Origin: a virus
Reading direction: 5' to 3' (one strand)
Virus record (IMG/VR): IMGVR_UViG_3300008450_000005
Location: 1 to 64,000 of that record
DNA: 64,000 bases
Shown: positions 1 through 64,000 of the stretch, piece by piece
Numbering within the stretch: position 1 is the stretch's first letter
Layout of the letters: each line of letters opens with the position of its first letter
Translations under genes and position numbers: made by a program
Notes under the pieces: model-generated
Databases searched by the model: none
Told to the model about the DNA's origin: nothing
Seen by the model: only the letters and a program-made list of their open reading frames with translations

Positions 1-39
1 CTATGGATAATTAATTGGTATAATAGCGACGAGGAAGGT

Positions 40-324
40 ATGATAGAATTTCTCGATGAAGAAAATGAAGAATTTGACGAGCAAGACGAGGAAATTGAAT
101 TTGAACCATGGTTTCCCACTAAGCTGCAGGTGATTTTAGCACCTCAGATAATCTCAGTAATTGAAAATATGCAGGCGATTGAGGAGACAACACATATACC
201 TTCTACAACTTCACTAGACAACATGCTAGAAGAAGCAATCAAAAAGGAGGATTATGAATTGGCCAACAAATTGAAAGCTGTGATATCACACAAAACAAAA
301 AACAAAAATAAAGAAGATAAATAG
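40..324 (+). CDS. Small acidic protein with UVR-like helix pair, possibly 5'-truncated
   Basis: Unrecognised 94-aa protein. The first 22 residues are extremely acidic. Residues about 61-82 (LEEAIKKEDYELANKLKAVI) resemble the UVR helical-hairpin motif of UvrB/UvrC and Clp-associated proteins, where it mediates protein contacts; this is a short match and no function follows from it. The C-terminus is a Lys/Asn-rich tail. The ATG at 40 has a purine-rich stretch just upstream, but the same frame stays open to base 1 without a stop, so the real gene may begin before the window. It ends 5 bases before the next gene. Confidence 0.6.
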   Translation: MIEFLDEENEEFDEQDEEIEFEPWFPTKLQVILAPQIISVIENMQAIEETTHIPSTTSLDNMLEEAIKKEDYELANKLKAVISHKTKNKNKEDK

Positions 325-329
325 TCTAG

Positions 330-812
330 ATGAAACACATTAAGCATCTCGACGAGTTTTTTGACCCAGGAGTATTTGGTGATTCACCAGGATACGGCGG
401 TGCTAATGGTGTATTCAGGGTTTCCTACAAACCTTTTCATGATTTGTCAGTATCTGTTGGTCCAGATCCCAATGTTCCTAGAATTATTCAGGGAGCACAA
501 TATCAAGTTGGTGATCTAGTCATAGGAATTCCTGTTGACAAAAAAGATAAAGTAGCGGGCATGATTGTTAAGTCCTATCTTGCACCGGATAGCAAAACAT
601 ATCGTTACGATGTTATGGTTCAATCTATTGGACACGAAGATCATAAAGTGGTTGAGTTGAATCCTGAAACCATCCAGTTCATTGACCAGGGTGATAAGGG
701 TCACAAGGAGATTCTCAATAAATATAGCATTGCGAATCTACCTGGATCTATCTACAACCTCCCGACAGTATTCAACGATCCCGAACTGGGAATCGAAAGG
801 ATATCTCCATAG
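330..812 (+). CDS. Hypothetical protein, 160 aa
   Basis: Unrecognised. ATG start directly after the preceding stop, so probably co-transcribed. The first residues (MKHIKHLDEFFDPG) weakly resemble the capsid-targeting-like peptide of genes further downstream, but the (L/I)-N-E cleavage site is missing. A Gly/Pro-rich segment (about 13-30) precedes a predicted beta-rich part around residues 50-110 with a QVGDLVIGIP-type strand pattern, like small barrel folds. No membrane segment or signal peptide is visible. The position beside the repair genes does not reveal its role. Confidence 0.6.
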   Translation: MKHIKHLDEFFDPGVFGDSPGYGGANGVFRVSYKPFHDLSVSVGPDPNVPRIIQGAQYQVGDLVIGIPVDKKDKVAGMIVKSYLAPDSKTYRYDVMVQSIGHEDHKVVELNPETIQFIDQGDKGHKEILNKYSIANLPGSIYNLPTVFNDPELGIERISP

Positions 813-845
813 GAACTTTCTTCCAATCTTTCTCTTTAATAATTG

Positions 846-1739
846 ATGCAGCCAAAAATCAATTATTCGCAGCCAAGGATCGGGTGGTTAAACGCCGATA
901 CTGATGCTCAAGGATGGAAAATAGAGCATCCCGCTGATTTTCTAGAACTGATAGAGATGCAAATACTCGAATCCGTTTCTAACGATGTAAAGATTGTATC
1001 TGTCAATATTTCCAATATACAGGAACTGGATTCTCTACTTGAGGATTTACTGGATTCCAAAGACGCTATGGTCAAGCATAGAATTCAGACAATCACCAAT
1101 CTGATTTCATACCATCAGATACGTTTAGTTTTTTCTCTGACCAAGACTTATTTGCTAGTACACAATTTAGAAGCCAAGAGGGAAGCATGTGTGGATATTA
1201 TAAATTCACTTGGTTTATTGATGGATATTTTTTCTCCACAGCAGGGGGACATTTTGATTCGCGTTGGTAGCGCATACGGTAACAGAAGGAATTCCATCAA
1301 TTTATTCAATAACGAGATCAAAAAAATATCGGAGTCTGCTTTTCAACGTTTAGCTATAATTAACGATGAGGAGCCCAGCTTATTTTCCGTTACCGATATC
1401 CTTGCAGGGATTTTCTTCAGTAACAAAATACCGATAGCATTCAGGACGTTATCCCACCTATCACATAACGGTGGATTGTCTTCGAGAGAAGCTTTCATGT
1501 TGAGCTATTCGACCTGGAAAGAAGGTAGAAAGCCACTTTTTGTTCATGCCGAGCCTCAAGAGATTTCTACCAAATATAAGTCCCCAATTCAGATCAAGAG
1601 TATCTTAGAGCATAGAATACCTTCTTTCAACGTAGAGTTTGATTGCTTAATCCAAACACAGGAAGGAGCGAAGGCATGCAACGTCTATAGGGCCAACTGG
1701 AAATCACTTCCGCCCATTGTCATTCCTAAAGAGGATTAG
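846..1739 (+). CDS. UvdE-like TIM-barrel protein with lost metal ligands
   Basis: The 297-aa sequence follows the order of UV damage endonuclease (UvdE/UVDE), a metal-dependent TIM-barrel nuclease that nicks 5' of UV lesions. Matching landmarks are the strand where HPGQ is expected (about 93-105), GSAYG (about 141-145), LAIINDEE (about 172-179), the segment around RTLSHLSH (about 201-208), STWKEGRKP and FVHAEP. Most metal-binding positions are changed: the HPGQ region reads FSLTKT, the His before the GAYG-type motif is Arg, the Glu of ENDE is Ile, and DTLHH reads RTLSH. One His of that pair and the His of FVHAEP remain. The fold seems certain enough, but the enzyme is probably inactive or altered. 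ATG at 846 is preferred over an in-frame TTG one codon earlier. It opens the repair group with the next two genes. Confidence 0.65.
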   Translation: MQPKINYSQPRIGWLNADTDAQGWKIEHPADFLELIEMQILESVSNDVKIVSVNISNIQELDSLLEDLLDSKDAMVKHRIQTITNLISYHQIRLVFSLTKTYLLVHNLEAKREACVDIINSLGLLMDIFSPQQGDILIRVGSAYGNRRNSINLFNNEIKKISESAFQRLAIINDEEPSLFSVTDILAGIFFSNKIPIAFRTLSHLSHNGGLSSREAFMLSYSTWKEGRKPLFVHAEPQEISTKYKSPIQIKSILEHRIPSFNVEFDCLIQTQEGAKACNVYRANWKSLPPIVIPKED

Positions 1740-1779
1740 AACTTTTTTATTAACGGGTTAATTGATGTAATTTTGGGAA

Positions 1780-2589
1780 ATGCCAGAATTAGCGGAAGTA
1801 CGATTAACCGGAGATTTCATCAACCAATCAGTTACCGAGGAGATGAGCTTCATCGGGACCTGGAAAAACCCTGTCCACAAGTTAGCCGATTTAGATCTAA
1901 CCAATGTTCTCTTACCAGACGAGGAATTTAAAATCAGAGCTGAATCGAGAGGCAAAGAGTTAAAGCTCTCTATCACTCCTCAAGAATCCCACCCCTTTTC
2001 TGTGATGTTCACCCTAGGAATGGGCGGGCACTTTTCTTTCGGTGAGGTACAAGAACGTCCTAAGCACACACATTTTTCATTTCTGACATCAGATGGTGAA
2101 AGGGAACTCCAATTCGTAGATATCCGCCGGTTTGGAAGATGGAAGATCGGGGATTGGAATCCAGATAGAAGCCCTGATCTTACAATAGAATTTGAAGCTT
2201 GGAGCAGAAACATAATGGAAAACATTCATCATAAGGATTTGGCTAAACCATTCTACGAATTTTTAATGAACCAAAAGTGGATAAATGGGTATGGCAATTA
2301 CCTGCGTGCTGAGCTTTGCGAAAGACTGGACATCAACCCATTCTGGGCAGCGAAGGATGTGGTCAGATACGATTTTGAAAGATTCTGTGAAATAGCAGCT
2401 CGCCTACCCATTGAAGCATACTTCTTAGGCGGAGGCCAAATATATTCTTGGAACAACCCTTTAGGAGTTACCAGGGATTCCGTTGTACAGGAATGGAATC
2501 AGTGGATGAAAGCATACAAGAATCCTGGATTTGAAAACTTAATTGATAACGGTGGTAGAAGATTCTGGTACCATCCCAAATGGAAATAA
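1780..2589 (+). CDS. Fpg/Nei family DNA glycosylase/AP lyase, zincless-finger type
   Basis: Base-excision repair glycosylase/beta-lyase of 269 aa. It starts MPELAEV, so after Met removal Pro is the catalytic N-terminal nucleophile followed by Glu; this fixes the start codon. Lys59 lies in RGKELKL, the usual beta-hairpin lysine. FVDIRRFGRW (about 112-121) and the helix-two-turn-helix NGYGNYLRAEL (169-179) are family landmarks. The C-terminus has no four-cysteine zinc finger. Instead GGRRFWYHP (258-266) resembles the zincless finger of NEIL1-type enzymes, with an Arg where DNA is contacted. It lies between the UvdE-like gene and an exonuclease, suggesting a phage repair cassette. Substrate preference (oxidised purine or pyrimidine) cannot be decided; the zincless finger leans towards Nei. 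Confidence 0.88.
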   Translation: MPELAEVRLTGDFINQSVTEEMSFIGTWKNPVHKLADLDLTNVLLPDEEFKIRAESRGKELKLSITPQESHPFSVMFTLGMGGHFSFGEVQERPKHTHFSFLTSDGERELQFVDIRRFGRWKIGDWNPDRSPDLTIEFEAWSRNIMENIHHKDLAKPFYEFLMNQKWINGYGNYLRAELCERLDINPFWAAKDVVRYDFERFCEIAARLPIEAYFLGGGQIYSWNNPLGVTRDSVVQEWNQWMKAYKNPGFENLIDNGGRRFWYHPKWK

Positions 2590-2590
2590 T

Positions 2591-3289
2591 ATGATAAAGA
2601 AGAAAAACATAACAAAATATCTCCTTTTAGATATTGAAACTGCCTCTCAGTATCCCACGCTTGAAGAATTGCGAGAAGCAGATCAGAAGTTAGCCGATCT
2701 TTGGGTTAAACGACACGTCTACTATTCTGGGAGCTATTTCGAGTTCAAAGATTCAACCCCAGATCAAACATATAAAGCTAAAGCCCAATTAGAGCCTGAA
2801 TTTGGAAAGATAGTTTGTGTGACATTTGGAAGTTTCAAGGATGAATCGGAAGATGCAAGGATCATGAGTTTCAGTGGTTCCGAATTGGATATACTAGAGA
2901 AGGTTAAAAAAATCCTACAGAATGCCATGGTCATGAATTTCCTTCTTTGTGGACACAACATAAAGAATTTCGACATACCATGGATAGGAAAGAGGATGCT
3001 TTACAACGGGATAAATCCTCCTGATATCATTAAAGTCGGTAATAAAAAACCATGGGAACTTTCTTTTGTTGATACCGCCGAACTACTTTCTTTTGGAAGC
3101 TGGGTCCAGCAAAAATCCCTGAGTTTAGATCTTCTGTGTCATTCATTAGGGATCAAGTCACCCAAGGGAGGGATGGACGGTTCTATGGTTAGCGAATCTT
3201 TCCATGACGGAAGAATCGAAGAGATTGTCTCATATTGCGAAAGAGACGTCGAAGCACTAGGCTCAATTTTACAACGTATAGCAGACTGA
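2591..3289 (+). CDS. DEDDy 3'-5' exonuclease, PolB-exonuclease-like
   Basis: Predicted 232-aa 3'-5' DNA exonuclease of the DnaQ/RNase H-like superfamily, close to the stand-alone PolB-exonuclease-related family (PF10108 type). Exo I is LLLDIET with Asp14 and Glu16, Exo II is GHNIKNFDIPW with Asp128, and Exo III is YCERDVEA with Tyr215 and Asp219, the Tyr making it DEDDy. LGIKSPKGGMDGSMV before Exo III is characteristic of this family. All four metal-binding acids are present, so it should be active. ATG 2591 lies one base after the glycosylase stop; an upstream in-frame TTG would sit inside the glycosylase gene and is rejected. A repair or proofreading role is inferred from family and neighbours. 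Confidence 0.85.
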   Translation: MIKKKNITKYLLLDIETASQYPTLEELREADQKLADLWVKRHVYYSGSYFEFKDSTPDQTYKAKAQLEPEFGKIVCVTFGSFKDESEDARIMSFSGSELDILEKVKKILQNAMVMNFLLCGHNIKNFDIPWIGKRMLYNGINPPDIIKVGNKKPWELSFVDTAELLSFGSWVQQKSLSLDLLCHSLGIKSPKGGMDGSMVSESFHDGRIEEIVSYCERDVEALGSILQRIAD

Positions 3290-3291
3290 TC

Positions 3292-3325
3292 TTTTTTTTC
3301 TACGATATATAAAGTAGAAAAAAAA
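3292..3325. repeat. Perfect 12-bp inverted repeat with the promoter core as its loop
   Basis: The arms TTTTTTTTCTAC (3292-3303) and GTAGAAAAAAAA (3314-3325) are exact reverse complements. The 10-base spacer is GATATATAAA, which contains the conserved promoter element. The arrangement may be structural, regulatory or chance AT-richness; it is not seen at the other copies of the element. Confidence 0.7.
3304..3312 (+). promoter_or_regulatory. Putative late promoter GATATATAA
   Basis: Exact copy of the repeated element GATATATAA, 30 bases upstream of the GTG start at 3334. There is no recognisable -35 element. This is the first of the series (also 6723, 10534, 31384, 34954, 61884) and would start the NTase/polyprotein unit. 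Confidence 0.6.
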
Positions 3326-3333
3326 ACTGAGCT

Positions 3334-4116
3334 GTGCTGTACCGTTTCCACCAATATATTAACGAGAAAAAAGTTTCTGAATTTTATCACGATGAACTAA
3401 ATCCTAAGTTTTGGACTAAAAAAACTAACAAGGATGGTTCTATCGATTGGGTATTCGATAAGAATATCAGAAAAAAGCTATTAAAAATAGCGGATGATTT
3501 CTATTCCAAATTTGAAGATACGATCGGCAAGCCCAAAATCGTAGATATTCAATTGACAGGCTCCCTGTCAAATTATAACTATACAGATTATTCGGACCTC
3601 GACGTCCATATTTTGGTTGATTTCGATAAGATCGATGCACCTAAAAAGGTTTTGAAATCTGCGATTGACGGAATCAGATTTATTTGGAATCTCCGCCACG
3701 ATGTCAAATTGAGAGGTCACGAGGTAGAAACATACATGCAAGATGAGGATGAACCTCATACAGCATCTGGCCTTTACTCGTTAATGGACGATGAGTGGAT
3801 AGTAAAGCCACAATTCGATCCGCCAACAGTTGATCCTGCAGACGTTCAAACCAAGTATGAAGGTATTGCTTCGGACATCGATAAGTTAGAATCTAAACTT
3901 GCCAAAGATAAATTACCCGCCGACCAGGCCAAACTTCTTTTCAGCCGAGCTAATAAGCTAAAGGATAAAATCATGAAGATGAGAAAGGAAGGATTGAGCG
4001 AGGAAGGTGAGTTCTCCGTAGGTAATCTTGCTTTCAAGAAGCTTCGTAATAAGGGATATATAGAAAAATTGATCGATACGATCAGTTTGGCTTACGACAA
4101 AATTTACTCTGAATAA
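3334..4116 (+). CDS. Nucleotidyltransferase-fold protein with capsid-targeting-like N-terminus
   Basis: 260 aa with GTG start. GS at 76-77 followed by SDLDVHIL (87-94) is the signature of the Pol-beta-type nucleotidyltransferase fold (G-S, then D-x-D metal ligands); an acidic residue around 125-130 (HEVETYM) may be the third ligand. Such proteins transfer NMP groups to nucleic acid, protein or small molecules; the substrate here is unknown. The N-terminus RFHQYINEKK resembles the T4 capsid-targeting peptide and ends in I-N-E, a likely cleavage site for the prohead protease two genes downstream. I infer that it is packaged in the head and ejected. The C-terminal third is helical and charged. 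Its stop overlaps the next ATG by one base. Confidence 0.72.
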   Translation: MLYRFHQYINEKKVSEFYHDELNPKFWTKKTNKDGSIDWVFDKNIRKKLLKIADDFYSKFEDTIGKPKIVDIQLTGSLSNYNYTDYSDLDVHILVDFDKIDAPKKVLKSAIDGIRFIWNLRHDVKLRGHEVETYMQDEDEPHTASGLYSLMDDEWIVKPQFDPPTVDPADVQTKYEGIASDIDKLESKLAKDKLPADQAKLLFSRANKLKDKIMKMRKEGLSEEGEFSVGNLAFKKLRNKGYIEKLIDTISLAYDKIYSE

Positions 4117-6704
4117 TGATATTACTTCTACCTAATAAAGGCAGTTTAGGCGCTGGCCAAACGATGCCAATGATTCAAGTCCCTATCAGTGCGATTGAAG
4201 GCGGGGAATTTGTCGAATTAAATGATTTCCAGTGGTGGGCAAAGACCTCAGACTGGCAGAATTGGTTGAAATCCAATCCTAGAACTTGGCAGGCTGAATC
4301 GGAAGATCATGGATATTTGAAAGATCTTTTTGATTATCCTCACCATAGCGAAATAAAAAGACTCAAGACTTTTGAAGATTTTGCAGCAGACTTTGATCTG
4401 TTAAACGAGGATGAGGAGGGCGATCCACAAATGGGAGAGGCATACCTTAAATTTCTCAAAGCAAAAGATAATTTAGAGAAATCCGGAAAAATCGACGGGC
4501 AGATTGAATTCGAAAACGTTCAGACCGGAGAGGATAATGCTTGGTTTCTTTCATTCTCTGATGAGGGAGGAACTGATTCAACTGAATCTGAAATGGCTTA
4601 TAAGATCAAGAAGAAGTATTCTACGGGAGGTCAATTTGCTATTTACGATTTAACTGAAATCCAGCCACTCAATAAAACTCTTGATGACAAAAGTACATTC
4701 AAGGAGATATTCGAAAAGTCAGCAGATTTCTTTGGTAAAGCCTTACCGTATGCCCTAATGGGTCTTTCTGGTTTTGTCGCATTGAAAGCAGCTGGAGGAT
4801 TATTCAGATTGGTTGGTCTTTCTTCAAGTGTCAAAAATTTTGCTGGCAAAAGAAGAGCAGCTAAATCATTAGCTAATGCTAAATCCATTTTAACCAAAGG
4901 TGGAAAATGGGCATTTAGAGGTTTGAAGAACACCGGTAAATTACTGGCTGGCGTTACTCAGGGATTGGGTAAGGGATTCAAATGGGCTAAGCAAGGATAT
5001 AAATTTTCAAGAAATGCAGCTAAGACCCGCCCAACCGCGGTTATGAACAGCATTAAAGCTTTTGGAAGGGGTTTCTTAAAAACCGCTTCTAAGGCATTAC
5101 CAAAAACTGCAGTCGAGGCAATACCAGTGGTTGGATGGATCCTAGCAATAGGTGATGTTGCACAACAAACATATAACTGGTTCAGCGACAATCAAGCACC
5201 AAGATTTGCAGACTTTGATGGATCAGCGATAGCTCATGATTCTTTTGAGCCTGGAAAAATCCCAGCTGGAGAAATCATAACTATCTGCTGGACACAGGAA
5301 GGAAAATTGAGTAGTGGATGGGAAGGATTCCTACCATTCACAGCAGACGACACCAGAACAACTATGGATATTGCCAAGATTGGCGATTTTTCAAATTCAT
5401 CTCTGTTTATTCTACTCAATGTCGGATCAAAAGGTATGTCGGAAGCTCTTGCCAAGAATGATATCACATTTATCGTATTTGAGAAATCTTCTAAATTCGA
5501 ACACGGGTTTACAGACAATGACGATCTACAGTTCAGAATAGTAGGCATTCAAAATGCTTCAGAACACGCTGAAGCAATGTATTTCCACGGAATCTGTCCA
5601 TGGGCAACTTTCATGGACGCATACGATACAGCTTCTCCACAATTGGTTGAATTAGACCCAAGTGCTCCAGATAACTTTGAATTCAATTTTCAGCAAGGCG
5701 CTTCTAGAGTCAATGTTTCCGGAGAATTGGTTGATTCAAGCTTTGTGAATCTTTCTAATCCAGAATCGGGATTGAATAAGATGGTTGAAAAGGGAACGGA
5801 GAAAGAAATTGACGAGGAACCTGAAGTAGCTCCTGTTAAGTCAGCGAGCACCGAAGAAACACCTCAGCAAGCTCCAGCCGATAAGCCCGCACAGAGTGAA
5901 CCGCAAAAATCTCCAGAATTACCTAAGCCGGAAGAAGTATCACAGCCGAGCGAAAGCCGCGTTCTAAATTTCAGTTCATTCATGAGAATTTACGAATCAG
6001 CAGAACTAATAGTTGAAGCTGATGCTGAAGAGGCAGGGGAAGAAATTGATTTCAACTCTGTGAATGTTGCAATTTATAGAGTTAACTCGATAGAGAATGC
6101 AGATAGGAATTCTTCTACTGCTCCTCCAAAATTTGATTACTTTGTCGTAGATGCAACACCTGAAGTATGGGGCGCACAGGAAGGAGACCCAATCGACGTT
6201 GCTTCGGATGAATATGACATGGAGGATACCCGTAAAGGATTTGCTCCTGTAATCGGTAGACACGAAAGCGAATGGCTATCGATTGAACCAATCGAAGCGG
6301 CAGGCGAGGATGATGCAGCGTTAGATTACACAACTGAGCCTGATGAGGAAATAGCTTCTTCTTACATAGAAGTAGCTGATGATCAGGTAAAGCTGAAAAT
6401 CAAAGACGATATCCAGAAAATGAAGGATACAGCAGTCGGAGGGTTTAATCTTTTGAAAGAATTGACCACCGAGGATGAACGCAAACAATTGGGCATCGAC
6501 AAATGGGAAGAAGTTGATGTGATCAAGGTTAAAGGAGATCCTTTAAAAGGCGAGGAAAGATCCATTAAGATGAGAGAGAAAAAATCTTTCGGTGGATTCA
6601 TTCCCAACGGAGCAAAGAAAACATTCACGCCAAAAGATGGTGAATTATACTACCTAGCTACCAGTATCTTCAACAGAATGAAGAACAAGGTTAGGGTAAG
6701 ATAA
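4116..6704 (+). CDS. Large internal virion protein with two buried processing-type motifs
   Basis: 862 aa, unrecognised overall. Residues 81-98 (RLKTFEDF...LLNE) and 615-628 (RVLNFSSFMRIYES) both resemble the capsid-targeting/cleavage peptide of neighbouring proteins, with another (I)-x-E site (LIVEA) at 631-635. Prohead protease cutting would yield three parts: a 98-aa leader, a middle part of about 530 aa and a C-terminal part of about 235 aa. The middle part has two hydrophobic helices (about 205-233 and 331-355, the latter AIPVVGWILAIGD) around a basic Gly-rich stretch, reminiscent of pore-forming or ejection proteins. A Pro/Glu-rich linker (570-614) precedes the second motif. The C-terminal part is acidic at first, then basic. 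It is translationally coupled to the upstream NTase. Membrane action during genome delivery is inference. Confidence 0.6.
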   Translation: MILLLPNKGSLGAGQTMPMIQVPISAIEGGEFVELNDFQWWAKTSDWQNWLKSNPRTWQAESEDHGYLKDLFDYPHHSEIKRLKTFEDFAADFDLLNEDEEGDPQMGEAYLKFLKAKDNLEKSGKIDGQIEFENVQTGEDNAWFLSFSDEGGTDSTESEMAYKIKKKYSTGGQFAIYDLTEIQPLNKTLDDKSTFKEIFEKSADFFGKALPYALMGLSGFVALKAAGGLFRLVGLSSSVKNFAGKRRAAKSLANAKSILTKGGKWAFRGLKNTGKLLAGVTQGLGKGFKWAKQGYKFSRNAAKTRPTAVMNSIKAFGRGFLKTASKALPKTAVEAIPVVGWILAIGDVAQQTYNWFSDNQAPRFADFDGSAIAHDSFEPGKIPAGEIITICWTQEGKLSSGWEGFLPFTADDTRTTMDIAKIGDFSNSSLFILLNVGSKGMSEALAKNDITFIVFEKSSKFEHGFTDNDDLQFRIVGIQNASEHAEAMYFHGICPWATFMDAYDTASPQLVELDPSAPDNFEFNFQQGASRVNVSGELVDSSFVNLSNPESGLNKMVEKGTEKEIDEEPEVAPVKSASTEETPQQAPADKPAQSEPQKSPELPKPEEVSQPSESRVLNFSSFMRIYESAELIVEADAEEAGEEIDFNSVNVAIYRVNSIENADRNSSTAPPKFDYFVVDATPEVWGAQEGDPIDVASDEYDMEDTRKGFAPVIGRHESEWLSIEPIEAAGEDDAALDYTTEPDEEIASSYIEVADDQVKLKIKDDIQKMKDTAVGGFNLLKELTTEDERKQLGIDKWEEVDVIKVKGDPLKGEERSIKMREKKSFGGFIPNGAKKTFTPKDGELYYLATSIFNRMKNKVRVR

Positions 6705-6709
6705 TTTTT

Positions 6710-6723
6710 CTTTCACGTGAAAG
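6710..6723. repeat. 14-bp perfect palindrome abutting a promoter
   Basis: CTTTCACGTGAAAG is a perfect palindrome whose last base is the first base of the GATATATAA element at 6723. It could be an operator or activator site controlling the protease-scaffold and capsid genes. No second copy was noticed at the other promoters. Confidence 0.5.
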
Positions 6724-6731
6724 ATATATAA
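6723..6731 (+). promoter_or_regulatory. Putative late promoter GATATATAA for the capsid genes
   Basis: Exact copy of the repeated element, 32 bases upstream of the GTG start at 6755. It would drive the protease-scaffold and major capsid genes, which end at the terminator at 10463-10492. Confidence 0.65.
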
Positions 6732-6754
6732 AAGAACAAAAATAAACTGTATAA

Positions 6755-8719
6755 GTGAAAAATCAGGACTTAAACGAAAATTTGGTTTTCATCCTCGAGA
6801 GACAGGAAGCTGTCTTAGAAGCGAAAACCAAGGATGATGAGGTAGTTCTAGAAGGTGTTGCTGCTGTTTTCGGCGAAGAAAACAACAACGGACGAATCTA
6901 CGACGAAACCGAATACCTTCCACATTTGGAATACCTTAAAGAAAAAATCGCTCAGAATAGATTGGTTGGTGAACTTGACCATCCTGAGAAATTTGATGTT
7001 TCTTTGAAAAACATTTCTCACTTGATCCAAGAGCTTGATTACGATAAAAGCAAGAGATGCTTGAAGATCAAAGTAAAATTGTTGGATACCCCAGCTGGTA
7101 AAATTGCTAAAAGTTTAGTTGAAGCAGGAATTCCTATTTCAATTTCTTCAAGAGCAGCTGGTAATGTTGGTCCAGACAAGAAGGTTCAGATCAAGAAAAT
7201 TTTCACTTATGATCTAGTTGCTGATCCTGGTTTCAAGAATGCACAACTCTATAGAGTTAATGAAAGCGTAGATTTCAGCTTCGAAGAATTCAAAAATTAC
7301 AAAAAAAATAGCGTTGTAGCATCGCTTTCGTTAATAAATGAGAGCTTAGGATTAAAAAATGATTCCTTGACTCAGATATATAGCGTATCGAACAACGAAG
7401 AGTTCGAAAAATTAATCGGTATAGACAAAATAAAACAAGCACAAATGGATAATAACAAAGAATTCGTTACTGCAGACGAGCTTAACAAATACTCAGTGTA
7501 TTTGAAAGAGCAGATGAAAGCAATGAAGGAAGAGATCAATTCATTGAAATCTGCAGCTGATGTTTCTGCTACACTCGAAGTTTCTGAATCAGAATCAGGT
7601 TCTGAAGCAGACGCAAGAATCGCTAAATTAGAAAAGTATTGCGCCTACTTGGGAGAGAATTTAGAAAATTCGATCCGTTACGGAGAATACGTTGCTAAGA
7701 ATTTGGATGATTCAATTTCTTACTCAAAGTATTTGGCTAAGAGTTTAGATGAGAGCATTAGTTATTCTAAGTACTTGGCTGAGAATCTTGATAAGACGAT
7801 CGGCTACAGCGAATATGTTGCTGAAAGCGTAGACAAGAACATCGAATACAGCAAGTATTTGGCTGAGAAATTAGATACTAACATTTCTTACTCTGAGTAC
7901 ATTGCAGAAAATTTGGATAAGAATATTTCTTATTCTGAGTACATTGCAGAAAACGTAGAAAATAACATTGCTTACTCTGAGCATCTTTCTGAAAAGATCA
8001 ATCAAGGTATCTCTTACTCTGAGTACATTGCAGAAAACCTCGAAAAAGGTATCTCTTATTCAGAATACGTTGCAGAGAATGTTAACAAAGGTCTTGCATA
8101 CTCTGAGTACATCGCAGAGAAATTGGATTCTTCAATCCGTTACACCGAGTACATCGCTGAGTCTGTAGACACCAAAGAAACAGCTCCTGCTTTGAATGAG
8201 CAGGCTAAATCTGAAGCCGAATTAGCTTCTGCATCAGATTTGAATGAGTCTGGATTTGCTGGTGATTATGCAGATTTAGGAACTAAAATTGACAAACTTA
8301 TTGAATCAGTTAATACACAGAAGACTGAAAGTTTAATAAAGGAAGCTGAACAAAAAGTTTCCAAGGCCACAACACAGAAGGCTATCAACGAATCTCAAGA
8401 TGCTGATGTGAACGAAGGCGAAACCCCTAAATCAGGTTTCAAATTTATTGACGAAATGCCTGAAGAATTCCGTCCCGCATGGGAAGGTTTGAATGAGTCT
8501 CAACAGCACTCAATCAAAGCACAGGCTGCTCTTCGTAAACTTGACACCGACTACCAGATCAGAAATTTCTGGTCTACACGTCAATTGGGTGTTGAACCTA
8601 TCGGTTTACAGAAGTTGAATGAGAACGCAGAAATCCCAACTGCTGCAAATTCAAAAGAAATCTACGGTAATGGTTACTTGGATTTCTTAAGTAAAGAGTT
8701 GGAGAAACGCTTCAAATAA
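6755..8719 (+). CDS. Prohead protease fused to repeat-rich scaffold protein
   Basis: 654 aa with GTG start. Residues about 30-180 match the T4 gp21-type prohead serine protease: AVFGEENNNGRIY, the His in GELDHPEKF (His76), and Ser131/Ser132 in ISISSRAAG. It cleaves scaffold and capsid proteins after (L/I)-x-E. The first 23 residues hold LNE, ILE and VLE and are probably a self-cleaved propeptide. After a helical linker come thirteen 14-residue repeats (294-475), then an acidic linker and a C-terminal part ending near EFRPAWEGLNES and NFWSTRQLG, like a scaffold/core protein that binds the shell. In T4 protease (gp21) and scaffold (gp22) are separate genes; here they are one. Internal LNES sites (195-198, about 577-580) may release the scaffold during maturation. 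The capsid gene follows after 18 bases. Confidence 0.82.
   Translation: MKNQDLNENLVFILERQEAVLEAKTKDDEVVLEGVAAVFGEENNNGRIYDETEYLPHLEYLKEKIAQNRLVGELDHPEKFDVSLKNISHLIQELDYDKSKRCLKIKVKLLDTPAGKIAKSLVEAGIPISISSRAAGNVGPDKKVQIKKIFTYDLVADPGFKNAQLYRVNESVDFSFEEFKNYKKNSVVASLSLINESLGLKNDSLTQIYSVSNNEEFEKLIGIDKIKQAQMDNNKEFVTADELNKYSVYLKEQMKAMKEEINSLKSAADVSATLEVSESESGSEADARIAKLEKYCAYLGENLENSIRYGEYVAKNLDDSISYSKYLAKSLDESISYSKYLAENLDKTIGYSEYVAESVDKNIEYSKYLAEKLDTNISYSEYIAENLDKNISYSEYIAENVENNIAYSEHLSEKINQGISYSEYIAENLEKGISYSEYVAENVNKGLAYSEYIAEKLDSSIRYTEYIAESVDTKETAPALNEQAKSEAELASASDLNESGFAGDYADLGTKIDKLIESVNTQKTESLIKEAEQKVSKATTQKAINESQDADVNEGETPKSGFKFIDEMPEEFRPAWEGLNESQQHSIKAQAALRKLDTDYQIRNFWSTRQLGVEPIGLQKLNENAEIPTAANSKEIYGNGYLDFLSKELEKRFK
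7634..8179 (+). repeat. Thirteen 14-aa (42-bp) tandem repeats in the scaffold region
   Basis: Thirteen consecutive units of 14 residues with consensus SYSEYIAENLDKNI fill residues 294-475 without gaps. Tyr at positions 2 and 5, Ile/Leu/Val at 6, Ala at 7, Leu/Val at 10 and Ile/Leu at 14 are conserved. The spacing equals two heptads, so a long helical rod or coiled coil is likely. DNA identity between units is only partial, so the repeats are not recent duplications. Confidence 0.9.
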
Positions 8720-8737
8720 AAAAAACAAAACAAAAAA

Positions 8738-10441
8738 ATGAAACTCATTAACGAATCTGAGATTTATGATACCTGGGCGCCTATTTTGGAATCAAAAACC
8801 GGTATCAGCTCTCCCGAGAAAAAAGAATGGTTGGCTAAATACTGCCACTACCACTCATTAAACGAATCTGCCGGTGCATACAACACTTTGGGTGTATTGA
8901 ACGGTATGGGTCCTGTTGCTCCTCCTTTGTACCCTGGTATGAGCAGCTTCAGCGGTTCAAACGCTAACGCTGGTTTCTACAACAGTGCAAACTTTGGATC
9001 TGGTGACAAATTCCCTAGCTTATTGCCTTTGGCTATTCAGGTTGCTGCTAAAACCGTTGGTTTTGACATCGTTCCTGTAATTCCTATGTCAGGACCTACT
9101 GGCGTATTGTCTTACTTGGATTATGTTTACGCTGGTGGTAAATTGAACCCTAGCCAAATCAGCGCATCTTCAACTTCTGCTGAAGCTTTGGCTGCTGCTC
9201 CTTCAATGATTAAAGTTGAATTGTCTTCTGGCGCTTCTTCTTTGACCGTTGGTACTACTTACTACTTGACTTCAGCTACTTCAGCTGCTGCTTACATCAC
9301 TACTGCTTTCGTTGGTTACTCACGTATCGATGGCTTCGCTATCTTCCGTATTACCGACATGACAACAGGTGAAACAGTTGCTTCTACAGTTGCTTCAGGT
9401 ACTAAAGTTGGTACTTCAATCGACACTACAACTGGTGGTGGTACTGCTGCTGGAACTGCACAATTGGTTAAAACTTTGGAAGATCACATTCAAGGTTTCT
9501 CTGGTGCTGGTTTCAACAACAACCAAAACTGGCAAGGTCCTTACGTAGATGGTACTAAGACCTACAACCCAATGTTGAGAGGTACTGCAGAATCTACCTA
9601 CTACAATTCACTTGGTTTGAACACCTTCACCAAATTCGTTGAAGCTGACACTTTCCAAGTTGCTGCATCTGTAACTACTGAGCAAATTCAAGATTTGAAT
9701 AAGCAATTCGGTATCGACGTGATCAGCATGATCGAGAACGCTTTGGTTAACGAAGTATCTCAAGCCATCAACAAGCACATCTTGGCTCGTGCATTTGCCT
9801 TAGGTTGGTCTAACTGCTTCCAGTTCAACGCTACCGAAGGTCAAAACATGAACTTGAACTTGGTTATCGGTGGTACTGCAGGTTCTTACACTATTCCTTC
9901 ATACGTAGGTAAAGCAGATGCTGCTTTGACTATGACTGGAGTAGCTGGTCCTTCTTCAGGAACTTACGAGAACTTGTCTACTCTTCAGCGTCGTTTGTTC
10001 TCACGTATTTTGGCTGCTGCCAACGTCGTAGCAAACCGCGGACGTCGTGGACCTGCTAACTTCATCGTTACTAACGCTAACATCGCTAGTGCTTTGCAAG
10101 ATATCAGCCAGTTCACTTTCGCTCCTTTCACTAACACCTTGACTCAAAACAACGGTACTTTGTATCCTGTAGGTTCATTGGCTGGTATGACTGTATATGT
10201 TGACCAGAACATGGCTTTCAACGATACTCGCGTATTGGTTGGACGTAAAGGTGGTGATGACGAACCAGGTTTGAAATTCATGCCTTACATGATGGCTGAG
10301 TCAATTCAGACTATCTCAGAAGGTACTATGTCTCCTAAAATCGCAGTTAAGTCTCGCTATGCTTTGGTAGAAGCTGGACACTTGCCTGAGACCATGTATT
10401 TCTGCTTCAACGTTAACATCCCTGCTGGTGGTATTAACTAA
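8738..10441 (+). CDS. Major capsid protein, T4 gp23-like
   Basis: 567-aa shell subunit. FDIVPVIPMSGPTG corresponds to gp23 FDICGVQPMNSPTG. MTVYVDQNMAFND, VLVGRKGG, LKFMPYMM and IAVKSRYALVEAG follow the order of the gp23 C-terminal half. The N-terminus has INE, ILE and LNE sites; by analogy with gp23 the prohead protease should cut after Glu43 (HSLNE/SAGAY), leaving about 524 aa. A Ser/Thr/Ala/Gly-rich stretch around residues 150-250 is probably a surface insertion domain. Codon choice is strongly biased (Leu TTG, Ala GCT, Asn AAC, Phe TTC), unlike most neighbours, as expected for the most abundant virion protein. The start is preceded by an A-rich tract with no Shine-Dalgarno sequence, typical of Bacteroidota. 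A strong terminator follows. Confidence 0.92.
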   Translation: MKLINESEIYDTWAPILESKTGISSPEKKEWLAKYCHYHSLNESAGAYNTLGVLNGMGPVAPPLYPGMSSFSGSNANAGFYNSANFGSGDKFPSLLPLAIQVAAKTVGFDIVPVIPMSGPTGVLSYLDYVYAGGKLNPSQISASSTSAEALAAAPSMIKVELSSGASSLTVGTTYYLTSATSAAAYITTAFVGYSRIDGFAIFRITDMTTGETVASTVASGTKVGTSIDTTTGGGTAAGTAQLVKTLEDHIQGFSGAGFNNNQNWQGPYVDGTKTYNPMLRGTAESTYYNSLGLNTFTKFVEADTFQVAASVTTEQIQDLNKQFGIDVISMIENALVNEVSQAINKHILARAFALGWSNCFQFNATEGQNMNLNLVIGGTAGSYTIPSYVGKADAALTMTGVAGPSSGTYENLSTLQRRLFSRILAAANVVANRGRRGPANFIVTNANIASALQDISQFTFAPFTNTLTQNNGTLYPVGSLAGMTVYVDQNMAFNDTRVLVGRKGGDDEPGLKFMPYMMAESIQTISEGTMSPKIAVKSRYALVEAGHLPETMYFCFNVNIPAGGIN

Positions 10442-10462
10442 TCTAGCTAGAATATAAGCAAC

Positions 10463-10492
10463 AAAAAAACCCGGGGAAACTCGGGTTTTTTT
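10463..10492 (+). terminator. Rho-independent terminator after the capsid gene
   Basis: The stem ACCCG/CGGGT with loop GGGAAACT is flanked by an A-run on the left and seven Ts on the right, which extend the stem. It lies 22 bases after the capsid stop and separates the highly expressed capsid unit from the internal-protein unit. Confidence 0.9.
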
Positions 10493-10533
10493 GTGGTCTT
10501 TCCGCTCGGGGTTTCTTTTCATCTTTCTGTGTG

Positions 10534-10542
10534 GATATATAA
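10534..10542 (+). promoter_or_regulatory. Putative late promoter GATATATAA for the internal-protein operon
   Basis: Exact element 31 bases upstream of the ATG at 10565 and directly after the capsid terminator. A T-rich stretch precedes it, but no fixed -35 box is present. The five genes to 14865 are tightly packed behind it. Confidence 0.65.
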
Positions 10543-10564
10543 GATCGATAAATAATCTATTTGT

Positions 10565-11275
10565 ATGAAGAAAATATTGGAGTACCGCGAATACCTTGAC
10601 AATAAAGAATTATTGGAGGGTTTCAGCCAAGATTCACCTGTTCTTGCTGAATTTTCCGAATTCATTTCGGAATCAATTAACGAATCTTCGTTTGTTCGTG
10701 GTGGTGACCAAATTCTAAACAACCTATCAAAAGCACTCTTTGGATCTCTTTCTAAAGTTTCGATGATCGATCAGACGGTTGATAAGATTTATCAGTTGAA
10801 AGCAAAACTAATAGATCAGGAGTATAATATGATCAAGGAGTTTGATAAGATTCAGGATAAGGTTAAAGAACTCAGAAGCAGCGGTGCTAGCCCTGAAATG
10901 GTCAGATCGGTACGCAAGCAGAGAGACGCAAAGCAAAATGAATTCGAGGCTTTCGAAAAAAGGACCAATCTTGAGATTGAAAGAGGAATGAAACTTCTCG
11001 GAGAAATCATTGGGAATAATAAAAGAAGGCAAGAATATTCAGATTCAGTAATCTCGCAAGCAGAAGTTAATCTGGCTGATTATGAATATAAGAAAGCAAA
11101 AAAAGAAGGTAAGGCAAGCGAGGCAGAACTGAAACAATTACTCAGTAACTTAGAAGACAAAAAAGAGGAATTGAAAGACGAAACCCAAGATTTAAAAGAT
11201 CTTGCTGCAAAACAGCAAAATCCTAAGCCTAAAGTTCCTGTCATGAAAGTAAGCAAGCCAATAAAGACAGCATGA
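10565..11275 (+). CDS. Probable internal head protein, coiled coil
   Basis: Unrecognised 236-aa protein, mostly charged helix and predicted coiled coil (about 70-220) with a basic Pro/Lys-rich end. The N-terminus MKKILEYREYLDNKELLEG holds ILE and LLE sites. A second targeting-like motif, EFSEFISESINESS, lies at about 28-41. Cleavage at either would remove the leader. It has a similar plan to the next gene (leader, LFG, then Glu/Lys helices), so the two may be old paralogues. It overlaps the next gene by ATGA. Its position behind the capsid gene and the leader suggest an internal or core protein. Confidence 0.6.
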   Translation: MKKILEYREYLDNKELLEGFSQDSPVLAEFSEFISESINESSFVRGGDQILNNLSKALFGSLSKVSMIDQTVDKIYQLKAKLIDQEYNMIKEFDKIQDKVKELRSSGASPEMVRSVRKQRDAKQNEFEAFEKRTNLEIERGMKLLGEIIGNNKRRQEYSDSVISQAEVNLADYEYKKAKKEGKASEAELKQLLSNLEDKKEELKDETQDLKDLAAKQQNPKPKVPVMKVSKPIKTA

Positions 11276-12150
11276 AAAATTTAGTAAGTTTCTCAGATTA
11301 TAACCTGAACGAATCGGTTCTATCGGATTTATACAATTCGGTGAAGAGACTATTCGGAGGTCAAAAAAGCAAACTTGATTCTCTCGCATCTGAATACGAG
11401 GAGGAAGAAATGAGCTATGCTAAAGAATGGAATGATATCGTAACGGATATTGACGAGCTTCAATTAAAAGAAACCGAGCCCGATTTAACTCCGGGTGAAA
11501 AAAGAGCTTATACACGACAGATTTCAAACAAAGAAAAATTGTTGAAGACTCTGGAGGTTAAAAGAGATCGTGAGATCAATTTTATCAATAAAAAAGCTCA
11601 GGAGATCGCCGGTAGCGATCCTAAAATCTCAGCGTATTGGGAAGTTAAAAAAGCTGGAATTGAATCAAAGATAGCTAAAAAACTTTTCGATTATGGTAAA
11701 AAGGTATCGAGCAAAACGTATACGCAAGGATTGAAATCCAGATACGAGAATGCAGCTCGCAATGCACGCAGTGCAGAAAGAACATTCAAGAATTACTTCA
11801 GCCAAATTGACACTGACGGAAAGAAAAGTTCAGAAAAGACTGTTAAGGAAGAAGATATCAAGACAAGAGAACTGATCGACATGCGTTTGAGTGATTTTCC
11901 TGACGCAATCAAGAAATTTCCTCAGTCTAAGATTAGAGAAATCCTTAGGGATCTAAAAAAAGAAAGAAACGAGACACTTCTTGCTTCTGATCTTGAAAGA
12001 GATGAGATTTACAAAAAATCACAAAAGATCTCCGATAATAAAAAAGCTAAAGAATTCACAGAAGAGGAATTTAGAAAAATCACAAAAAAGTACCGTGATA
12101 AAATTTCTGATCTGCGATCTAAAATAACAATAGCTCAGCGATATGATTAA
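11272..12150 (+). CDS. Probable internal head protein with capsid-targeting-like leader
   Basis: Unrecognised 292-aa, Lys/Glu-rich helical protein. The leader MKNLVSFSDYNLNES is one of the clearest copies of the shared N-terminal peptide: aromatic residues three apart, then L-N-E-S as predicted cleavage site. The body has coiled-coil character (about 35-110 and 225-290) and high basic charge, as in T4 internal proteins that condense with DNA. It is coupled by ATGA to the gene before and overlaps the next start by 8 bases, so the operon is translated as a unit. Confidence 0.62.
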   Translation: MKNLVSFSDYNLNESVLSDLYNSVKRLFGGQKSKLDSLASEYEEEEMSYAKEWNDIVTDIDELQLKETEPDLTPGEKRAYTRQISNKEKLLKTLEVKRDREINFINKKAQEIAGSDPKISAYWEVKKAGIESKIAKKLFDYGKKVSSKTYTQGLKSRYENAARNARSAERTFKNYFSQIDTDGKKSSEKTVKEEDIKTRELIDMRLSDFPDAIKKFPQSKIREILRDLKKERNETLLASDLERDEIYKKSQKISDNKKAKEFTEEEFRKITKKYRDKISDLRSKITIAQRYD

Positions 12151-12397
12151 AAGATATAATCAATTTTTGAATGAGGCTTCAAACGAAACCGAAATCAAAA
12201 CTTTAGAGGTAGACATCTCCAAATTGAGAGATCAGATTGCCACAGCTAAAGATGCGGTTAAGAATGCTGCGAATGACGCAGCCAGAAGAACAGCTCAGAT
12301 CAATGCGTATAATGTTGAATCGACCGTTCTAACCCAGATAGCTGCTAAGTTAAAAGAACTTGCCCGTTTGATGGCATTACCAACTACAACTACATAA
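12143..12397 (+). CDS. Small internal head protein with T4-IP-like leader
   Basis: 84 aa. The leader KRYNQFLNEA aligns almost residue by residue with the T4 internal-protein capsid-targeting peptide (KTYQEFIAEA), ending in L-N-E-A. The rest is one alanine-rich helix with heptad-like spacing and a Thr-rich tail (PTTTT). Cleavage after Glu would leave about 73 aa. The start lies inside the end of the previous gene. This is the best single case for capsid targeting in the window. Confidence 0.66.
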   Translation: MIKRYNQFLNEASNETEIKTLEVDISKLRDQIATAKDAVKNAANDAARRTAQINAYNVESTVLTQIAAKLKELARLMALPTTTT

Positions 12398-12398
12398 G

Positions 12399-13601
12399 AT
12401 GAAGAATTATTTTGAAATAAACCCAGTTGCAGCTCAATTCATGAAGAGCGGTTCTGTTTTCGAAAGTCAGAAAACGGATGCTTTACTCTCTAATGGTGTT
12501 AAGATGTTTTGCGATGGATTGTATAATTGCATTTATGCATACGCTCCGAAGAGAGACAAAAACACTGAAGTCGTAACGAAAAAATTTGAAAGCATTACAA
12601 CATCGAAAAATCTGAAGTCTATGCTTTCTCAAGCCATCGAGCTTGCAGAAGATAACGACTTGGTTACCCCGATGTATTCCGAACCACGTAGACTGTCTGT
12701 TGACAGCATGCAAAAATTCTCTGATGCTCTTTTAAGATCTACAGAGATCGACAACAATAACACCAAAACGATCGTTAAGGAATTAAAGGATTGTTTGAAA
12801 GCTATTCTTCATACCATCGGTGAAATCAATGACGAGGAAAAGAAATTAAATGAATCTTTCGGTTTTGCAATGAAAACGCAGGATCTGAAAAATAGAATTA
12901 ATGATCTGCTTGTCAAATCTGAAGGGAAGGAAGGAAGCAAGGGATACCATAAAAACTGGAAAAACATTTTCACAGCTTTCGATCAGAAGATCAAGAGTCT
13001 TTCTGAAAGACCTGGTATTGCCGAGAAGGACTATGTACTTCTTGATACGTTAAAGAAGGAGATAGACAAGCACACTAAGAGCTTCAATCAGAGTATTGTT
13101 GATTCTTTCGACAAAGTTAAAAGCGGAATCGAGGACGATGAAGCTTACGAAAAATACGGAGACGTAATTTCAGGATTGAAGAAAGGAACAGAAATCTACA
13201 ATAGATGTATTGCTTCGGAAGAAAGTGTGAAGCAGGAAATGGACGATAAAAAATCTGATAACGAAGAATCGACCATATCTGCTATCTTTCCATTGAAGTC
13301 CGGCGATTCAGACGAAAAACCACGCTTCAAAGGTTATGAGGTAATCTCATTACTTAGAGATGCATTGTCTTCGGTACCAGAATTTGAAGAACTAATCAGT
13401 AAGGATAAAAAATCTACTTTCGGTAAAAATCTTAAGGTGGTGATCCAGGTGATCCAGAAGCAAACCGGAAATAATAACCCAACAGGAGAAGTTGATGCGG
13501 CTTTGTATACAGCTCTGAAGAATTCTGATTGGATTGAAGATGATCATAGAACCAAAATGGATCGTATCATTCTCGATATTATTAAAGATAAGAAAAAGTA
13601 A
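12399..13601 (+). CDS. Probable internal protein with possible peptidoglycan-binding domain
   Basis: Unrecognised 400-aa, mainly helical protein. The N-terminus is MKNYFEINPVAAQF followed by SVFES, a weaker version of the shared leader, and EKKLNES lies near residue 150, another possible cleavage site. Residues about 335-385, with FGKNLKVVIQVIQ and PTGEVDAALYTAL, follow the pattern of the PG_binding_1 three-helix domain found in cell-wall hydrolases (F-G-x3-V-x2-Q then G-x-V-x5-A-L). No catalytic domain is recognised. If the match is real, the protein may contact the wall during DNA delivery. It starts one base after the previous stop. Confidence 0.55.
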   Translation: MKNYFEINPVAAQFMKSGSVFESQKTDALLSNGVKMFCDGLYNCIYAYAPKRDKNTEVVTKKFESITTSKNLKSMLSQAIELAEDNDLVTPMYSEPRRLSVDSMQKFSDALLRSTEIDNNNTKTIVKELKDCLKAILHTIGEINDEEKKLNESFGFAMKTQDLKNRINDLLVKSEGKEGSKGYHKNWKNIFTAFDQKIKSLSERPGIAEKDYVLLDTLKKEIDKHTKSFNQSIVDSFDKVKSGIEDDEAYEKYGDVISGLKKGTEIYNRCIASEESVKQEMDDKKSDNEESTISAIFPLKSGDSDEKPRFKGYEVISLLRDALSSVPEFEELISKDKKSTFGKNLKVVIQVIQKQTGNNNPTGEVDAALYTALKNSDWIEDDHRTKMDRIILDIIKDKKK

Positions 13602-13602
13602 T

Positions 13603-14865
13603 ATGAGCAAAATTTATAACATAGCGGAGTATAATTCTCTGATCTTGGAGAACAAAATCAGTCTCAATAGATCTAATCTATCTGATGATCTCAAGTCATT
13701 CTTGGGAGCGGGTGAAACATCGAACGAGACTCCTTCAGAGGAAGATAAAAGTTCAAATAGTGTAAGCGAAGCTCTTTCCAAAGTATTGAGAAAGAAATGG
13801 AAGATGCAGGTTGAGTCTGAGGATTTCCATCGCAACGGGGATGGTCAATTGAAATCATCATACACCGAGGATTTCTTGCAAGCTTGGAAAAAAGCTGCAG
13901 ACGAGGGAGAACCCGGAGAAGATAAGTTTTTTTACTACGATGGCGGGATTTACGATATGACCAATCCTGACACCAGTTTGAAAATTCCAAAGAACTATCT
14001 CAAATGGGCTGATGTACGCGGAATTGAATCAATGAATGAGGAAGACAGTGTAGATTTCATGAGAAATTATATGTCTTCGTTCGAAACATTCGGTGGAGTA
14101 GATGCAAAATCTAGAAAGGTTTACGCCAATAAACTTTCAGAGGTACTCGAGAACATGGCCAACGAATTAAATGAAGATGAGGACACTCCTATTTTTACTG
14201 CTTACGACGGGGTAATGAAATTGAAGAAGAACGACGAGATCCCATTCGTTGGATACGATGATCTGAAAGGTCCAATCACTAAATCTATCAAAAAGATTGT
14301 CGATGAGTGCATGACCAATGACGATTACCAGAATAGAGACGTTGCCTTCTTAAATAATGCGATCTGTATGATTGCTCCGTGCGTTACCCATGATGGTGAA
14401 AATTTTGTACCTGCTTACAAATACGTTCTGGACAAAGTTTTGACACCCGAGGTAATGGAAAATAGCAATCTGTATCTCTTGAAAGAAAATTCTAACGATC
14501 CTATGATGTATTTCACATCAGATAATGGAGTTGATCTTTTCAATCCAAACACACCAAACGCAAAGCCGGAGAATATCTTCGATCTTTCAAAAATATCTGG
14601 CAATCTCCCAGGTATGAAGAAAATACACCCATCTTTGCACTTCTTACATGGTGTTGATCCTGATAACTATAAAGGAGCAGTAAAAACCCAAGATAGCGGT
14701 AAGTTCAAAACCCGCACTTCTAACATCTTCTTAAGAAATCTAGTGAATTCTTCTAGGGTGTTGAATAAGGTTAATACCCACTGTAAAAGAATTAATGCTG
14801 TAGAATCTGAGGACATTCCTCAAAAGGTAACTGGCAACAAGTGTATCATCATAGATATTATCTAA
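13603..14865 (+). CDS. Probable internal head protein, 420 aa
   Basis: Unrecognised. The leader MSKIYNIAEYNSLILEN fits the shared N-terminal peptide, with I-L-E as probable cleavage site. The start at 13603 is chosen because the leader begins there; a longer in-frame start at 13534 would overlap the previous gene by 68 bases. The body is acidic and mixed helix/strand, with no motif I can name. ELNEDED near 190 and YLLKEN are further (L)-x-E sites. It is the last gene before the terminator at 14886-14914. Confidence 0.6.
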   Translation: MSKIYNIAEYNSLILENKISLNRSNLSDDLKSFLGAGETSNETPSEEDKSSNSVSEALSKVLRKKWKMQVESEDFHRNGDGQLKSSYTEDFLQAWKKAADEGEPGEDKFFYYDGGIYDMTNPDTSLKIPKNYLKWADVRGIESMNEEDSVDFMRNYMSSFETFGGVDAKSRKVYANKLSEVLENMANELNEDEDTPIFTAYDGVMKLKKNDEIPFVGYDDLKGPITKSIKKIVDECMTNDDYQNRDVAFLNNAICMIAPCVTHDGENFVPAYKYVLDKVLTPEVMENSNLYLLKENSNDPMMYFTSDNGVDLFNPNTPNAKPENIFDLSKISGNLPGMKKIHPSLHFLHGVDPDNYKGAVKTQDSGKFKTRTSNIFLRNLVNSSRVLNKVNTHCKRINAVESEDIPQKVTGNKCIIIDII

Positions 14866-14885
14866 TTAATATCAAAAAAACGAAG

Positions 14886-14914
14886 AGGAGGCTAGCCATT
14901 AGCCTCCTTTTTTA
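14886..14914 (+). terminator. Rho-independent terminator of the internal-protein operon
   Basis: The perfect 9-bp stem AGGAGGCTA/TAGCCTCCT has loop GCCAT and is followed by a T-run. It separates structural genes from the kinase/asparagine synthetase pair. Confidence 0.92.
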
Positions 14915-14931
14915 TTGTCGCTGATAGATGT

Positions 14932-14939
14932 TATATTTG
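14932..14939 (+). promoter_or_regulatory. Candidate host-type (Bacteroidota) -7 element TATATTTG
   Basis: TATATTTG fits the Bacteroidota primary-sigma -7 consensus TAnnTTTG and lies 34 bases before the kinase ATG. A TTG at 14915-14917 is too close to be an ideal -33 box. A GATATAATA variant of the phage element (14960-14968) also precedes the start, so either could be used. Confidence 0.4.
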
Positions 14940-14973
14940 GAACATCAAAATCAACATAAGATATAATAGACTC

Positions 14974-15528
14974 ATGATTTATTTAATAGAAGGAGCTAGA
15001 AATTCAGGTAAAACATTCATCACCTCTTTTTTCAAAGAATCCAAAGATTATAAATTTCCGTTCACCCGATGGTTTGGTGATCTCGGTTACAATGATGAAA
15101 AGAAAGAAACCCATGATTTTGCATTGGGTAAAGAGATCATGCTGTTAGATCTGAATAAGAAAGGGTTTATCGAAGAAATGATATGCGACAGAGGAATCAT
15201 CACGGTTTTTGTCTGGGCAGTTCTCTCCGGAAGAATTTCGGAACAGAGAGCTCTGGAGGAACTCAATCTCGTAATCAAGGATGGACTATTCGATAATGTT
15301 AAGATCCTTTGGGTAAAAGGTAAAAACCCGGATCAGACATCCCGCAATAAAGATTTCTGGGACAGAAGAGAGCAGGAGAGGGAGAAAGAACATTTGCTTT
15401 TTAATTCATTTTTAGGGAAACTGAAAGGGGATAGTGCACATATAGATATTAAAGAGATCGAAAATACTTTTGACGAGCAGGTAAAATCAAGATTGGAGGA
15501 AATCAAAAATGTGTGGAATATTAATTAG
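14974..15528 (+). CDS. P-loop kinase, deoxynucleotide-kinase-like
   Basis: 184 aa. The N-terminal Walker A GARNSGKT (7-14) is followed by ICDRGIITVFVW (about 70-81), like the DR-x-S region of thymidylate and deoxynucleoside kinases. A basic RNKDFWDRREQER segment (about 127-140) resembles their lid. It probably phosphorylates a nucleotide or nucleoside, but the substrate cannot be read from sequence. It overlaps asparagine synthetase by 20 bases, so the two are a translationally coupled pair behind their own promoter. It has no capsid-targeting leader, unlike genes on both sides. Confidence 0.62.
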   Translation: MIYLIEGARNSGKTFITSFFKESKDYKFPFTRWFGDLGYNDEKKETHDFALGKEIMLLDLNKKGFIEEMICDRGIITVFVWAVLSGRISEQRALEELNLVIKDGLFDNVKILWVKGKNPDQTSRNKDFWDRREQEREKEHLLFNSFLGKLKGDSAHIDIKEIENTFDEQVKSRLEEIKNVWNIN

Positions 15529-16909
15529 TTTAGATAATTCTGAGAAAAGAATAATGTCAATCTCTCACAGAGGGACTGAGCATCTAACCATCGAAAGCAA
15601 CGGGGTTTATCTAACCCATCACCGACTACCTATCCAAACCTATGACGGAGACTCTTGGCAGCAGCCAATCGAAATACAAGAAAATGTTTATTTACTTTTT
15701 AATGGAGAAATTTTTAACTATGATACGAGCCTTTATTCATCAGACACAGAATATTTGGTTGATCTCTTCAGAGGATGGAGGGGTGATAATATCCAACTAT
15801 TTACCGCCAATTTTTTACCTCATATCCTGACATGGGACGGATTCTGGTCTATAGCAATAATTGATACAAACACTAAAGATATTATTGCTTTCACAGATCC
15901 TCTCGGGAAGAAACAATTATACAGGAACAAACAAGGAGAACTTTCCTCTGAGATAAAAGGTGTTAGAACAGCAGATTCTAAACTGAATCAACACTTCATC
16001 AGCACCGTTCTAAAATTCGGCTATAATACGGATAGCAACACAACTTGGGAAAATGTTGAACGACTCAAGCCGAACACCATCTATCATTGGAACCTTGCAG
16101 CAGCCGACTTTGTTACCACGTTCAGCAAATACTACAACTTCAATCACCCGATTTCTGATTTAGCCGGATCTGATTACGAAGCTCACATGGAATGGCTTTG
16201 GACTGCTATGTTCAGAAGCGTTTCTAGAAGAGCATTAGTTTCTAAGTATCCAACCTCTCTGTTGGTTAGTGGAGGATTGGATTCTGCTATTATTGCTGGA
16301 ATCATGCACCACCAGAATATTAATAGCCAGTGGTTCAGTATTGAAAACGGAGAGACCGAGTATGTCAAGCTGCTGGCTGAAAAATTCGACGCCAATCCTT
16401 TTTATCTTACCTATTCTATGGAAGACGATCATCGTTTCATTTATGATAAATGGAATGAATCGCCTATAGATCTTGGTTCTGTAATCCCTCAATTTTACCT
16501 ATTTGATGCAATTAAAAAGAACAGTAATTTCCGGGTAGTAATTTCCGGCGATGGTTCTGATGAATTATTTGGAGGATATCGAAGGATTGATGAATACGAT
16601 TCCCAGTCATCGGATATTTTTGATGAGCTAAGTTACTATCATCTTCCTAGATTGGATAAGATGTCTATGGCTCACACAATAGAGCTCAGAAATCCATTCC
16701 TCGACCACGAAATAATCAGATTTGCATTGAATCTTCCTTTTGAATGGAGGAAGAATAAAAAGATACTAAAAGACACATTCGGTCCAATTCTTCCAGCTGA
16801 AATAGTGGAAAGGAAGAAAGAGGCTTTGAAAAATCCGCAAATCAAGCAGGATGCAATCCAGTATAGATACAAAGTTGTAGGCGATTTCATTGACCGCAGG
16901 GATATATAG
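15509..16909 (+). CDS. asnB: Asparagine synthetase (glutamine-hydrolysing), compact
   Basis: Makes asparagine from aspartate, ATP and glutamine. Residues 1-180 form the class II glutaminase domain: Cys2 after Met (MCGI, which fixes the start), SHRG, THHRLPIQ, LFNGEIFNY, DTEYLV and FTDPLGKKQLY. The synthetase domain has the PPi-loop SGGLDS (254-259), VISGDGSDELFGGYRR, and RLDKMSMAHTIELRNPFLDHE. At 466 aa it is shorter than typical bacterial AsnB (about 550-630), mainly at the C-terminus and between motifs, but the key residues are present. A phage copy may support Asn-rich virion protein synthesis or modify another carboxylate; the second is speculation. Its last codons contain the GATATATAG element for the next gene. 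Confidence 0.88.
   Translation: MCGILISLDNSEKRIMSISHRGTEHLTIESNGVYLTHHRLPIQTYDGDSWQQPIEIQENVYLLFNGEIFNYDTSLYSSDTEYLVDLFRGWRGDNIQLFTANFLPHILTWDGFWSIAIIDTNTKDIIAFTDPLGKKQLYRNKQGELSSEIKGVRTADSKLNQHFISTVLKFGYNTDSNTTWENVERLKPNTIYHWNLAAADFVTTFSKYYNFNHPISDLAGSDYEAHMEWLWTAMFRSVSRRALVSKYPTSLLVSGGLDSAIIAGIMHHQNINSQWFSIENGETEYVKLLAEKFDANPFYLTYSMEDDHRFIYDKWNESPIDLGSVIPQFYLFDAIKKNSNFRVVISGDGSDELFGGYRRIDEYDSQSSDIFDELSYYHLPRLDKMSMAHTIELRNPFLDHEIIRFALNLPFEWRKNKKILKDTFGPILPAEIVERKKEALKNPQIKQDAIQYRYKVVGDFIDRRDI
16901..16909 (+). promoter_or_regulatory. Putative promoter GATATATAG inside the asnB end
   Basis: Variant of the repeated element with a terminal G, 26 bases upstream of the ATG at 16927 and overlapping the asnB stop codon. 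The spacing matches the main class of promoters. Similar G-ending copies also occur inside genes (4055, 7375), so confidence is lower. Confidence 0.45.
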
Positions 16910-16926
16910 GGTAAAATAATCCCTGT

Positions 16927-17568
16927 ATGGAATTGAATCCAAAATATATTCTGACCCTCGAGAATTTCAGTCCCGAAGATCATTCAACCAACGAAAACGA
17001 CCTAGTAGATTTCTTCTCTGGTCTGGTTGACATCGGAGGTGATGCTCTTCAGCGTCAGCTCAAGCAAAAAGTTACAGCTTTTCTTCTTGATAAACTTGGT
17101 ATTAAAGAAAAAAGCAAGTTTAGCAGAATCGTACAAGAAGTTGTTGAAGAAATTGAAATTGCAGATTACTACGATATCGTTGCTGGAAGAAAAGATGCCA
17201 ATTATTGGGCACCAAAACTCGCTAAATCTTTCCAAGGTTTTCTTTTATCCGAAGGATTAAACGGAATGGCAGAAAGCTGGGGTCTTGACACAACTGGATT
17301 TCTATACGGAACAATCAAAGAAGCAATGGAGGAATACTTCACAGACCCAGGATTCCAAAAGAAATTTGCTGAGTCGGTTGTATCTTTAATCTCTCCTCTG
17401 ATTGGAGGCGAATCCACGGCAGCTAAACCATTTAGTTCTACCGATTCAGGAATCAGAAGCGAAATTGAAGAATTCGTTAAGACCAAAAAACCTAACGAAA
17501 AACCTTCAAAGAAGGAAGCTGAATCCCTGGTAAATTCGATGATGACAGGATTTAATTTTAATAAATAA
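16927..17568 (+). CDS. Hypothetical probable virion protein, 213 aa
   Basis: Unrecognised. The N-terminus MELNPKYILTLENFSP has the hydrophobic/aromatic pattern and an LEN site, but is less clear than neighbouring leaders. The body is helical with amphipathic and mildly hydrophobic segments (about 28-60 and 155-166); no certain membrane span. A Lys/Pro-rich linker lies near 185-200 and the end is helical. It starts a run of internal-protein-like genes after the metabolic pair, so a head location is plausible by context only. Confidence 0.55.
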   Translation: MELNPKYILTLENFSPEDHSTNENDLVDFFSGLVDIGGDALQRQLKQKVTAFLLDKLGIKEKSKFSRIVQEVVEEIEIADYYDIVAGRKDANYWAPKLAKSFQGFLLSEGLNGMAESWGLDTTGFLYGTIKEAMEEYFTDPGFQKKFAESVVSLISPLIGGESTAAKPFSSTDSGIRSEIEEFVKTKKPNEKPSKKEAESLVNSMMTGFNFNK

Positions 17569-17576
17569 GAAAAACA

Positions 17577-17927
17577 ATGAATATAACAGATGTTTCTAAA
17601 AGAGAGGTTCTAGATTTCAAACAGTTCCTCGGAAAAGTGCACGATGATAAGTACAAGCCATTAGCTCCAGAAAATCAACCAGATTCGAGCGATAGAACAG
17701 GCTTGCACCGCATCCAGCGTCAGCCACAGTACGATTATGTTGGATATGCAAATGCAGCATTCAATAATACCTCTGGCATTGATGTACCAGGTTACAATTC
17801 TCATGGAGATCGTCAGTACGTTAACGGTATCGGTGGTGATATTGGAATCAATGGATCTGTGTTCAATATGGATACCAGCGAATCTGTGAAAGAATCTCGC
17901 ATCTCTAGTTTCAACGATTTCGAATAA
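17577..17927 (+). CDS. Hypothetical protein with targeting-like C-terminus
   Basis: 116-aa, Gly/Asn/Tyr-rich, probably poorly ordered protein. It ends in VKESRISSFNDFE, which resembles the shared leader (compare SRVLNFSSF inside the 862-aa protein and NLRSFSDF at the start of the next gene). The N-terminus VLDFKQFLGK has the aromatic pattern without the N-E site. Such placement at the C-terminus is unusual and could be a scaffold-binding tag. A-rich DNA without Shine-Dalgarno precedes the ATG; the next gene starts 8 bases after the stop. Confidence 0.55.
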   Translation: MNITDVSKREVLDFKQFLGKVHDDKYKPLAPENQPDSSDRTGLHRIQRQPQYDYVGYANAAFNNTSGIDVPGYNSHGDRQYVNGIGGDIGINGSVFNMDTSESVKESRISSFNDFE

Positions 17928-17935
17928 TCATAATC

Positions 17936-18427
17936 ATGCAGAATCTAAGATCCTTTTCAGACTTTTCAATTAACGAAAGTAAGTCTGATCCTAAATCAAA
18001 CCCAAGTTTTAGAATTTGGTCTCAGTGGAGATCATGGATCAATATGTCTGCAAATGAAATTGAGAAATTCCTAAATTCAGATCAGGGCAAGGAAGCTGGA
18101 CTATCCAGAAAAGAGGCAAAGAAAGAAGGCGGGATTAAGACTGGAAGAGATTCAGCCCGTGCTTTAGTTAGAATGATACCTAACGGTGGAAGTTGGAGAT
18201 CTGCTTTGGATAATTGGAGTCCTAACGATTGGGAGTGGGCTAGAAGACAAGTTTCTTTTAACTCAAGAATGAGTGGGATGAAGCCCACTACGAGAGACCC
18301 GCATTTTGAAAAAAATGGTGAATACACCGATTGGATGAAATCCATGCTTATATGGGGACATGATCCCAGAAAGCCAAAGAGACAGGTTGCTTCCGAACCA
18401 ACAAACCTTAAACCAGAATACAAATAA
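17936..18427 (+). CDS. Probable internal protein with clear capsid-targeting-like leader
   Basis: 163 aa. The leader MQNLRSFSDFSINES is a clear copy of the shared peptide with I-N-E-S as likely cleavage site. The body contains AGLSRKEAKKEGGIKTGRDS, then RMIPNGG and DWEWARRQVSFNSRMSG, a Trp/Arg-rich pattern that I believe also occurs in small bacterial proteins of unknown function; I cannot name the family. The protein is strongly basic, consistent with DNA contact in the head. It is followed at once by a bidirectional terminator. Confidence 0.6.
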   Translation: MQNLRSFSDFSINESKSDPKSNPSFRIWSQWRSWINMSANEIEKFLNSDQGKEAGLSRKEAKKEGGIKTGRDSARALVRMIPNGGSWRSALDNWSPNDWEWARRQVSFNSRMSGMKPTTRDPHFEKNGEYTDWMKSMLIWGHDPRKPKRQVASEPTNLKPEYK

Positions 18428-18429
18428 AA

Positions 18430-18457
18430 AATCCCCTCGAAAGAGGGGATTTTTTTT
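18430..18457. terminator. Bidirectional terminator between convergent genes
   Basis: The 8-bp stem ATCCCCTC/GAGGGGAT carries a GAAA tetraloop, with an A-run on the left and an eight-T run on the right, so it can end transcription from either side. It lies between the plus-strand gene ending at 18427 and the minus-strand gene ending at 18456. Confidence 0.93.
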
Positions 18458-19172
18458 AGAATAGGTTTATTGCTTTTTCCTTTGCTATTTTAACTAATTC
18501 TTCGTTGGAATCTATATCTGCATCAATCTCGGCGATAAAGACTCTTGGCGTATATAATTTTGATTTGATCCTGTCTAGGACCTCGTGGATTATAAATTCA
18601 TAATCCGAAGAGAATTTATAATCATATTCCATCTGTACCTTCTTCATGATTACACCTGACAGTGAATGACCATCCTGGTTGATTATGCTTTCTTTCATGA
18701 GGTAAGCGTGGATACGATTTGTTTTCTTAGATCTGATCAATAGAAGAGAAAATGAATTACCTGAATTTTTTTGATCTACTGCTGGGACAAATTCCTTCAC
18801 TTCTACTAACTTTTCTAAATTTTTCAAGATATTAAGCATTTCTTCTCCGAATCCATACAAAATATCTTCAGAATCAGCTACGATACGATCTACCAAAGCC
18901 AATTTTTGATCTAAATCCTCTTGCTCAAAAAATTTTGTTTTTGTGTTTTCTTCTTTTTTAGTTATTTTTTCAATCCTTTCAGGAGATAAGCTTCTGTTCG
19001 TCCTGAAATTTTTCAAGTCATCAAGGCGGAGAAAAATCTCTCTCGCACTTTTTCTTGTACTTCTTTCATTCAGTTCTATTCTTAACTCTTGAAGAAAATC
19101 CATCAGCACATAATACTTATGTTCCGGATCGAGCGGTTCCTGTAGAAACCAATACGGGCTTAATCTTTTCAT
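18456..19172 (-). CDS. Hypothetical protein on the opposite strand, 238 aa
   Basis: Unrecognised. Helical and charged in the first 130 residues, including a long Glu/Lys stretch (about 60-100), then an alpha/beta part with strands SFSLLLIRS and RVFIAEIDADID. It has no shared leader, signal peptide or membrane span. It and the PhoH gene are the only minus-strand genes in the window, so it probably belongs to a different expression class from the virion genes. An AT-rich CTATATATT (19215-19223) upstream might be a minus-strand promoter variant. Confidence 0.6.
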   Translation of the reverse strand: MKRLSPYWFLQEPLDPEHKYYVLMDFLQELRIELNERSTRKSAREIFLRLDDLKNFRTNRSLSPERIEKITKKEENTKTKFFEQEDLDQKLALVDRIVADSEDILYGFGEEMLNILKNLEKLVEVKEFVPAVDQKNSGNSFSLLLIRSKKTNRIHAYLMKESIINQDGHSLSGVIMKKVQMEYDYKFSSDYEFIIHEVLDRIKSKLYTPRVFIAEIDADIDSNEELVKIAKEKAINLF

Positions 19173-19254
19173 TTACTCAGACAAATTATTTTTAAACCCC
19201 AGTAGTAAATCATACTATATATTTATGGAAATTATTCATAGGCAACGATACTCG

Positions 19255-19263
19255 GATATATAG
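19255..19263 (+). promoter_or_regulatory. Putative late promoter GATATATAG
   Basis: Repeated element, G-ending variant, 24 bases upstream of the ATG at 19279 in the gap between divergent genes, where a promoter is required by layout. Confidence 0.55.
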
Positions 19264-19278
19264 AAAAAAATAAGATAT

Positions 19279-19707
19279 ATGGCAAGAATATATGATTTCA
19301 ATAATTTCTCCAGTAGCTCGGGCTCGAGAGAAGATTATGAATTCAGATACGAGTTGGACTTTACTGATACCACCGTGGTGAATCCTCCAGAGGAATTAAA
19401 AAATCTCGACACTGCTTCGGTTAATGTCACTTATAAATCTAGTGTAAAAATTGATAAAAACGGTATCTATGATATCGATTTTTCTATCTCTGAGATGGAG
19501 ATAAGATTCGAAATGGATGATTATCCCAATGAATCAATTATTGAAGAGATCGAGCTTAAACCCGGTGTTAACATACCCGAAGATCAGATCAAGATCACCA
19601 AGGGAGATTATCTAATACCGACATATCCATCATCGATTACGATCGATATGAAAAAGGCAAACGATTCTGGAAAATTTTATATCGAAATCACATTTGGTAA
19701 GGACTAA
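19279..19707 (+). CDS. Hypothetical probable virion protein, 142 aa
   Basis: Unrecognised. The N-terminus MARIYDFNNFSSSSGS has the spaced aromatics of the shared leader but no Glu cleavage site, so it might be retained. After a Ser-rich turn the sequence is beta-rich (alternating hydrophobic strands such as ASVNVTYKSSVKID and KFYIEITFGKD) and acidic, suggesting a single small beta-sandwich. It is the first gene of a plus-strand unit; the next gene starts 1 base after the stop. Confidence 0.55.
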   Translation: MARIYDFNNFSSSSGSREDYEFRYELDFTDTTVVNPPEELKNLDTASVNVTYKSSVKIDKNGIYDIDFSISEMEIRFEMDDYPNESIIEEIELKPGVNIPEDQIKITKGDYLIPTYPSSITIDMKKANDSGKFYIEITFGKD

Positions 19708-19708
19708 A

Positions 19709-20620
19709 ATGAATTTACTCAGATACGATCAATATAGAATAAATGAAGGCTTCAGCTGGGAAGACGAAGAAATCCTCCTGCCTTGTTTAACCGGAGAGGA
19801 GCAGCCAGACTTTTTCCCTTGCTTACACCTGGTCACTTCGGGTGAGAAAGATCATTTGAATTGCTGGAATAAAAAGGGAGAGATGGTTCTCGATTTCCCA
19901 ATAGCACGGTCTTCTTACGAAATAGCCACAGACAACCCGGGAAATTTACAAATGCTGAAAATGAATCCATGGAGTACATGGATGAGAAATGAAGCTAATA
20001 GGGAAAACATTTTAGATCTGAAAGAGATTCTAGATGACACCGAAGAAGAGGATGATTTTAATCCAACCGACGAGGTTTTGCTATTTTTAGATCTTTGCGG
20101 ACTGAATTCACTGAAAACTAATTCTCACCAGAAATTAGAAAACGGAATCCACCTAATTGGATTGGATAACGGAATGGAGGCTGAGGTTGACTACGACGAA
20201 GAAAATAGGCTCATGAAAAAGTTAGATATTTTTTCTGCACCTAATGAAAAATACCCTGCAATCAGTATTTGCATCAAGCCGAAGTTAAAATGGGGTTTCA
20301 GAATTGATGACATGAATTACGAGATTAATGATGTCAAGAAGATCTCTGATCGCCAAAATTTGATTAGCTCATTAATCACTGCTGCTTTGGGCAAAACTCA
20401 GGATGATGAATCGATTGGGAATATCAGATCGTATTACGAGGAGCAACTCGCATCTCTGAAAAAACTTGTTAATTTACCAAATTTCCATAGATCAAATCTC
20501 GATCAAAAAGACGAAGAGATTTATAGATTCAAAAATCTTGTCTCTAAATACATAGGAGAAAAAACTGCTGACGAGCTTTACAAGAAAGCAAAATCTGAAA
20601 TATACCAACATTATAAATAA
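19709..20620 (+). CDS. Probable internal protein with capsid-targeting-like leader, 303 aa
   Basis: Unrecognised body. The leader MNLLRYDQYRINEG closely follows the shared peptide, with I-N-E-G as cleavage site. ATG 19709 is chosen because the leader starts there; an in-frame GTG 15 bases upstream overlaps the previous gene. The first half is acidic (DDTEEEDDFNP near 110) with several Cys and Trp, and the last 80 residues are charged helix. A head location is inferred from the leader. Confidence 0.6.
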   Translation: MNLLRYDQYRINEGFSWEDEEILLPCLTGEEQPDFFPCLHLVTSGEKDHLNCWNKKGEMVLDFPIARSSYEIATDNPGNLQMLKMNPWSTWMRNEANRENILDLKEILDDTEEEDDFNPTDEVLLFLDLCGLNSLKTNSHQKLENGIHLIGLDNGMEAEVDYDEENRLMKKLDIFSAPNEKYPAISICIKPKLKWGFRIDDMNYEINDVKKISDRQNLISSLITAALGKTQDDESIGNIRSYYEEQLASLKKLVNLPNFHRSNLDQKDEEIYRFKNLVSKYIGEKTADELYKKAKSEIYQHYK

Positions 20621-20621
20621 T

Positions 20622-21296
20622 ATGTACGGAATTAAAAGCCTACCAGGCGGATCCCACAAGGGCAAATCCAAATACGCTTACGAAGATCTCGATTTGAGCA
20701 CCTACCAGAAAGAGGTTTTTACCACTTTGGTCCGTGCACTAAGTAAGGATTACGAAAAAAGCCAGAAAGAAACACAAAAAGAGGTTTCCTCTGTTAAAAA
20801 GAAAATATTGGATATCATAGAAGATTGCTATCCAGATATGAGCGTGACCAACTGTGTGAAGAAGATATTGGACAAGTATTCAACATTCTTTAATAAGGAG
20901 CTGAAGGAGAACAATATATTATCACTTGATGAATTTGGGTACTGGATGGAAATGGATGAGTCGTTAGAAGACGTTGAATCTTTAGATGAGGCGGCATCAA
21001 ATCTGGACGCAACCATCCAAAAGTATGCTGAAGACTATTCGAAAAAGGTCGTTCGCGGTAAGACCGTACCAGTATCAACTCTTAAGAGAATCCTGAAGAA
21101 AGTACATTCTAGAGGGATGCAAGCTTTTAGAAATGCTCCGCAGTCTGTTAGACCATGGATCAGACAAATGGGAGATCCAGCAGGTGCAATTGTCTGGGGA
21201 ACATCCAGAATTAAGGCTTTCTTGAGAAAAAGCAAAGGGACTTGGTACAAATTTGATTCCGACCTAGCTGAAGACGTAACGAAAGCAGCTAATTAA
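20622..21296 (+). CDS. Probable internal protein with mid-sequence processing motif, 224 aa
   Basis: Unrecognised. The N-terminus is Gly/Lys-rich without the leader, but ILSLDEFGYWMEMDES at about 100-115, followed by SLDEAAS, resembles the shared cleavage peptide placed internally. Cutting there would give an N-terminal helical part and a basic C-terminal part of about 100 aa (VHSRGMQAFRNAP, RIKAFLRKSKGTWYKF). The C-terminal part is highly basic and could bind DNA. It starts one base after the preceding stop. Confidence 0.55.
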   Translation: MYGIKSLPGGSHKGKSKYAYEDLDLSTYQKEVFTTLVRALSKDYEKSQKETQKEVSSVKKKILDIIEDCYPDMSVTNCVKKILDKYSTFFNKELKENNILSLDEFGYWMEMDESLEDVESLDEAASNLDATIQKYAEDYSKKVVRGKTVPVSTLKRILKKVHSRGMQAFRNAPQSVRPWIRQMGDPAGAIVWGTSRIKAFLRKSKGTWYKFDSDLAEDVTKAAN

Positions 21297-21338
21297 GTCG
21301 AAACTAATTTTCCTTCTCGAGTCTATAACTGTTCATCT

Positions 21339-21572
21339 ATGGATAACGAGATTCTAAAAATAGACGAAACCATTAGGTTTAAAGCCAAAAAAGGCTTTAC
21401 CGTCCATGAATTCCATAGGCTAGGTAAGGAAGAAGAATTTCTTTCCGAAACAGTAGAGTATTTCAAGTATGATACAAGGAAAAAAGCTAAAGGAAAGAGC
21501 TCTTGGATACTTCTGAAAGATCTACAGGGTTGGATCGATATGTTAAACGGAATGGATTATGAACAATTTTAA
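21339..21572 (+). CDS. Hypothetical protein, 77 aa
   Basis: Unrecognised small protein. It has strand-rich segments (IRFKAKKGFTVHEFHRLG) and ends in WILLKDLQGWIDMLNGMDYEQF. It lacks the shared leader, signal peptide or membrane span. It opens a run of small genes before the hub region. Length, good codon use and tight spacing to the next gene support it as real. Confidence 0.5.
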   Translation: MDNEILKIDETIRFKAKKGFTVHEFHRLGKEEEFLSETVEYFKYDTRKKAKGKSSWILLKDLQGWIDMLNGMDYEQF

Positions 21573-21586
21573 TCACGGATATTCAT

Positions 21587-22288
21587 ATGTTCGGAAAATT
21601 GAAAAGACTGTTTAAAAGTGAAATTAAGAAACCAATTTCAAAAATGAGTAATTATAGCGAATTAAGTCCCGAAGAATTGCACGAAAAATTTTCTGCATTT
21701 GATTTTACTTGGATCAAGGGCGATAATACCGGTAACACAGAAAGGTTCGTCAAAGTATCTGCCAATGACCCAAATGGTCCTAAATTTATTGTTTTCCAAG
21801 GCGGAAATCGGATAAACGTCGATCTCATGGACGAATATATGGCGATGTTCCCTAAAGCTCCATCTGATGTTATCTTCGAGTCAGCTCAAAATCAGGCTCC
21901 TCAGCTTACACAGCCACTACCGATACCAAGTCAGCAAAATAAATCAAGGGTAGAAACTTCTGTCCAATCGATTTCATATGCAGATCAGAATAACATAAAT
22001 TCCGACTCACCCATTTACAAGCTTCTTGCTAAGCAAAAGAAAAACCTGGTTGATGTCAACATCAAGTTGAAGATTAATCTTCCTTCCCGCGATCTTTATA
22101 ACGTTTTAATAGATTCATTCGAAGGTGCGGAGGACGATGTTATTGATTTCATAATTAATGGTATCGAGATTGACGATATCAAGAAAAGTCTTGCTGATTC
22201 TATCAAGAAGAATTATTACAATAAGGTAATAGTAGAAAAAAATACATTGCCTGCTAAATTCAAAAAACCCTTAACAGAAACCGAATAA
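21587..22288 (+). CDS. Hypothetical two-part protein with Gln/Pro linker, 233 aa
   Basis: Unrecognised. The basic N-terminal helix (MFGKLKRLFKSEIKKP) is followed by a small domain to about residue 95, a Gln/Pro-rich linker (about 103-125), and a helical C-terminal domain (about 140-215) with VDVNIKLKINLPSRDLYNVL and many acidic residues. The next gene starts after one base. A tail-assembly or chaperone role would fit the position before hub genes, but nothing in sequence proves it. Confidence 0.55.
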   Translation: MFGKLKRLFKSEIKKPISKMSNYSELSPEELHEKFSAFDFTWIKGDNTGNTERFVKVSANDPNGPKFIVFQGGNRINVDLMDEYMAMFPKAPSDVIFESAQNQAPQLTQPLPIPSQQNKSRVETSVQSISYADQNNINSDSPIYKLLAKQKKNLVDVNIKLKINLPSRDLYNVLIDSFEGAEDDVIDFIINGIEIDDIKKSLADSIKKNYYNKVIVEKNTLPAKFKKPLTETE

Positions 22289-22289
22289 A

Positions 22290-22814
22290 ATGGAGAATAT
22301 TTTAGGAAAATATCGTGGCTTCAATGTGGTCGAAAGAGATGGAAAAGAAGGAATTCAAGTTCTATTTGACAATGTTGTTATCATGCCATTCGTTAGAGAT
22401 GATAAAGGACTTCCGCTGATGATCGGAGTTATCAAAGAGCCCAACCCATTTAGAGAGGGCGGGCAGACTATTTCGTTAATCACAGGAACGAAAGATCCTT
22501 CGGACGGAGATTATTTAACTACAGCCATGAGAGAATTGAAGGAGGAATCCGGATATGACGTAACCGATTCTGATCGCTGGTTTTACATGGGCAATGTCTT
22601 TTCATCCAAACTGGTGGATCACGAACAGCCATGCTTCGCTGTAGACGTAACTGGTGTTAAAAGAGGTGAAGCAACAGGAGATGGATCCGAATCAGAGGCA
22701 CAGCAGGAGTTCATCCTAATCCCGGCTAATGATGTTGTTAAGGTGAAAGATATTTTTATCCCTGGACTTTTCATCAAGCTATTTAAATACGTGATGGGAA
22801 TTGATATCCACTAA
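22290..22814 (+). CDS. Nudix hydrolase
   Basis: 174-aa Nudix-fold pyrophosphohydrolase. The core RELKEESGY (81-89) has the REUxEExGU catalytic helix with the metal-binding glutamates. The Gly that begins the box is present in LITGTKDPSDGD, but the spacing differs and the first box Glu is not obvious, so the loop is atypical. A second conserved feature is a beta-strand insertion before the box (MIGVIKEPNPF). Substrates of the family include nucleoside diphosphate derivatives, NAD-type molecules and RNA caps; the actual one is unknown. It sits with genes of unknown function, not with the metabolic pair. Confidence 0.8.
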   Translation: MENILGKYRGFNVVERDGKEGIQVLFDNVVIMPFVRDDKGLPLMIGVIKEPNPFREGGQTISLITGTKDPSDGDYLTTAMRELKEESGYDVTDSDRWFYMGNVFSSKLVDHEQPCFAVDVTGVKRGEATGDGSESEAQQEFILIPANDVVKVKDIFIPGLFIKLFKYVMGIDIH

Positions 22815-22838
22815 TAAAGAAGACAAAACCGCATAGTC

Positions 22839-23147
22839 ATGAGTTTATCACGAAAAGAAAGAAGACAAGCAGCAAAAAAAATGGGATTCCTATCGCAAGA
22901 TAACTCATTCAAGAATTTTGCTGAACGACTTGGTAGATCTAACCAGGCTGGAAGCATGATACACCAAAGGCATTTAGAGGACCAACGATGGGATCTGAAG
23001 AAGCAGGAAGAGATCAGAGAGAGGGAAAGACTCATGAGCGAAATAAATGCAAGGAAAGAATCGCACAAAGAAGAAGAGTTCAGACTCGACGTTTCATCAT
23101 TTGATTTCCTAAATCAAATGGAAAATGGTGAAGATCAACCTCAATAA
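22839..23147 (+). CDS. Small charged coiled-coil protein, 102 aa
   Basis: Unrecognised. Highly charged: a basic N-terminus (SRKERRQAAKKMG), then a long Arg/Glu helix (about 43-78). Composition suggests an extended helix that could bind nucleic acid or act as an assembly chaperone. It is directly adjacent to the next gene and in the same unit as the hub proteins. Confidence 0.5.
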   Translation: MSLSRKERRQAAKKMGFLSQDNSFKNFAERLGRSNQAGSMIHQRHLEDQRWDLKKQEEIRERERLMSEINARKESHKEEEFRLDVSSFDFLNQMENGEDQPQ

Positions 23148-23477
23148 ATGCTAACTAATTCCGTAAGATTGACGTTTTTTGTAACAGAACAGAATCTGAA
23201 AGAAGCTAAAAAAAGGCTTGGTAGCCGAGAACTGTACATTGTAGACATCTCGAAGATCATTCGAGATCTGGGTTATAGCGTTTGTGATTTAACTCCTGAA
23301 AGTGAATTCGTGATCAATTTTTCTGTAATGAAGAAAATCCAACAAGGAATATATAATACGAAGAGTAAAGATATACTTGTGATCAATAAAGAAATGAGTG
23401 ACGGATTCATGGAAGGACTACAATTCTTTCTGGATGGTTTCGTAGAAATTGATTATGAGATAGATTTACTCGAGTAA
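23148..23477 (+). CDS. Hypothetical protein, 109 aa
   Basis: Unrecognised alpha/beta protein that starts on the base after the previous stop. The pattern VRLTFFVTE, LYIVDISKIIRDLGY, EFVINFSV, DILVINKEM alternates strand and helix, like a small P-loop-type or Rossmann-type sheet, but no Walker A motif is present. The acidic C-terminus (EIDYEIDLLE) lies 14 bases before the first large structural gene. Confidence 0.5.
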   Translation: MLTNSVRLTFFVTEQNLKEAKKRLGSRELYIVDISKIIRDLGYSVCDLTPESEFVINFSVMKKIQQGIYNTKSKDILVINKEMSDGFMEGLQFFLDGFVEIDYEIDLLE

Positions 23478-23491
23478 ATCAATCATATTGA

Positions 23492-25360
23492 ATGGCTACC
23501 GGAAAAATTACACCAGCTTCGTCAGGTAATTATACAGCAACCCAGCAGAATGGAATCATTCAATCGCAGGGGACTGAATCTGAGCTAAAGACAAAATCAA
23601 CCAAAACTCTTATCGATGCCGCTTCGAATCTGGGAGCGGATAACCCATTCAAGAAATACAACCCGAAGTCTTTATTCTACGACGGGGCAAAAATAGATTC
23701 ACCTATTGCGACTGGTGCATTTTTATTTTATGCTTTTGACGGCAGCAGGGGTAACAATCAGGTAATTCAAAATACCTATAGTAATTCAGAAAGTGCTGAT
23801 AACAATAAGAAAATCTCTTCTCTAGAATCAAGAAATCCAACGGCAGCAAGTTTAGTAAGGCAAGCTGATCAGTTAATTCAGAGATCTGTTGGAGGCAATC
23901 CTACTGGAAGGGGAATTAATAACTCAATTATAGGCGGGAGATCAGCTCCGTATTATTGGAAAGACTTTCTTTACTGTAAATATTATGGCATGATTCCTAA
24001 TAATTACATGGTCACTCTGAGGAGATATCCAACTCCGATGAATGACAATTTAAGTCTCCCGAGATTTGTCAAAGATAATCCCAAGCTTTATGAGCAGGGA
24101 ACGGGAGTTCCAGTTTCCCAGATAGTGACTTGGGTTGGAGGTAACACTGGAAATAAGCTGAGCGATTTATTAAAATTCTCTACCGGCCTGAAGTTTACAC
24201 CAAAAACTCAAAACACAACGGTTGAGCAAAATGCTTTTAGCAAAGGATTTTTCCAAGATCTTGTTCAGATACAGGCTTTTACCGACGCAGTTCAAAAGGT
24301 AGTCCCAACTTATGACCCTGCTCAAACTCCGATTCTGGATCTTTTAGACGTTATTTTGGGCTCGAGCACGGATCAAGCTTTCAAAGAAACTATTGCGCCC
24401 AGAATAAATTACCAATTACTGAATAAGCTGGTTGGTTCTCAGTCGGAACCTGGACCGCTGTCTGGATTTAATATTTTTACTCCATTGGATGTAGTAACAA
24501 GTACGTATGTTAGGGACACTGGACTAGATTTCACCTGGGAGGGTTTAAATATTAATGTTTCCTATGAATTAACCTCTGTTGGGAATGTTAATACTAAAGC
24601 TGCACTTCTTGATATCATGGGTAATATTCTTTCAATGGGTACTAACTATGGAAATTTCATTACCCCATTTACGAGATATAATTCAGAATTCCCTGCTGTT
24701 GGATTCCCTGGTGGAGATGCCGGATTAGAGGAATTTTATAGAAATCCAAAAGCTTTCTTTGATAAATTTATTAAGAATTTCAACGAATCCGTAACTGGAA
24801 CAGCTGCTGGAGATCTGAAGGTAAGTTTAGAAAATAACAAAGAGAAAATTTCACAGCTAATAGCAAAACTCAAAACCGATAATAACGGGTTGGGTGGCGG
24901 AGTGGCGGAACGAGGAGCATTTTCTATAGTCAACTATGACCAGGGTAACAATTTTGCATCTAAGGTGCAATTACCACAATCGTTATTGACAGGTGCACCG
25001 ATCGGTGAATGGCATTTGACAATAGGAAACCCCATGAACCCAATAGCAATGATAGGAAATCTTATTTGCACAGGGGTCGAAATAACATTTGGCGATACTC
25101 TCGGTCCGGACGATTTCCCAACAGAGATCAATGCTAAATTCACGATGAAGCATGCCAGACCTAGAGAAAGAGGTGAAATAGAATCAATCTTCAATAGAGG
25201 TGACGGAAGACTTTATCAGGCTACTGTTAGAACTCAATCACAGAATGTTTCTGCAGGTTCTATTACGACAACAGAGGGTGGATCACCAATAGACAGGAAG
25301 GGCCAGATAAATTCACTAACTGGACGCACGGATTATCAGACAAACACTTCCGGAAATTAA
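23492..25360 (+). CDS. Large tail/baseplate structural protein, 622 aa
   Basis: No confident T4 counterpart. The low-complexity Ser/Thr/Gln N-terminus is followed by a Tyr-rich region (FLYCKYYGMIPNNYMVTLRRY) and a C-terminal domain with EWHLTIGNPMNPIAMIGNLI and KFTMKHARPRERGEIESIF. Such Gly/Asn-rich beta architecture with conserved Arg clusters is typical of baseplate or tail-initiator proteins. It is the first gene of a run leading to hub, spike and wedge proteins, so a baseplate role is likely by position. No signal or membrane segments. Confidence 0.6.
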   Translation: MATGKITPASSGNYTATQQNGIIQSQGTESELKTKSTKTLIDAASNLGADNPFKKYNPKSLFYDGAKIDSPIATGAFLFYAFDGSRGNNQVIQNTYSNSESADNNKKISSLESRNPTAASLVRQADQLIQRSVGGNPTGRGINNSIIGGRSAPYYWKDFLYCKYYGMIPNNYMVTLRRYPTPMNDNLSLPRFVKDNPKLYEQGTGVPVSQIVTWVGGNTGNKLSDLLKFSTGLKFTPKTQNTTVEQNAFSKGFFQDLVQIQAFTDAVQKVVPTYDPAQTPILDLLDVILGSSTDQAFKETIAPRINYQLLNKLVGSQSEPGPLSGFNIFTPLDVVTSTYVRDTGLDFTWEGLNINVSYELTSVGNVNTKAALLDIMGNILSMGTNYGNFITPFTRYNSEFPAVGFPGGDAGLEEFYRNPKAFFDKFIKNFNESVTGTAAGDLKVSLENNKEKISQLIAKLKTDNNGLGGGVAERGAFSIVNYDQGNNFASKVQLPQSLLTGAPIGEWHLTIGNPMNPIAMIGNLICTGVEITFGDTLGPDDFPTEINAKFTMKHARPRERGEIESIFNRGDGRLYQATVRTQSQNVSAGSITTTEGGSPIDRKGQINSLTGRTDYQTNTSGN

Positions 25361-25370
25361 ATAAACAGAT

Positions 25371-25952
25371 ATGCTACGAATTGATACTTTACAGAAGGGA
25401 AAAAGAATTTTCAACCCTAATCAGGGAGAGCAGAGGGAGGCTGATGGTATTTATGATCTCACTATCGGTTCGATGACGTTCGAGAACGTTACACTTCGTT
25501 TTACAGACACCTATTTGGTACCTGATGATTATAGAATGAGACCAGATCTGATCGCCAGAGATACCATGGGGGATATTTCTAAGCTTGGATCACTTCTAAA
25601 GGTAAATTCAATTTCAAACCCATTTGCTATTGACACAAGATTTTTACTTCTTGTACCAAATGCTGGTGATATCGATTACTCTTTTCAAAAGAAAAATGAG
25701 CGGGACCAAAACAAAAAAGATATCCCAAATAACGCTAACAACTTTAGAAAGATCCAACAAAATAAAGTTTTCGAGGTTTCAACCTCTAGAAAAGCTTTTA
25801 TTGAAACACAGAATAAATCAAAATCTCCCACTGCAATGGCTTTGCCTCCGAATGTACTTCAGCCTGGACAAACCCCAGTAACTGTAGAAAGCGGTGCAAT
25901 ATTCCTCGGAAGAGATTCTGGTGGTGGGGCTAACCAACAAGCATTGATCTAA
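25371..25952 (+). CDS. Baseplate protein, possibly gp53/LysM-like
   Basis: 193 aa. After a beta-rich start, the segment DDYRMRPDLIARDTMGD followed by LGSLLKVNSISNPFAI resembles the pattern shared by T4 gp53 and LysM-type tail proteins (RPD-L-I, small loop, L-x2-N-x-I-x-(D/N)-P-F). In T4 gp53 is a baseplate wedge component. The C-terminal 80 residues are Asn/Gln-rich and probably flexible. It lies between the 622-aa protein and the hub candidate, consistent with a baseplate role. The family match is by pattern only. Confidence 0.55.
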   Translation: MLRIDTLQKGKRIFNPNQGEQREADGIYDLTIGSMTFENVTLRFTDTYLVPDDYRMRPDLIARDTMGDISKLGSLLKVNSISNPFAIDTRFLLLVPNAGDIDYSFQKKNERDQNKKDIPNNANNFRKIQQNKVFEVSTSRKAFIETQNKSKSPTAMALPPNVLQPGQTPVTVESGAIFLGRDSGGGANQQALI

Positions 25953-25955
25953 TAA

Positions 25956-27461
25956 ATGGCTGACTATAAGATTTCATCCTTTGCAAATCCTACGATCAAA
26001 CTCGACGAAATAATAATTTCGAATAGAAGTGCTGGGCAGGAGGTTCTCGATAGGGGACTCAAAAATACTGACTCAAATTCAATTGGTATATTTGCACCAT
26101 GGGTAGTCATAAACGGTCTTCCTTTAAATCCCGGATTGACTTATTTTCAATTGGATCTTAACGAGAGAATACCTGTTGTTAGGCTCGAATATAAAATGAC
26201 AACTTCACTTTTCCTTGGAATGGCTTATCCAAAGGACGGTGATATAGTTTCGGTTTTTCTTTCCTCCCCTGGCAACATTTACAAACCGATCAGGATGGAT
26301 TTCAACGTTTTAACTGTTAAGAGTTCTAGCCGTCCAAAGGGTAATGATCCTCGATTTCAGGAAGGTCTGGAAATGACATTTTCTATTATGGGTGAAACGA
26401 GAATACCCAGATTTTACTCTACGCTCTGTAAGTCATTCCCAGCTCATACTTCATATAACACTATTTTTGAGGTGTCACAAGAATTAGAACTCGGATTTTC
26501 TACCAATGATACTGAAATGACAGACTCGATGACGTGGATTGCACCAAATATTTCACGTTGGGAGTTTCTAAATAGTGTGATCCGCCATGCTTATAAAGAT
26601 GATGAATCTTTTTTCGACTATTGGATTGACCCATATTATAATTTGAATTTTGTAAATCTTGCCCCTTCTTTTAATAAGATTGATACGGTGGTTGACACAA
26701 TCATGGTTGTAGCAGGGCAGAACAAATCTCTTCCAGAAACTCAATCCCCTGGCGTTTCATCCAATGCACAAGAATATTCATTACTGCTTACGAATTCCCC
26801 TGGATTTGATGATTTTCCTTTCAAGATCAGAACATATACTCTCATATCAAACGCTGGCCAGCATACCAATCTAACAGGTTATATCCAAGACATAATCTAT
26901 TATGATCAGAATGAGGAAGACGTAGAAAATATCGACGAAAGATTTATTGAATACCAGATTGAATCCACCACTATCCATAACGTAGAAGACGGCCAGCAAT
27001 TGCAGAAGGGAAGGGGAGCGGAGAATATCTACAAGGACGAGATTAGAAAAAGATGGCTCGGTGTTTTGAATAAGGGTCCGGTCGGAAGTACACATGCCAA
27101 TTTTTTTCATGCACAGGTGCAGAATCCTATGAATCTATTGGATGCGACTAAGTTCATACTCAGGGTAGAACTGTCCGGTTATCTACCGTCAATATATAAA
27201 GGGCAGGTCATTCCGGTAGAAATATACACTTTCGAGGATGGCCTTAAAAGAGAAAATACAGGAAAAGCAAAGGGAGGACAGAAAACGACTCAGCAAACCC
27301 CGATAATAGATGTGTTTCTTAGCGGAAATTATGTCCTTATGGGTTACGAAGTTGTTTTCACGCCTGGACAGGGATTGAGACAAATTCTGAATCTATGTAA
27401 AAGGGTTTGGGATCTCAATACTGCAGGGTCTCTTCCCAAGGTTTCTCCTATTGAATATTAA
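25956..27461 (+). CDS. Baseplate hub protein candidate, gp27/gpD-like
   Basis: 501 aa. A central segment (FFDYWIDPYYNLNFVNL, about 220-236) matches the pattern of hub proteins of the gp27/gpD/VgrG-N family, where a sheet packs against the spike. Early strands (about 60-130) include SLFLGMAYPKDGDIVSVFL, as expected for the first hub barrel. The C-terminal part is beta-rich and ends with a helix-rich LNLCKRVW. The gp5-like spike is two genes downstream, as expected of a hub/spike pair. Assignment is moderate because only general pattern and context support it. Confidence 0.55.
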   Translation: MADYKISSFANPTIKLDEIIISNRSAGQEVLDRGLKNTDSNSIGIFAPWVVINGLPLNPGLTYFQLDLNERIPVVRLEYKMTTSLFLGMAYPKDGDIVSVFLSSPGNIYKPIRMDFNVLTVKSSSRPKGNDPRFQEGLEMTFSIMGETRIPRFYSTLCKSFPAHTSYNTIFEVSQELELGFSTNDTEMTDSMTWIAPNISRWEFLNSVIRHAYKDDESFFDYWIDPYYNLNFVNLAPSFNKIDTVVDTIMVVAGQNKSLPETQSPGVSSNAQEYSLLLTNSPGFDDFPFKIRTYTLISNAGQHTNLTGYIQDIIYYDQNEEDVENIDERFIEYQIESTTIHNVEDGQQLQKGRGAENIYKDEIRKRWLGVLNKGPVGSTHANFFHAQVQNPMNLLDATKFILRVELSGYLPSIYKGQVIPVEIYTFEDGLKRENTGKAKGGQKTTQQTPIIDVFLSGNYVLMGYEVVFTPGQGLRQILNLCKRVWDLNTAGSLPKVSPIEY

Positions 27462-27472
27462 TAATATCAGCT

Positions 27473-29746
27473 ATGGCAACATCACAAAATAGGTTGAATT
27501 TTCTAAGCGGGTTCAAAAATACACCGCAGGGAGGATACGAGGATCCAACCTATCTTGGATTCAAAATTATATTTGATTTCGAAGGAGCTCTTCCGATTGG
27601 AGCAGATGACGGGTTACCCCCTAGCCCTTTATTTAAGGATAGCGCATACGGAACCTCTGCGAATGGAAGTATGGCCGGTACGAATCCATTTGGATTAAAT
27701 GAATATAATTTCAGAGGAAATAATATAGATTTTCATTCTGCCCAATCTTATCTTGTACAAAGAGAGGATGGATATAACAACGGACAGGGTGGAAAAAGAG
27801 CTGATGCCCTAAATCAATTTAAAAATCTTCTCAAACAAATCAATAACGAATCACCTTGGTTTTTCCAGAGTATTCAAGGACTTGATAAATTAGCAAGTGT
27901 TGCTAAAACCGGCTATAATGGTGCAGCAAATGCGGAGATTGGATTCAATTCACACAGAACTTCTGGCAAGTTTCTAACTTTTTCGTGTTTGGAATCTTTA
28001 AATCTTAGGGTTTCTACACTTGCTGAATTATACAGGCAGTCTACCTTCGACTTCGATTATATGAGAGAGGTGGTACCACGCAACCTAAGAAAATTCAAAA
28101 TGTTTATCTATGTTTCGGAAATCCGAAACCTTAATAAAACTAGTAGACTCAGTGCGCTATCAGCTTCAGTACAAGCTTTAGGAGCTACCACCAATTTATT
28201 GACAAACGGGATGAATCCCGGAAACTCGCTTGGTGAAGGAAGCACACCGAACGCTGCCCAGAATTCTTTAGTTTCTGGAATACTTAATAAAAGTGGTCTT
28301 CAGAGTGATTTCCAGGCATTGTCTAACTTCGGTAATCAAACTGAACAATCCGGCGTTACCCCATACATAATTTTTGAATGCGGACAATGTGAATTTGATT
28401 TTGATTCAACAACTCCGATAAAAAATACAATGGATAATGGTTCTGGACAAGCCACCCCGGAAACAGCATCCTTTATCGTTCATGTTGGAAAAATAAGAAC
28501 TAAAATTCAGGCTCCGAACATTAGGGATGACGGAAATTTCTTGATTGTTGCGGACAACTTCGAACTTGCTTCTTCTAGTGTCAAAAAAGTAAATAGAGAG
28601 ACTGACGCTCTTAATAAAGAGGGTTCTTTCCTGGATGGACTTTTAATACAGGGACAAAATGCTTTAACCAATTTTGTTGGTAATTCAATAAATAATTTTG
28701 TCAACACCCAGGTTAGCCGACTATCAAATATCTTAGGTGGTGTTGATAGGTTCCTTTTGGGTAACGTTTACAGTTTTGCCCCAGGAGCTGCCTTATCAAA
28801 CCCAAGTTTTGATAACATCACAGATCTCGCTCAGCAGTTCAACAATGGATTGGACCTTCGCGGATTAATAAGAAATGAATCTAAATTACCAAATCCCCAG
28901 ACTTCTGGACTAGGAGGTCCGCCTCAAAGAGCATATGCGAATCCAGAAGGTGATAGTTATTCAGGAGTTCCTGGGAATGATCTAGGCGTACCCAACCGCA
29001 TATATCAGCAACCTAAAGGAGATGCCTATCCAAATGTTCCTGGTGGCGACCTGGGGGTACCTCAAAGATCTTATCCATCCGTGGAAGCTGACGTTTACGC
29101 TAATGTACCCGGATCAGATCTTGGCGGCCCACAAAGGATTTATCCATCTCCTCTTGATGATTTTTATCCCGATTCTCCTGGAAGCAGTTTAGGTGTTCCT
29201 GACCGCATATACCCAGAACCAGAGGGCGATTTTTATCCAACCAATCCTGGTGAAAGCTTAGGAGTTCCTGATAGAGTTTATAGCCAGCCAGAAGGGGATG
29301 TTTATACGAGAGTACCCGGATCAGATCTAGGGGTACCTGACAGAAGATACACATTAGATAACACCGATGTATACCAAAAATCACCGGGAAGCGATCTAGG
29401 TGTACCTGATAGAAATTACGATTTCGATGGCGGAAAGGTTTATCCTGCGCAGGATCAGAATCTGAGATCACCACAATTTGGTGCAATCTATGAGGAATCA
29501 CCTTTGCAATCTTCTGGTATAAAGGAGAGAGTTTACAGAGAGGCTGAATCCAACAGCCGATTTGATACCCCTGCGGGAAATCTTTATGGTCCGCAGCCTC
29601 CTGACTACAATTCAAAAAACCTTGGTATGGTTTATTCGAAATTAGCCGAAGACTTCCAACCTGATACCCAATCTTTAGGGAACCTTAAGCCGGCTGACGG
29701 ATATAATTTCAGTCTCGGAGACATAAACGGAATTGACGAAGATTAA
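27473..29746 (+). CDS. Tail/baseplate structural protein with seven 23-aa PGxDLGVPxR repeats
   Basis: 757 aa. Residues 1-485 form a structural part with FLTFSCLESLNLRVSTLAEL, YIIFECGQCEFDFD and a long helical stretch. Residues 487-647 are seven 23-residue repeats ending in PGSDLGVPDR, then degenerate Tyr/Pro/Gly-rich sequence to about 740. The repeat part has few hydrophobic residues and should be extended, perhaps as a tether or tape threaded through the hub. It lies between hub and spike genes; its stop overlaps the spike ATG by one base. A tail-tube initiator or gp48/gp54-type role is possible but unproven. Confidence 0.6.
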   Translation: MATSQNRLNFLSGFKNTPQGGYEDPTYLGFKIIFDFEGALPIGADDGLPPSPLFKDSAYGTSANGSMAGTNPFGLNEYNFRGNNIDFHSAQSYLVQREDGYNNGQGGKRADALNQFKNLLKQINNESPWFFQSIQGLDKLASVAKTGYNGAANAEIGFNSHRTSGKFLTFSCLESLNLRVSTLAELYRQSTFDFDYMREVVPRNLRKFKMFIYVSEIRNLNKTSRLSALSASVQALGATTNLLTNGMNPGNSLGEGSTPNAAQNSLVSGILNKSGLQSDFQALSNFGNQTEQSGVTPYIIFECGQCEFDFDSTTPIKNTMDNGSGQATPETASFIVHVGKIRTKIQAPNIRDDGNFLIVADNFELASSSVKKVNRETDALNKEGSFLDGLLIQGQNALTNFVGNSINNFVNTQVSRLSNILGGVDRFLLGNVYSFAPGAALSNPSFDNITDLAQQFNNGLDLRGLIRNESKLPNPQTSGLGGPPQRAYANPEGDSYSGVPGNDLGVPNRIYQQPKGDAYPNVPGGDLGVPQRSYPSVEADVYANVPGSDLGGPQRIYPSPLDDFYPDSPGSSLGVPDRIYPEPEGDFYPTNPGESLGVPDRVYSQPEGDVYTRVPGSDLGVPDRRYTLDNTDVYQKSPGSDLGVPDRNYDFDGGKVYPAQDQNLRSPQFGAIYEESPLQSSGIKERVYREAESNSRFDTPAGNLYGPQPPDYNSKNLGMVYSKLAEDFQPDTQSLGNLKPADGYNFSLGDINGIDED
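28931..29413 (+). repeat. Seven 69-bp (23-aa) tandem repeats in a tail protein
   Basis: Seven units of exactly 69 bases run without gaps, each encoding an Asp-x-Tyr-x3-Pro-Gly-x-(D/S)-Leu-Gly-(V/G)-Pro-x-Arg frame. An eighth, degenerate unit follows. The first residues of each unit vary, while PG, LG and R are nearly fixed. Confidence 0.93.
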
Positions 29747-30426
29747 TGGCATTTGACACCGTCCTACTTGGTATAGTCGTTGATAACAACGATCCAACAC
29801 GAACAGGAAGAGCAAGAATTCGGGTAAGAGGGGTTTTTGACGATATACCTGACGAAGATTTACCTTGGGCAAATCAGAGTTCAGTGGTAAGCTTTGGTTC
29901 CAAGGATGGAGGAGGGATGATATCAATCCCTAAAATAGGATCTCTTGTGAGTGTTCAGTTCGACGATGGTAACTGGTATGTTCCTTATTTCACTTCGACC
30001 TGGGATACCGACCCTACTTTAGTTGAAGCATTCATGAAGAGTGAAAATGGCGAATCTTATTTTGGAGCTCATTCTATTATTTACGACACCGAAGCAGTTC
30101 CTGGTCCTCTTAAATTAATTTACCAGACAGATAATGGATTGCTTATCGAACTCGGTGAATCCAAATTCCACCTGTCATACGACGGGCAGGATTTAAAGGT
30201 TGTGATCAAGATAAAGCAAAATGAAATAGTGATGGACGGGGATAAAGTAATTGTTGATTCTTCAAATATCGAATTGGGGAAAAATGCTATTGAAGCTTTG
30301 GTGAAGGGAGATTCCTTCCTAACATTCTTCAATTCACATGTTCATGCTACACCAGCAGGTCCTTCCGCACCACCAACTGTTCCTATGACTGACGTCTTGC
30401 TCAGTCAGGTTTCTAAAACCCTTTAA
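29746..30426 (+). CDS. Baseplate spike protein, gp5/VgrG OB-fold type without lysozyme
   Basis: 226 aa. Residues 1-100 are the OB-fold domain of gp5/gpV/VgrG spikes: LLGIVVDNNDPTRTGRARI, DLPWAN, and SIPKIGSLVSVQFDDGNWYVPYF. A short beta region rich in alternating hydrophobic residues (about 120-185, IVMDGDKVIVDSSNIELG) matches the start of a beta-helix needle. The end FFNSHVHATPAGPSAPP is typical of small phage spikes. Unlike T4 gp5 there is no lysozyme domain, so wall degradation must come from elsewhere. It is translationally coupled to the repeat protein. Confidence 0.82.
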   Translation: MAFDTVLLGIVVDNNDPTRTGRARIRVRGVFDDIPDEDLPWANQSSVVSFGSKDGGGMISIPKIGSLVSVQFDDGNWYVPYFTSTWDTDPTLVEAFMKSENGESYFGAHSIIYDTEAVPGPLKLIYQTDNGLLIELGESKFHLSYDGQDLKVVIKIKQNEIVMDGDKVIVDSSNIELGKNAIEALVKGDSFLTFFNSHVHATPAGPSAPPTVPMTDVLLSQVSKTL

Positions 30427-30427
30427 A

Positions 30428-31366
30428 ATGGCAGTAATCTGGGCAAATTTTATCACGGAGTTAAGCCAATTTCTCTCATCTAAGAAAAGTAGCGGAGCTC
30501 AAGAGACTGGAAGTAAAATAGCCACGATCTACATTAATTCTCTCAAAACTTCTCAGACGCCAACCGGAAATTTATTTAGCTCAGCACCTGGTGAGGAAGC
30601 ACTGAAGGTTGCTTTTGGTGCGGTTTTCGAAAAATTGAGCAAATCAACTTCACCCACAGCTGAAGAAAAATCGCAGGATCCAAATTTCAAGCCTGCCCCA
30701 GAAGAGGATATACCTTCCGGATCATCTCTTTCCGAAGAGCAGGAACAGGAATTTAAGGATTATCTGAAATCAAGCCAGCAGGTTAAATTCAGGTTCTATG
30801 AGTTAAAAGAGGGAGGTTCCGAATTTGTTTTAGAAACTGATCCAGCAAAATTGGAAGAGGTCTTGAAGAATAGAGGTTTTGGAATAAGAGGACAGAAATT
30901 CAGAGAGGAATTATTTAATAAGGAAAAAGTCGTTTATGCTGAACTTCAAAAACGATATTTCGAAGAATCCGCTGCTGAGGAGAATAGGAAGGCTAAACAG
31001 GACGAGAAGAAAGAAAAAGATCCTTATGATGATCTGGCAGCTGCCGTAATCGCTTTTTGGATTACTTCCGGTCCTATCGTGTTTTCATCGCTCCCGCCAA
31101 TTCCTCCTGCAACTCTAAACACACCAGGAACATATACTATTCTATATCCTGGTAATCCCTCTGTTCTAGCAGATGGTATAAGAAGATCTTTCAATTTGGG
31201 TCTAGATTCAAAATTTAAAGATGACCCGACAGGGATACTTTCGGCCACTGCAATTTCGAAAGCATTGGCTGTGGTTTTGGCCAAGCATCTTCTCACTCTG
31301 AAGTTCATTTACTCCGGTGCAACACCGGCTTCTCCGATAGTTGCTGTGGTTCCGGGGATATTTTAG
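30428..31366 (+). CDS. Hypothetical tail-associated protein, 312 aa
   Basis: Unrecognised; starts one base after the spike stop. The helical N-terminal region to about 65 is followed by a Pro/Glu-rich linker, a small mixed domain (about 95-185), and a Lys/Glu helix. The C-terminal third is Pro/Gly/Ala-rich with a hydrophobic stretch (LAAAVIAFWITSGPIVF, about 202-218). Position after the spike suggests a hub-associated or assembly protein. It is the last gene before the promoter at 31384. Confidence 0.55.
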   Translation: MAVIWANFITELSQFLSSKKSSGAQETGSKIATIYINSLKTSQTPTGNLFSSAPGEEALKVAFGAVFEKLSKSTSPTAEEKSQDPNFKPAPEEDIPSGSSLSEEQEQEFKDYLKSSQQVKFRFYELKEGGSEFVLETDPAKLEEVLKNRGFGIRGQKFREELFNKEKVVYAELQKRYFEESAAEENRKAKQDEKKEKDPYDDLAAAVIAFWITSGPIVFSSLPPIPPATLNTPGTYTILYPGNPSVLADGIRRSFNLGLDSKFKDDPTGILSATAISKALAVVLAKHLLTLKFIYSGATPASPIVAVVPGIF

Positions 31367-31383
31367 GATTAGCTTTGTCCGTT

Positions 31384-31392
31384 GATATATAA
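31384..31392 (+). promoter_or_regulatory. Putative late promoter GATATATAA for the S1-like/amidoligase unit
   Basis: Exact repeated element, 31 bases upstream of the ATG at 31415. It marks a separate unit inside the tail cluster. An in-frame TTG overlaps the element, showing that the ORF's upstream extension is not translated. Confidence 0.65.
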
Positions 31393-31414
31393 GGGCAGGT
31401 ACAATCCTAATAAA

Positions 31415-32584
31415 ATGAACGAAATTGAAAACGCAAATTTAACAGAATTCGATTGGAATTCAACAGGCCGTTACACAAGAAACACTGGAATCTACACACC
31501 TAAGGGGATAAAAGTTTATTCCCATGAAGCTTACGCAAAATCTTTACTATCCGTTTATCTTGGAAATTTCAGTCCAGAAAATTCAACCATTTCTCTGGCG
31601 AAGGATCTTTCAGATGGTGAAACTTACGAGTGCCAGGTAGTTAGCATCAATCAAAAGTTTGTGATTGCACAAACAGGAACTGGACAATCAATTTTTATTG
31701 ATTTAGTTAAGGAGCAGAAAGATGCTGCAAGATTGGAAATCGGTGGTCTAGATTTCAGGATTGGACAAAATATTCAGGCTACCGTTCGCAATGTGAATGG
31801 TAATTACTATGGATCTGTCATCGATAATCTCATAGGCAATTTGAAGCACGAACTCTTTTCACAAATCAAAGAGCAAAGTTCAGCTTATCGTGTTAAGATT
31901 GAATCTATCAATAAGGGAGGTTACATTGTTGATCTATCTGGAATTAAATGCTTCTTGCCAGGTTCTTTGGCAGCTGCCAATAAGATTACTGACTTCAATT
32001 CTTACATCGGAAAAGAAATCCATGTAATGATGGAAGGATATGTTGAAGCGAAAGATATGTTTGTCGTTTCATATAAGAAGTATTTGAACAGAATCATTGA
32101 TTCTAAAATTCAAGATCTTGATCTTACCAAAAAGTACAGTGGTCAGGTTACAGGAACCTCTGAATTCGGAGTATTCGTTGAGTGGGAAGACATCTATACA
32201 GGTCTTCTTCATAAAACAGAGTTTGAAGACGATCAGCAAATCGAAAAATTCCAACCTGGCGACACAGTTGAATTCTATATCAAGGAAATTAAAGATAAGA
32301 ATCGTTTAACCCTTTCTTTTAACGAGCCATTGGAAAAAAATATTAGATTGTCTGAGATCGCTAGTGAAATCGAATCAGGACAGGAGAAAATTTTCAATGC
32401 TAAGATTAAGCACAAGAGAAGAAACGGTTGTTTGGTAGAAATTACTGAAATTGGATCATTTGCTTTAGTTCCTCAAGATAAATACAGTAAAGACATGAAG
32501 AGCAAGAAAACCGGTGATGACTTACTGGTTAAAATCTACGAAGTAGATTTGATTGCTGGAAAACTATTCGCAGAACCATTATAA
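31415..32584 (+). CDS. S1-domain RNA-binding protein, ribosomal-protein-S1-like
   Basis: 389 aa with about four OB-fold units in a row. The best are residues about 150-215 (SINKGGYIVDLSGIKCFLPGSLA) and about 228-300 (KKYSGQVTGTSEFGVFVEWE, with HKTEF and PGDTVEFYIKEIK), which follow the S1 pattern; units at about 65-130 and 320-389 are more divergent. S1 in the ribosome captures mRNA leaders lacking Shine-Dalgarno sequences. In a host group with few such sequences, a phage S1-like protein could favour late phage mRNAs. That role is inference. It is coupled to the next gene by TAATG. ATG 31415 is fixed by the promoter position. Confidence 0.72.
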   Translation: MNEIENANLTEFDWNSTGRYTRNTGIYTPKGIKVYSHEAYAKSLLSVYLGNFSPENSTISLAKDLSDGETYECQVVSINQKFVIAQTGTGQSIFIDLVKEQKDAARLEIGGLDFRIGQNIQATVRNVNGNYYGSVIDNLIGNLKHELFSQIKEQSSAYRVKIESINKGGYIVDLSGIKCFLPGSLAAANKITDFNSYIGKEIHVMMEGYVEAKDMFVVSYKKYLNRIIDSKIQDLDLTKKYSGQVTGTSEFGVFVEWEDIYTGLLHKTEFEDDQQIEKFQPGDTVEFYIKEIKDKNRLTLSFNEPLEKNIRLSEIASEIESGQEKIFNAKIKHKRRNGCLVEITEIGSFALVPQDKYSKDMKSKKTGDDLLVKIYEVDLIAGKLFAEPL

Positions 32585-33981
32585 TGGAAAATGGAAACTA
32601 TTTCGACGATGCTCACGCTTTAAGTTCGGCAAATATTGGGTTCGAATTCGAATTCTTTTCACCTATGATGAAAGGCAGGTTAGCTGAAATCATATCGAAA
32701 GAATTAGGAAAAAAAGTACAAGTTTCTGAGAAATATCATTCCGATCTTCCAGTAGACAGGAATACCTTCAAGTTAGAGGCTGATTATTCAGGCGGTTCAG
32801 ATATGGTTGAACTGATCACTGGACCTATGCCTTATCAAGAAGCTATTCCTGTCCTTTATAAAATTCTGGCCATCATCAAAGAATATGGCTACACAAATGA
32901 TCGCTGTGCTTTCCAATTCAACGTTTCGTACGATGAGATGAGAAAGGATGTTAGAACACCACTCCAGCATGTCGACAAACTCAAATTTGTTTTGTCTTTA
33001 GATGAAGGACTTATCTATGACAAGTTCGGATCTAGATTCGGAAATGTTTATGCTAAGAGCATCAAGAAGATCGTGCCTAGAAACAGGTATATGATCCTCG
33101 ACAATATTCAAAGCATAGATCCTACAATGTTTAGGTTGCCCAATGAAAAATACTACGGGGTAAATTTCACTAAGCTGAAAGATGGGTATTTGGAATTTAG
33201 ATATCTAGGCGGAAGAGATTACGAGAAAAAAGGATCATCGATCGTCAAGGTTATTGATTACATCGTTTTGCACCTATATAAAATTCTTGCAGGTGATTCC
33301 AACTACACAAAAAGAGATGTTGAGGTTCTTCAAAATATCATGAACCAATACAAGAAAGTGGTGAGAAGCTTTTCGAATCCCGACCAATTCTTTATGAACT
33401 ATCCGGATATCCATATAATGGTAGATCTGAAAGGCTGGGACGAAAACATCAAATCTCTTTGGAGTACGATCCGCGATAAAATTTTCGATTTGATCGTGGA
33501 AGGTGGACTTAGGAGAGGATATTTCAATTACGATACTTCAATAGGAAAATTCCAGATTAAAGAGGGTGAGTTCAAGGATGGAATGATCATTTCTGATGTT
33601 GACCTAGTGGAATGCAAGCTCAAAAGATGCAGCATCAATAATTGCAGGATTTTCTATTCTGAAATCAATAATTCAGAATTGAATGAAAGTCAGCTTTTCA
33701 ATAACAACCGTGTAGAGAAAAGTAAAATTAAGGACACATCAATAGAATTCTCAAATACCTGTATCGATTGTTACGTTGATAGCAAAGGTAAAAAGATCGG
33801 AGGTAAATTAGTTGGCGGCGTTTTAAGAAATGGTAACGTTACAGAATACTCTGAAATCAGTTCTAAAACTAAAATTGTTAAGACGAAAGACGAGAGCAGA
33901 CAATTCATTTCCAGTAAATCGTTTGGCGACGACAATCTTAAGCCTGTAAAGATACAGAAGTTCAAAGATCTAAATTATTAA
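32584..33981 (+). CDS. Amidoligase-like protein with pentapeptide-type C-terminus
   Basis: 465 aa. Residues 1-330 follow the glutamine-synthetase-like amidoligase pattern: IGFEFEFF (about 18-25), GGSDMVELITGPM (acidic residues where the family has E-x-V-S-P), CAFQFNVS in place of CGLHVHV, and YLEFRYLGGRDY in place of TIEFRFF-G. Such enzymes form amide or peptide bonds using ATP. Two family histidines seem replaced (FQFN for LHVH). Residues about 345-415 (VDLVECKLKRCSINNCRIFY) look like a pentapeptide-repeat right-handed beta-helix. The combination is unusual. It is in a unit with the S1-like gene and a probable structural gene. The substrate is unknown; surface peptidoglycan or protein modification is conceivable. 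Confidence 0.6.
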   Translation: MENGNYFDDAHALSSANIGFEFEFFSPMMKGRLAEIISKELGKKVQVSEKYHSDLPVDRNTFKLEADYSGGSDMVELITGPMPYQEAIPVLYKILAIIKEYGYTNDRCAFQFNVSYDEMRKDVRTPLQHVDKLKFVLSLDEGLIYDKFGSRFGNVYAKSIKKIVPRNRYMILDNIQSIDPTMFRLPNEKYYGVNFTKLKDGYLEFRYLGGRDYEKKGSSIVKVIDYIVLHLYKILAGDSNYTKRDVEVLQNIMNQYKKVVRSFSNPDQFFMNYPDIHIMVDLKGWDENIKSLWSTIRDKIFDLIVEGGLRRGYFNYDTSIGKFQIKEGEFKDGMIISDVDLVECKLKRCSINNCRIFYSEINNSELNESQLFNNNRVEKSKIKDTSIEFSNTCIDCYVDSKGKKIGGKLVGGVLRNGNVTEYSEISSKTKIVKTKDESRQFISSKSFGDDNLKPVKIQKFKDLNY

Positions 33982-33982
33982 C

Positions 33983-34771
33983 ATGACAGAATTAGAATTA
34001 ATCCGAGAAATTGAAGACGCTTTGTCTTACTCTTGCTCTCTTCCGTACAATTTGAATCAAACCGAAATCCAGAGAATAATCAAAAGGGCTCGGGATTATT
34101 TCTATGACAATTACCAGTACTCGGTTGAGAAAAGAATCATAGTTTTAGGTAGATCTATTTTTGCAAATGCAAATTTTAGAGCTACCCGTCAGATTAAGCT
34201 TCCTGACAATATAGTTTCGATATTTGATGTTAGAGAGACCAATGGTAGCGGGATTTCTGGAAACCCTGACCGAGATTTTGGCGATTCCAAACTTTTAGGA
34301 TCGGAATTGCTTTTATCACCGTTTGTTGGTGATAACCTCGTTTACCGTACCGTTATGTATTCATATTTTGATTTGGCTAAAGCATATTTGCTTGAAACAT
34401 TCGCTTATAACTGGAACAAGAACACCAAAAAACTAACAATTCTGGGAAGAGATCCAAACCGGGTTAATACCGGAGGGGTTAATGGTGCAGGAGTTAATGG
34501 TGATTATCCCGGCGGTGTTGATGTAGCGATCTCTTGTTTCGTAAAAATCGTCGAAGATGATCTTTATGCTGACGAGCTTTTCGTTAGATACTGCATAGGA
34601 AAAAGCAAGGAAGCATTGGGTAACATGCTTTCGGTGTTTGACTATAATCTTCCAGGCGGAGTAAAAGTTAATGCTCAAGGTATAATTAGTATGGGTAAAG
34701 AAGAGGTTCAAGAGGTCATGCAGATGATAAATGACGAGAACACACCAAGCTATTTCCTGCAATGGAATTGA
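33983..34771 (+). CDS. Hypothetical probable virion protein, 262 aa
   Basis: Unrecognised; starts one base after the amidoligase stop. The helical N-terminus (about 1-40, with IQRIIKRARDYFYDNYQYSV) is followed by strands (RQIKLPDNIVSIFDV), a helix (FDLAKAYLLETFAYNW) and a Gly/Asn-rich loop with NTGGVNGAGVNGDYPGG. The two-layer plan and length would suit a neck or connector protein, but I see no diagnostic motif. The 197-base gap with a hairpin follows. Confidence 0.5.
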   Translation: MTELELIREIEDALSYSCSLPYNLNQTEIQRIIKRARDYFYDNYQYSVEKRIIVLGRSIFANANFRATRQIKLPDNIVSIFDVRETNGSGISGNPDRDFGDSKLLGSELLLSPFVGDNLVYRTVMYSYFDLAKAYLLETFAYNWNKNTKKLTILGRDPNRVNTGGVNGAGVNGDYPGGVDVAISCFVKIVEDDLYADELFVRYCIGKSKEALGNMLSVFDYNLPGGVKVNAQGIISMGKEEVQEVMQMINDENTPSYFLQWN

Positions 34772-34788
34772 AAAATTAATAGGTTTAT

Positions 34789-34819
34789 GGCATATAAATA
34801 TAGAAACATATATTTATGC
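34789..34819. other. AT-rich imperfect hairpin in the longest non-coding gap
   Basis: GGCATATAAATATA and TATATTTATGCC pair as arms around a short GAAACA-type loop, with one TA dinucleotide unpaired. The left arm contains TATAAATA, the T4 late-promoter core. The rest of 34772-34968 shows no ORF, no tRNA cloverleaf and no T-run terminator; a small TTCTA/TAGAA dyad lies near 34890-34905. It could be a transcript-end or processing structure. Confidence 0.5.
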
Positions 34820-34953
34820 CCTGTGTACTTGACAACATTGAATACTAGAGAGATAAATCTTGGGTTATCTTTTAAATTCCGGATTTATGATTCTAAAAGG
34901 AATAGAACCATAAAATAGCTTATGTTTCTAAAATTGCACACTCTCAATAGGCT

Positions 34954-34962
34954 GATATATAA
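34954..34962 (+). promoter_or_regulatory. Putative late promoter GATATATAA close to the gp25-like start
   Basis: Exact element only 15 bases from the ATG at 34969. If it acts as a -10 box, the transcript would be nearly leaderless, unlike copies at about 24-32 bases from their starts. Confidence 0.6.
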
Positions 34963-34968
34963 GTAGCC

Positions 34969-35340
34969 ATGAGGGAAATTTACAACCGGGATCCTAACGA
35001 TCCCATGTATAAATCAGATATTATAGAGGTAACTGATCCGGTAGAAATTTGTATCGGCCAGTTAAAAATGTGTTTGCTCACTAATAAAGGTGAGGTCTTG
35101 GGCGATGCATCATTTGGTATGGACTTAGAATCTATGCTTTTTGATCTTGAATTATCGGAAGATGGGCTTAGAAACGAACTAAATCTCCACTTGACCACAT
35201 ACGTACCGATCTTTTTTGACCTTGGAGGATACTATAACATTGAATTCTACCAGGGAACACAGAGGGATATTGCATATTTCGATTTTTTTCTTCCTGTAAA
35301 TGGGGGAGAAAGTCCGGTAGTTTCACTAAAATTCACATAA
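34969..35340 (+). CDS. Baseplate wedge protein, gp25-like
   Basis: 123 aa, the size of T4 gp25/gpW-family wedge proteins, which begin sheath polymerisation at the baseplate. VEICIGQLKMCLLTNKGEVLGD, FGMDLESMLFDLEL and the following beta-strands follow the family order (helix, G-E-x-L, F-G-x2-L). The EPR motif common in bacterial gp25 homologues is not obvious. The next gene, gp6-like, starts 4 bases downstream, the same order as in many contractile systems. Confidence 0.78.
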   Translation: MREIYNRDPNDPMYKSDIIEVTDPVEICIGQLKMCLLTNKGEVLGDASFGMDLESMLFDLELSEDGLRNELNLHLTTYVPIFFDLGGYYNIEFYQGTQRDIAYFDFFLPVNGGESPVVSLKFT

Positions 35341-35343
35341 GTA

Positions 35344-37059
35344 ATGAATATCTTTAGAAAAAATAATATCCTAATTGGCGGATTGCTCAGGCAATCATTC
35401 GATTTTTTGCAGCTGACTTATAACCAGACAAGAAATATTTTCACCGTTGCATCCGCTTGGGGACAAATCCTGTTTGTTATTCAGAATCTTTCACAATTGA
35501 TTTTGTATTTTATCGAGGATTCAATCACCGAACTTAATATTAATCAAGCTACTAGGGACTATTCTATAAGATCTTTAGCAAGAATTGCTGGATATGATGC
35601 AGGAAGAGCTTCTGCTGCTAGGGGCGAAATAACCATTTCATGGAATAGGAAAGAAGGAGATGTTGGTGGAGGTGCGGTTCTAATCACAAATAACACTGGG
35701 ATTAGAAACGAGCAAAATGGACTTACATACGTAATGAGACTAGCAGGTCCGAATGCTCGTATAAATTTAACCGCTGACACATCGTTGAGATGCACCATAA
35801 TACAGGGGGTAACCGATTCTGCATCTTTTACAGGAAATGGTGCTTTACTTCAAAGCTATAACGTTCCTTCCAGATCTGGAATTTACGTCGACCAATTCAA
35901 CATCGACGTTTATGTCAACAATGAGCAGTGGAAGAGATATGATTCACTCTATGACATACCTTTGAATGGAAAGGGATACCTAGTGAAAACCGGAATTTCA
36001 GAGGGCATCGATGTTTACTTCGGTAACGTTAACTTCGGAGCTACGCCTCCTCCTGGATCTGTGATTCGTGTAGATTTCATTCAGACATCAGGATTCGCTG
36101 GGAATATAGCTTCAACCAAAGACAAACCATTAACCTATACTTTCGTTAGCCAAGGCAGCGATTTATTTGGCAGAGAGGTTAATTTGAATAACTATCTGCT
36201 AATCCAGTCAACGATCGATCCGAGCTTCGGAACTGATCCTGAGCCAATACAATTGGTGAGACTTGTTGCACCTCAAACCAGTAGAGCTTTTGTTTTTGCC
36301 AATACCGCTAACTACGAAATCTACCTCCAACGTTTAGGTATATTTTCTCAAGTTCAGGCATTTACAACTTTTGATGATCAATATTTAGATGACGATAACG
36401 TTGTTTATCTTTTTCTGGTTCCTGATGTGACTTTAACTCTGGAAAGCAATGAAGACTATTTCAATATAGGTCTTAACGAATTCCTTCTAACAAAGGAACA
36501 GCGTTTAGCTATTCTAAACTTATTAGAAGAATCTGGACAAATGATAGCGACCACAGTGGTAAAAATCGTTCAGCCATCAATCTCTAAATACGTTGGAATT
36601 GCAGTTATAGATATTTTCGAAGGCTATGACCCTGATATCATCGAGTCAAAAATTAGACAAGGTATTTCAGAATACTTCATAAATTTGAAAAGAAGAGATA
36701 GAGTTCCTAAATCTGACATGATTGCTTTAATAGAAGCAATCGATGGAGTTGATTCGGTAGATTTCAGCTTCCTAGGCGATCAAAACGAGGCAAACGCAAT
36801 CAAAGCTTTAAATGCTGGTAATACCCCAAGTTCACTTGTTGGTATTGATCAATTTGGGAATATCATAATTGGCAGAAACGAACTTATAGTAATCCGCGGA
36901 GGATGGACAGACAGATACGGTACCCAATATGAAGAAGGTATCGTTCCAGGAAAACCTAGTGCTCTGAATATTACTATTCGTGGCGTTGTTCCCATGAACT
37001 ATAACGCAGAAAGAAACATAGCTCAAAGAAGAGCATTAATCGACAGTATCAATGGTTAA
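35344..37059 (+). CDS. Baseplate wedge protein, gp6/gpJ-like
   Basis: 571 aa, comparable to T4 gp6 (about 660 aa) and the baseplate-J family that forms the ring around the hub. The helical start FLQLTYNQTRNIF precedes a beta-rich middle. The C-terminal region contains ISKYVGIAVIDIFEGYDPD, RQGISEYFINLKRRDRVPKS and LIEAIDGVDSVDFSF, the usual J-family series (strand, helix, then I-x2-I-x-G-V-x-V). It directly follows the gp25-like gene. The last 8 bases overlap the next start. Confidence 0.78.
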   Translation: MNIFRKNNILIGGLLRQSFDFLQLTYNQTRNIFTVASAWGQILFVIQNLSQLILYFIEDSITELNINQATRDYSIRSLARIAGYDAGRASAARGEITISWNRKEGDVGGGAVLITNNTGIRNEQNGLTYVMRLAGPNARINLTADTSLRCTIIQGVTDSASFTGNGALLQSYNVPSRSGIYVDQFNIDVYVNNEQWKRYDSLYDIPLNGKGYLVKTGISEGIDVYFGNVNFGATPPPGSVIRVDFIQTSGFAGNIASTKDKPLTYTFVSQGSDLFGREVNLNNYLLIQSTIDPSFGTDPEPIQLVRLVAPQTSRAFVFANTANYEIYLQRLGIFSQVQAFTTFDDQYLDDDNVVYLFLVPDVTLTLESNEDYFNIGLNEFLLTKEQRLAILNLLEESGQMIATTVVKIVQPSISKYVGIAVIDIFEGYDPDIIESKIRQGISEYFINLKRRDRVPKSDMIALIEAIDGVDSVDFSFLGDQNEANAIKALNAGNTPSSLVGIDQFGNIIIGRNELIVIRGGWTDRYGTQYEEGIVPGKPSALNITIRGVVPMNYNAERNIAQRRALIDSING

Positions 37060-37582
37060 CAAATATAGCCAATATCTTCCGGACAATCCGGAATTAGCCT
37101 ACAATGCCACTGGTGTTAAATTCCAGTCATCTGTAACTTCGCCCTTTAATAAAGAGGACCTGTACACGGATGAAGCAGTAGCATTGGCAAGGTCGGAGAG
37201 CATGGGATGTTCGGGTGCAAGAACTATTTTGGTTTCCAGTACCGGCCAATATAAATATGCGCCATGCTCAGATATTACTACGTATAGAACTATTTCTAAG
37301 CAGCTAACACAGACACAGGAAGAAAGACGTTATTACGCATTCTTCCCAGACGAGAATTTAACCGATATCAAAAATAGCATCAACGACCGTGTTTATTCTG
37401 GATTCGACTATAAAGAGGTCATTCTAAAAAGAAGCATGTCAAATGTTTTCTTCAGAGATCCTGTCAAGGACTCGATCTTAGCTACTTTTAATCGTGTTAT
37501 TTTCGGTGTGATTGAAAGCGTAAAGGAAATAAAAAACTATTTTAATTATACAGTACCAAGAAATAACAAAAGGGTGTTCTAA
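37052..37582 (+). CDS. Hypothetical baseplate-associated protein, 176 aa
   Basis: Unrecognised. Starts inside the last codons of the gp6-like gene and shares one base with the next ATG, so it is translated within the wedge series. Predicted mixed fold with Tyr/Ser-rich loops (SPFNKEDLYTDEAVALARSE), two Cys near residues 53 and 72, and a helical Lys-rich end. Context suggests a small wedge or connector component. Confidence 0.55.
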   Translation: MVNKYSQYLPDNPELAYNATGVKFQSSVTSPFNKEDLYTDEAVALARSESMGCSGARTILVSSTGQYKYAPCSDITTYRTISKQLTQTQEERRYYAFFPDENLTDIKNSINDRVYSGFDYKEVILKRSMSNVFFRDPVKDSILATFNRVIFGVIESVKEIKNYFNYTVPRNNKRVF

Positions 37583-40500
37583 TGTCGAATTCAGTCAATT
37601 TAAACTTAAGATTTTTTGATAAGAGCGGGAGCCCTTTAAATTTCGAATACGTCGGGCCTACCGGATCATTCCCTAGTGTAGACAACTCGTCCTATTTTAT
37701 CACCAGTCTTTCATCGTCCTCACCCGGGCAGATTAATCTTTCTACCCTAGGGTCAGGATATTTTGAAATTAACCATTTCGATAGAAATAGCTATAGTGTG
37801 CTGGCCTGGTCTCAGCGGATTGAAGAGTGGCTAAATTTCGGATCAAGCATCACCGTGGTTTTAGAAGTTCAAGGCGGACAAAGCATTGAAATCTATGTTG
37901 ATTCTATTTCTATATCGGCTAACTACTCTACCCTTAATTTTACCAGATACAATGGTAACCTGATCGTTAGTTCCGATAGAACGGTAACTGTTAAAACCGC
38001 TTATCGTGATGCACCAGGTGGTTATTATACTGGATTTATTTACTTTGACAATGTCAGCGCAGGTCTATTCGAGAACGAGCAGATCTTTATCATCCAGGAA
38101 TTCAAAGACACTTCAGGTAATACTATCTTTGGATATCCACACTCTGGATTAACCGGAACTTCTGAGCCTGTCCAATGGAGAACACGCTGGAATAATAGCT
38201 CGTACGGTAATGTCGATGTAACAGACATTATTTTCACGTATCAGATCACGGAAAGCGACCCTACAATCGGCGGTGATCCTAGTATCAGCAATTACCCCAA
38301 CCTCATCTATACCATTCCCGTTGAGTCTACCGATTCTTTGGCGGATGGATTTGCAGTTACCTCTTATAATCTTGAAGCTCCTATCACAATTAGTGCAGCT
38401 ATCAATTCATCAAACGTAGCTGCAGACGTTTATGAGAGACAGCTTATCATCGAGCAAATAGTTGGTTTGACCGGAGCAGCTCCTCTAAAAATTGCGGAGA
38501 TAAATTTCTACGGACAGATTGAAAGCGAGGATGAAAGATTTTCCACCCTGCTAGAGAATCTGGGAAGAACCCTAACAGCGGATGAAACTATGGTTTTCAG
38601 AGACCATGACCCATCAGAACCCTTGCCTAACTACGTTGAGCTAAACGTGAAGCGTAAGGAGCTTATGGTGGCTGGTGAGCAGATATTCCCATATCTCGGA
38701 TCGTATAAAGGTCTGATCAATGCTCTAAGATTTTTTGGATATCAGGACTTAAGGATCAAAGAATATTGGCTGAACATAGATTACAAGACCAATACAACTC
38801 CTGGGGTATCAGTACTTGAAAATCAGAAATATCTAGACTCTCTTAAAAAGCTTCCATACTCTAATTCTTTCATGATTGATGAAATCATAAACAGCCCTAA
38901 TTCAGGGAAGTTTAGGATGGTTCAAACATATGGCCCGGATCAGGATGGAGTTTATCGATTAGATGTAGCAAATGAGGATACTATCGTTCCCAGCGGAACG
39001 TATAAGAAAACAGCCTTATTCGGACTATACTATGACCTGAATAAGGTAACCAATACAGAAAACGAATTCGGCTATCCGATAGTTGATGACTCTTTCTTAT
39101 TTTCACAGGAGGAAGTTTTAGTTAAACTTTTCTCTCTTAAGCAAATTCTAAAAAACAAGTACCTCCCGATTAATGCGAGAATAATCGATATTACCGGAGA
39201 GGGAATCTATTTTAACGTTTATAACACTAAAAGCTGGTCCGATGTCATGGACCGCTTTGAGATCAACCTAGGAAATGATGTTGATTTCATAGTTAATCCA
39301 GATTTCGGATATCTTGAAGATCTACGAAATTTCGGTGTACGATATTCAACGTCATCTATCCAGATCCCGATGAATTATGGTGCTACTGGAGGATTTGATG
39401 TAACACTAGCCGGATCTACCGGTGGAACTTCTGCTGGCGGGGCTTTAAAATTTAGTGGCTTTTCTGGTAACAATCCAACAATAGAATTGACCCGTGGTAA
39501 AGAATATGAATTTACCAATCTTACTGGTTATGGGCTTTACATTACTACTGAGTCTTCTCTTACACAGGTTGACCCGCTTGGGATCATTTCTAACGGAGCA
39601 ACAGGAGGACAAATTATTCTGAATGTTAACCCACAGGAACAAAACTCACTCTATTATTACCTGGATGTAAATTCGGTTGTACTTAATGGACAGATCAATA
39701 TTGTCAACGCTTCAATTTCTGATCTTGGCAATACCATCCTTCCTTTAGACAGCGGACAACAGTACACGGGAGACCAGAACCTGGCAATGATTCAGGCTAT
39801 CTCTGAATTCTATACTCTTAAACAGAATGGACAGATAGTCGAGTTTATGGATTCCAAATGGGATCCGGAGGCTTATATCAATCCAGACACAGGAGAAAGA
39901 TGGGTGAATCCTGTCGGAATGCCCATAGTTTTTGAATATGACGTTGATCAATGGATGTGGGACGAGATGGACGTAAATTGGAAATCTCTGTATTCACCAT
40001 ATAGTTTAGGACTTACCGGTTCGACACCAACTAATTTCAATTCTATTTTAACTTGGAATAACATTAATTTCGGAAACTGTAACGAGATTGAATGGATCAT
40101 CACAAAAAGCGCAAGCAGTGCAGGAAGTCCTTACTATTTCTCATATCGAGGTTACATAATGGATTTCTATAGACTTGCTCACTTTGTTCCTTATACGGGC
40201 ATCTACGACGTGCAATGCAACGTTTATGATGCCAACAACTCAATCCTAAGAAAGATTGAAAAGCAAGTCTTACAGGTTGCACCCAAACTAATCGATCTTC
40301 AGGCTTGGACAAGATACAGAGAAAACGAATTTTATACCTGGGACTACACCATTAAGGATTGGGATACTTACGAGTCTAAATGGCTTTATCCTGCCGAGGG
40401 TATGACCGAAAAACAATTGGAGCAAAGACTTCCACCCGATCTTTTGGACTTTGCCTTTTATGGTAACAATGCTTCAGAGGGAGAAGAAATAGATGTTGAA

Positions 40501-41649
40501 ATAACATCAGGAGGTCGCGGTGCAACTGGCTCATTCAGCATCTCACAGAACGTATTAACCGTAACTTCTATAGGCGGTCCTAGAATAACAGGGACTCAGT
40601 TTGGATTATGCACAGTAACCACAACAACACCTCATGGACTTTCCAATGGAGATTATGTTTACATCAAAAATTCTATCGAGGTTGTCAACGGAAAGTGGCA
40701 GATAATCTACGATAGCACACTTGCTTCTAATCAATTCAAGATACCAGTAGTACTTTCACCACAAGCTGGAATCCTTGTTACCCTTTCGCAGATCACTGTC
40801 GACACATCTCTTTACCCGAACATGCAAGTTGTAGGTGAAGGGACTATATCGGTATCTGTGAATGGTAGGGTAATTGGTGCTACGGCTGGAGGATCTACGT
40901 TACAATCGACTGCAAATTCTATAGTAACCCAGATAAATTCAGTCATCACACAGCCTGATTTCTTTGCTACGACTTTTAATCCAGCTGCAAATCCTTGCTC
41001 GATTCTAATTTCATCACCATCTACTTCTGGTGCAATCTATAATGGATATCCGCTATCAATAACTGCTACCGGATCTATTCAGGTAGTTTCACAAGATATA
41101 ATTTTAAATGGTGGACAAAACATCGACAACGTGTATGTTCAATGGGACGAAAGCCAGGAGGAACTTCCAAATGCTAATTTGAAGTATTGGGGAACACAAA
41201 ATCTCGTCTGGAAGAATTTCAACGAGGTTACGTGGGACGCAGGATATGCTCATTCGTGGTGGGATTTTGAATACAATAATACTTGGTTGGGAGGATTTGA
41301 AATCCACTCTTCCTTGGTTGGAGATAGTATCAAAGTTGATACAGGAAAACAAACAACTCCGTTTGCTAACGGAGTTACTTTCGTTGGATTTGGTGCTACT
41401 GGGGCAAGCGGGTATTTAACGCTAGGTCAGGTGGCAGATCAACTTAACGCATCTACCGATCCACATATTACCAATTTCTACTATAGAGTTTTCCCGTCCG
41501 GATATGATGACTTTTTGACCATCACCGGACCTAGCAATCGTGTTATCACGAATGTATCATCACCAACAGGTACCTACCCTGCTCCTCCATCAGTTTTGGG
41601 AGCAAATCCAGTACTCTGTGTTGATTTCACTTACGCAACAGGACCATAA
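37582..41649 (+). CDS. Giant baseplate wedge protein, gp7-like
   Basis: 1355 aa. Around residues 350-400, VELNVKRKELMVAGEQIF, PYLGSYKGLINALRFFGYQD and LRIKEYWLN follow the region by which gp7/gpI-type wedge proteins grip the gp6 ring. T4 gp7 is about 1030 aa. The remainder is beta-rich with many Gly-x-Thr-Gly turns (GPTG, GLTG, GATGG) and probable Ig-like domains (about 640-720, 860-930). It follows gp25- and gp6-like genes, the expected wedge order. Late domains (about 1000-1350) are Ser/Thr/Gly-rich and may be peripheral or fibre-binding. The assignment rests on one segment plus order. Confidence 0.6.
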   Translation: MSNSVNLNLRFFDKSGSPLNFEYVGPTGSFPSVDNSSYFITSLSSSSPGQINLSTLGSGYFEINHFDRNSYSVLAWSQRIEEWLNFGSSITVVLEVQGGQSIEIYVDSISISANYSTLNFTRYNGNLIVSSDRTVTVKTAYRDAPGGYYTGFIYFDNVSAGLFENEQIFIIQEFKDTSGNTIFGYPHSGLTGTSEPVQWRTRWNNSSYGNVDVTDIIFTYQITESDPTIGGDPSISNYPNLIYTIPVESTDSLADGFAVTSYNLEAPITISAAINSSNVAADVYERQLIIEQIVGLTGAAPLKIAEINFYGQIESEDERFSTLLENLGRTLTADETMVFRDHDPSEPLPNYVELNVKRKELMVAGEQIFPYLGSYKGLINALRFFGYQDLRIKEYWLNIDYKTNTTPGVSVLENQKYLDSLKKLPYSNSFMIDEIINSPNSGKFRMVQTYGPDQDGVYRLDVANEDTIVPSGTYKKTALFGLYYDLNKVTNTENEFGYPIVDDSFLFSQEEVLVKLFSLKQILKNKYLPINARIIDITGEGIYFNVYNTKSWSDVMDRFEINLGNDVDFIVNPDFGYLEDLRNFGVRYSTSSIQIPMNYGATGGFDVTLAGSTGGTSAGGALKFSGFSGNNPTIELTRGKEYEFTNLTGYGLYITTESSLTQVDPLGIISNGATGGQIILNVNPQEQNSLYYYLDVNSVVLNGQINIVNASISDLGNTILPLDSGQQYTGDQNLAMIQAISEFYTLKQNGQIVEFMDSKWDPEAYINPDTGERWVNPVGMPIVFEYDVDQWMWDEMDVNWKSLYSPYSLGLTGSTPTNFNSILTWNNINFGNCNEIEWIITKSASSAGSPYYFSYRGYIMDFYRLAHFVPYTGIYDVQCNVYDANNSILRKIEKQVLQVAPKLIDLQAWTRYRENEFYTWDYTIKDWDTYESKWLYPAEGMTEKQLEQRLPPDLLDFAFYGNNASEGEEIDVEITSGGRGATGSFSISQNVLTVTSIGGPRITGTQFGLCTVTTTTPHGLSNGDYVYIKNSIEVVNGKWQIIYDSTLASNQFKIPVVLSPQAGILVTLSQITVDTSLYPNMQVVGEGTISVSVNGRVIGATAGGSTLQSTANSIVTQINSVITQPDFFATTFNPAANPCSILISSPSTSGAIYNGYPLSITATGSIQVVSQDIILNGGQNIDNVYVQWDESQEELPNANLKYWGTQNLVWKNFNEVTWDAGYAHSWWDFEYNNTWLGGFEIHSSLVGDSIKVDTGKQTTPFANGVTFVGFGATGASGYLTLGQVADQLNASTDPHITNFYYRVFPSGYDDFLTITGPSNRVITNVSSPTGTYPAPPSVLGANPVLCVDFTYATGP

Positions 41650-41651
41650 TT

Positions 41652-43490
41652 ATGCCAGATCCAATATTGAATATTTTACAGGGAGAGCAGGTTTACTTCG
41701 ATCCAGATTCTACGGTCGGAGCTACCGCATCTTATTCCTGGACGTTTCCGGGTGGAACCCCAGGAAATTCAGCATCACATTACCCTGTGGTGACCTACAA
41801 TAATATTGGCGATTATAATGCAAGTTTAACCGTAACTGATACCTACGGTACCTCAAGAACTTTAACTAAATACCAGATAATTAGTGTAGATAAGAACGTA
41901 CTCACAGTCAATTTCACAGTTCCTGGATCACCGGTTGAAATGAACGAATTGTTCACCATCACCGACACATCCTCACCGGTTCCAACCGATTGGGAATGGG
42001 TATTACCAGGTTTTGCAAATATTGTTGGTGTACAGAACCTAACAAACTATCAATACGGAGACTGGTATGACGCTACAGGCACTTATCTGGGTGATCCCGG
42101 GGCTACTGCTTCAATTCCGATTCAACTGACAGCAGCGACGAACTTCGACATAGGAACGAAGACCCAAAATATGGTTGTTAAAAAATTAGGAGCTGGTCAG
42201 GATGAATTTGATCTTAGCTACGAATGGGTTTCCGTTTACGGTCCAACCGCTTATGTGATGACCTCGTCATTGGGAACAACCGCTGGCGCTCCATTTACAT
42301 TAGGCTCTTACGGTCTTACAGGAAATTCAACTGGATTTATTGTTGTCGTGGATCTGACTGCTATGAGAACTTTGGGCCCGGCAGTACCAGGAACCGGATT
42401 TCAAACGAATAATTATTTCCATTCTAACGAAGAGATTGCCCAATATACCGGACACTTTGGCTATGTTGAATCGACGTCTCCATATCCATTTGGATTAACG
42501 GGATATGTGATTGTAGATTCTTCTGCATACACCACAGCTTTATTTTCCCTTAATACACCGATCACAGCTGGACGCTATATGCTTAAAGACTATGTTCTTG
42601 GTAACAGAGGGGGAATGTTCGCTGACCGTGGTGCATTTCTTAGAACCAAATGGAACGCAGTTTCTTCAGGCGGACGTGCTTGGCCTTTAGCTCTACTGAA
42701 TGAGTTCCTGAATATGGCAGCAAAAGTAAGAATGCTTTCTCGGGACGTTGAAGAACCTTATTTGTCTGTTGGCGGAACGGGAGGAGGATTCCCACCTTTA
42801 CTTTACACGAACATTTTGTCGTCCGTGCACGGTAACTTTACGATTTCAAATTATGGGGTAGTTGCTATTCCTAGCTCAGGATTTATGCTTCCCAGAACAA
42901 ACCCCGCCGGAGACCAATACTTTAAGATTTATATCACTGTACACTGGTCCAATGGTGTTGACCTGGTTCAAACCAATTTTGATGCGTCTGCAGGATTGTC
43001 CGGTAATGACGGATATGGATTTTTTAAAGCCCAGGACGTAGGTCCAAATCTTGGTATTGCATCGGTGTTAAACCAGTCGATAACAAGTTATTTCACACCC
43101 ATCGGTAGTGGTATAATTCCAATTAGGGTTAAAGAAAGCGAAGATTACAATCCTTATTTCGTGTCTACAAATTTTGTCTATGGATTAACGGGATACAATA
43201 ACAGATCTGATTACCACGGTATTCTAATCGAATCAATTGACGCAACAGTTACTAGAATAGAGATCACCGATAATTCATCACTCGTACAATGGACAGTTGT
43301 CGTAGCACCTTCAACCGGTGTAGGACTATCCGGACCTGCTGCATTCCCAAGCGATTGGCTGAATCCATCTAACGCAAGGTTCAGGTATGCTTCATGGCTT
43401 GGTTGCGTAGATGATCAGACCCAGCTTAACCCGATGCCTGGTATCATCCCAGGTCCCAGCGGAGGATGGTATTATGGTGGAAGTTTATAA
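41652..43490 (+). CDS. PKD-domain tail protein, 612 aa
   Basis: Residues about 18-70 form a PKD/Ig-like domain: YSWTFPGGTPG with YPVVTYNNIGDYNASLTVTD is the classical W-x-F-G-D-G... Y-x3-G-x-Y-x-V-x-L-x-V pattern. A second, weaker copy (DWEWVLPG, about 112-119) follows. The remaining 430 residues are beta-rich, with no enzyme motif. PKD domains bind carbohydrates or proteins, so receptor or glycan contact is plausible. It lies between the gp7-like and propeller proteins and starts 2 bases after the former. Confidence 0.65.
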   Translation: MPDPILNILQGEQVYFDPDSTVGATASYSWTFPGGTPGNSASHYPVVTYNNIGDYNASLTVTDTYGTSRTLTKYQIISVDKNVLTVNFTVPGSPVEMNELFTITDTSSPVPTDWEWVLPGFANIVGVQNLTNYQYGDWYDATGTYLGDPGATASIPIQLTAATNFDIGTKTQNMVVKKLGAGQDEFDLSYEWVSVYGPTAYVMTSSLGTTAGAPFTLGSYGLTGNSTGFIVVVDLTAMRTLGPAVPGTGFQTNNYFHSNEEIAQYTGHFGYVESTSPYPFGLTGYVIVDSSAYTTALFSLNTPITAGRYMLKDYVLGNRGGMFADRGAFLRTKWNAVSSGGRAWPLALLNEFLNMAAKVRMLSRDVEEPYLSVGGTGGGFPPLLYTNILSSVHGNFTISNYGVVAIPSSGFMLPRTNPAGDQYFKIYITVHWSNGVDLVQTNFDASAGLSGNDGYGFFKAQDVGPNLGIASVLNQSITSYFTPIGSGIIPIRVKESEDYNPYFVSTNFVYGLTGYNNRSDYHGILIESIDATVTRIEITDNSSLVQWTVVVAPSTGVGLSGPAAFPSDWLNPSNARFRYASWLGCVDDQTQLNPMPGIIPGPSGGWYYGGSL

Positions 43491-43508
43491 TAATGAATAA
43501 ATACAGCA

Positions 43509-46500
43509 ATGCCCGCTAACGATTTAAAGATAACACAGATAAAGCTCGACAACAAGAATAGGGTTTGGGCAGTAGGACAAGATATTTCTTATTTTGATGG
43601 AGATAATTGGACATACCTAAACTATCAAAATTCTGCTCTTCCGAGCAACGATCCATATTATCTAGATACCCGGTGCTTAAGCATTGATGCTGATCAGAGC
43701 AAATGGATTGGATGCGCTAATGGACCATGCATTTCAGATGTTGCGGTCACCAAATTATATGGTCAGGACAATGAAAAATCAGAATCCTGGACATTCACCG
43801 AACTTGGCTTCACCGGAGGATACTATCAATGTCCGGTAATCGAGGCAAGCCCTTATGGATCAGAAGTTCTAGCTTTCATCAATTCTTTGAATGATGGCAT
43901 AGGTGTAACCGGAACAACAGGATTTATTGGAGCCACCGCGGGTAATTTATTAATCTATAACACAGAGGCGAGGGAGTGGAGAAATATTCTGGGAGAAGGT
44001 AATACTATTCCTCGTGTTTATACTATTCAGCCAAGAGGTTTAGATGGATTCTCTTATGAATATTGGATAGGAACATCTAACGGTATCTGGATCCTTAAAG
44101 ATTCTTATTACCAGACAGAAAATTTATACTCGGAAAGTATCTACGTACCTCACGTTAAGGTTCTTACCACTGAGAATTCTGGATTACCAGGAAATCAAAT
44201 TAGAGCAATCGAATTTGATGAAAATGGTAATGTGTGGATAGGCACAGAATCTGGATTTTGCTTCTATGATTTTAACGAATGGCAAGCATGGAACTCATCA
44301 TCATTTACCAATCTTTCGTCTAATCTTATAACTACCATAACTGTTAGACCCAATGGTCATATATTCTTTTCAGCAGGGGAAGGGGAATTGAAGCAGGGAA
44401 CAGGACTTTACCATTTTAATGGATCATTTCTTACCAATTTCGATGTATCAACGGGCGATTTACCAAACGACAACATCATCTCCGCTGAACTGATATCCCA
44501 AAATACACAAAATGATAATTTCAGGAATTACACAAACGATCTCTGGATATCTTGTTATAATGATTTAGTTCAGTTCTCATACGTAATCCCACACGTAAGA
44601 GCTACATCGGATTACGAGGGCGCAACTGGATGGGATTTTGTAGACTATACCAACACAGATTCACTCAGATTACCAAAAGCAAACAAATACACTTGGGATT
44701 ATCCATCGTGGAGCGGGGACGACTTCGATTATTTGATGAGACAGCATCCTGGGACAGATCCTAGATTGCTTTTCGTAAACTCTGATTTAGAATCTATTAT
44801 CACTGGTGAGGTAGGAAATCCTAATTTTTATTCTGCTGGACCAATTCCTTTATCCTCTCAGATCCAAACTGCAGAAGGTCTAACCGGATCTTCTTTCCTC
44901 GTTAGTGCAACAGGAGGAACCGCATACATCACAACATCTACCACCAATAATGGTAATGTAATAGTTGGTGGTTATACTAATGCAGCTGGCGTTTATTTAG
45001 GATATAAGAACGGATCAAACTATGTCCAATTCGCAAACCCGAATCCAACCAACGCAGGATCACCTGTTCCGGCTGGGTCTAATTTGAATGCTGGTTTCTT
45101 GGCTTATTATTCAAAATCGGGACAGCCTTTAGGTGCTATTCCTTTTAGAGGATATTCAACTAAGGTACTTTCGGTTTCCTCTGGATTCAACGACGAATCA
45201 ATCTTCGTAGCTGGAACTTTCCGCAGATATTTGGAAGTTGGCAAATTTGTTTATAATAACGTATATCCGAACGCTGCATCTCTAACAACAACAGGGATCA
45301 CCGGTCCAACCGGAGGACCTATTGGATTGTCTTCTTTATATTACCCAGGTATCACTGGTCCAACCTTTGAGTACCCTTGGATTCTGAATGGAGCAACCGC
45401 ATCAGTGAGTGGTCCATTTATTCCAGACCCTTCCTTGATCTCAAATGATGCAGAGTCATTATTCGTTCTAGAGATTGACCACAATCTTGGATCTAGCATG
45501 AGCTTTGGTGACATCAACTTTGGAGTAACCGGTGGATTTGAAAGATCTTATAAAGTAAAAAACTTTAGATACTTCCCGATTGCTGCAAGCGATTTTGATG
45601 CTACTGGTGTAACTGGAATCTTTGGCTATTTGAATACCGAAAGCATTCATTTGGATGCAGGGAATAAATGGGTCAATGTGGTTCTTGGTGTATCTGGAGG
45701 ATATAGCACTCTAGCAAACCAGTGGGAATTTACTAACGATCTTCCTAATAATAACCCATTTGAATTTTCATCATACTCATCAGGATATCTACAATCTGGC
45801 AGTATGATTCAGCTTGATAGAGATTTGAATCTCTATGATAGCTTCATAACAGCAGGAACTGGTAACACACACTTCAACCAGTCAGTTCAGGATTCATCTT
45901 CAAACACGATTCTGGTAACCGGATCTACAAACCAAAATTTCACATTCGGTAGTACTGGTTCAACTGCAGCTAACAATCTTGGACACGAGCCTTTCTTCTT
46001 CGTAACTGACAGAAATGGAACAGTGACAAGTAAAGGAATCCAGATTGTTAAAAGAGGTTTCTACGATGACGAGAATTATGGCGTCTTTGCTTTCTCACAT
46101 GAAGGATTATATTCTGTAGCTACCATAACTGAACAGAATCCTAATTATTCAATAAACCAAGGATCATATTCAGTTACTGGAGGCACTTCATTCTACGTTC
46201 AAAGATTCACTCCGAATGGAATGATTAAGAAAGAATTTTCTTATCCGATCAATGATTCTTTTGCTTTCTTAGACGAGTCTATCATCACCGAGAGAGATGA
46301 ATACGTTTTGAATATGAAACAGTTTGGATCGACAGGTACAACTGGCTATTACAAAGCTTATAAATTATCTTTATCTGGTACTTTGAATGATACTCTAGAT
46401 TTAACATCCAACCAAATTGAGGTTGCAGGACTATCTCTGGCTTACGATGCAGATTCTAATCTTTACTATAGCATAACTCATTCAGGAGCAACTGGAGCAA

Positions 46501-47123
46501 CCGGAATTGCTTTGCCTTCTTCGGTATCTAAAATACCTTCTGTTTTCAAAATCGCCCAGTATAATCCCCCGATCGGTATCAATTACGGAAACGTTGATTC
46601 CAGATATGGCGAAGGATCCTGGAATTGGTGCGATGTGCACATGAATGGATCTAATTTCAAAATCCCTCTCATGAGCACGGTCTTCATGACAAACTATCCT
46701 TCTGATATCTACGGGAAGAATATGAATACGTGGAGATTGCTCGACTCGAGATCTGGCGATAAGATTTTGGATGTAAGAAAAGTACCTTATTTCATTTATA
46801 CGTTTATCAAGCCTGGTTTCTATACTCTAGAAAATTCTGTAGAGGATGCAAACGGGAACGTCTATGAGATAACCCAGAATGCTTTCATCGAGGTCGTTGA
46901 TCATACCGCTAAAAAAGAAGATGATCCGGATCCGTTTGTAGTAAATTCCTCAGACTACGGCTACACAGTTCCTAAACAAACCCAGGAAGTGAAGATTAAT
47001 GATCTTTCTAAAGATCTATTAGCTGAGCAAATGAGAATATTGAGACAAGCTGGTGAGAATCTTAAAGGATCTCCGTTACTTTTGAAAAACGATCCAGACG
47101 CTACATTTAGACCTATAGATTAA
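43509..47123 (+). CDS. Giant tail protein with Reg_prop-type beta-propeller
   Basis: 1204 aa. Residues about 5-330 contain propeller blades of the two-component-regulator-propeller type: KLDNKNRVWAVGQD, ENSGLPGNQIRAIEFDENG, NVWIGTESGFCFYD and GDLPNDNIISAELI. Such blades are typical of extracellular sensors of Bacteroidota hybrid two-component systems, where they recognise glycans. Here they seem to be built into a virion protein. The rest is beta-rich with Gly-x-Thr-Gly runs (TGITGPTGGPIG near 596-607), and a PKD-like segment lies near 1110-1160 (GFYTLENSVEDANGNVYE). The stop overlaps the stop of the convergent PhoH gene by 4 bases with no terminator between. Confidence 0.65.
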   Translation: MPANDLKITQIKLDNKNRVWAVGQDISYFDGDNWTYLNYQNSALPSNDPYYLDTRCLSIDADQSKWIGCANGPCISDVAVTKLYGQDNEKSESWTFTELGFTGGYYQCPVIEASPYGSEVLAFINSLNDGIGVTGTTGFIGATAGNLLIYNTEAREWRNILGEGNTIPRVYTIQPRGLDGFSYEYWIGTSNGIWILKDSYYQTENLYSESIYVPHVKVLTTENSGLPGNQIRAIEFDENGNVWIGTESGFCFYDFNEWQAWNSSSFTNLSSNLITTITVRPNGHIFFSAGEGELKQGTGLYHFNGSFLTNFDVSTGDLPNDNIISAELISQNTQNDNFRNYTNDLWISCYNDLVQFSYVIPHVRATSDYEGATGWDFVDYTNTDSLRLPKANKYTWDYPSWSGDDFDYLMRQHPGTDPRLLFVNSDLESIITGEVGNPNFYSAGPIPLSSQIQTAEGLTGSSFLVSATGGTAYITTSTTNNGNVIVGGYTNAAGVYLGYKNGSNYVQFANPNPTNAGSPVPAGSNLNAGFLAYYSKSGQPLGAIPFRGYSTKVLSVSSGFNDESIFVAGTFRRYLEVGKFVYNNVYPNAASLTTTGITGPTGGPIGLSSLYYPGITGPTFEYPWILNGATASVSGPFIPDPSLISNDAESLFVLEIDHNLGSSMSFGDINFGVTGGFERSYKVKNFRYFPIAASDFDATGVTGIFGYLNTESIHLDAGNKWVNVVLGVSGGYSTLANQWEFTNDLPNNNPFEFSSYSSGYLQSGSMIQLDRDLNLYDSFITAGTGNTHFNQSVQDSSSNTILVTGSTNQNFTFGSTGSTAANNLGHEPFFFVTDRNGTVTSKGIQIVKRGFYDDENYGVFAFSHEGLYSVATITEQNPNYSINQGSYSVTGGTSFYVQRFTPNGMIKKEFSYPINDSFAFLDESIITERDEYVLNMKQFGSTGTTGYYKAYKLSLSGTLNDTLDLTSNQIEVAGLSLAYDADSNLYYSITHSGATGATGIALPSSVSKIPSVFKIAQYNPPIGINYGNVDSRYGEGSWNWCDVHMNGSNFKIPLMSTVFMTNYPSDIYGKNMNTWRLLDSRSGDKILDVRKVPYFIYTFIKPGFYTLENSVEDANGNVYEITQNAFIEVVDHTAKKEDDPDPFVVNSSDYGYTVPKQTQEVKINDLSKDLLAEQMRILRQAGENLKGSPLLLKNDPDATFRPID

Positions 47124-47809
47124 GACCTTTTGGCCATATTTCTATATTTCCAATTTTCGTAACGCTTTACTATCTCTTTGAGGATGTCTGATCTTACAAT
47201 ATCAGCGTCAGTGAAAACCACTTCCGATACGCCTTCGATATCTTTAACCAGATCGATAAATTCGGGGAGTGCAACTTTTTCATAAGAAATATCATGCTGA
47301 GTCACGTCGCCTGCAATAACCATTTTAGAATTTTTTCCAAGACGTGAAGTGTAAAGCATTAACTGCTTCATGTCACAGTTTTGGGCTTCATCTAAAATCA
47401 TAATGCAGTCATCAAATGTCGATCCACGCATATAAGCCAATGGTCTGAATTCAATAATTCCCTCTCTTAAAAGCTGGAGAACTTTTTCTTTTGGAATAAT
47501 TTTTTCGATGGTTGAAACGAAAGAATCCATGAAAGGAGCAATCTTTTCATTTACGTCACCAGGCAAGCTTCCTAACTTTTCTCCAGACTCCTGAATGGGT
47601 TTTGTTAGAATTATTTTCTTCACCTGACCTTTGGCTAAAAGCTTCAAAGCTGAATAGCAGGCTGAAAAAGTTTTAGAACTACCGGCAGGACCCCAACAGA
47701 AAGTAATAATATTTTCTAAGATTGATTGGGAATATTTGTGCTGGTTTTTACTAAGAGAAATGTCAAAGAAATCTTTCTGAGACACGCGGATTTTTGAATT
47801 TGTCGTCAT
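47120..47809 (-). CDS. phoH: PhoH-like ATPase
   Basis: 229-aa cytoplasmic P-loop ATPase of the PhoH family, often phage-borne; the role is unsettled (RNA metabolism proposed). Walker A is GPAGSSKT (40-47). FRPLAYMRGSTFDD (121-134) and MILDEAQN (137-144, Walker B) are diagnostic, and VIAGDVTQHD supplies the sensor. The start is ATG at 47809: an open frame continues upstream to 47959, but it would run into the next plus-strand gene and its promoter, and its sequence there is unlike PhoH. Being the only minus-strand gene in 28 kb of tail genes, it is probably expressed at another time. Confidence 0.88.
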   Translation of the reverse strand: MTTNSKIRVSQKDFFDISLSKNQHKYSQSILENIITFCWGPAGSSKTFSACYSALKLLAKGQVKKIILTKPIQESGEKLGSLPGDVNEKIAPFMDSFVSTIEKIIPKEKVLQLLREGIIEFRPLAYMRGSTFDDCIMILDEAQNCDMKQLMLYTSRLGKNSKMVIAGDVTQHDISYEKVALPEFIDLVKDIEGVSEVVFTDADIVRSDILKEIVKRYENWKYRNMAKRS

Positions 47810-47819
47810 ATATGAACTC

Positions 47820-47829
47820 GATATATATT
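47820..47829. promoter_or_regulatory. Candidate bidirectional promoter in the 46-base phoH/fibre gap
   Basis: GATATATATT reads as GATATATAT on the plus strand, 36 bases before the ATG at 47856, and as AATATATAT on the minus strand, about 11 bases before the phoH ATG. One near-symmetrical AT element may therefore serve both divergent genes. Confidence 0.45.
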
Positions 47830-47855
47830 CAACAGCTGAAATAAGAAAAAAAACT

Positions 47856-48761
47856 ATGTCAACGATAAGCATCACCGAAATCTTGGGAACTGATTCTATC
47901 TCTGGATCAAGAACAACCATCAATTCCAATTTCATCACTCTGGAAAACTGGGTAAACACCTATTCCACCAATTTTGGAATTGATACAAATAATGGAATCC
48001 TGGATATTTCCACCCAGCCAACCGGAAGGGTATCCGCGAAAATCGGACAATTTAATTCCATTCAGGTCCCAACAGGATCAACTGCAGCAGCACAGATTCT
48101 TTCTAATGGTGCAGGATCGTTTACCGGTCTTTCAACAACAACCTTAACTGGTTCTGGAGCAGTTACATTCAGTGGAACAACCACCGTGACCTCAACCGGA
48201 ACATTCACAGCAGGCGGAACAGCTAACTTCAACGGAAGATTAAATGCGAATTCGTCTTTGGCAATCGGTCCAGCAGGATTTACCCTCTTGGGAAATACCA
48301 CTTACACAACCGGTCTAACAGCCAGTCAGGAATTCCCTGCATCAAATAATGCTTCGCTTAGCGGTGGTGGTGTAACTTCATCACTTAACTCACCCTATGC
48401 AATCACCGGAACAGAGAATGTGATTTTCGCAGATTGCGGTCCAACAGGTTTTTACATGAAAGTTTCTGAAACGTCTGGCGGAACAGCTTCTAACATTCCT
48501 GCAGGTTTCACTGTCACTATCGTTAACACTAAGGGAGCAACGGGATACATCTTCACCGGTGTAACTGGTTCTACCTCTTATTATACAGGCTTCAATACAG
48601 CTGCAGCATACGGAAACTGGCCTTCAGCTGGTATCGTTGTCACAGCCAACTCTCAATATCAATCTTCAATCACTTTGAGATGGGAACCAAGAGTGGCTGG
48701 TGCGCAAGCAACACAAAAAGGATCATGGGTAGTACTAGGAGCTACTAACATGTCCTTTTAA
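47856..48761 (+). CDS. Fibre-like structural protein with N-x-N-F docking motif, 301 aa
   Basis: Ser/Thr/Gly/Ala-rich and beta-dominated. Residues 20-32 (TTINSNFITLENW) share the N-x-N-F-x2-(I/L) motif with the three fibre paralogues at 60-64 kb, suggesting a common way of attaching to the baseplate. The middle repeats short threonine-rich strands (TTTLTGSGAVTFSGTTTV), as in trimeric fibre shafts. The C-terminus is a compact beta domain (QSSITLRWEPRVAG). No catalytic motif is seen. An A-rich leader without Shine-Dalgarno precedes the ATG. Confidence 0.6.
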   Translation: MSTISITEILGTDSISGSRTTINSNFITLENWVNTYSTNFGIDTNNGILDISTQPTGRVSAKIGQFNSIQVPTGSTAAAQILSNGAGSFTGLSTTTLTGSGAVTFSGTTTVTSTGTFTAGGTANFNGRLNANSSLAIGPAGFTLLGNTTYTTGLTASQEFPASNNASLSGGGVTSSLNSPYAITGTENVIFADCGPTGFYMKVSETSGGTASNIPAGFTVTIVNTKGATGYIFTGVTGSTSYYTGFNTAAAYGNWPSAGIVVTANSQYQSSITLRWEPRVAGAQATQKGSWVVLGATNMSF

Positions 48762-48787
48762 TTTTAATTAAATAATAGCTCAGGAAA

Positions 48788-50998
48788 ATGGCTAAAACCC
48801 CTTTTATACAACCTTTACAGCTGACCGGCGGAACTTTTTATACGTTCACGTCCGCTGCAGAGGATCTGTCGTTTACTTTCAATAACTCAACTAATAAATT
48901 TAAGTTTTCGAAGTTTGCTCTTTTAAACATCCCAGATATTGATTATTTCGACGCAACAGGGAATACAGTTAAACTGCCTGCACCGGATTCAGCATTTCTT
49001 GATTGGAGTTCAGGAAGTAATGTTCTTGTCCCCGCTGATGGAAATGTAGCATTTTCTCAAAGTTTCCAGAGCTACTGTTTAAATCTAGAAACGACTATCA
49101 CAAGTACGGATGAATACGATCCTACTTTGAAGCAGAATATTTCAGAAAGGGTTTTCTTCAAATGGTTGAAGGAGGTTGGAGCTATGCGTTTCCAACCCGC
49201 ATCATCAACTGAGGTTGCTTCAACGCTCGACCAGAATACTGTCATAGTTACAGACGGATTACCAATCACACAAAAAAGATATGTTGAAGGTGATCCTGTA
49301 GCTGGAGTAACCGGTTCATTTGGATTGACAGGAGCAACTTACAATCGTGTTGTTCAATACGTTGGAGAATTAGACATCGTAAATTCAGTTAAGAACGAGA
49401 ATAACGCATACACTGAAGTTTATGTTTACGTTCCTACTAAAGATGGATCTACGCCAACCGTTCTCTTCAAAAATGTAGTAGATCAAAACTATACATTGGA
49501 TACAACCTGGACTAATAATCCAACCGATCCATTGAATGACGAATATTTGAGCGGAAGATCTTATACTGAAGTCAATCCTAGCGGATTGTCAACTTTAGCT
49601 ATTTTCGACGATGATGTTATTGGCCAGCCTAGTGCGACCTATACCGATACAACAAACGGAACAACAGGATCAGGAAACTGGTATTCTCCAAGAGCAGTAG
49701 CTAATACGTATTTCAACGATGCTACTTTCACCGATCCTACTTCTTTAATTTTAACAAAAACAAACACAGCAACTCCACCATACAACAGTTTAACGTATGC
49801 TAGGACAAAGCTGGATTCAATTGGAATCGATTTCGATACCAATTCTTATTATGATATTATAACAAACCCAAGTATTTCAACTTTCTCTGAGTACAACGCT
49901 ACGGCGGATGCAGAGAATTTTGATTTTAATGCGGTTCTTATTTACTATGATGTTTATGATCCTGCAAATCCAGGTGATTCGGCAACTAACCTCTATGGAG
50001 TTTTATTCTTAGATGATGTTGTAACATCAGGTGGCGAAACATACATCCCTCGTCTTAAGAAGTACAAACCAAACATCGTAACCAAACTCAACGGAAACTC
50101 GTACGGCTTCAAAATCAACCTGAAGTTTGACGTAGATGTTGACCAGACTGGTGTTGAGCAGGCTATTAACGACTACTCTCCATTCTCACTTTCCATGTTC
50201 ATGGACGCTGTGAATGTTCTTCAAGATGCTTCATCAACTTTAAATAACGGTGCAGCTCAGTTCACATCACTCGAGCAAAGAATTACCAGTCTAGAAAATC
50301 TGGTTCTAACTTCAGATTCAGCTTTGGATTTGAATCAAAGAATAAATGCTTTGGAATCAACGATTGCAGCCAATCAGGCTCTTTTCACCAATACACAGGC
50401 AATTGTAGGTTTGATTAATCAGAATTACGAATTGATCAGAGCGATTATCAATAATGATATTCCTTCTATCGAAATCTCCTATAATTTGGACGTAATTAGA
50501 CAGGGATTAGGAGTTTTGGTTAATCGCGATATTCCTAATCAGGTTACAATTTCGAACAATACTCAGAACTACACAATCGGTGCAGGAAATAACGTGGTGA
50601 CGTTTAGTACGTCATCTAATAACATTGTTCCATTGCTACCTTTTGGTAACTACTATAAACATGTTAACGGAGGTACTCCTCTCAGTTTAACATCCGATTT
50701 AACTATCCGCATTGATGATAGTTCTAATAATTGGAAAAGAGGTCAAACACTTCGTTTATCTTTCGGAGATCAAGTATATCCGAACGATTTCGTAGTAACA
50801 ATTTTGACAAACGCATTAGGAAGATATCCTTTATCTTCACCTAGTGGCATTGCATACTCAACTACTATCTTGGTCTTGGACAAGGACGATTTCGCCCAAG
50901 AGTCTAATATACCAACGATAGATATCGTTTGTGTGGACGATGAAAATTTAATTTTCCAAGCTGATATCGTAGGTAAATCTTTAACAAATAATCCGTAA
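48788..50998 (+). CDS. Large virion structural protein, 736 aa
   Basis: Unrecognised. The beta-rich first 470 residues are followed by a coiled coil at about 490-560 (ITSLENLVLTSDSALDLNQR, INALESTIAANQ) and a beta-rich end. The central helix suggests a trimer or fibre-connector. LTGATY and TTGSG turns match neighbouring virion proteins. It is the first of three consecutive very large proteins with close spacing (2 bases to the next start), probably one baseplate-to-fibre assembly. Confidence 0.58.
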   Translation: MAKTPFIQPLQLTGGTFYTFTSAAEDLSFTFNNSTNKFKFSKFALLNIPDIDYFDATGNTVKLPAPDSAFLDWSSGSNVLVPADGNVAFSQSFQSYCLNLETTITSTDEYDPTLKQNISERVFFKWLKEVGAMRFQPASSTEVASTLDQNTVIVTDGLPITQKRYVEGDPVAGVTGSFGLTGATYNRVVQYVGELDIVNSVKNENNAYTEVYVYVPTKDGSTPTVLFKNVVDQNYTLDTTWTNNPTDPLNDEYLSGRSYTEVNPSGLSTLAIFDDDVIGQPSATYTDTTNGTTGSGNWYSPRAVANTYFNDATFTDPTSLILTKTNTATPPYNSLTYARTKLDSIGIDFDTNSYYDIITNPSISTFSEYNATADAENFDFNAVLIYYDVYDPANPGDSATNLYGVLFLDDVVTSGGETYIPRLKKYKPNIVTKLNGNSYGFKINLKFDVDVDQTGVEQAINDYSPFSLSMFMDAVNVLQDASSTLNNGAAQFTSLEQRITSLENLVLTSDSALDLNQRINALESTIAANQALFTNTQAIVGLINQNYELIRAIINNDIPSIEISYNLDVIRQGLGVLVNRDIPNQVTISNNTQNYTIGAGNNVVTFSTSSNNIVPLLPFGNYYKHVNGGTPLSLTSDLTIRIDDSSNNWKRGQTLRLSFGDQVYPNDFVVTILTNALGRYPLSSPSGIAYSTTILVLDKDDFAQESNIPTIDIVCVDDENLIFQADIVGKSLTNNP

Positions 50999-51000
50999 GA

Positions 51001-54000
51001 ATGGCTGCTACCCAGAATTCGATAAGTTCTTTAATCGCCCAGTTTCTGAGGCTACAAACAAACGCTCTTGAAATTATTCAAGGTTTAAATCAGGTTGCTA
51101 CCTCGACAAACGAATCTGTAGAAATCCAAATTTTGGATGAAAATGGAACACCTCGAGTAGTTAGCGTACCAGGATTTGGATATCTGCAAAATCAAATCGA
51201 TAGACTCGATAATAACGTTGAAGCTTTGGCCGGTTTAGGCACAAATGCTTCTACTGTTAGAAACGCGGACGGGACGTACGCTCAAATCTATAAAGCCCAG
51301 CCACTGCAGGATCCTCCTGCATTAATTGGTTTGAATGTTCCAAAAACATTCGGAACCAAAAATAACTGGTTTTTTGAGAGCTTTTTAACGCCTCTTCTCT
51401 ACGTTCAAATCGATCTTACCAATCAGATATCAGCCTTATCAGAGAATGATAGATTGATGGTCGAGAATGCAGATCGTATCCTTTGCCGCAGAATCATCGC
51501 TAACACATTAACAGACACAGAAAGAACTTTCTTCGACAGTAATCTCAAAGGTAGGAACGATCTTACCTATACAGAATTTGTCACGGAATTGACCAACGCT
51601 GGTATCAACTATTTTGTTGACGAGGACATTTTACAACTTCCTTTGAGAACACTAGCTAATGTTGGAAATTTCAGTGTTTTAGGTGTTTATGATGATGTTG
51701 TAACTGTATATGATGCATCCGGAACAGCCAGACAGGAGACTAGAAGAAACTATTCCTTAGATACACTTAATTATACTGATGTCACTAGTAATATACAAGG
51801 AGGAAAAACCCTTGATGTAAACGATCTATTGGCAACAGAAGACGGATCAAGATATAGAATCGTTTCTATCGACAGAAGCCAAGGATCGGTTCAGGTAACA
51901 AGAGTTGCTGGATATCAGCCAATTTCTATTGGTGAGAATTCCTTAAGTTTTGTTTCCCAACAATTTTCTCCCAAGTATATCGACGTCAATGTCGGATACA
52001 ACGAAAGACAGGGTATTTTCTTCAAAACCCTAGACGATAATTTCAATCTGATTGGTTCACAATGGTCAACAGGGGTTACATTCTGGAGCTCAGAATTGAC
52101 CATCACAACTCCATTAGGGGTTCAAAGCCTTGAGACCTATTACAACACACAGGTTGCTGACATTGGTCAGATTTTCTTTGGAATGGCTAAGGAAAGAAAA
52201 GTTTCTGCCATCCAAGGTTTAATCCCGAACACTCCAGTTGTTAATACCACAGACTTCAAAGTTGTCCAGATCAATAAGCAATTAACGGATAACACAAGTA
52301 CCACGCAACTGAATGATCTGCTGGCTCAGAAATCTCAATTAAAAAGCGAAATTTCAGAGCTTGACCAGGCAATCAATAGAGTGAGATCTCAAGTGAATAC
52401 CTTACAGGGTTCGGTTGGCGTTTCTTCGCTTCCAACAAGTGGATTATCTTTGACCAGTCCGGTTTCAACGGTTCAAACGTCAGGTTTATCTTCTTTGGTG
52501 GCTATAACTCAGCCTTCCTTCAACCAGGTATCGGATCCTTCTCAGGTAAATTCTTTACAGTCACAATTAAATAGCTTAACAATTCAAAGGAATCAAAAAT
52601 CTCAACTTTATGATTCCGTTGTTCAGTCTATCAGAACAACGTCTTTGGATGTACCTCAGCTTTCTGAACCACCTAAATATCGTGTAAGAGGTTTTTGGCC
52701 TATTCCCGAGCCAAAGGAAAGTCCAGAAACGGGTCCACAGGCTGTTATTCAATTCCAAATCCGTTACAGGTATAGAAGCCAATCGGGTGCGGTTCAACCA
52801 ACCGAACAAATCGAATACCAAGATTTAAATGGCGAAAGAAAAACAGGAGCTTTTTCTAACTGGGTAGTTATTAAAACTGAGGTTAGAAAAAAGATCTATA
52901 ATATTGAATCGGGAACTTATGTTTGGGCGGATGAAAATCCAGATAATGCAGACGTTGTCAACATCAATCAGCTAGATATTGCTATCACTAAAGGTGAGCA
53001 GTTAGAGATCCAGATCTTATCGATCTCAGAAGCTGGATGGCCAGACAATCCTCTCCTTTCTCCATACTCTAATTCTGTTATTGTTACATTCCCAGAGAAT
53101 TTAACAACTGAATCGCAATTAACTACAGTATTAAACAATAGCACGGATCAAGCATTGGTCATCATGAAGCAGGAATTATCTGCTCAAGGATTGAACTCTC
53201 ACTTGTCCGAGCAATTTGAGACTAATAATAGAACCTTCTATCACACAGCAAACGGAATTGCTTCCGGTTTCTTTGGTAATGATGGAACGGTTATTAATCT
53301 CTACCAAAAATTGGTCGACCTTCAGAATCAGGTTGACGCATTACGTGCACTTGTTAACCAGCAGGTTGGGGAATTGGCAGTGGAGATCATCAGCTCAGAT
53401 CTGCAGATCCCTGCGGGTTCTGTTGCTCCCGGATCGACAGTTTCATTGGAAGTTCAACCATTTTCAAATGTTTACCAGAATCCTTTAACAACAGACGCAG
53501 GAAAGATCAGTACCACTACATTAAGCTTGAAGATTTCGAATGTAGCAGCAAGTCCTCTTGAATTATCTTCTTTGCTGCCAGGTTCTATGAGTGTTAAGGT
53601 TTCTGATTCTATCCCGCCGTTAATTGGTTATGCTCAGAATCTCAGATACGAGGATGTACCTGTAAGCCAAAGATCTTTGGAACCAGCCGATATTATCGGT
53701 CCTACAGGAAGTCCTGACAACATGTCAACCTCACAAGCACCTCCATATGCTTCAGCAAACTTATACAGCCAATGGATGTATCCAAGATACAAATCCGTTG
53801 GAGGTGATAGAACACTCTATGTAATTAATGATGCCGCTTATGCATCAAATTATGATTATGCGGGAGCGGTTCCTGTAAACGGTAACCAGCTAATTCCTCA
53901 TGATCCTACCTTGATCAGTCCAAGTGGATCTTTAAGTGGCGGATCTAACGCTTCTGTTTGGTCAGGCGGATATACAGGTGGCACCGGGGCAAGAACACCT

Positions 54001-54642
54001 ATCGGTAATGGTCCATTATCAGAATTCAGCGTGCATATTAATCATCCTTCACTTAATAACGGGAATGGAACTGCATTCCAGGAATTAGTTAAGCCTAATT
54101 ATGCAAACGGTACTATCGTTTATCCTGCGTTCAGACAATCTCTTTATTTCGAGACCGACGTAAATCAGAATGATTACTACAAACAGCTAGGTTACAGACA
54201 GGTTAATACTCCTTTTGTTACCGGTCCTTCTGGTTCTAATAGAACAGATTCGATGTATCCGATGAAATTGGGATTTGAACAGAATGACGAGTTCTTAATA
54301 GGTAAATACTCTTGTGGTTCTTATCTGTTCTTAGCACCAGCTACTAATTCGTCGATCCAAGTTCCTGGAACAACTTCTTTATCTACAACAATTATTGGGA
54401 CTGGAATTTCCAATTCAATTATCATCCCAGTGATATTCCAATTCAGACCAGTGGACAAGCTTGGTTACATAGGAGGATTTAGATTAAATGGTAATTTAAC
54501 TAATATTACTTATTCAAAAACTATCGGAATTGATATCAAACCCAGATATTCTGACGTTTTCTCTTTCGATGTAAAAGTAACAGGAAGATTCAAGACCGAT
54601 GATTTACGCTCTCCATTAACAAATGTCTCACCGAGTCTATAA
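51001..54642 (+). CDS. Very large virion protein with coiled coils and FnIII-like segment, 1213 aa
   Basis: Unrecognised overall. Coiled coils lie near residues 436-470 (LLAQKSQLKSEISELDQAIN), 513-548 and 766-792 (LVDLQNQVDALRALVNQ). Between them, about 560-700, a fibronectin-III-like domain reads FQIRYRYRSQSG, FSNWVVIKTEVR and LEIQILSISEAGWPDNP. The N-terminus is helical and the C-terminal 350 residues are beta-rich. The alternation of rods and beta domains is typical of long tail-fibre or baseplate peripheral proteins. It starts 2 bases after the previous stop. No enzyme motif is seen. Confidence 0.6.
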   Translation: MAATQNSISSLIAQFLRLQTNALEIIQGLNQVATSTNESVEIQILDENGTPRVVSVPGFGYLQNQIDRLDNNVEALAGLGTNASTVRNADGTYAQIYKAQPLQDPPALIGLNVPKTFGTKNNWFFESFLTPLLYVQIDLTNQISALSENDRLMVENADRILCRRIIANTLTDTERTFFDSNLKGRNDLTYTEFVTELTNAGINYFVDEDILQLPLRTLANVGNFSVLGVYDDVVTVYDASGTARQETRRNYSLDTLNYTDVTSNIQGGKTLDVNDLLATEDGSRYRIVSIDRSQGSVQVTRVAGYQPISIGENSLSFVSQQFSPKYIDVNVGYNERQGIFFKTLDDNFNLIGSQWSTGVTFWSSELTITTPLGVQSLETYYNTQVADIGQIFFGMAKERKVSAIQGLIPNTPVVNTTDFKVVQINKQLTDNTSTTQLNDLLAQKSQLKSEISELDQAINRVRSQVNTLQGSVGVSSLPTSGLSLTSPVSTVQTSGLSSLVAITQPSFNQVSDPSQVNSLQSQLNSLTIQRNQKSQLYDSVVQSIRTTSLDVPQLSEPPKYRVRGFWPIPEPKESPETGPQAVIQFQIRYRYRSQSGAVQPTEQIEYQDLNGERKTGAFSNWVVIKTEVRKKIYNIESGTYVWADENPDNADVVNINQLDIAITKGEQLEIQILSISEAGWPDNPLLSPYSNSVIVTFPENLTTESQLTTVLNNSTDQALVIMKQELSAQGLNSHLSEQFETNNRTFYHTANGIASGFFGNDGTVINLYQKLVDLQNQVDALRALVNQQVGELAVEIISSDLQIPAGSVAPGSTVSLEVQPFSNVYQNPLTTDAGKISTTTLSLKISNVAASPLELSSLLPGSMSVKVSDSIPPLIGYAQNLRYEDVPVSQRSLEPADIIGPTGSPDNMSTSQAPPYASANLYSQWMYPRYKSVGGDRTLYVINDAAYASNYDYAGAVPVNGNQLIPHDPTLISPSGSLSGGSNASVWSGGYTGGTGARTPIGNGPLSEFSVHINHPSLNNGNGTAFQELVKPNYANGTIVYPAFRQSLYFETDVNQNDYYKQLGYRQVNTPFVTGPSGSNRTDSMYPMKLGFEQNDEFLIGKYSCGSYLFLAPATNSSIQVPGTTSLSTTIIGTGISNSIIIPVIFQFRPVDKLGYIGGFRLNGNLTNITYSKTIGIDIKPRYSDVFSFDVKVTGRFKTDDLRSPLTNVSPSL

Positions 54643-54645
54643 AAC

Positions 54646-54654
54646 GTTATATAG
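54646..54654 (+). promoter_or_regulatory. Weak variant of the promoter element (GTTATATAG)
   Basis: Differs from GATATATAA at several bases but has the same 15-base distance to its ATG (54661) as the copy at 34954. The intergenic gap is only 18 bases, so it might be chance AT-richness. Confidence 0.25.
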
Positions 54655-54660
54655 AGCATA

Positions 54661-57600
54661 ATGGCAGGAGAAAAATTATACGATAGTAATACTTCGTTTC
54701 AAATTCTTAGAACGAATCCTAAACTAACTGGGAATTTCCGCATCGCGGTGGATTCCCAGAATAAAGTTTGGCTGAATTCTTTGGATGTAAACACCACGCT
54801 ATCAAATAATAGGTACAAAAAATTTGAGGTTACAGGTCAGCAATCTTATGCTACTGATGTCTTCAATTTTTTTCAAAGAGGATCAACCCCTAACGAGGTT
54901 ATCTTCGAGTCTGCCAGTCTAACAGACGGAAACCTACAGTCGAGCACCACCTTCAACGATCAGTATGATTTTTTCTACGCGTCTGGTGCTTCAACTCTGG
55001 TTGATAAAAACTATCCGGAAAATTTCAGATACTTTGCTCCTTTATGGATTAAAGATGTTATTCCTGATTACTTTGTTATATTCAAAGTTCCAAACCCACT
55101 TTCTTTTCCTTACACAACAAACGTAACAAGTATTGTTGCTGGGAAAACATATAAAGTGATCCAAAACCCTACTTCTTCTGATGTATTTTCTGTTAGCTAT
55201 GGAATCGATTTATCTGGTAATCCAGTAACTTACACAGCGGGACAGTTTATCACCGGTGTAGATTCTTATTCAACTTATACAATCATTTCTGGACAGGGTA
55301 ACGTTGCGCTTTTTGACGAGCTTGCATTTTATCCTGAGGTTAGCGATGTTTCTGCGTATTTCGAAGATCAGATACTTCCTAATTGTCAGAGTATTGCTAC
55401 TTTTGATCTTAGAGAGGGAACAACAATCGGAAATTATATCCGTAATCTGTACCGAGACCAGAATTATAACCAATCTCCGGTTACTTTCGGAATGGGCAAT
55501 GCCTACACGTATTGGAATGGTGTAAACCTGACCTCCGGAGTGCTAGGACAAAAAGGAGAAATCCTTGATTCTTATTTTAGAAGCACGAGTTCGATCCCTA
55601 TGATCGACTTCGAAGCCACAATGACTGGAGGATTTGAAAGAAATGGGATAGTTTGTGCCAATCTTTTGAATCTAGAATTCTATTTTGATGACGACGATTC
55701 TGATCTTTACACGATCAATCGTTACTTCGGAGCATACGTTTCTAGAAATGATACAGGATCTTTTAAATTAAATGGTGATTTCTTCTGGGATTACAAAGAT
55801 GAACCCGGAAATTTAAATCTACCCAAACCCACCAGAGACAATTTAGGATATTACTATAACAATGTTAGTGCTTTCCAGAGTTCAACCGGCGGTGTTCGTC
55901 TCTATTACGAGGGAGCAACCGGATGGATTCCTGGTGCATTGGACATTAACCAGAATAATCCAGATAAGCTTTTCTATATTACTGATAAGCTGGATAGATT
56001 ATATTCTTTGAAAAGAACACCGGAAGCTTCCATTCCAGATTATGCTGAATTCGGACCTTGGCTGGGCATAACAGGAGGATTTGGTACCACAGGTTTTGTT
56101 GGTGCGACTTCTGGAAGTCTAGTTATTGGTGATCAGCAAGTAAATCTATTGGACTTCACCGGTCCAGACGATAAGTTAGGATCATTCAACGGATCTACCC
56201 CTGTTGATGCAGGATGCTCTTATATCTCAATCACATTTAAGAATGAGATACCAGTTAGCAAAAAAATAGTTTTTAGAATTGCTTGGCCGGAAGGAAGCAG
56301 AGGAACGCTTCAAGAAAAATTCGATCTCGTAGAGAATGGGGATTTTTCCGGATCGCAAATACGCTGGATCCCTGGTGATTCTTATGCCGTTGGTAATGAT
56401 TATTACTTCAATGGTTTAATTGGCCAAGGTGGAACCGGTGATATTGCTAAAAGTTTTTCCGGAGCAGCTGGAGAGATTACTTCGATTGGCTGGATTTCAG
56501 CACCATCTGGGACTGATTCAGTTATTCGCTTAGTCGTACCTGGAAGTTACGGAAACAAAACTTACAGAGTTTCTGTCCACGACGATTATCAAATTTTTGC
56601 TACAAGCTATGTGGGCGATTGGAATACAACCTCATTTTATCCCACCGGCGTAATTGTTTTATATGGAGGAGAGTATTGGCAATCGATCGCCTCTGTTCCC
56701 TCTACTATCACGGGAAATCTTACCCCCGATAGTGATCCAGTTTTTTGGCAAAAATACTATTCATTAAGTGATACGTCACTTTCTGATACAATCTTTTTGG
56801 ATGGTAAGGACGCTACTTCAATTTCAGGTCCTGTCCATTTTAGAGGAGGAACTGATTCTAACCAGATTAGAGTAGTTTTTGGCAAGGAGAATGATCTTTC
56901 CGTTGTAAAAGGTAATTGGATCGAAACCACCACAGGATTCTCAATAATCAAGCAGGTTGACAAATACGTTGACTCACCTTCATTCACGAACGGATTTCCT
57001 AGCGGATGGAATGGATACAATAGTTTATCTGTAGCGGTTTTGGCTGATCAAAATGCCATCGTGAGTTTCGGTACCAATAGGCAATTCAACGCCTTTAAGA
57101 TGACCGAACTTTCAACAGGTGTATTTACATTTTTTGACGTTAGAGATCTTGATTTCGATTTCTATTCATCTGTTTATGCAACGACTCCAACACCGGAATT
57201 CTATAGATATTTCCAGCTTATTTCTAATCAGGCAGGAAACATCATTAATGGCGTAAAATATCTGGTTCAGACTGGTTCTATCACTTACAATGGAACGGTT
57301 TATACACCTGGTAAAATATTCATAGGAACCAGCTCTGCAAATCTTTTCATAGATAACATTCAGAGCGGACCAAAATCAATTGTTGTACCGGCGGAATTTA
57401 CTAAGCTTGTTTATAGTGATTCTTCGGCAACGTATAACGTTCCAGTTGATGCTGAGAACAATATTGGGAAATTCCAAGGATTTATCGGGATTGAATCAAT
57501 TTCTACCATAAATCGTGATCCCAATCTTACACCAAAAGAATATCAATTCGAAGGGAATAAACTCACGAATGAGTATGATTATCTCGAAGAGAACTATACG

Positions 57601-60132
57601 ACCGGCAGAGCCAATTTTTCTCGTATCGTTCCGATCGTAAATAAATGGGTTTATACAGGCGGTACGGATGCACGTGGAAACATGTACAGACTAAATCTGA
57701 CACCTGCTTTCTCCACTACAAACTTTTCACCTAGTTTAGAGAAAGAAACACCAGATCCTAACTATTTAACCCACGAATGGTTTGTTTTAGAGGGATTACC
57801 ACAGCAATACCCTCCTTCAGCTCTAGAAAATCAAAATAGCTATCTACCATATAAAGTAGATCTAGATACTTTGAGAAGCGCTGATCCTACTAATTCTCTG
57901 TATTTCAGCGATACCTTCACAGTCGAGGGAACAGACTATCTAGGGGCTTATTCGAATTCGACTTTACCAACGAAAGAATTTTTCACTCCTCTATATTTCA
58001 ATAAATCCAATGGTTTTTATGAAACACTATTCAGAGGGGTAAAGATCCAATTCAGAAAAAGATCAACCTTAACCAACCCGACTAACGATCTTGATCGGTA
58101 TGTTCCTAATTATCGTGGATACGAAGGATATAAATTTTCAGCTATCTTACGGATAGTAGAAGAGGATAGCACCTCAATCCAAAGTCCGGTACAGTATGAG
58201 GTAATCGAAAATGCAACCCAGCAATTTGTTCTTCTGGTTTGCTACGTTACGATTAATGACTACCGTGCTAATGTATTAGGACACACCGGTGCAACCGGTT
58301 TTTCACCGTATCTGGATTACCTCTTGATGTATTCTCTGATAGACAAGAAGAAAAATAGCGGTATAGGTTTAACCGCTAGCACACCTCAAGAACTTTATAA
58401 GATAGGAGACACAAAGCTCAGCGTAGCTCTTGATTTGAGCGTGACGTCTGGAAGCTCAGTTACTTCGTTCACTGATCCGGGTGTTATCTATTCGATTCCG
58501 AACCCAGATTATGATAGTGATTTGAGAGAAGAGATTAATCTTTTCTACCCACAAGGAGCAAATACTCTGATTGGATCAACCGGGGCTGGAAGTTTTTCGG
58601 TTCCTAGCAACACATCAACCTATCCTTGGCCAACCGGAAGATCTATTTCTTTTGTTAATTTTGGACCAATTGATTCTCTCAATTATACTTTTAATATTCC
58701 GTTCTCACCAACCTCACCAGCGACAATCCCTCTCGGATCAAAGCTCACTTATGAGGATAAACCGGTTTTCCAATTATCGGGCGGAGAGAACTACTTTGAT
58801 TTCATTATAAAAAGGATATCCACTGCAGAGATTGCAAAAAGGTTTAATAACTTAAACCCCTATATCTCATATAATTCGTACTATTGGGATTCAGCCACAT
58901 CTTCTACTTTGGTAGATACCCAATCATTGAACATGAACTTCTTGAAGCCTAGTTATCTTTCAAGAAATACTGGTTTAAGACCGGCTCCATCAGTTCAAGG
59001 ACCATCTACCCTGGGTGTTTCTACGATTACAACTTACGACATTGTTGATGGTGGAATACAATATGCTTCTGACCTAGCTCGTTATAATGGTGGGTATGAG
59101 CCTTTAACTCGCAAAAGCATTCTATTCAAAAACGATAAGACTGATACTATTGTTGGATACACCGCTATAGATCTTTCTTTCAGAAATTGTACTTTCGCTC
59201 CTAACCAGAAGGGATTTGGACTAATCAAGAATTTGTGTTATACCAAGGTGAGCACGAATAAGGGATTGCTGGACAAGGCCGCTAATCTCCCTCAGGGACC
59301 TGTTTATCCATTGGTTGGTTTAACCCCAGTGGCTAAAAAGGATTTCTCGATCTTCCAATCCAATTGGGAATCTGGCTATTATAATTTATTCAGCGACGTT
59401 TTTTCTGAAACACCAGTTGCTGGAACCAGGTCTATGAAAGAATATAACTCTTTCTTTGGCTCGAAGATGATGAGAACCCCTGATAATATTTTGGCTTCTA
59501 CATTCATCACATTGCCAGTTTCACGTTTGAGCGGTAATAGTAATGTTGATGAAATAAATCTCGCTGCAGCAGCTGCAGTTACCCAGATCCAAAATATGCC
59601 TATCACATCCAGCGGGACTGGAATAGGACAATTGGACACTGCTTTTGTTTCAGTAGATCTTCAGGTTCTTGATCTGAACATATATCCTGATGTTGAAGTA
59701 TTCTATCAGCTTCTTGATTCGAACCAATTATTCGGTATTATCAGATTAGATAGAATTCTAAGAAGATTCTTGTTGAATGCTGGAGTAAAGAATGTTTTCC
59801 AGCAGAATATGATATCTGAATTTGGTGTGGGCAATCCAAACAGCATTGAAGATGATATCAGAGAATATATCGCATTGAACGTAATTCCGATCTTCACTGC
59901 ACAATCATTTAACCTCTATGTCAAGCAGGTTTCCGATCCATCCACAGATAATGGCGGTCTGCGTTACGTAGTAGGTGATATTTTAGGTAAGGATAGATAC
60001 AAGGAAGGCTATAAACCGGAGGATGGTTTAAGCCTGGTTAAAATAAGTGAATTGGTTTACACGTTCACTTATGATGTACCAGCAACCTCTAATTGGTCTC
60101 TAAACTTCAGTTTTGGAATACAAAAAATTTAA
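54661..60132 (+). CDS. Giant virion structural protein, 1823 aa
   Basis: Largest protein in the window, unrecognised. It is aromatic-, Asn- and Ser-rich, dominated by predicted beta-sandwich segments, with no catalytic motif, signal or membrane span. Early YPENFRYFAPLWIKDVIPDY (about 118-137) and late FFLNAG-type helices (DRILRRFLLNAGVKNVFQ near 1700) are distinctive, and LGITGGFGTTGFVGATSG near 470 is one of the Gly-Thr-rich turn clusters seen across this region. Its size and position between coiled-coil and collagen-type fibre genes suggest a baseplate arm or fibre scaffold. Confidence 0.58.
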   Translation: MAGEKLYDSNTSFQILRTNPKLTGNFRIAVDSQNKVWLNSLDVNTTLSNNRYKKFEVTGQQSYATDVFNFFQRGSTPNEVIFESASLTDGNLQSSTTFNDQYDFFYASGASTLVDKNYPENFRYFAPLWIKDVIPDYFVIFKVPNPLSFPYTTNVTSIVAGKTYKVIQNPTSSDVFSVSYGIDLSGNPVTYTAGQFITGVDSYSTYTIISGQGNVALFDELAFYPEVSDVSAYFEDQILPNCQSIATFDLREGTTIGNYIRNLYRDQNYNQSPVTFGMGNAYTYWNGVNLTSGVLGQKGEILDSYFRSTSSIPMIDFEATMTGGFERNGIVCANLLNLEFYFDDDDSDLYTINRYFGAYVSRNDTGSFKLNGDFFWDYKDEPGNLNLPKPTRDNLGYYYNNVSAFQSSTGGVRLYYEGATGWIPGALDINQNNPDKLFYITDKLDRLYSLKRTPEASIPDYAEFGPWLGITGGFGTTGFVGATSGSLVIGDQQVNLLDFTGPDDKLGSFNGSTPVDAGCSYISITFKNEIPVSKKIVFRIAWPEGSRGTLQEKFDLVENGDFSGSQIRWIPGDSYAVGNDYYFNGLIGQGGTGDIAKSFSGAAGEITSIGWISAPSGTDSVIRLVVPGSYGNKTYRVSVHDDYQIFATSYVGDWNTTSFYPTGVIVLYGGEYWQSIASVPSTITGNLTPDSDPVFWQKYYSLSDTSLSDTIFLDGKDATSISGPVHFRGGTDSNQIRVVFGKENDLSVVKGNWIETTTGFSIIKQVDKYVDSPSFTNGFPSGWNGYNSLSVAVLADQNAIVSFGTNRQFNAFKMTELSTGVFTFFDVRDLDFDFYSSVYATTPTPEFYRYFQLISNQAGNIINGVKYLVQTGSITYNGTVYTPGKIFIGTSSANLFIDNIQSGPKSIVVPAEFTKLVYSDSSATYNVPVDAENNIGKFQGFIGIESISTINRDPNLTPKEYQFEGNKLTNEYDYLEENYTTGRANFSRIVPIVNKWVYTGGTDARGNMYRLNLTPAFSTTNFSPSLEKETPDPNYLTHEWFVLEGLPQQYPPSALENQNSYLPYKVDLDTLRSADPTNSLYFSDTFTVEGTDYLGAYSNSTLPTKEFFTPLYFNKSNGFYETLFRGVKIQFRKRSTLTNPTNDLDRYVPNYRGYEGYKFSAILRIVEEDSTSIQSPVQYEVIENATQQFVLLVCYVTINDYRANVLGHTGATGFSPYLDYLLMYSLIDKKKNSGIGLTASTPQELYKIGDTKLSVALDLSVTSGSSVTSFTDPGVIYSIPNPDYDSDLREEINLFYPQGANTLIGSTGAGSFSVPSNTSTYPWPTGRSISFVNFGPIDSLNYTFNIPFSPTSPATIPLGSKLTYEDKPVFQLSGGENYFDFIIKRISTAEIAKRFNNLNPYISYNSYYWDSATSSTLVDTQSLNMNFLKPSYLSRNTGLRPAPSVQGPSTLGVSTITTYDIVDGGIQYASDLARYNGGYEPLTRKSILFKNDKTDTIVGYTAIDLSFRNCTFAPNQKGFGLIKNLCYTKVSTNKGLLDKAANLPQGPVYPLVGLTPVAKKDFSIFQSNWESGYYNLFSDVFSETPVAGTRSMKEYNSFFGSKMMRTPDNILASTFITLPVSRLSGNSNVDEINLAAAAAVTQIQNMPITSSGTGIGQLDTAFVSVDLQVLDLNIYPDVEVFYQLLDSNQLFGIIRLDRILRRFLLNAGVKNVFQQNMISEFGVGNPNSIEDDIREYIALNVIPIFTAQSFNLYVKQVSDPSTDNGGLRYVVGDILGKDRYKEGYKPEDGLSLVKISELVYTFTYDVPATSNWSLNFSFGIQKI

Positions 60133-60135
60133 CAG

Positions 60136-61662
60136 ATGGCTGAACCAAGTATACTATCATTTAATTATTCCGACGATCAGTTAGAGATTGTAAGAAAATT
60201 AAATTACAATTTCGAGCAGATCTCCGCCGCAGATGGTGGGGTTCAAGGACCAATCGGCCCAACTGGTGCTACTGGATTAATAGGACAGATCGGTCCAATT
60301 GGTCCAACCGGTAATACCGGTCCGAGAGGAAGTAGATGGTTTGTAGGCGGGATTGAAGCACCGACTGGAGGATATGGAGATGTAACGGTTGAAGGAGACT
60401 ACTGGATCGATACCGATGCTATAGAAAAAACTCTTTATGTTTTTGGTCCATCGGGATGGCTTGATACAGGCTATGACTTGATACCCGAGGACGAGTTTAA
60501 GTTTATCCCTGATCTAATTACAGCCACTGGTGCAACTTCTAATTTTTTGGCAATTGTCCAGAACACTCTTTTACCATCGTCAAACACATTCGTTTTAAGC
60601 GACGGTAATCCATCTATTGAATTAACCAATCCCGATTATACAAATTTCCTGATCACGACAGACCCTGGGGTTAATCAGTATCCGATCATGGAGTTCTCTC
60701 GCAGCGATGCGACTATAATTGGAGCTTCAGGTTATTTCAAAAGACCAATTTGGAGATGGACTGGCGGGGATAATGACTATAACTTGGCTTTCGCTGTCCC
60801 TAGCGATAGGCTAACTATTTTGACCAAGTCGGGAATAACCGGAACCGTCACAAATAAGGCAAATTTCCAGGCGGATGATTCACTCTTTTTGACCAGCAAA
60901 TCAACAATAGATTTCACTTCAGGAGGTCCTTCATTCTTCAATACTCCCGGATCTTTGGGTATTACAGCATCAAATTTATCACTAAATAGTACAAGGCTGG
61001 AAACTGATGTTGATTTGAAAATCCAGACTATACCTGGTAAATCTCCATCAAATGATCCAGTTTTCGGTAATTACTCTCTCTGGATAGACAACCCTTCAGG
61101 GACATCCTTATTCTTGGGAGCAACCGGTATTGCCACAGGTGGCAATCATTTAATGGTTGCAAAGAAGGATCAAACCAATTTACTCGAAGTTAGAAGCGAT
61201 GGAGTATTTTACGCTAAGAAAAGAACCACATACAATAAAAGGCCGGTTTTCAATTCTTCAAATTCTATCTCAATAGATTATGGAAGTGGATTGATAATCT
61301 CCTGGTATTTCATAACTGCATCTAGCCTGTCCTACAATAATACATTCCTTATTGATGTAAATCCGGCCAACGATATCGGTGTGGCCGTTAACGTAAGATC
61401 TGGAGACGGTGATAACGTTATGAACTTGCTAGAAAAATACCAGTCCATGAAAATAAACGTTCTAACTAGCACGAACGATCCGATGAAAAAAATCAAATAT
61501 CTAGGATATTACACTGGTTCTCCACCATTGGTAGGCCAATATATAAAATTTGGCTCAGGATTGAACCAGGCTGAATTGGAAGTTCTCAGAGGAGACGGTA
61601 TCACAGCAACTAGCAGTAGAATTCTTTATTCATCGAATCAGGGGTCGGGTAGATTGCTTTAA
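60136..61662 (+). CDS. Collagen-type tail fibre protein, paralogue 1
   Basis: 508 aa. The N-terminal [14 protein letters not shown] (about 16-29) carries the N-x-N-F docking motif. Residues 35-67 are eleven Gly-X-Y triplets ([13 protein letters not shown] and onward), a short collagen-like triple helix that ends in PRGSRWFV. A conserved domain then reads [21 protein letters not shown]. The body is beta-rich. The order of segments, even to residue positions 63-70, is shared with the next fibre gene, so the pair arose by duplication. Trimeric fibre and host recognition are inferred. It starts 3 bases after the giant protein. Confidence 0.75.
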
Positions 61663-61673
61663 TAGATAAATTT

Positions 61674-61859
61674 ATGTTGACTTGCGGAAATTCATGCGAC
61701 ATCAAATGGGAAATCTCGGTCTTACATGAGACGAAAGATGGTTTACTAGTTATGACACCAAACGGTGACCTGAACTGGATGAGCCATATAGATTATCAAA
61801 ATTTTTTAAACCAAAGGAAGTTAAGATCCAAATCCGTGCTGGAAGAAGATGATAATTAA
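61674..61859 (+). CDS. Small hypothetical protein between fibre genes, 61 aa
   Basis: Unrecognised. MLTCGNSCDIKWEIS, then GLLVMTPNGDLNWMSHIDYQ, with an acidic end. It has two Cys in the first eight residues and a predicted strand pair. Its position suggests a fibre-assembly or chaperone role, but nothing direct supports it. ATG 61674 is 11 bases after the previous stop with AT-rich DNA before it. Confidence 0.5.
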   Translation: MLTCGNSCDIKWEISVLHETKDGLLVMTPNGDLNWMSHIDYQNFLNQRKLRSKSVLEEDDN

Positions 61860-61883
61860 TAATAGGGCCGTTTAGAGATTATC

Positions 61884-61892
61884 GATATATAA
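61884..61892 (+). promoter_or_regulatory. Putative late promoter GATATATAA close to a fibre start
   Basis: Exact repeated element 13 bases from the ATG at 61897, as close as the copy before the gp25-like gene. It marks a new unit for the second and third fibre paralogues. Confidence 0.6.
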
Positions 61893-61896
61893 ATAC

Positions 61897-63504
61897 ATGG
61901 CCGATTTAAAGCTTGTTCGGATTACAAAAGGAGATACCCAAACGGTACTCATAAATAAATTAAATCAAAATTTCGGAAGGATACTTTCTTCCGGCGGAGG
62001 AACCTATGGAAGGACTGGACAGGCAGGAACAATTGGCAACCCTGGGCTAACAGGTCCAACTGGAGACTATGGATCACCTGGTATCAGAGGATCTAAATGG
62101 TTTGTCTCGAATCTAGAACCACCCACAGGACTAACCGGATATTATGATGGTGACCATTGGGTAGTATCAACTGATGACTTCAAAGATTACATTTTAACTG
62201 GCGGGGTTTGGACTCCAAGCGGTTTATTTCTAACCGGAACTCAGTTTTTCACCAAAATCGAAGACATCAAGGATAGAACCGGCGATCAGACTAAAAATGC
62301 AATCGTCGAATTCACATCTACCCCATCTTCAACAACCATGGTTTTGTCTGATACCACCACGAGTACTTCGTATGGTAACAGTCAATATTCAAAATTCCAA
62401 ATATCCACTATTGGATCAGCTGGTAGAAATGTCCTAGAATTCTCTAAATCTGAATTACAGGACGGAACCGGTGCGGAAGCTTCGAAACATCCATATTTTG
62501 CATGGGAATTTGATGCAACACCGAATGATTACAGTCTAGTTTGGGGAATGACCGGCGGAGGATTCTTTTTGTCTGCTTCTGATTTGGCTATGATATCCCA
62601 AACTTCTGACTTTGAAATAGGAGTTACCGGAGCGATCATTTTTGATAATTCAAGTTCTCTGTTTCAATTTTCTAAAGAAAACATTGAGGTATCAACCGGG
62701 TCAGATTTTTATCTTTCATCAACAAGCACAAGTTTAGGAGCTACCGGTCTATCACTCTCCGGCAGTTTAAAGATTAACTCGGATTCAGCAACGGTTCCGG
62801 GAGTTACTTCAGATTCGTATATTACTGACGGTGGAAATGTTAGAATAACCTACACTACACCAAGCTCACTCAATCTACAGGATTCTCAAATCTCCTTAGT
62901 TAACGTAGTCCACGATTCAATCACAAACCCACTGTTCTTAAGCACAGCAGACGGCGAAACGAGATTTGCAAATTTATCTGAATCATATAACCAGGACCTA
63001 ACCGTTTTATCTGGCGCAACGGGAGCATATACCCGTGGTGGCACTGGATATTATATAAATTGGGCATCGGTTTCTCCAGCACCGGTCGGACCTACTGCCG
63101 ATCGTTCTCTTGCATACTTTAACACCGTAATAGTAAGTCCTTCGGGATTAACAGGTGGTGGAACAGCGGGCAATCCATTTAATGGGGTCAGCTTTTTAGG
63201 CACTTACGGATCAGGAATGAATAATAACCCTCTTGCTAAGATGATCGAAGAAAATAGATCATTCTCCCTCACTGTAACAGGGACTACGCAAGACCATTCA
63301 TTTAAAGCTGTTGGGATTGGAACTTATTCTAATCCAGCATCTCCTTTCCCGAATCCGTCAGTTGGTTCCGAATGGCAGATTTTACCATTTGCGTCACCGG
63401 CTGTTACTTTCCATGTCATGAGATTACCAAACAACGGAGCAACTGGTAGCTGGAGGGTTTTCTTCGAGGCTAATAAATTTTCAGGATTACTTTACGAGGC
63501 ATGA
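61897..63504 (+). CDS. Collagen-type tail fibre protein, paralogue 2
   Basis: 535 aa. LINKLNQNFGRIL (about 18-30) is the docking motif. Gly-X-Y triplets fill 35-67 and end in IRGSKWFV at exactly the same positions as in paralogue 1. GDHWVVSTDDFKDYIL corresponds to its DYWIDTD segment. The body is beta-rich with many TG and SGLTG turns, then ends in a domain with GSWRVFFEANKFSGLLYEA. Differences in the distal part suggest that receptor-binding regions diverged while the stem stayed fixed. The stop overlaps the next ATG (ATGA). Confidence 0.75.
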   Translation: MADLKLVRITKGDTQTVLINKLNQNFGRILSSGGGTYGRTGQAGTIGNPGLTGPTGDYGSPGIRGSKWFVSNLEPPTGLTGYYDGDHWVVSTDDFKDYILTGGVWTPSGLFLTGTQFFTKIEDIKDRTGDQTKNAIVEFTSTPSSTTMVLSDTTTSTSYGNSQYSKFQISTIGSAGRNVLEFSKSELQDGTGAEASKHPYFAWEFDATPNDYSLVWGMTGGGFFLSASDLAMISQTSDFEIGVTGAIIFDNSSSLFQFSKENIEVSTGSDFYLSSTSTSLGATGLSLSGSLKINSDSATVPGVTSDSYITDGGNVRITYTTPSSLNLQDSQISLVNVVHDSITNPLFLSTADGETRFANLSESYNQDLTVLSGATGAYTRGGTGYYINWASVSPAPVGPTADRSLAYFNTVIVSPSGLTGGGTAGNPFNGVSFLGTYGSGMNNNPLAKMIEENRSFSLTVTGTTQDHSFKAVGIGTYSNPASPFPNPSVGSEWQILPFASPAVTFHVMRLPNNGATGSWRVFFEANKFSGLLYEA

Positions 63505-64000
63505 AAATTAACAATAAATATATTAGAACAGGCGACCCTGCTTCTACAATCATCGATAAATCGAATTTCAACTTCGATCAAATTCTAGCGAGTGGATTTG
63601 GTGGAACCGGCTTCAATGGAGTTAAGGGACCAACCGGCGTAATAGGAAAAATTGGGCCTGATGGACCACAAGGAGCTACAGGTGTAAGAGGTTCTAATTG
63701 GTATCAGCAGAACACTTCTCCTTCAACAGCAGGAGCAAGTCCTTATGATTACTGGATAAATACTTCTAGCACGAATCAAGACCAGGTTTATTACTATGCC
63801 GGACCAACTTCTGGTTGGGTTGATTCGGGAGCATCTCTCAGAACTAATGGGGTCTTTGCTGGTGTTCAATCACTTTTGGGACCAGAAGGAGCTACAGGTT
63901 ATTCCGCAATTGTTATTAACGGCACTGGCGGAAGCCAAGCCAGAACTACTTTTGTCTATTCTGACACTGTATTTTCGGCTATCAACGCCAATCCCAATTT
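63501..64000 (+). CDS. Collagen-type tail fibre protein, paralogue 3 (cut by window end)
   Basis: The open frame from ATG 63501 to the window end encodes at least 166 residues. STIIDKSNFNFDQILASG holds the docking motif; ten Gly-X-Y triplets (GVKGPTGVIGKIGPDG and onward) end in VRGSNWYQ, one residue offset from the other paralogues. YDYWINTSSTNQDQVYYYAG is the same neck segment. It overlaps the previous gene by 4 bases. The C-terminus lies outside. Confidence 0.8.
   Translation, partial: MKINNKYIRTGDPASTIIDKSNFNFDQILASGFGGTGFNGVKGPTGVIGKIGPDGPQGATGVRGSNWYQQNTSPSTAGASPYDYWINTSSTNQDQVYYYAGPTSGWVDSGASLRTNGVFAGVQSLLGPEGATGYSAIVINGTGGSQARTTFVYSDTVFSAINANPN

Follow-up and report, generated by a model that had tools for sequence, protein, structure and literature searches.

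In a 64,000-nucleotide stretch of viral DNA (positions 1 to 64,000 of IMG/VR record IMGVR_UViG_3300008450_000005; hereafter the window), a single gene encodes a gp21-type prohead protease fused to a scaffold-like region, the middle of which is an array of thirteen 14-residue units that match, residue by residue, the capsid-targeting sequence (CTS) of T4. In most of the array-bearing phages, this motif also occurs at the N-termini of proteins more often than expected. On balance, we favor the reading that the fused gene encodes a self-cleaving prohead scaffold composed of CTS-like modules, which cargo proteins would join with one copy of the module and whose core the protease would dissolve. 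The record is a 116-kb fragment, and since near-kin contigs with the same gene reach 374 kb, the window probably derives from a huge phage.

The open reading frame starts with GTG, contains no internal stops and lies directly upstream of the gene for a gp23-like capsid protein. The features of this locus are as follows.

6755..8719, plus strand: fused prohead protease-scaffold gene, 654 aa (ORF call and family matches; the fusion recurs in relatives L001-L029 and L084-L163)
6815..7270, plus strand: S77/gp21-type serine protease domain, aa 21-172 (Pfam S77/S80, match to 5jbl, conserved core)
6980..6982, plus strand: codon of the catalytic His76 (invariant in relatives; aligned with a residue that is Ala in 5jbl)
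7145..7147, plus strand: codon of the probable catalytic Ser131, followed by Ser132 (invariant; Ser131 aligned with a residue that is Ala in 5jbl)
7271..7630, plus strand: linker, aa 173-292; contains candidate cleavage sites of the LNE type, including INES at aa 194 (motif search)
7631..8176, plus strand: thirteen 14-aa units, aa 293-474, consensus IxYSEY[ILV]AENLDK[NSG] (period, conservation, predicted continuous helix)
8177..8716, plus strand: C-terminal region, aa 475-654, rich in [ILV]NE[SAGNQ] cleavage-like sites (motif counts)
8675..8716, plus strand: C-terminal amphipathic tail YLDFLSKELEKRFK, which resembles a repeat unit without the P1 glutamate (sequence)
8738..10441, plus strand: gp23-like major capsid protein (Pfam Gp23, E=1.2e-40)

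By profile cut-off and the conserved catalytic His and Ser, the N-terminal domain is a gp21-type prohead protease. The protein matched the Pfam families Peptidase_S77 (E=1.6e-7; 31.5 bits against a cut-off of 27) and S80 (E=3e-8) as well as PHROG 207, the head maturation protease (E=3.4e-31), and a profile of the protease domain retrieved the crystal structure of T4 gp21 (5jbl, E=1.8e-9). In that alignment, His76 and Ser131 lie opposite two alanines of the crystallized gp21, and 20 relatives all retain His76, Ser131 and Ser132 without change, in agreement with the first-pass annotation, which had proposed a gp21-like catalytic part with His76 and Ser131/132. Because it is Ser131 that aligns with an Ala position of the crystallized protein, this residue rather than Ser132 is the likely nucleophile. 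Motif enrichment (see below) suggests that the fused protease may cleave after Glu at [L/I]-x-E. T4 gp21 (Peptidase_S77) shares the homologous catalytic domain with its His and Ser motifs and the predicted preference for Glu at P1, and both proteases are encoded directly upstream of scaffold/gp23 genes. However, T4 gp21 is a protein of 212 aa separate from gp22, whereas in the window the protease is followed by about 480 more residues, the array among them.

Close relatives of the fused gene were found on 29 viral contigs. A broader scan with the protease domain returned at least 536 loci, 80 of which were kept for a check of the repeats; in-phase repeat cores are present in 78 of these, and of the remaining pair one is a fragment of 142 aa and one a record truncated at 274 aa. 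The earlier proposal that protease and scaffold are joined in one gene is thus upheld, as both the fusion and the period occur in one intact frame in about 100 independently assembled relatives. The same open frame in these loci also removes the explanation that a frameshift artefact had joined two genes. Homologs with the array are also encoded by the 462-735-kb metagenomic phages LR756500-LR756504 and LR745206 (unannotated records), in which the fused protein is homologous over most of its length at 35-40% identity and has the same 14-aa array with 12-14 units, degenerate in LR756500.

Fusion as such is not unique to this phage group. A long fused protease, with a scaffold-like region, is also encoded by Tenacibaculum phage PTm1 and by the Prevotella Lak phages, and in PTm1, as in the window, no gene separates it from the capsid gene. 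Both nevertheless lack the 14-aa CTS-like array, the Lak proteins having an acidic low-complexity region and PTm1 another repeat, and both lack the N-terminal enrichment described below. In Flavobacterium phage MaF61 (L064), the protease is joined to a stretch exceeding 1000 aa with many LNE motifs, again without the 14-aa array; this is another design of fused scaffold. The annotation 'Prohead core scaffolding protein and protease' was discarded as proof of known fusions, as in T4-like phages this label sits on ordinary short gp21 genes beside a separate gp22. One genome (G003, which contains locus L027) has, besides the fused gene, a second short protease-like ORF (C1:289348-289545, 217 aa, phrog_207 E=3e-7), possibly a paralog of the prohead protease.

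A search for a separate scaffold gene with the gp22 families phrog_237 and phrog_10922 (the PA5oct counterpart) gave no match in five related records of up to 374 kb, all 'linear', namely the 116-kb fragment containing the window and four contigs of 343-374 kb, a diverged scaffold elsewhere being possible. The first-pass annotation had also described the C-terminus as shell-binding-like. A C-terminal region is indeed present, but homology to gp22 was not found for it, either by the PHROG scan or by hhalign (probability about 1%). We therefore call the protein a scaffold on account of its position, helix content and density of cleavage sites: like gp22, it lies beside the protease and gp23, is predicted to be helical and is rich in cleavage-like sites. 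With T4 gp22 (phrog_237) it shares the location just upstream of gp23, the long helices, the many [LI]xE sites and a short amphipathic C-terminal tail; it differs in that no sequence or profile homology is detectable and in that gp22 has no CTS-like motif. The tail, YLDFLSKELEKRFK in the window, reads YMNYIASALEQKF in relatives. The gp22 proteins likewise end in a short Y..A..R(F) helix.

The array has a period of exactly 14 aa, unbroken over thirteen units and 182 residues (aa 293-474), just as the first-pass annotation had stated, and TRF detected it at the DNA level too, as a 42-bp repeat. In the columns corresponding to CTS positions 4, 7 and 10, 93 of 200 same-residue pairs of units in the window use different codons, which argues against recent DNA slippage and indicates that the DNA drifts without changing these amino acids. 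Fourteen residues correspond to two heptads, i.e. four turns of a coiled coil, and the hydrophobic moment of the array peaks at 3.50 residues per turn (0.36, compared with a maximum of 0.21 in 500 shuffles). Structure prediction, proposed earlier as a check of the supposed helical rod, gave for the array alone a single 193-residue helix in the best of five AF2 models (pLDDT 82), the other four being of low confidence; the full-length protein was modeled with a mean pLDDT of 48 (low confidence), with helices over the array. The array is therefore likely to be helical, as judged from these models.

The match to the CTS is the most informative feature of the array and was absent from the first-pass annotation. 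T4 IPII and IPIII have the N-terminus MKTYQEFIAE/A (the slash marks the cleavage site), and residues 4 and 7 of the T4 CTS direct targeting, while residues 8 and 10 direct processing (PMC9026906, a review of Black's work). The repeat core YxEY[ILV]AE (Y-S-E-Y-I/L/V-A-E) aligns without gaps to CTS residues 4-10. Conservation, assessed over 387 units of 29 loci, is highest in the columns corresponding to position 10 (E, 4.18 bits), 4 (Y, 4.10 bits) and 7 (Y, 3.86 bits), and column 8 is I, L or V in all 387; thus, the positions mapped in T4 to targeting and processing are the best conserved and close to invariant in the units. In the window itself, the glutamate at position 10 is present in 11 of the 13 units. 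The unit consensus has a BLOSUM62 score of 28 against YQEFIAE, which none of 249,535 other 7-mers from three related genomes and 6 of 200,000 shuffled units (in any phase) reached, these match frequencies being descriptive because the CTS was chosen for comparison after the likeness had been noticed. The features of a T4-type CTS (aromatic residues at 4 and 7, a hydrophobic residue at 8 and Glu at 10) are found both in the repeat columns and at the N-termini of predicted cargo proteins. In T4, however, the CTS is a single N-terminal leader of cargo, whereas in the window thirteen copies lie inside the scaffold and further copies occur singly at N-termini. The T4 core proteins gp22, gp67 and gp68 lack a CTS-like motif; since T4 uses the CTS all the same, targeting by the CTS can do without an array.

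Candidate cleavage sites are dense in the rest of the fused protein as well. In the linker plus C-terminal region (293 aa), seven copies of the pattern [ILV]NE[SAGNQ] were counted where 0.14 would be expected, and the array has twelve [ILV].E sites where 2.8 would be expected. The array sites are of the type [ILV]AE and the other candidates of the type [ILV]NE, a difference that counts against the model proposed below. Two segments of the gp23-like capsid protein fit the motif shared by the array and the CTS: the N-terminal YDTWAPILE and the predicted maturation site YCHYHSLNE/S (residues 35-43; 8840-8866), which corresponds in place to the AFGSFLTE/A at which T4 gp23 is cut. The simplest reading of these motifs is that the fused protease would cut at related sites in its scaffold, in the leader of the capsid protein and in those of cargo.

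Six genes in the window encode proteins with a CTS-like N-terminus and are predicted to specify cargo.

3334..4116, plus strand: predicted head cargo, N-terminus MLYRFHQYINEK, phrog_36119 (N-terminal motif)
10565..11275, plus strand: predicted head cargo/core protein, N-terminus MKKILEYREYLDNKELLE (at the same place in relatives, N-termini of the MKNLPSFNDFKKYESLIE type)
11272..12150, plus strand: predicted head cargo/core protein, N-terminus MKNLVSFSDYNLNES (relatives have MTLKFKEWNELNEA at the same place)
12143..12397, plus strand: predicted head cargo/core protein, N-terminus MIKRYNQFLNEA (N-terminal motif, relatives)
17936..18427, plus strand: predicted cargo, N-terminus MQNLRSFSDFSINES (N-terminal motif)
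19709..20620, plus strand: predicted cargo, N-terminus MNLLRYDQYRINEG (N-terminal motif)

In the genes downstream of the capsid gene and in the upstream phrog_36119 gene, the N-terminal motif is kept across relatives while the neighboring leader residues change. The product of 3334..4116 has a weak, sub-threshold resemblance to nucleotidyltransferases (E=0.012). An adenylate kinase homolog (Pfam ADK, E=3e-22) carries a CTS-like leader in two genomes, that of the window, on its contig outside the stretch (G000:92127-92783, equal to L052:8127-8783), and a relative (G001:142406-143035), so the head may contain a packaged nucleotide kinase, as judged from this leader.

Several other genes in the window were recorded. 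Consecutive DNA-repair-like genes occupy 846-3289 and comprise UvdE-like (E=5e-6), formamidopyrimidine-DNA glycosylase-like (E=2e-13) and PolB-type 3'-5' exonuclease-like (E=1e-15) products. An asparagine synthase with a glutamine amidotransferase domain (15509-16909, E=4e-39) is encoded inside the head gene region, a PhoH-like ATPase (47120-47935, minus strand, E=4e-60) on the opposite strand within the tail/structural region, and a repeat tail rich in proline and glycine (GVPxRxYxxPxGDxYxxxPGSDLG) lies at 29000-29600 in the ORF 27473-29746.

Enrichment of the N-terminal motif was measured by counting the pattern [FY]..[FY][ILV].E within the first 20 residues and comparing observed with expected numbers per genome, the ORF starts being called by a simple heuristic. 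The contig of the window has 5 occurrences against 0.3 expected (p=1.5e-4), the 373-kb relative G1 has 8 against 1.0, and LR756500, LR756502 and LR756501 have 19 against 2.4 (p=1e-9), 16 against 2.2 (p=6e-8) and 28 against 2.2 (p=5e-17), respectively. The motif is thus enriched 7- to 17-fold at N-termini in five of the six array-bearing phages, the copies in the array itself being internal. It was not significantly enriched in the sixth, G3 (3 against 1.9), nor was it enriched in the fused relatives that lack the array, Lak-A1 (1 against 1.6) and PTm1 (2 against 1.3). Replacing Glu with Asp in the pattern abolished the enrichment. The spacing control [FY].[FY] was flat except for a mild excess in LR756501 (12 against 6.1), but the control [FY]...[FY] was also enriched in LR756502 (24 against 6.6) and, mildly, in G1 (11 against 3.4). 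With a PSSM made from the thirteen units of the window, the N-termini scored no better than with column shuffles (11 of 50; shuffles up to 12), and a BLOSUM top-40 test exceeded every shuffle in LR756500 only. An unbiased scan of three-element N-terminal patterns returned at the top mostly compositional patterns (ILVM, KR), with [ILVM]..[FYW]..[FYW] among the top ten for the pooled set.

These observations can be assembled into a working model. A long helical core protein, with a gp21-type protease fused to its N-terminus, would contain in its middle thirteen modules equivalent to the T4 CTS, which would pack as amphipathic coiled-coil rods to form the prohead core. Cargo proteins with one N-terminal module would be drawn into this core and pack as one more unit. 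Once the shell is complete, the protease would cut after the module glutamates and, as their motifs suggest, at LNE/S sites in the linker, the C-terminal region, the capsid protein and the cargo leaders, so that the rod would fall into peptides of roughly 14 residues and the cargo would be freed inside the head. We propose more tentatively, as a reading that is quite possible, that the prohead core of these huge phages is a polymer of CTS modules and that the CTS acts by mimicry: a cargo leader would be recruited as a further copy of the repeat of the scaffold, the array itself would be the CTS receptor, and one fused protease would erase all the copies together.

The main rival to this model, which we regard as rather unlikely, takes the array for a dissolvable rod and nothing else, i.e. 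thirteen protease sites in a coiled coil; the likeness to the CTS would then come from cleavage by the same protease, with the aromatic residues at P4 and P7 as protease preferences, and the receptor would lie elsewhere. The capsid site YCHYHSLNE/S and the AFGSFLTE/A of T4 gp23 speak for it, as they fit the motif although they are cleavage sites, and [LI].E sites are frequent in T4 gp22 too, at 5.9 per 100 aa. However, the seven LNE-type sites elsewhere in the fused protein mostly have no aromatic residues at those positions, indicating that a site may be plausible without them, and residues 4 and 7 of the T4 CTS were mapped to targeting and not to processing (PMC9026906). That the array is a generic coiled coil, which resembles the CTS because helix-forming residues happen to coincide, seems to us highly improbable. 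Helices of the type YxxY[IL]AE are not exotic, two heptads make up the period, and the comparison was made after the fact; yet as good a match was absent from the proteome 7-mers and rare among the shuffled units, the functional CTS positions coincide with the most conserved columns, and the N-terminal motif is enriched in five of the six array-bearing phages and in neither of the two that lack the array.

The first-pass annotation had interpreted the repeat block as a length-defining rod, a claim that the unit counts do not support. Near kin mostly have 13 units and others 14-16, and this constancy, which holds even for units as much as 95% alike, together with the length of about 27 nm of one helix of 182 residues, could suggest a molecular ruler, with head size fixed by the number of copies. 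However, 13-14 units are found in phages of 343, 349, 373, 634, 636, 642 and 735 kb, so that genome size doubles with no change in their number, and the number differs among close relatives. Since head volume should follow genome size and unit number does not, we conclude that unit number does not set head size, and we rejected the ruler as the least probable of the readings considered.

A protease of the gp21 type, a cleavable core and the CTS are each already known. A tandem CTS, or a scaffold of tandem CTS-like modules, was not found in the open-access literature searched, and the tandem CTS-like scaffold may be the new element. According to a review from 2023, protein localization in the T4 scaffolding core is still mysterious and the structure of the core is unresolved (PMC9958956). 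A scaffold composed of tandem targeting motifs would be a concrete candidate for the partner on which the CTS tag docks. The N-termini may help to predict which proteins of uncultured huge phages are packaged into the head, and the arrangement may offer a modular design for loading phage heads.
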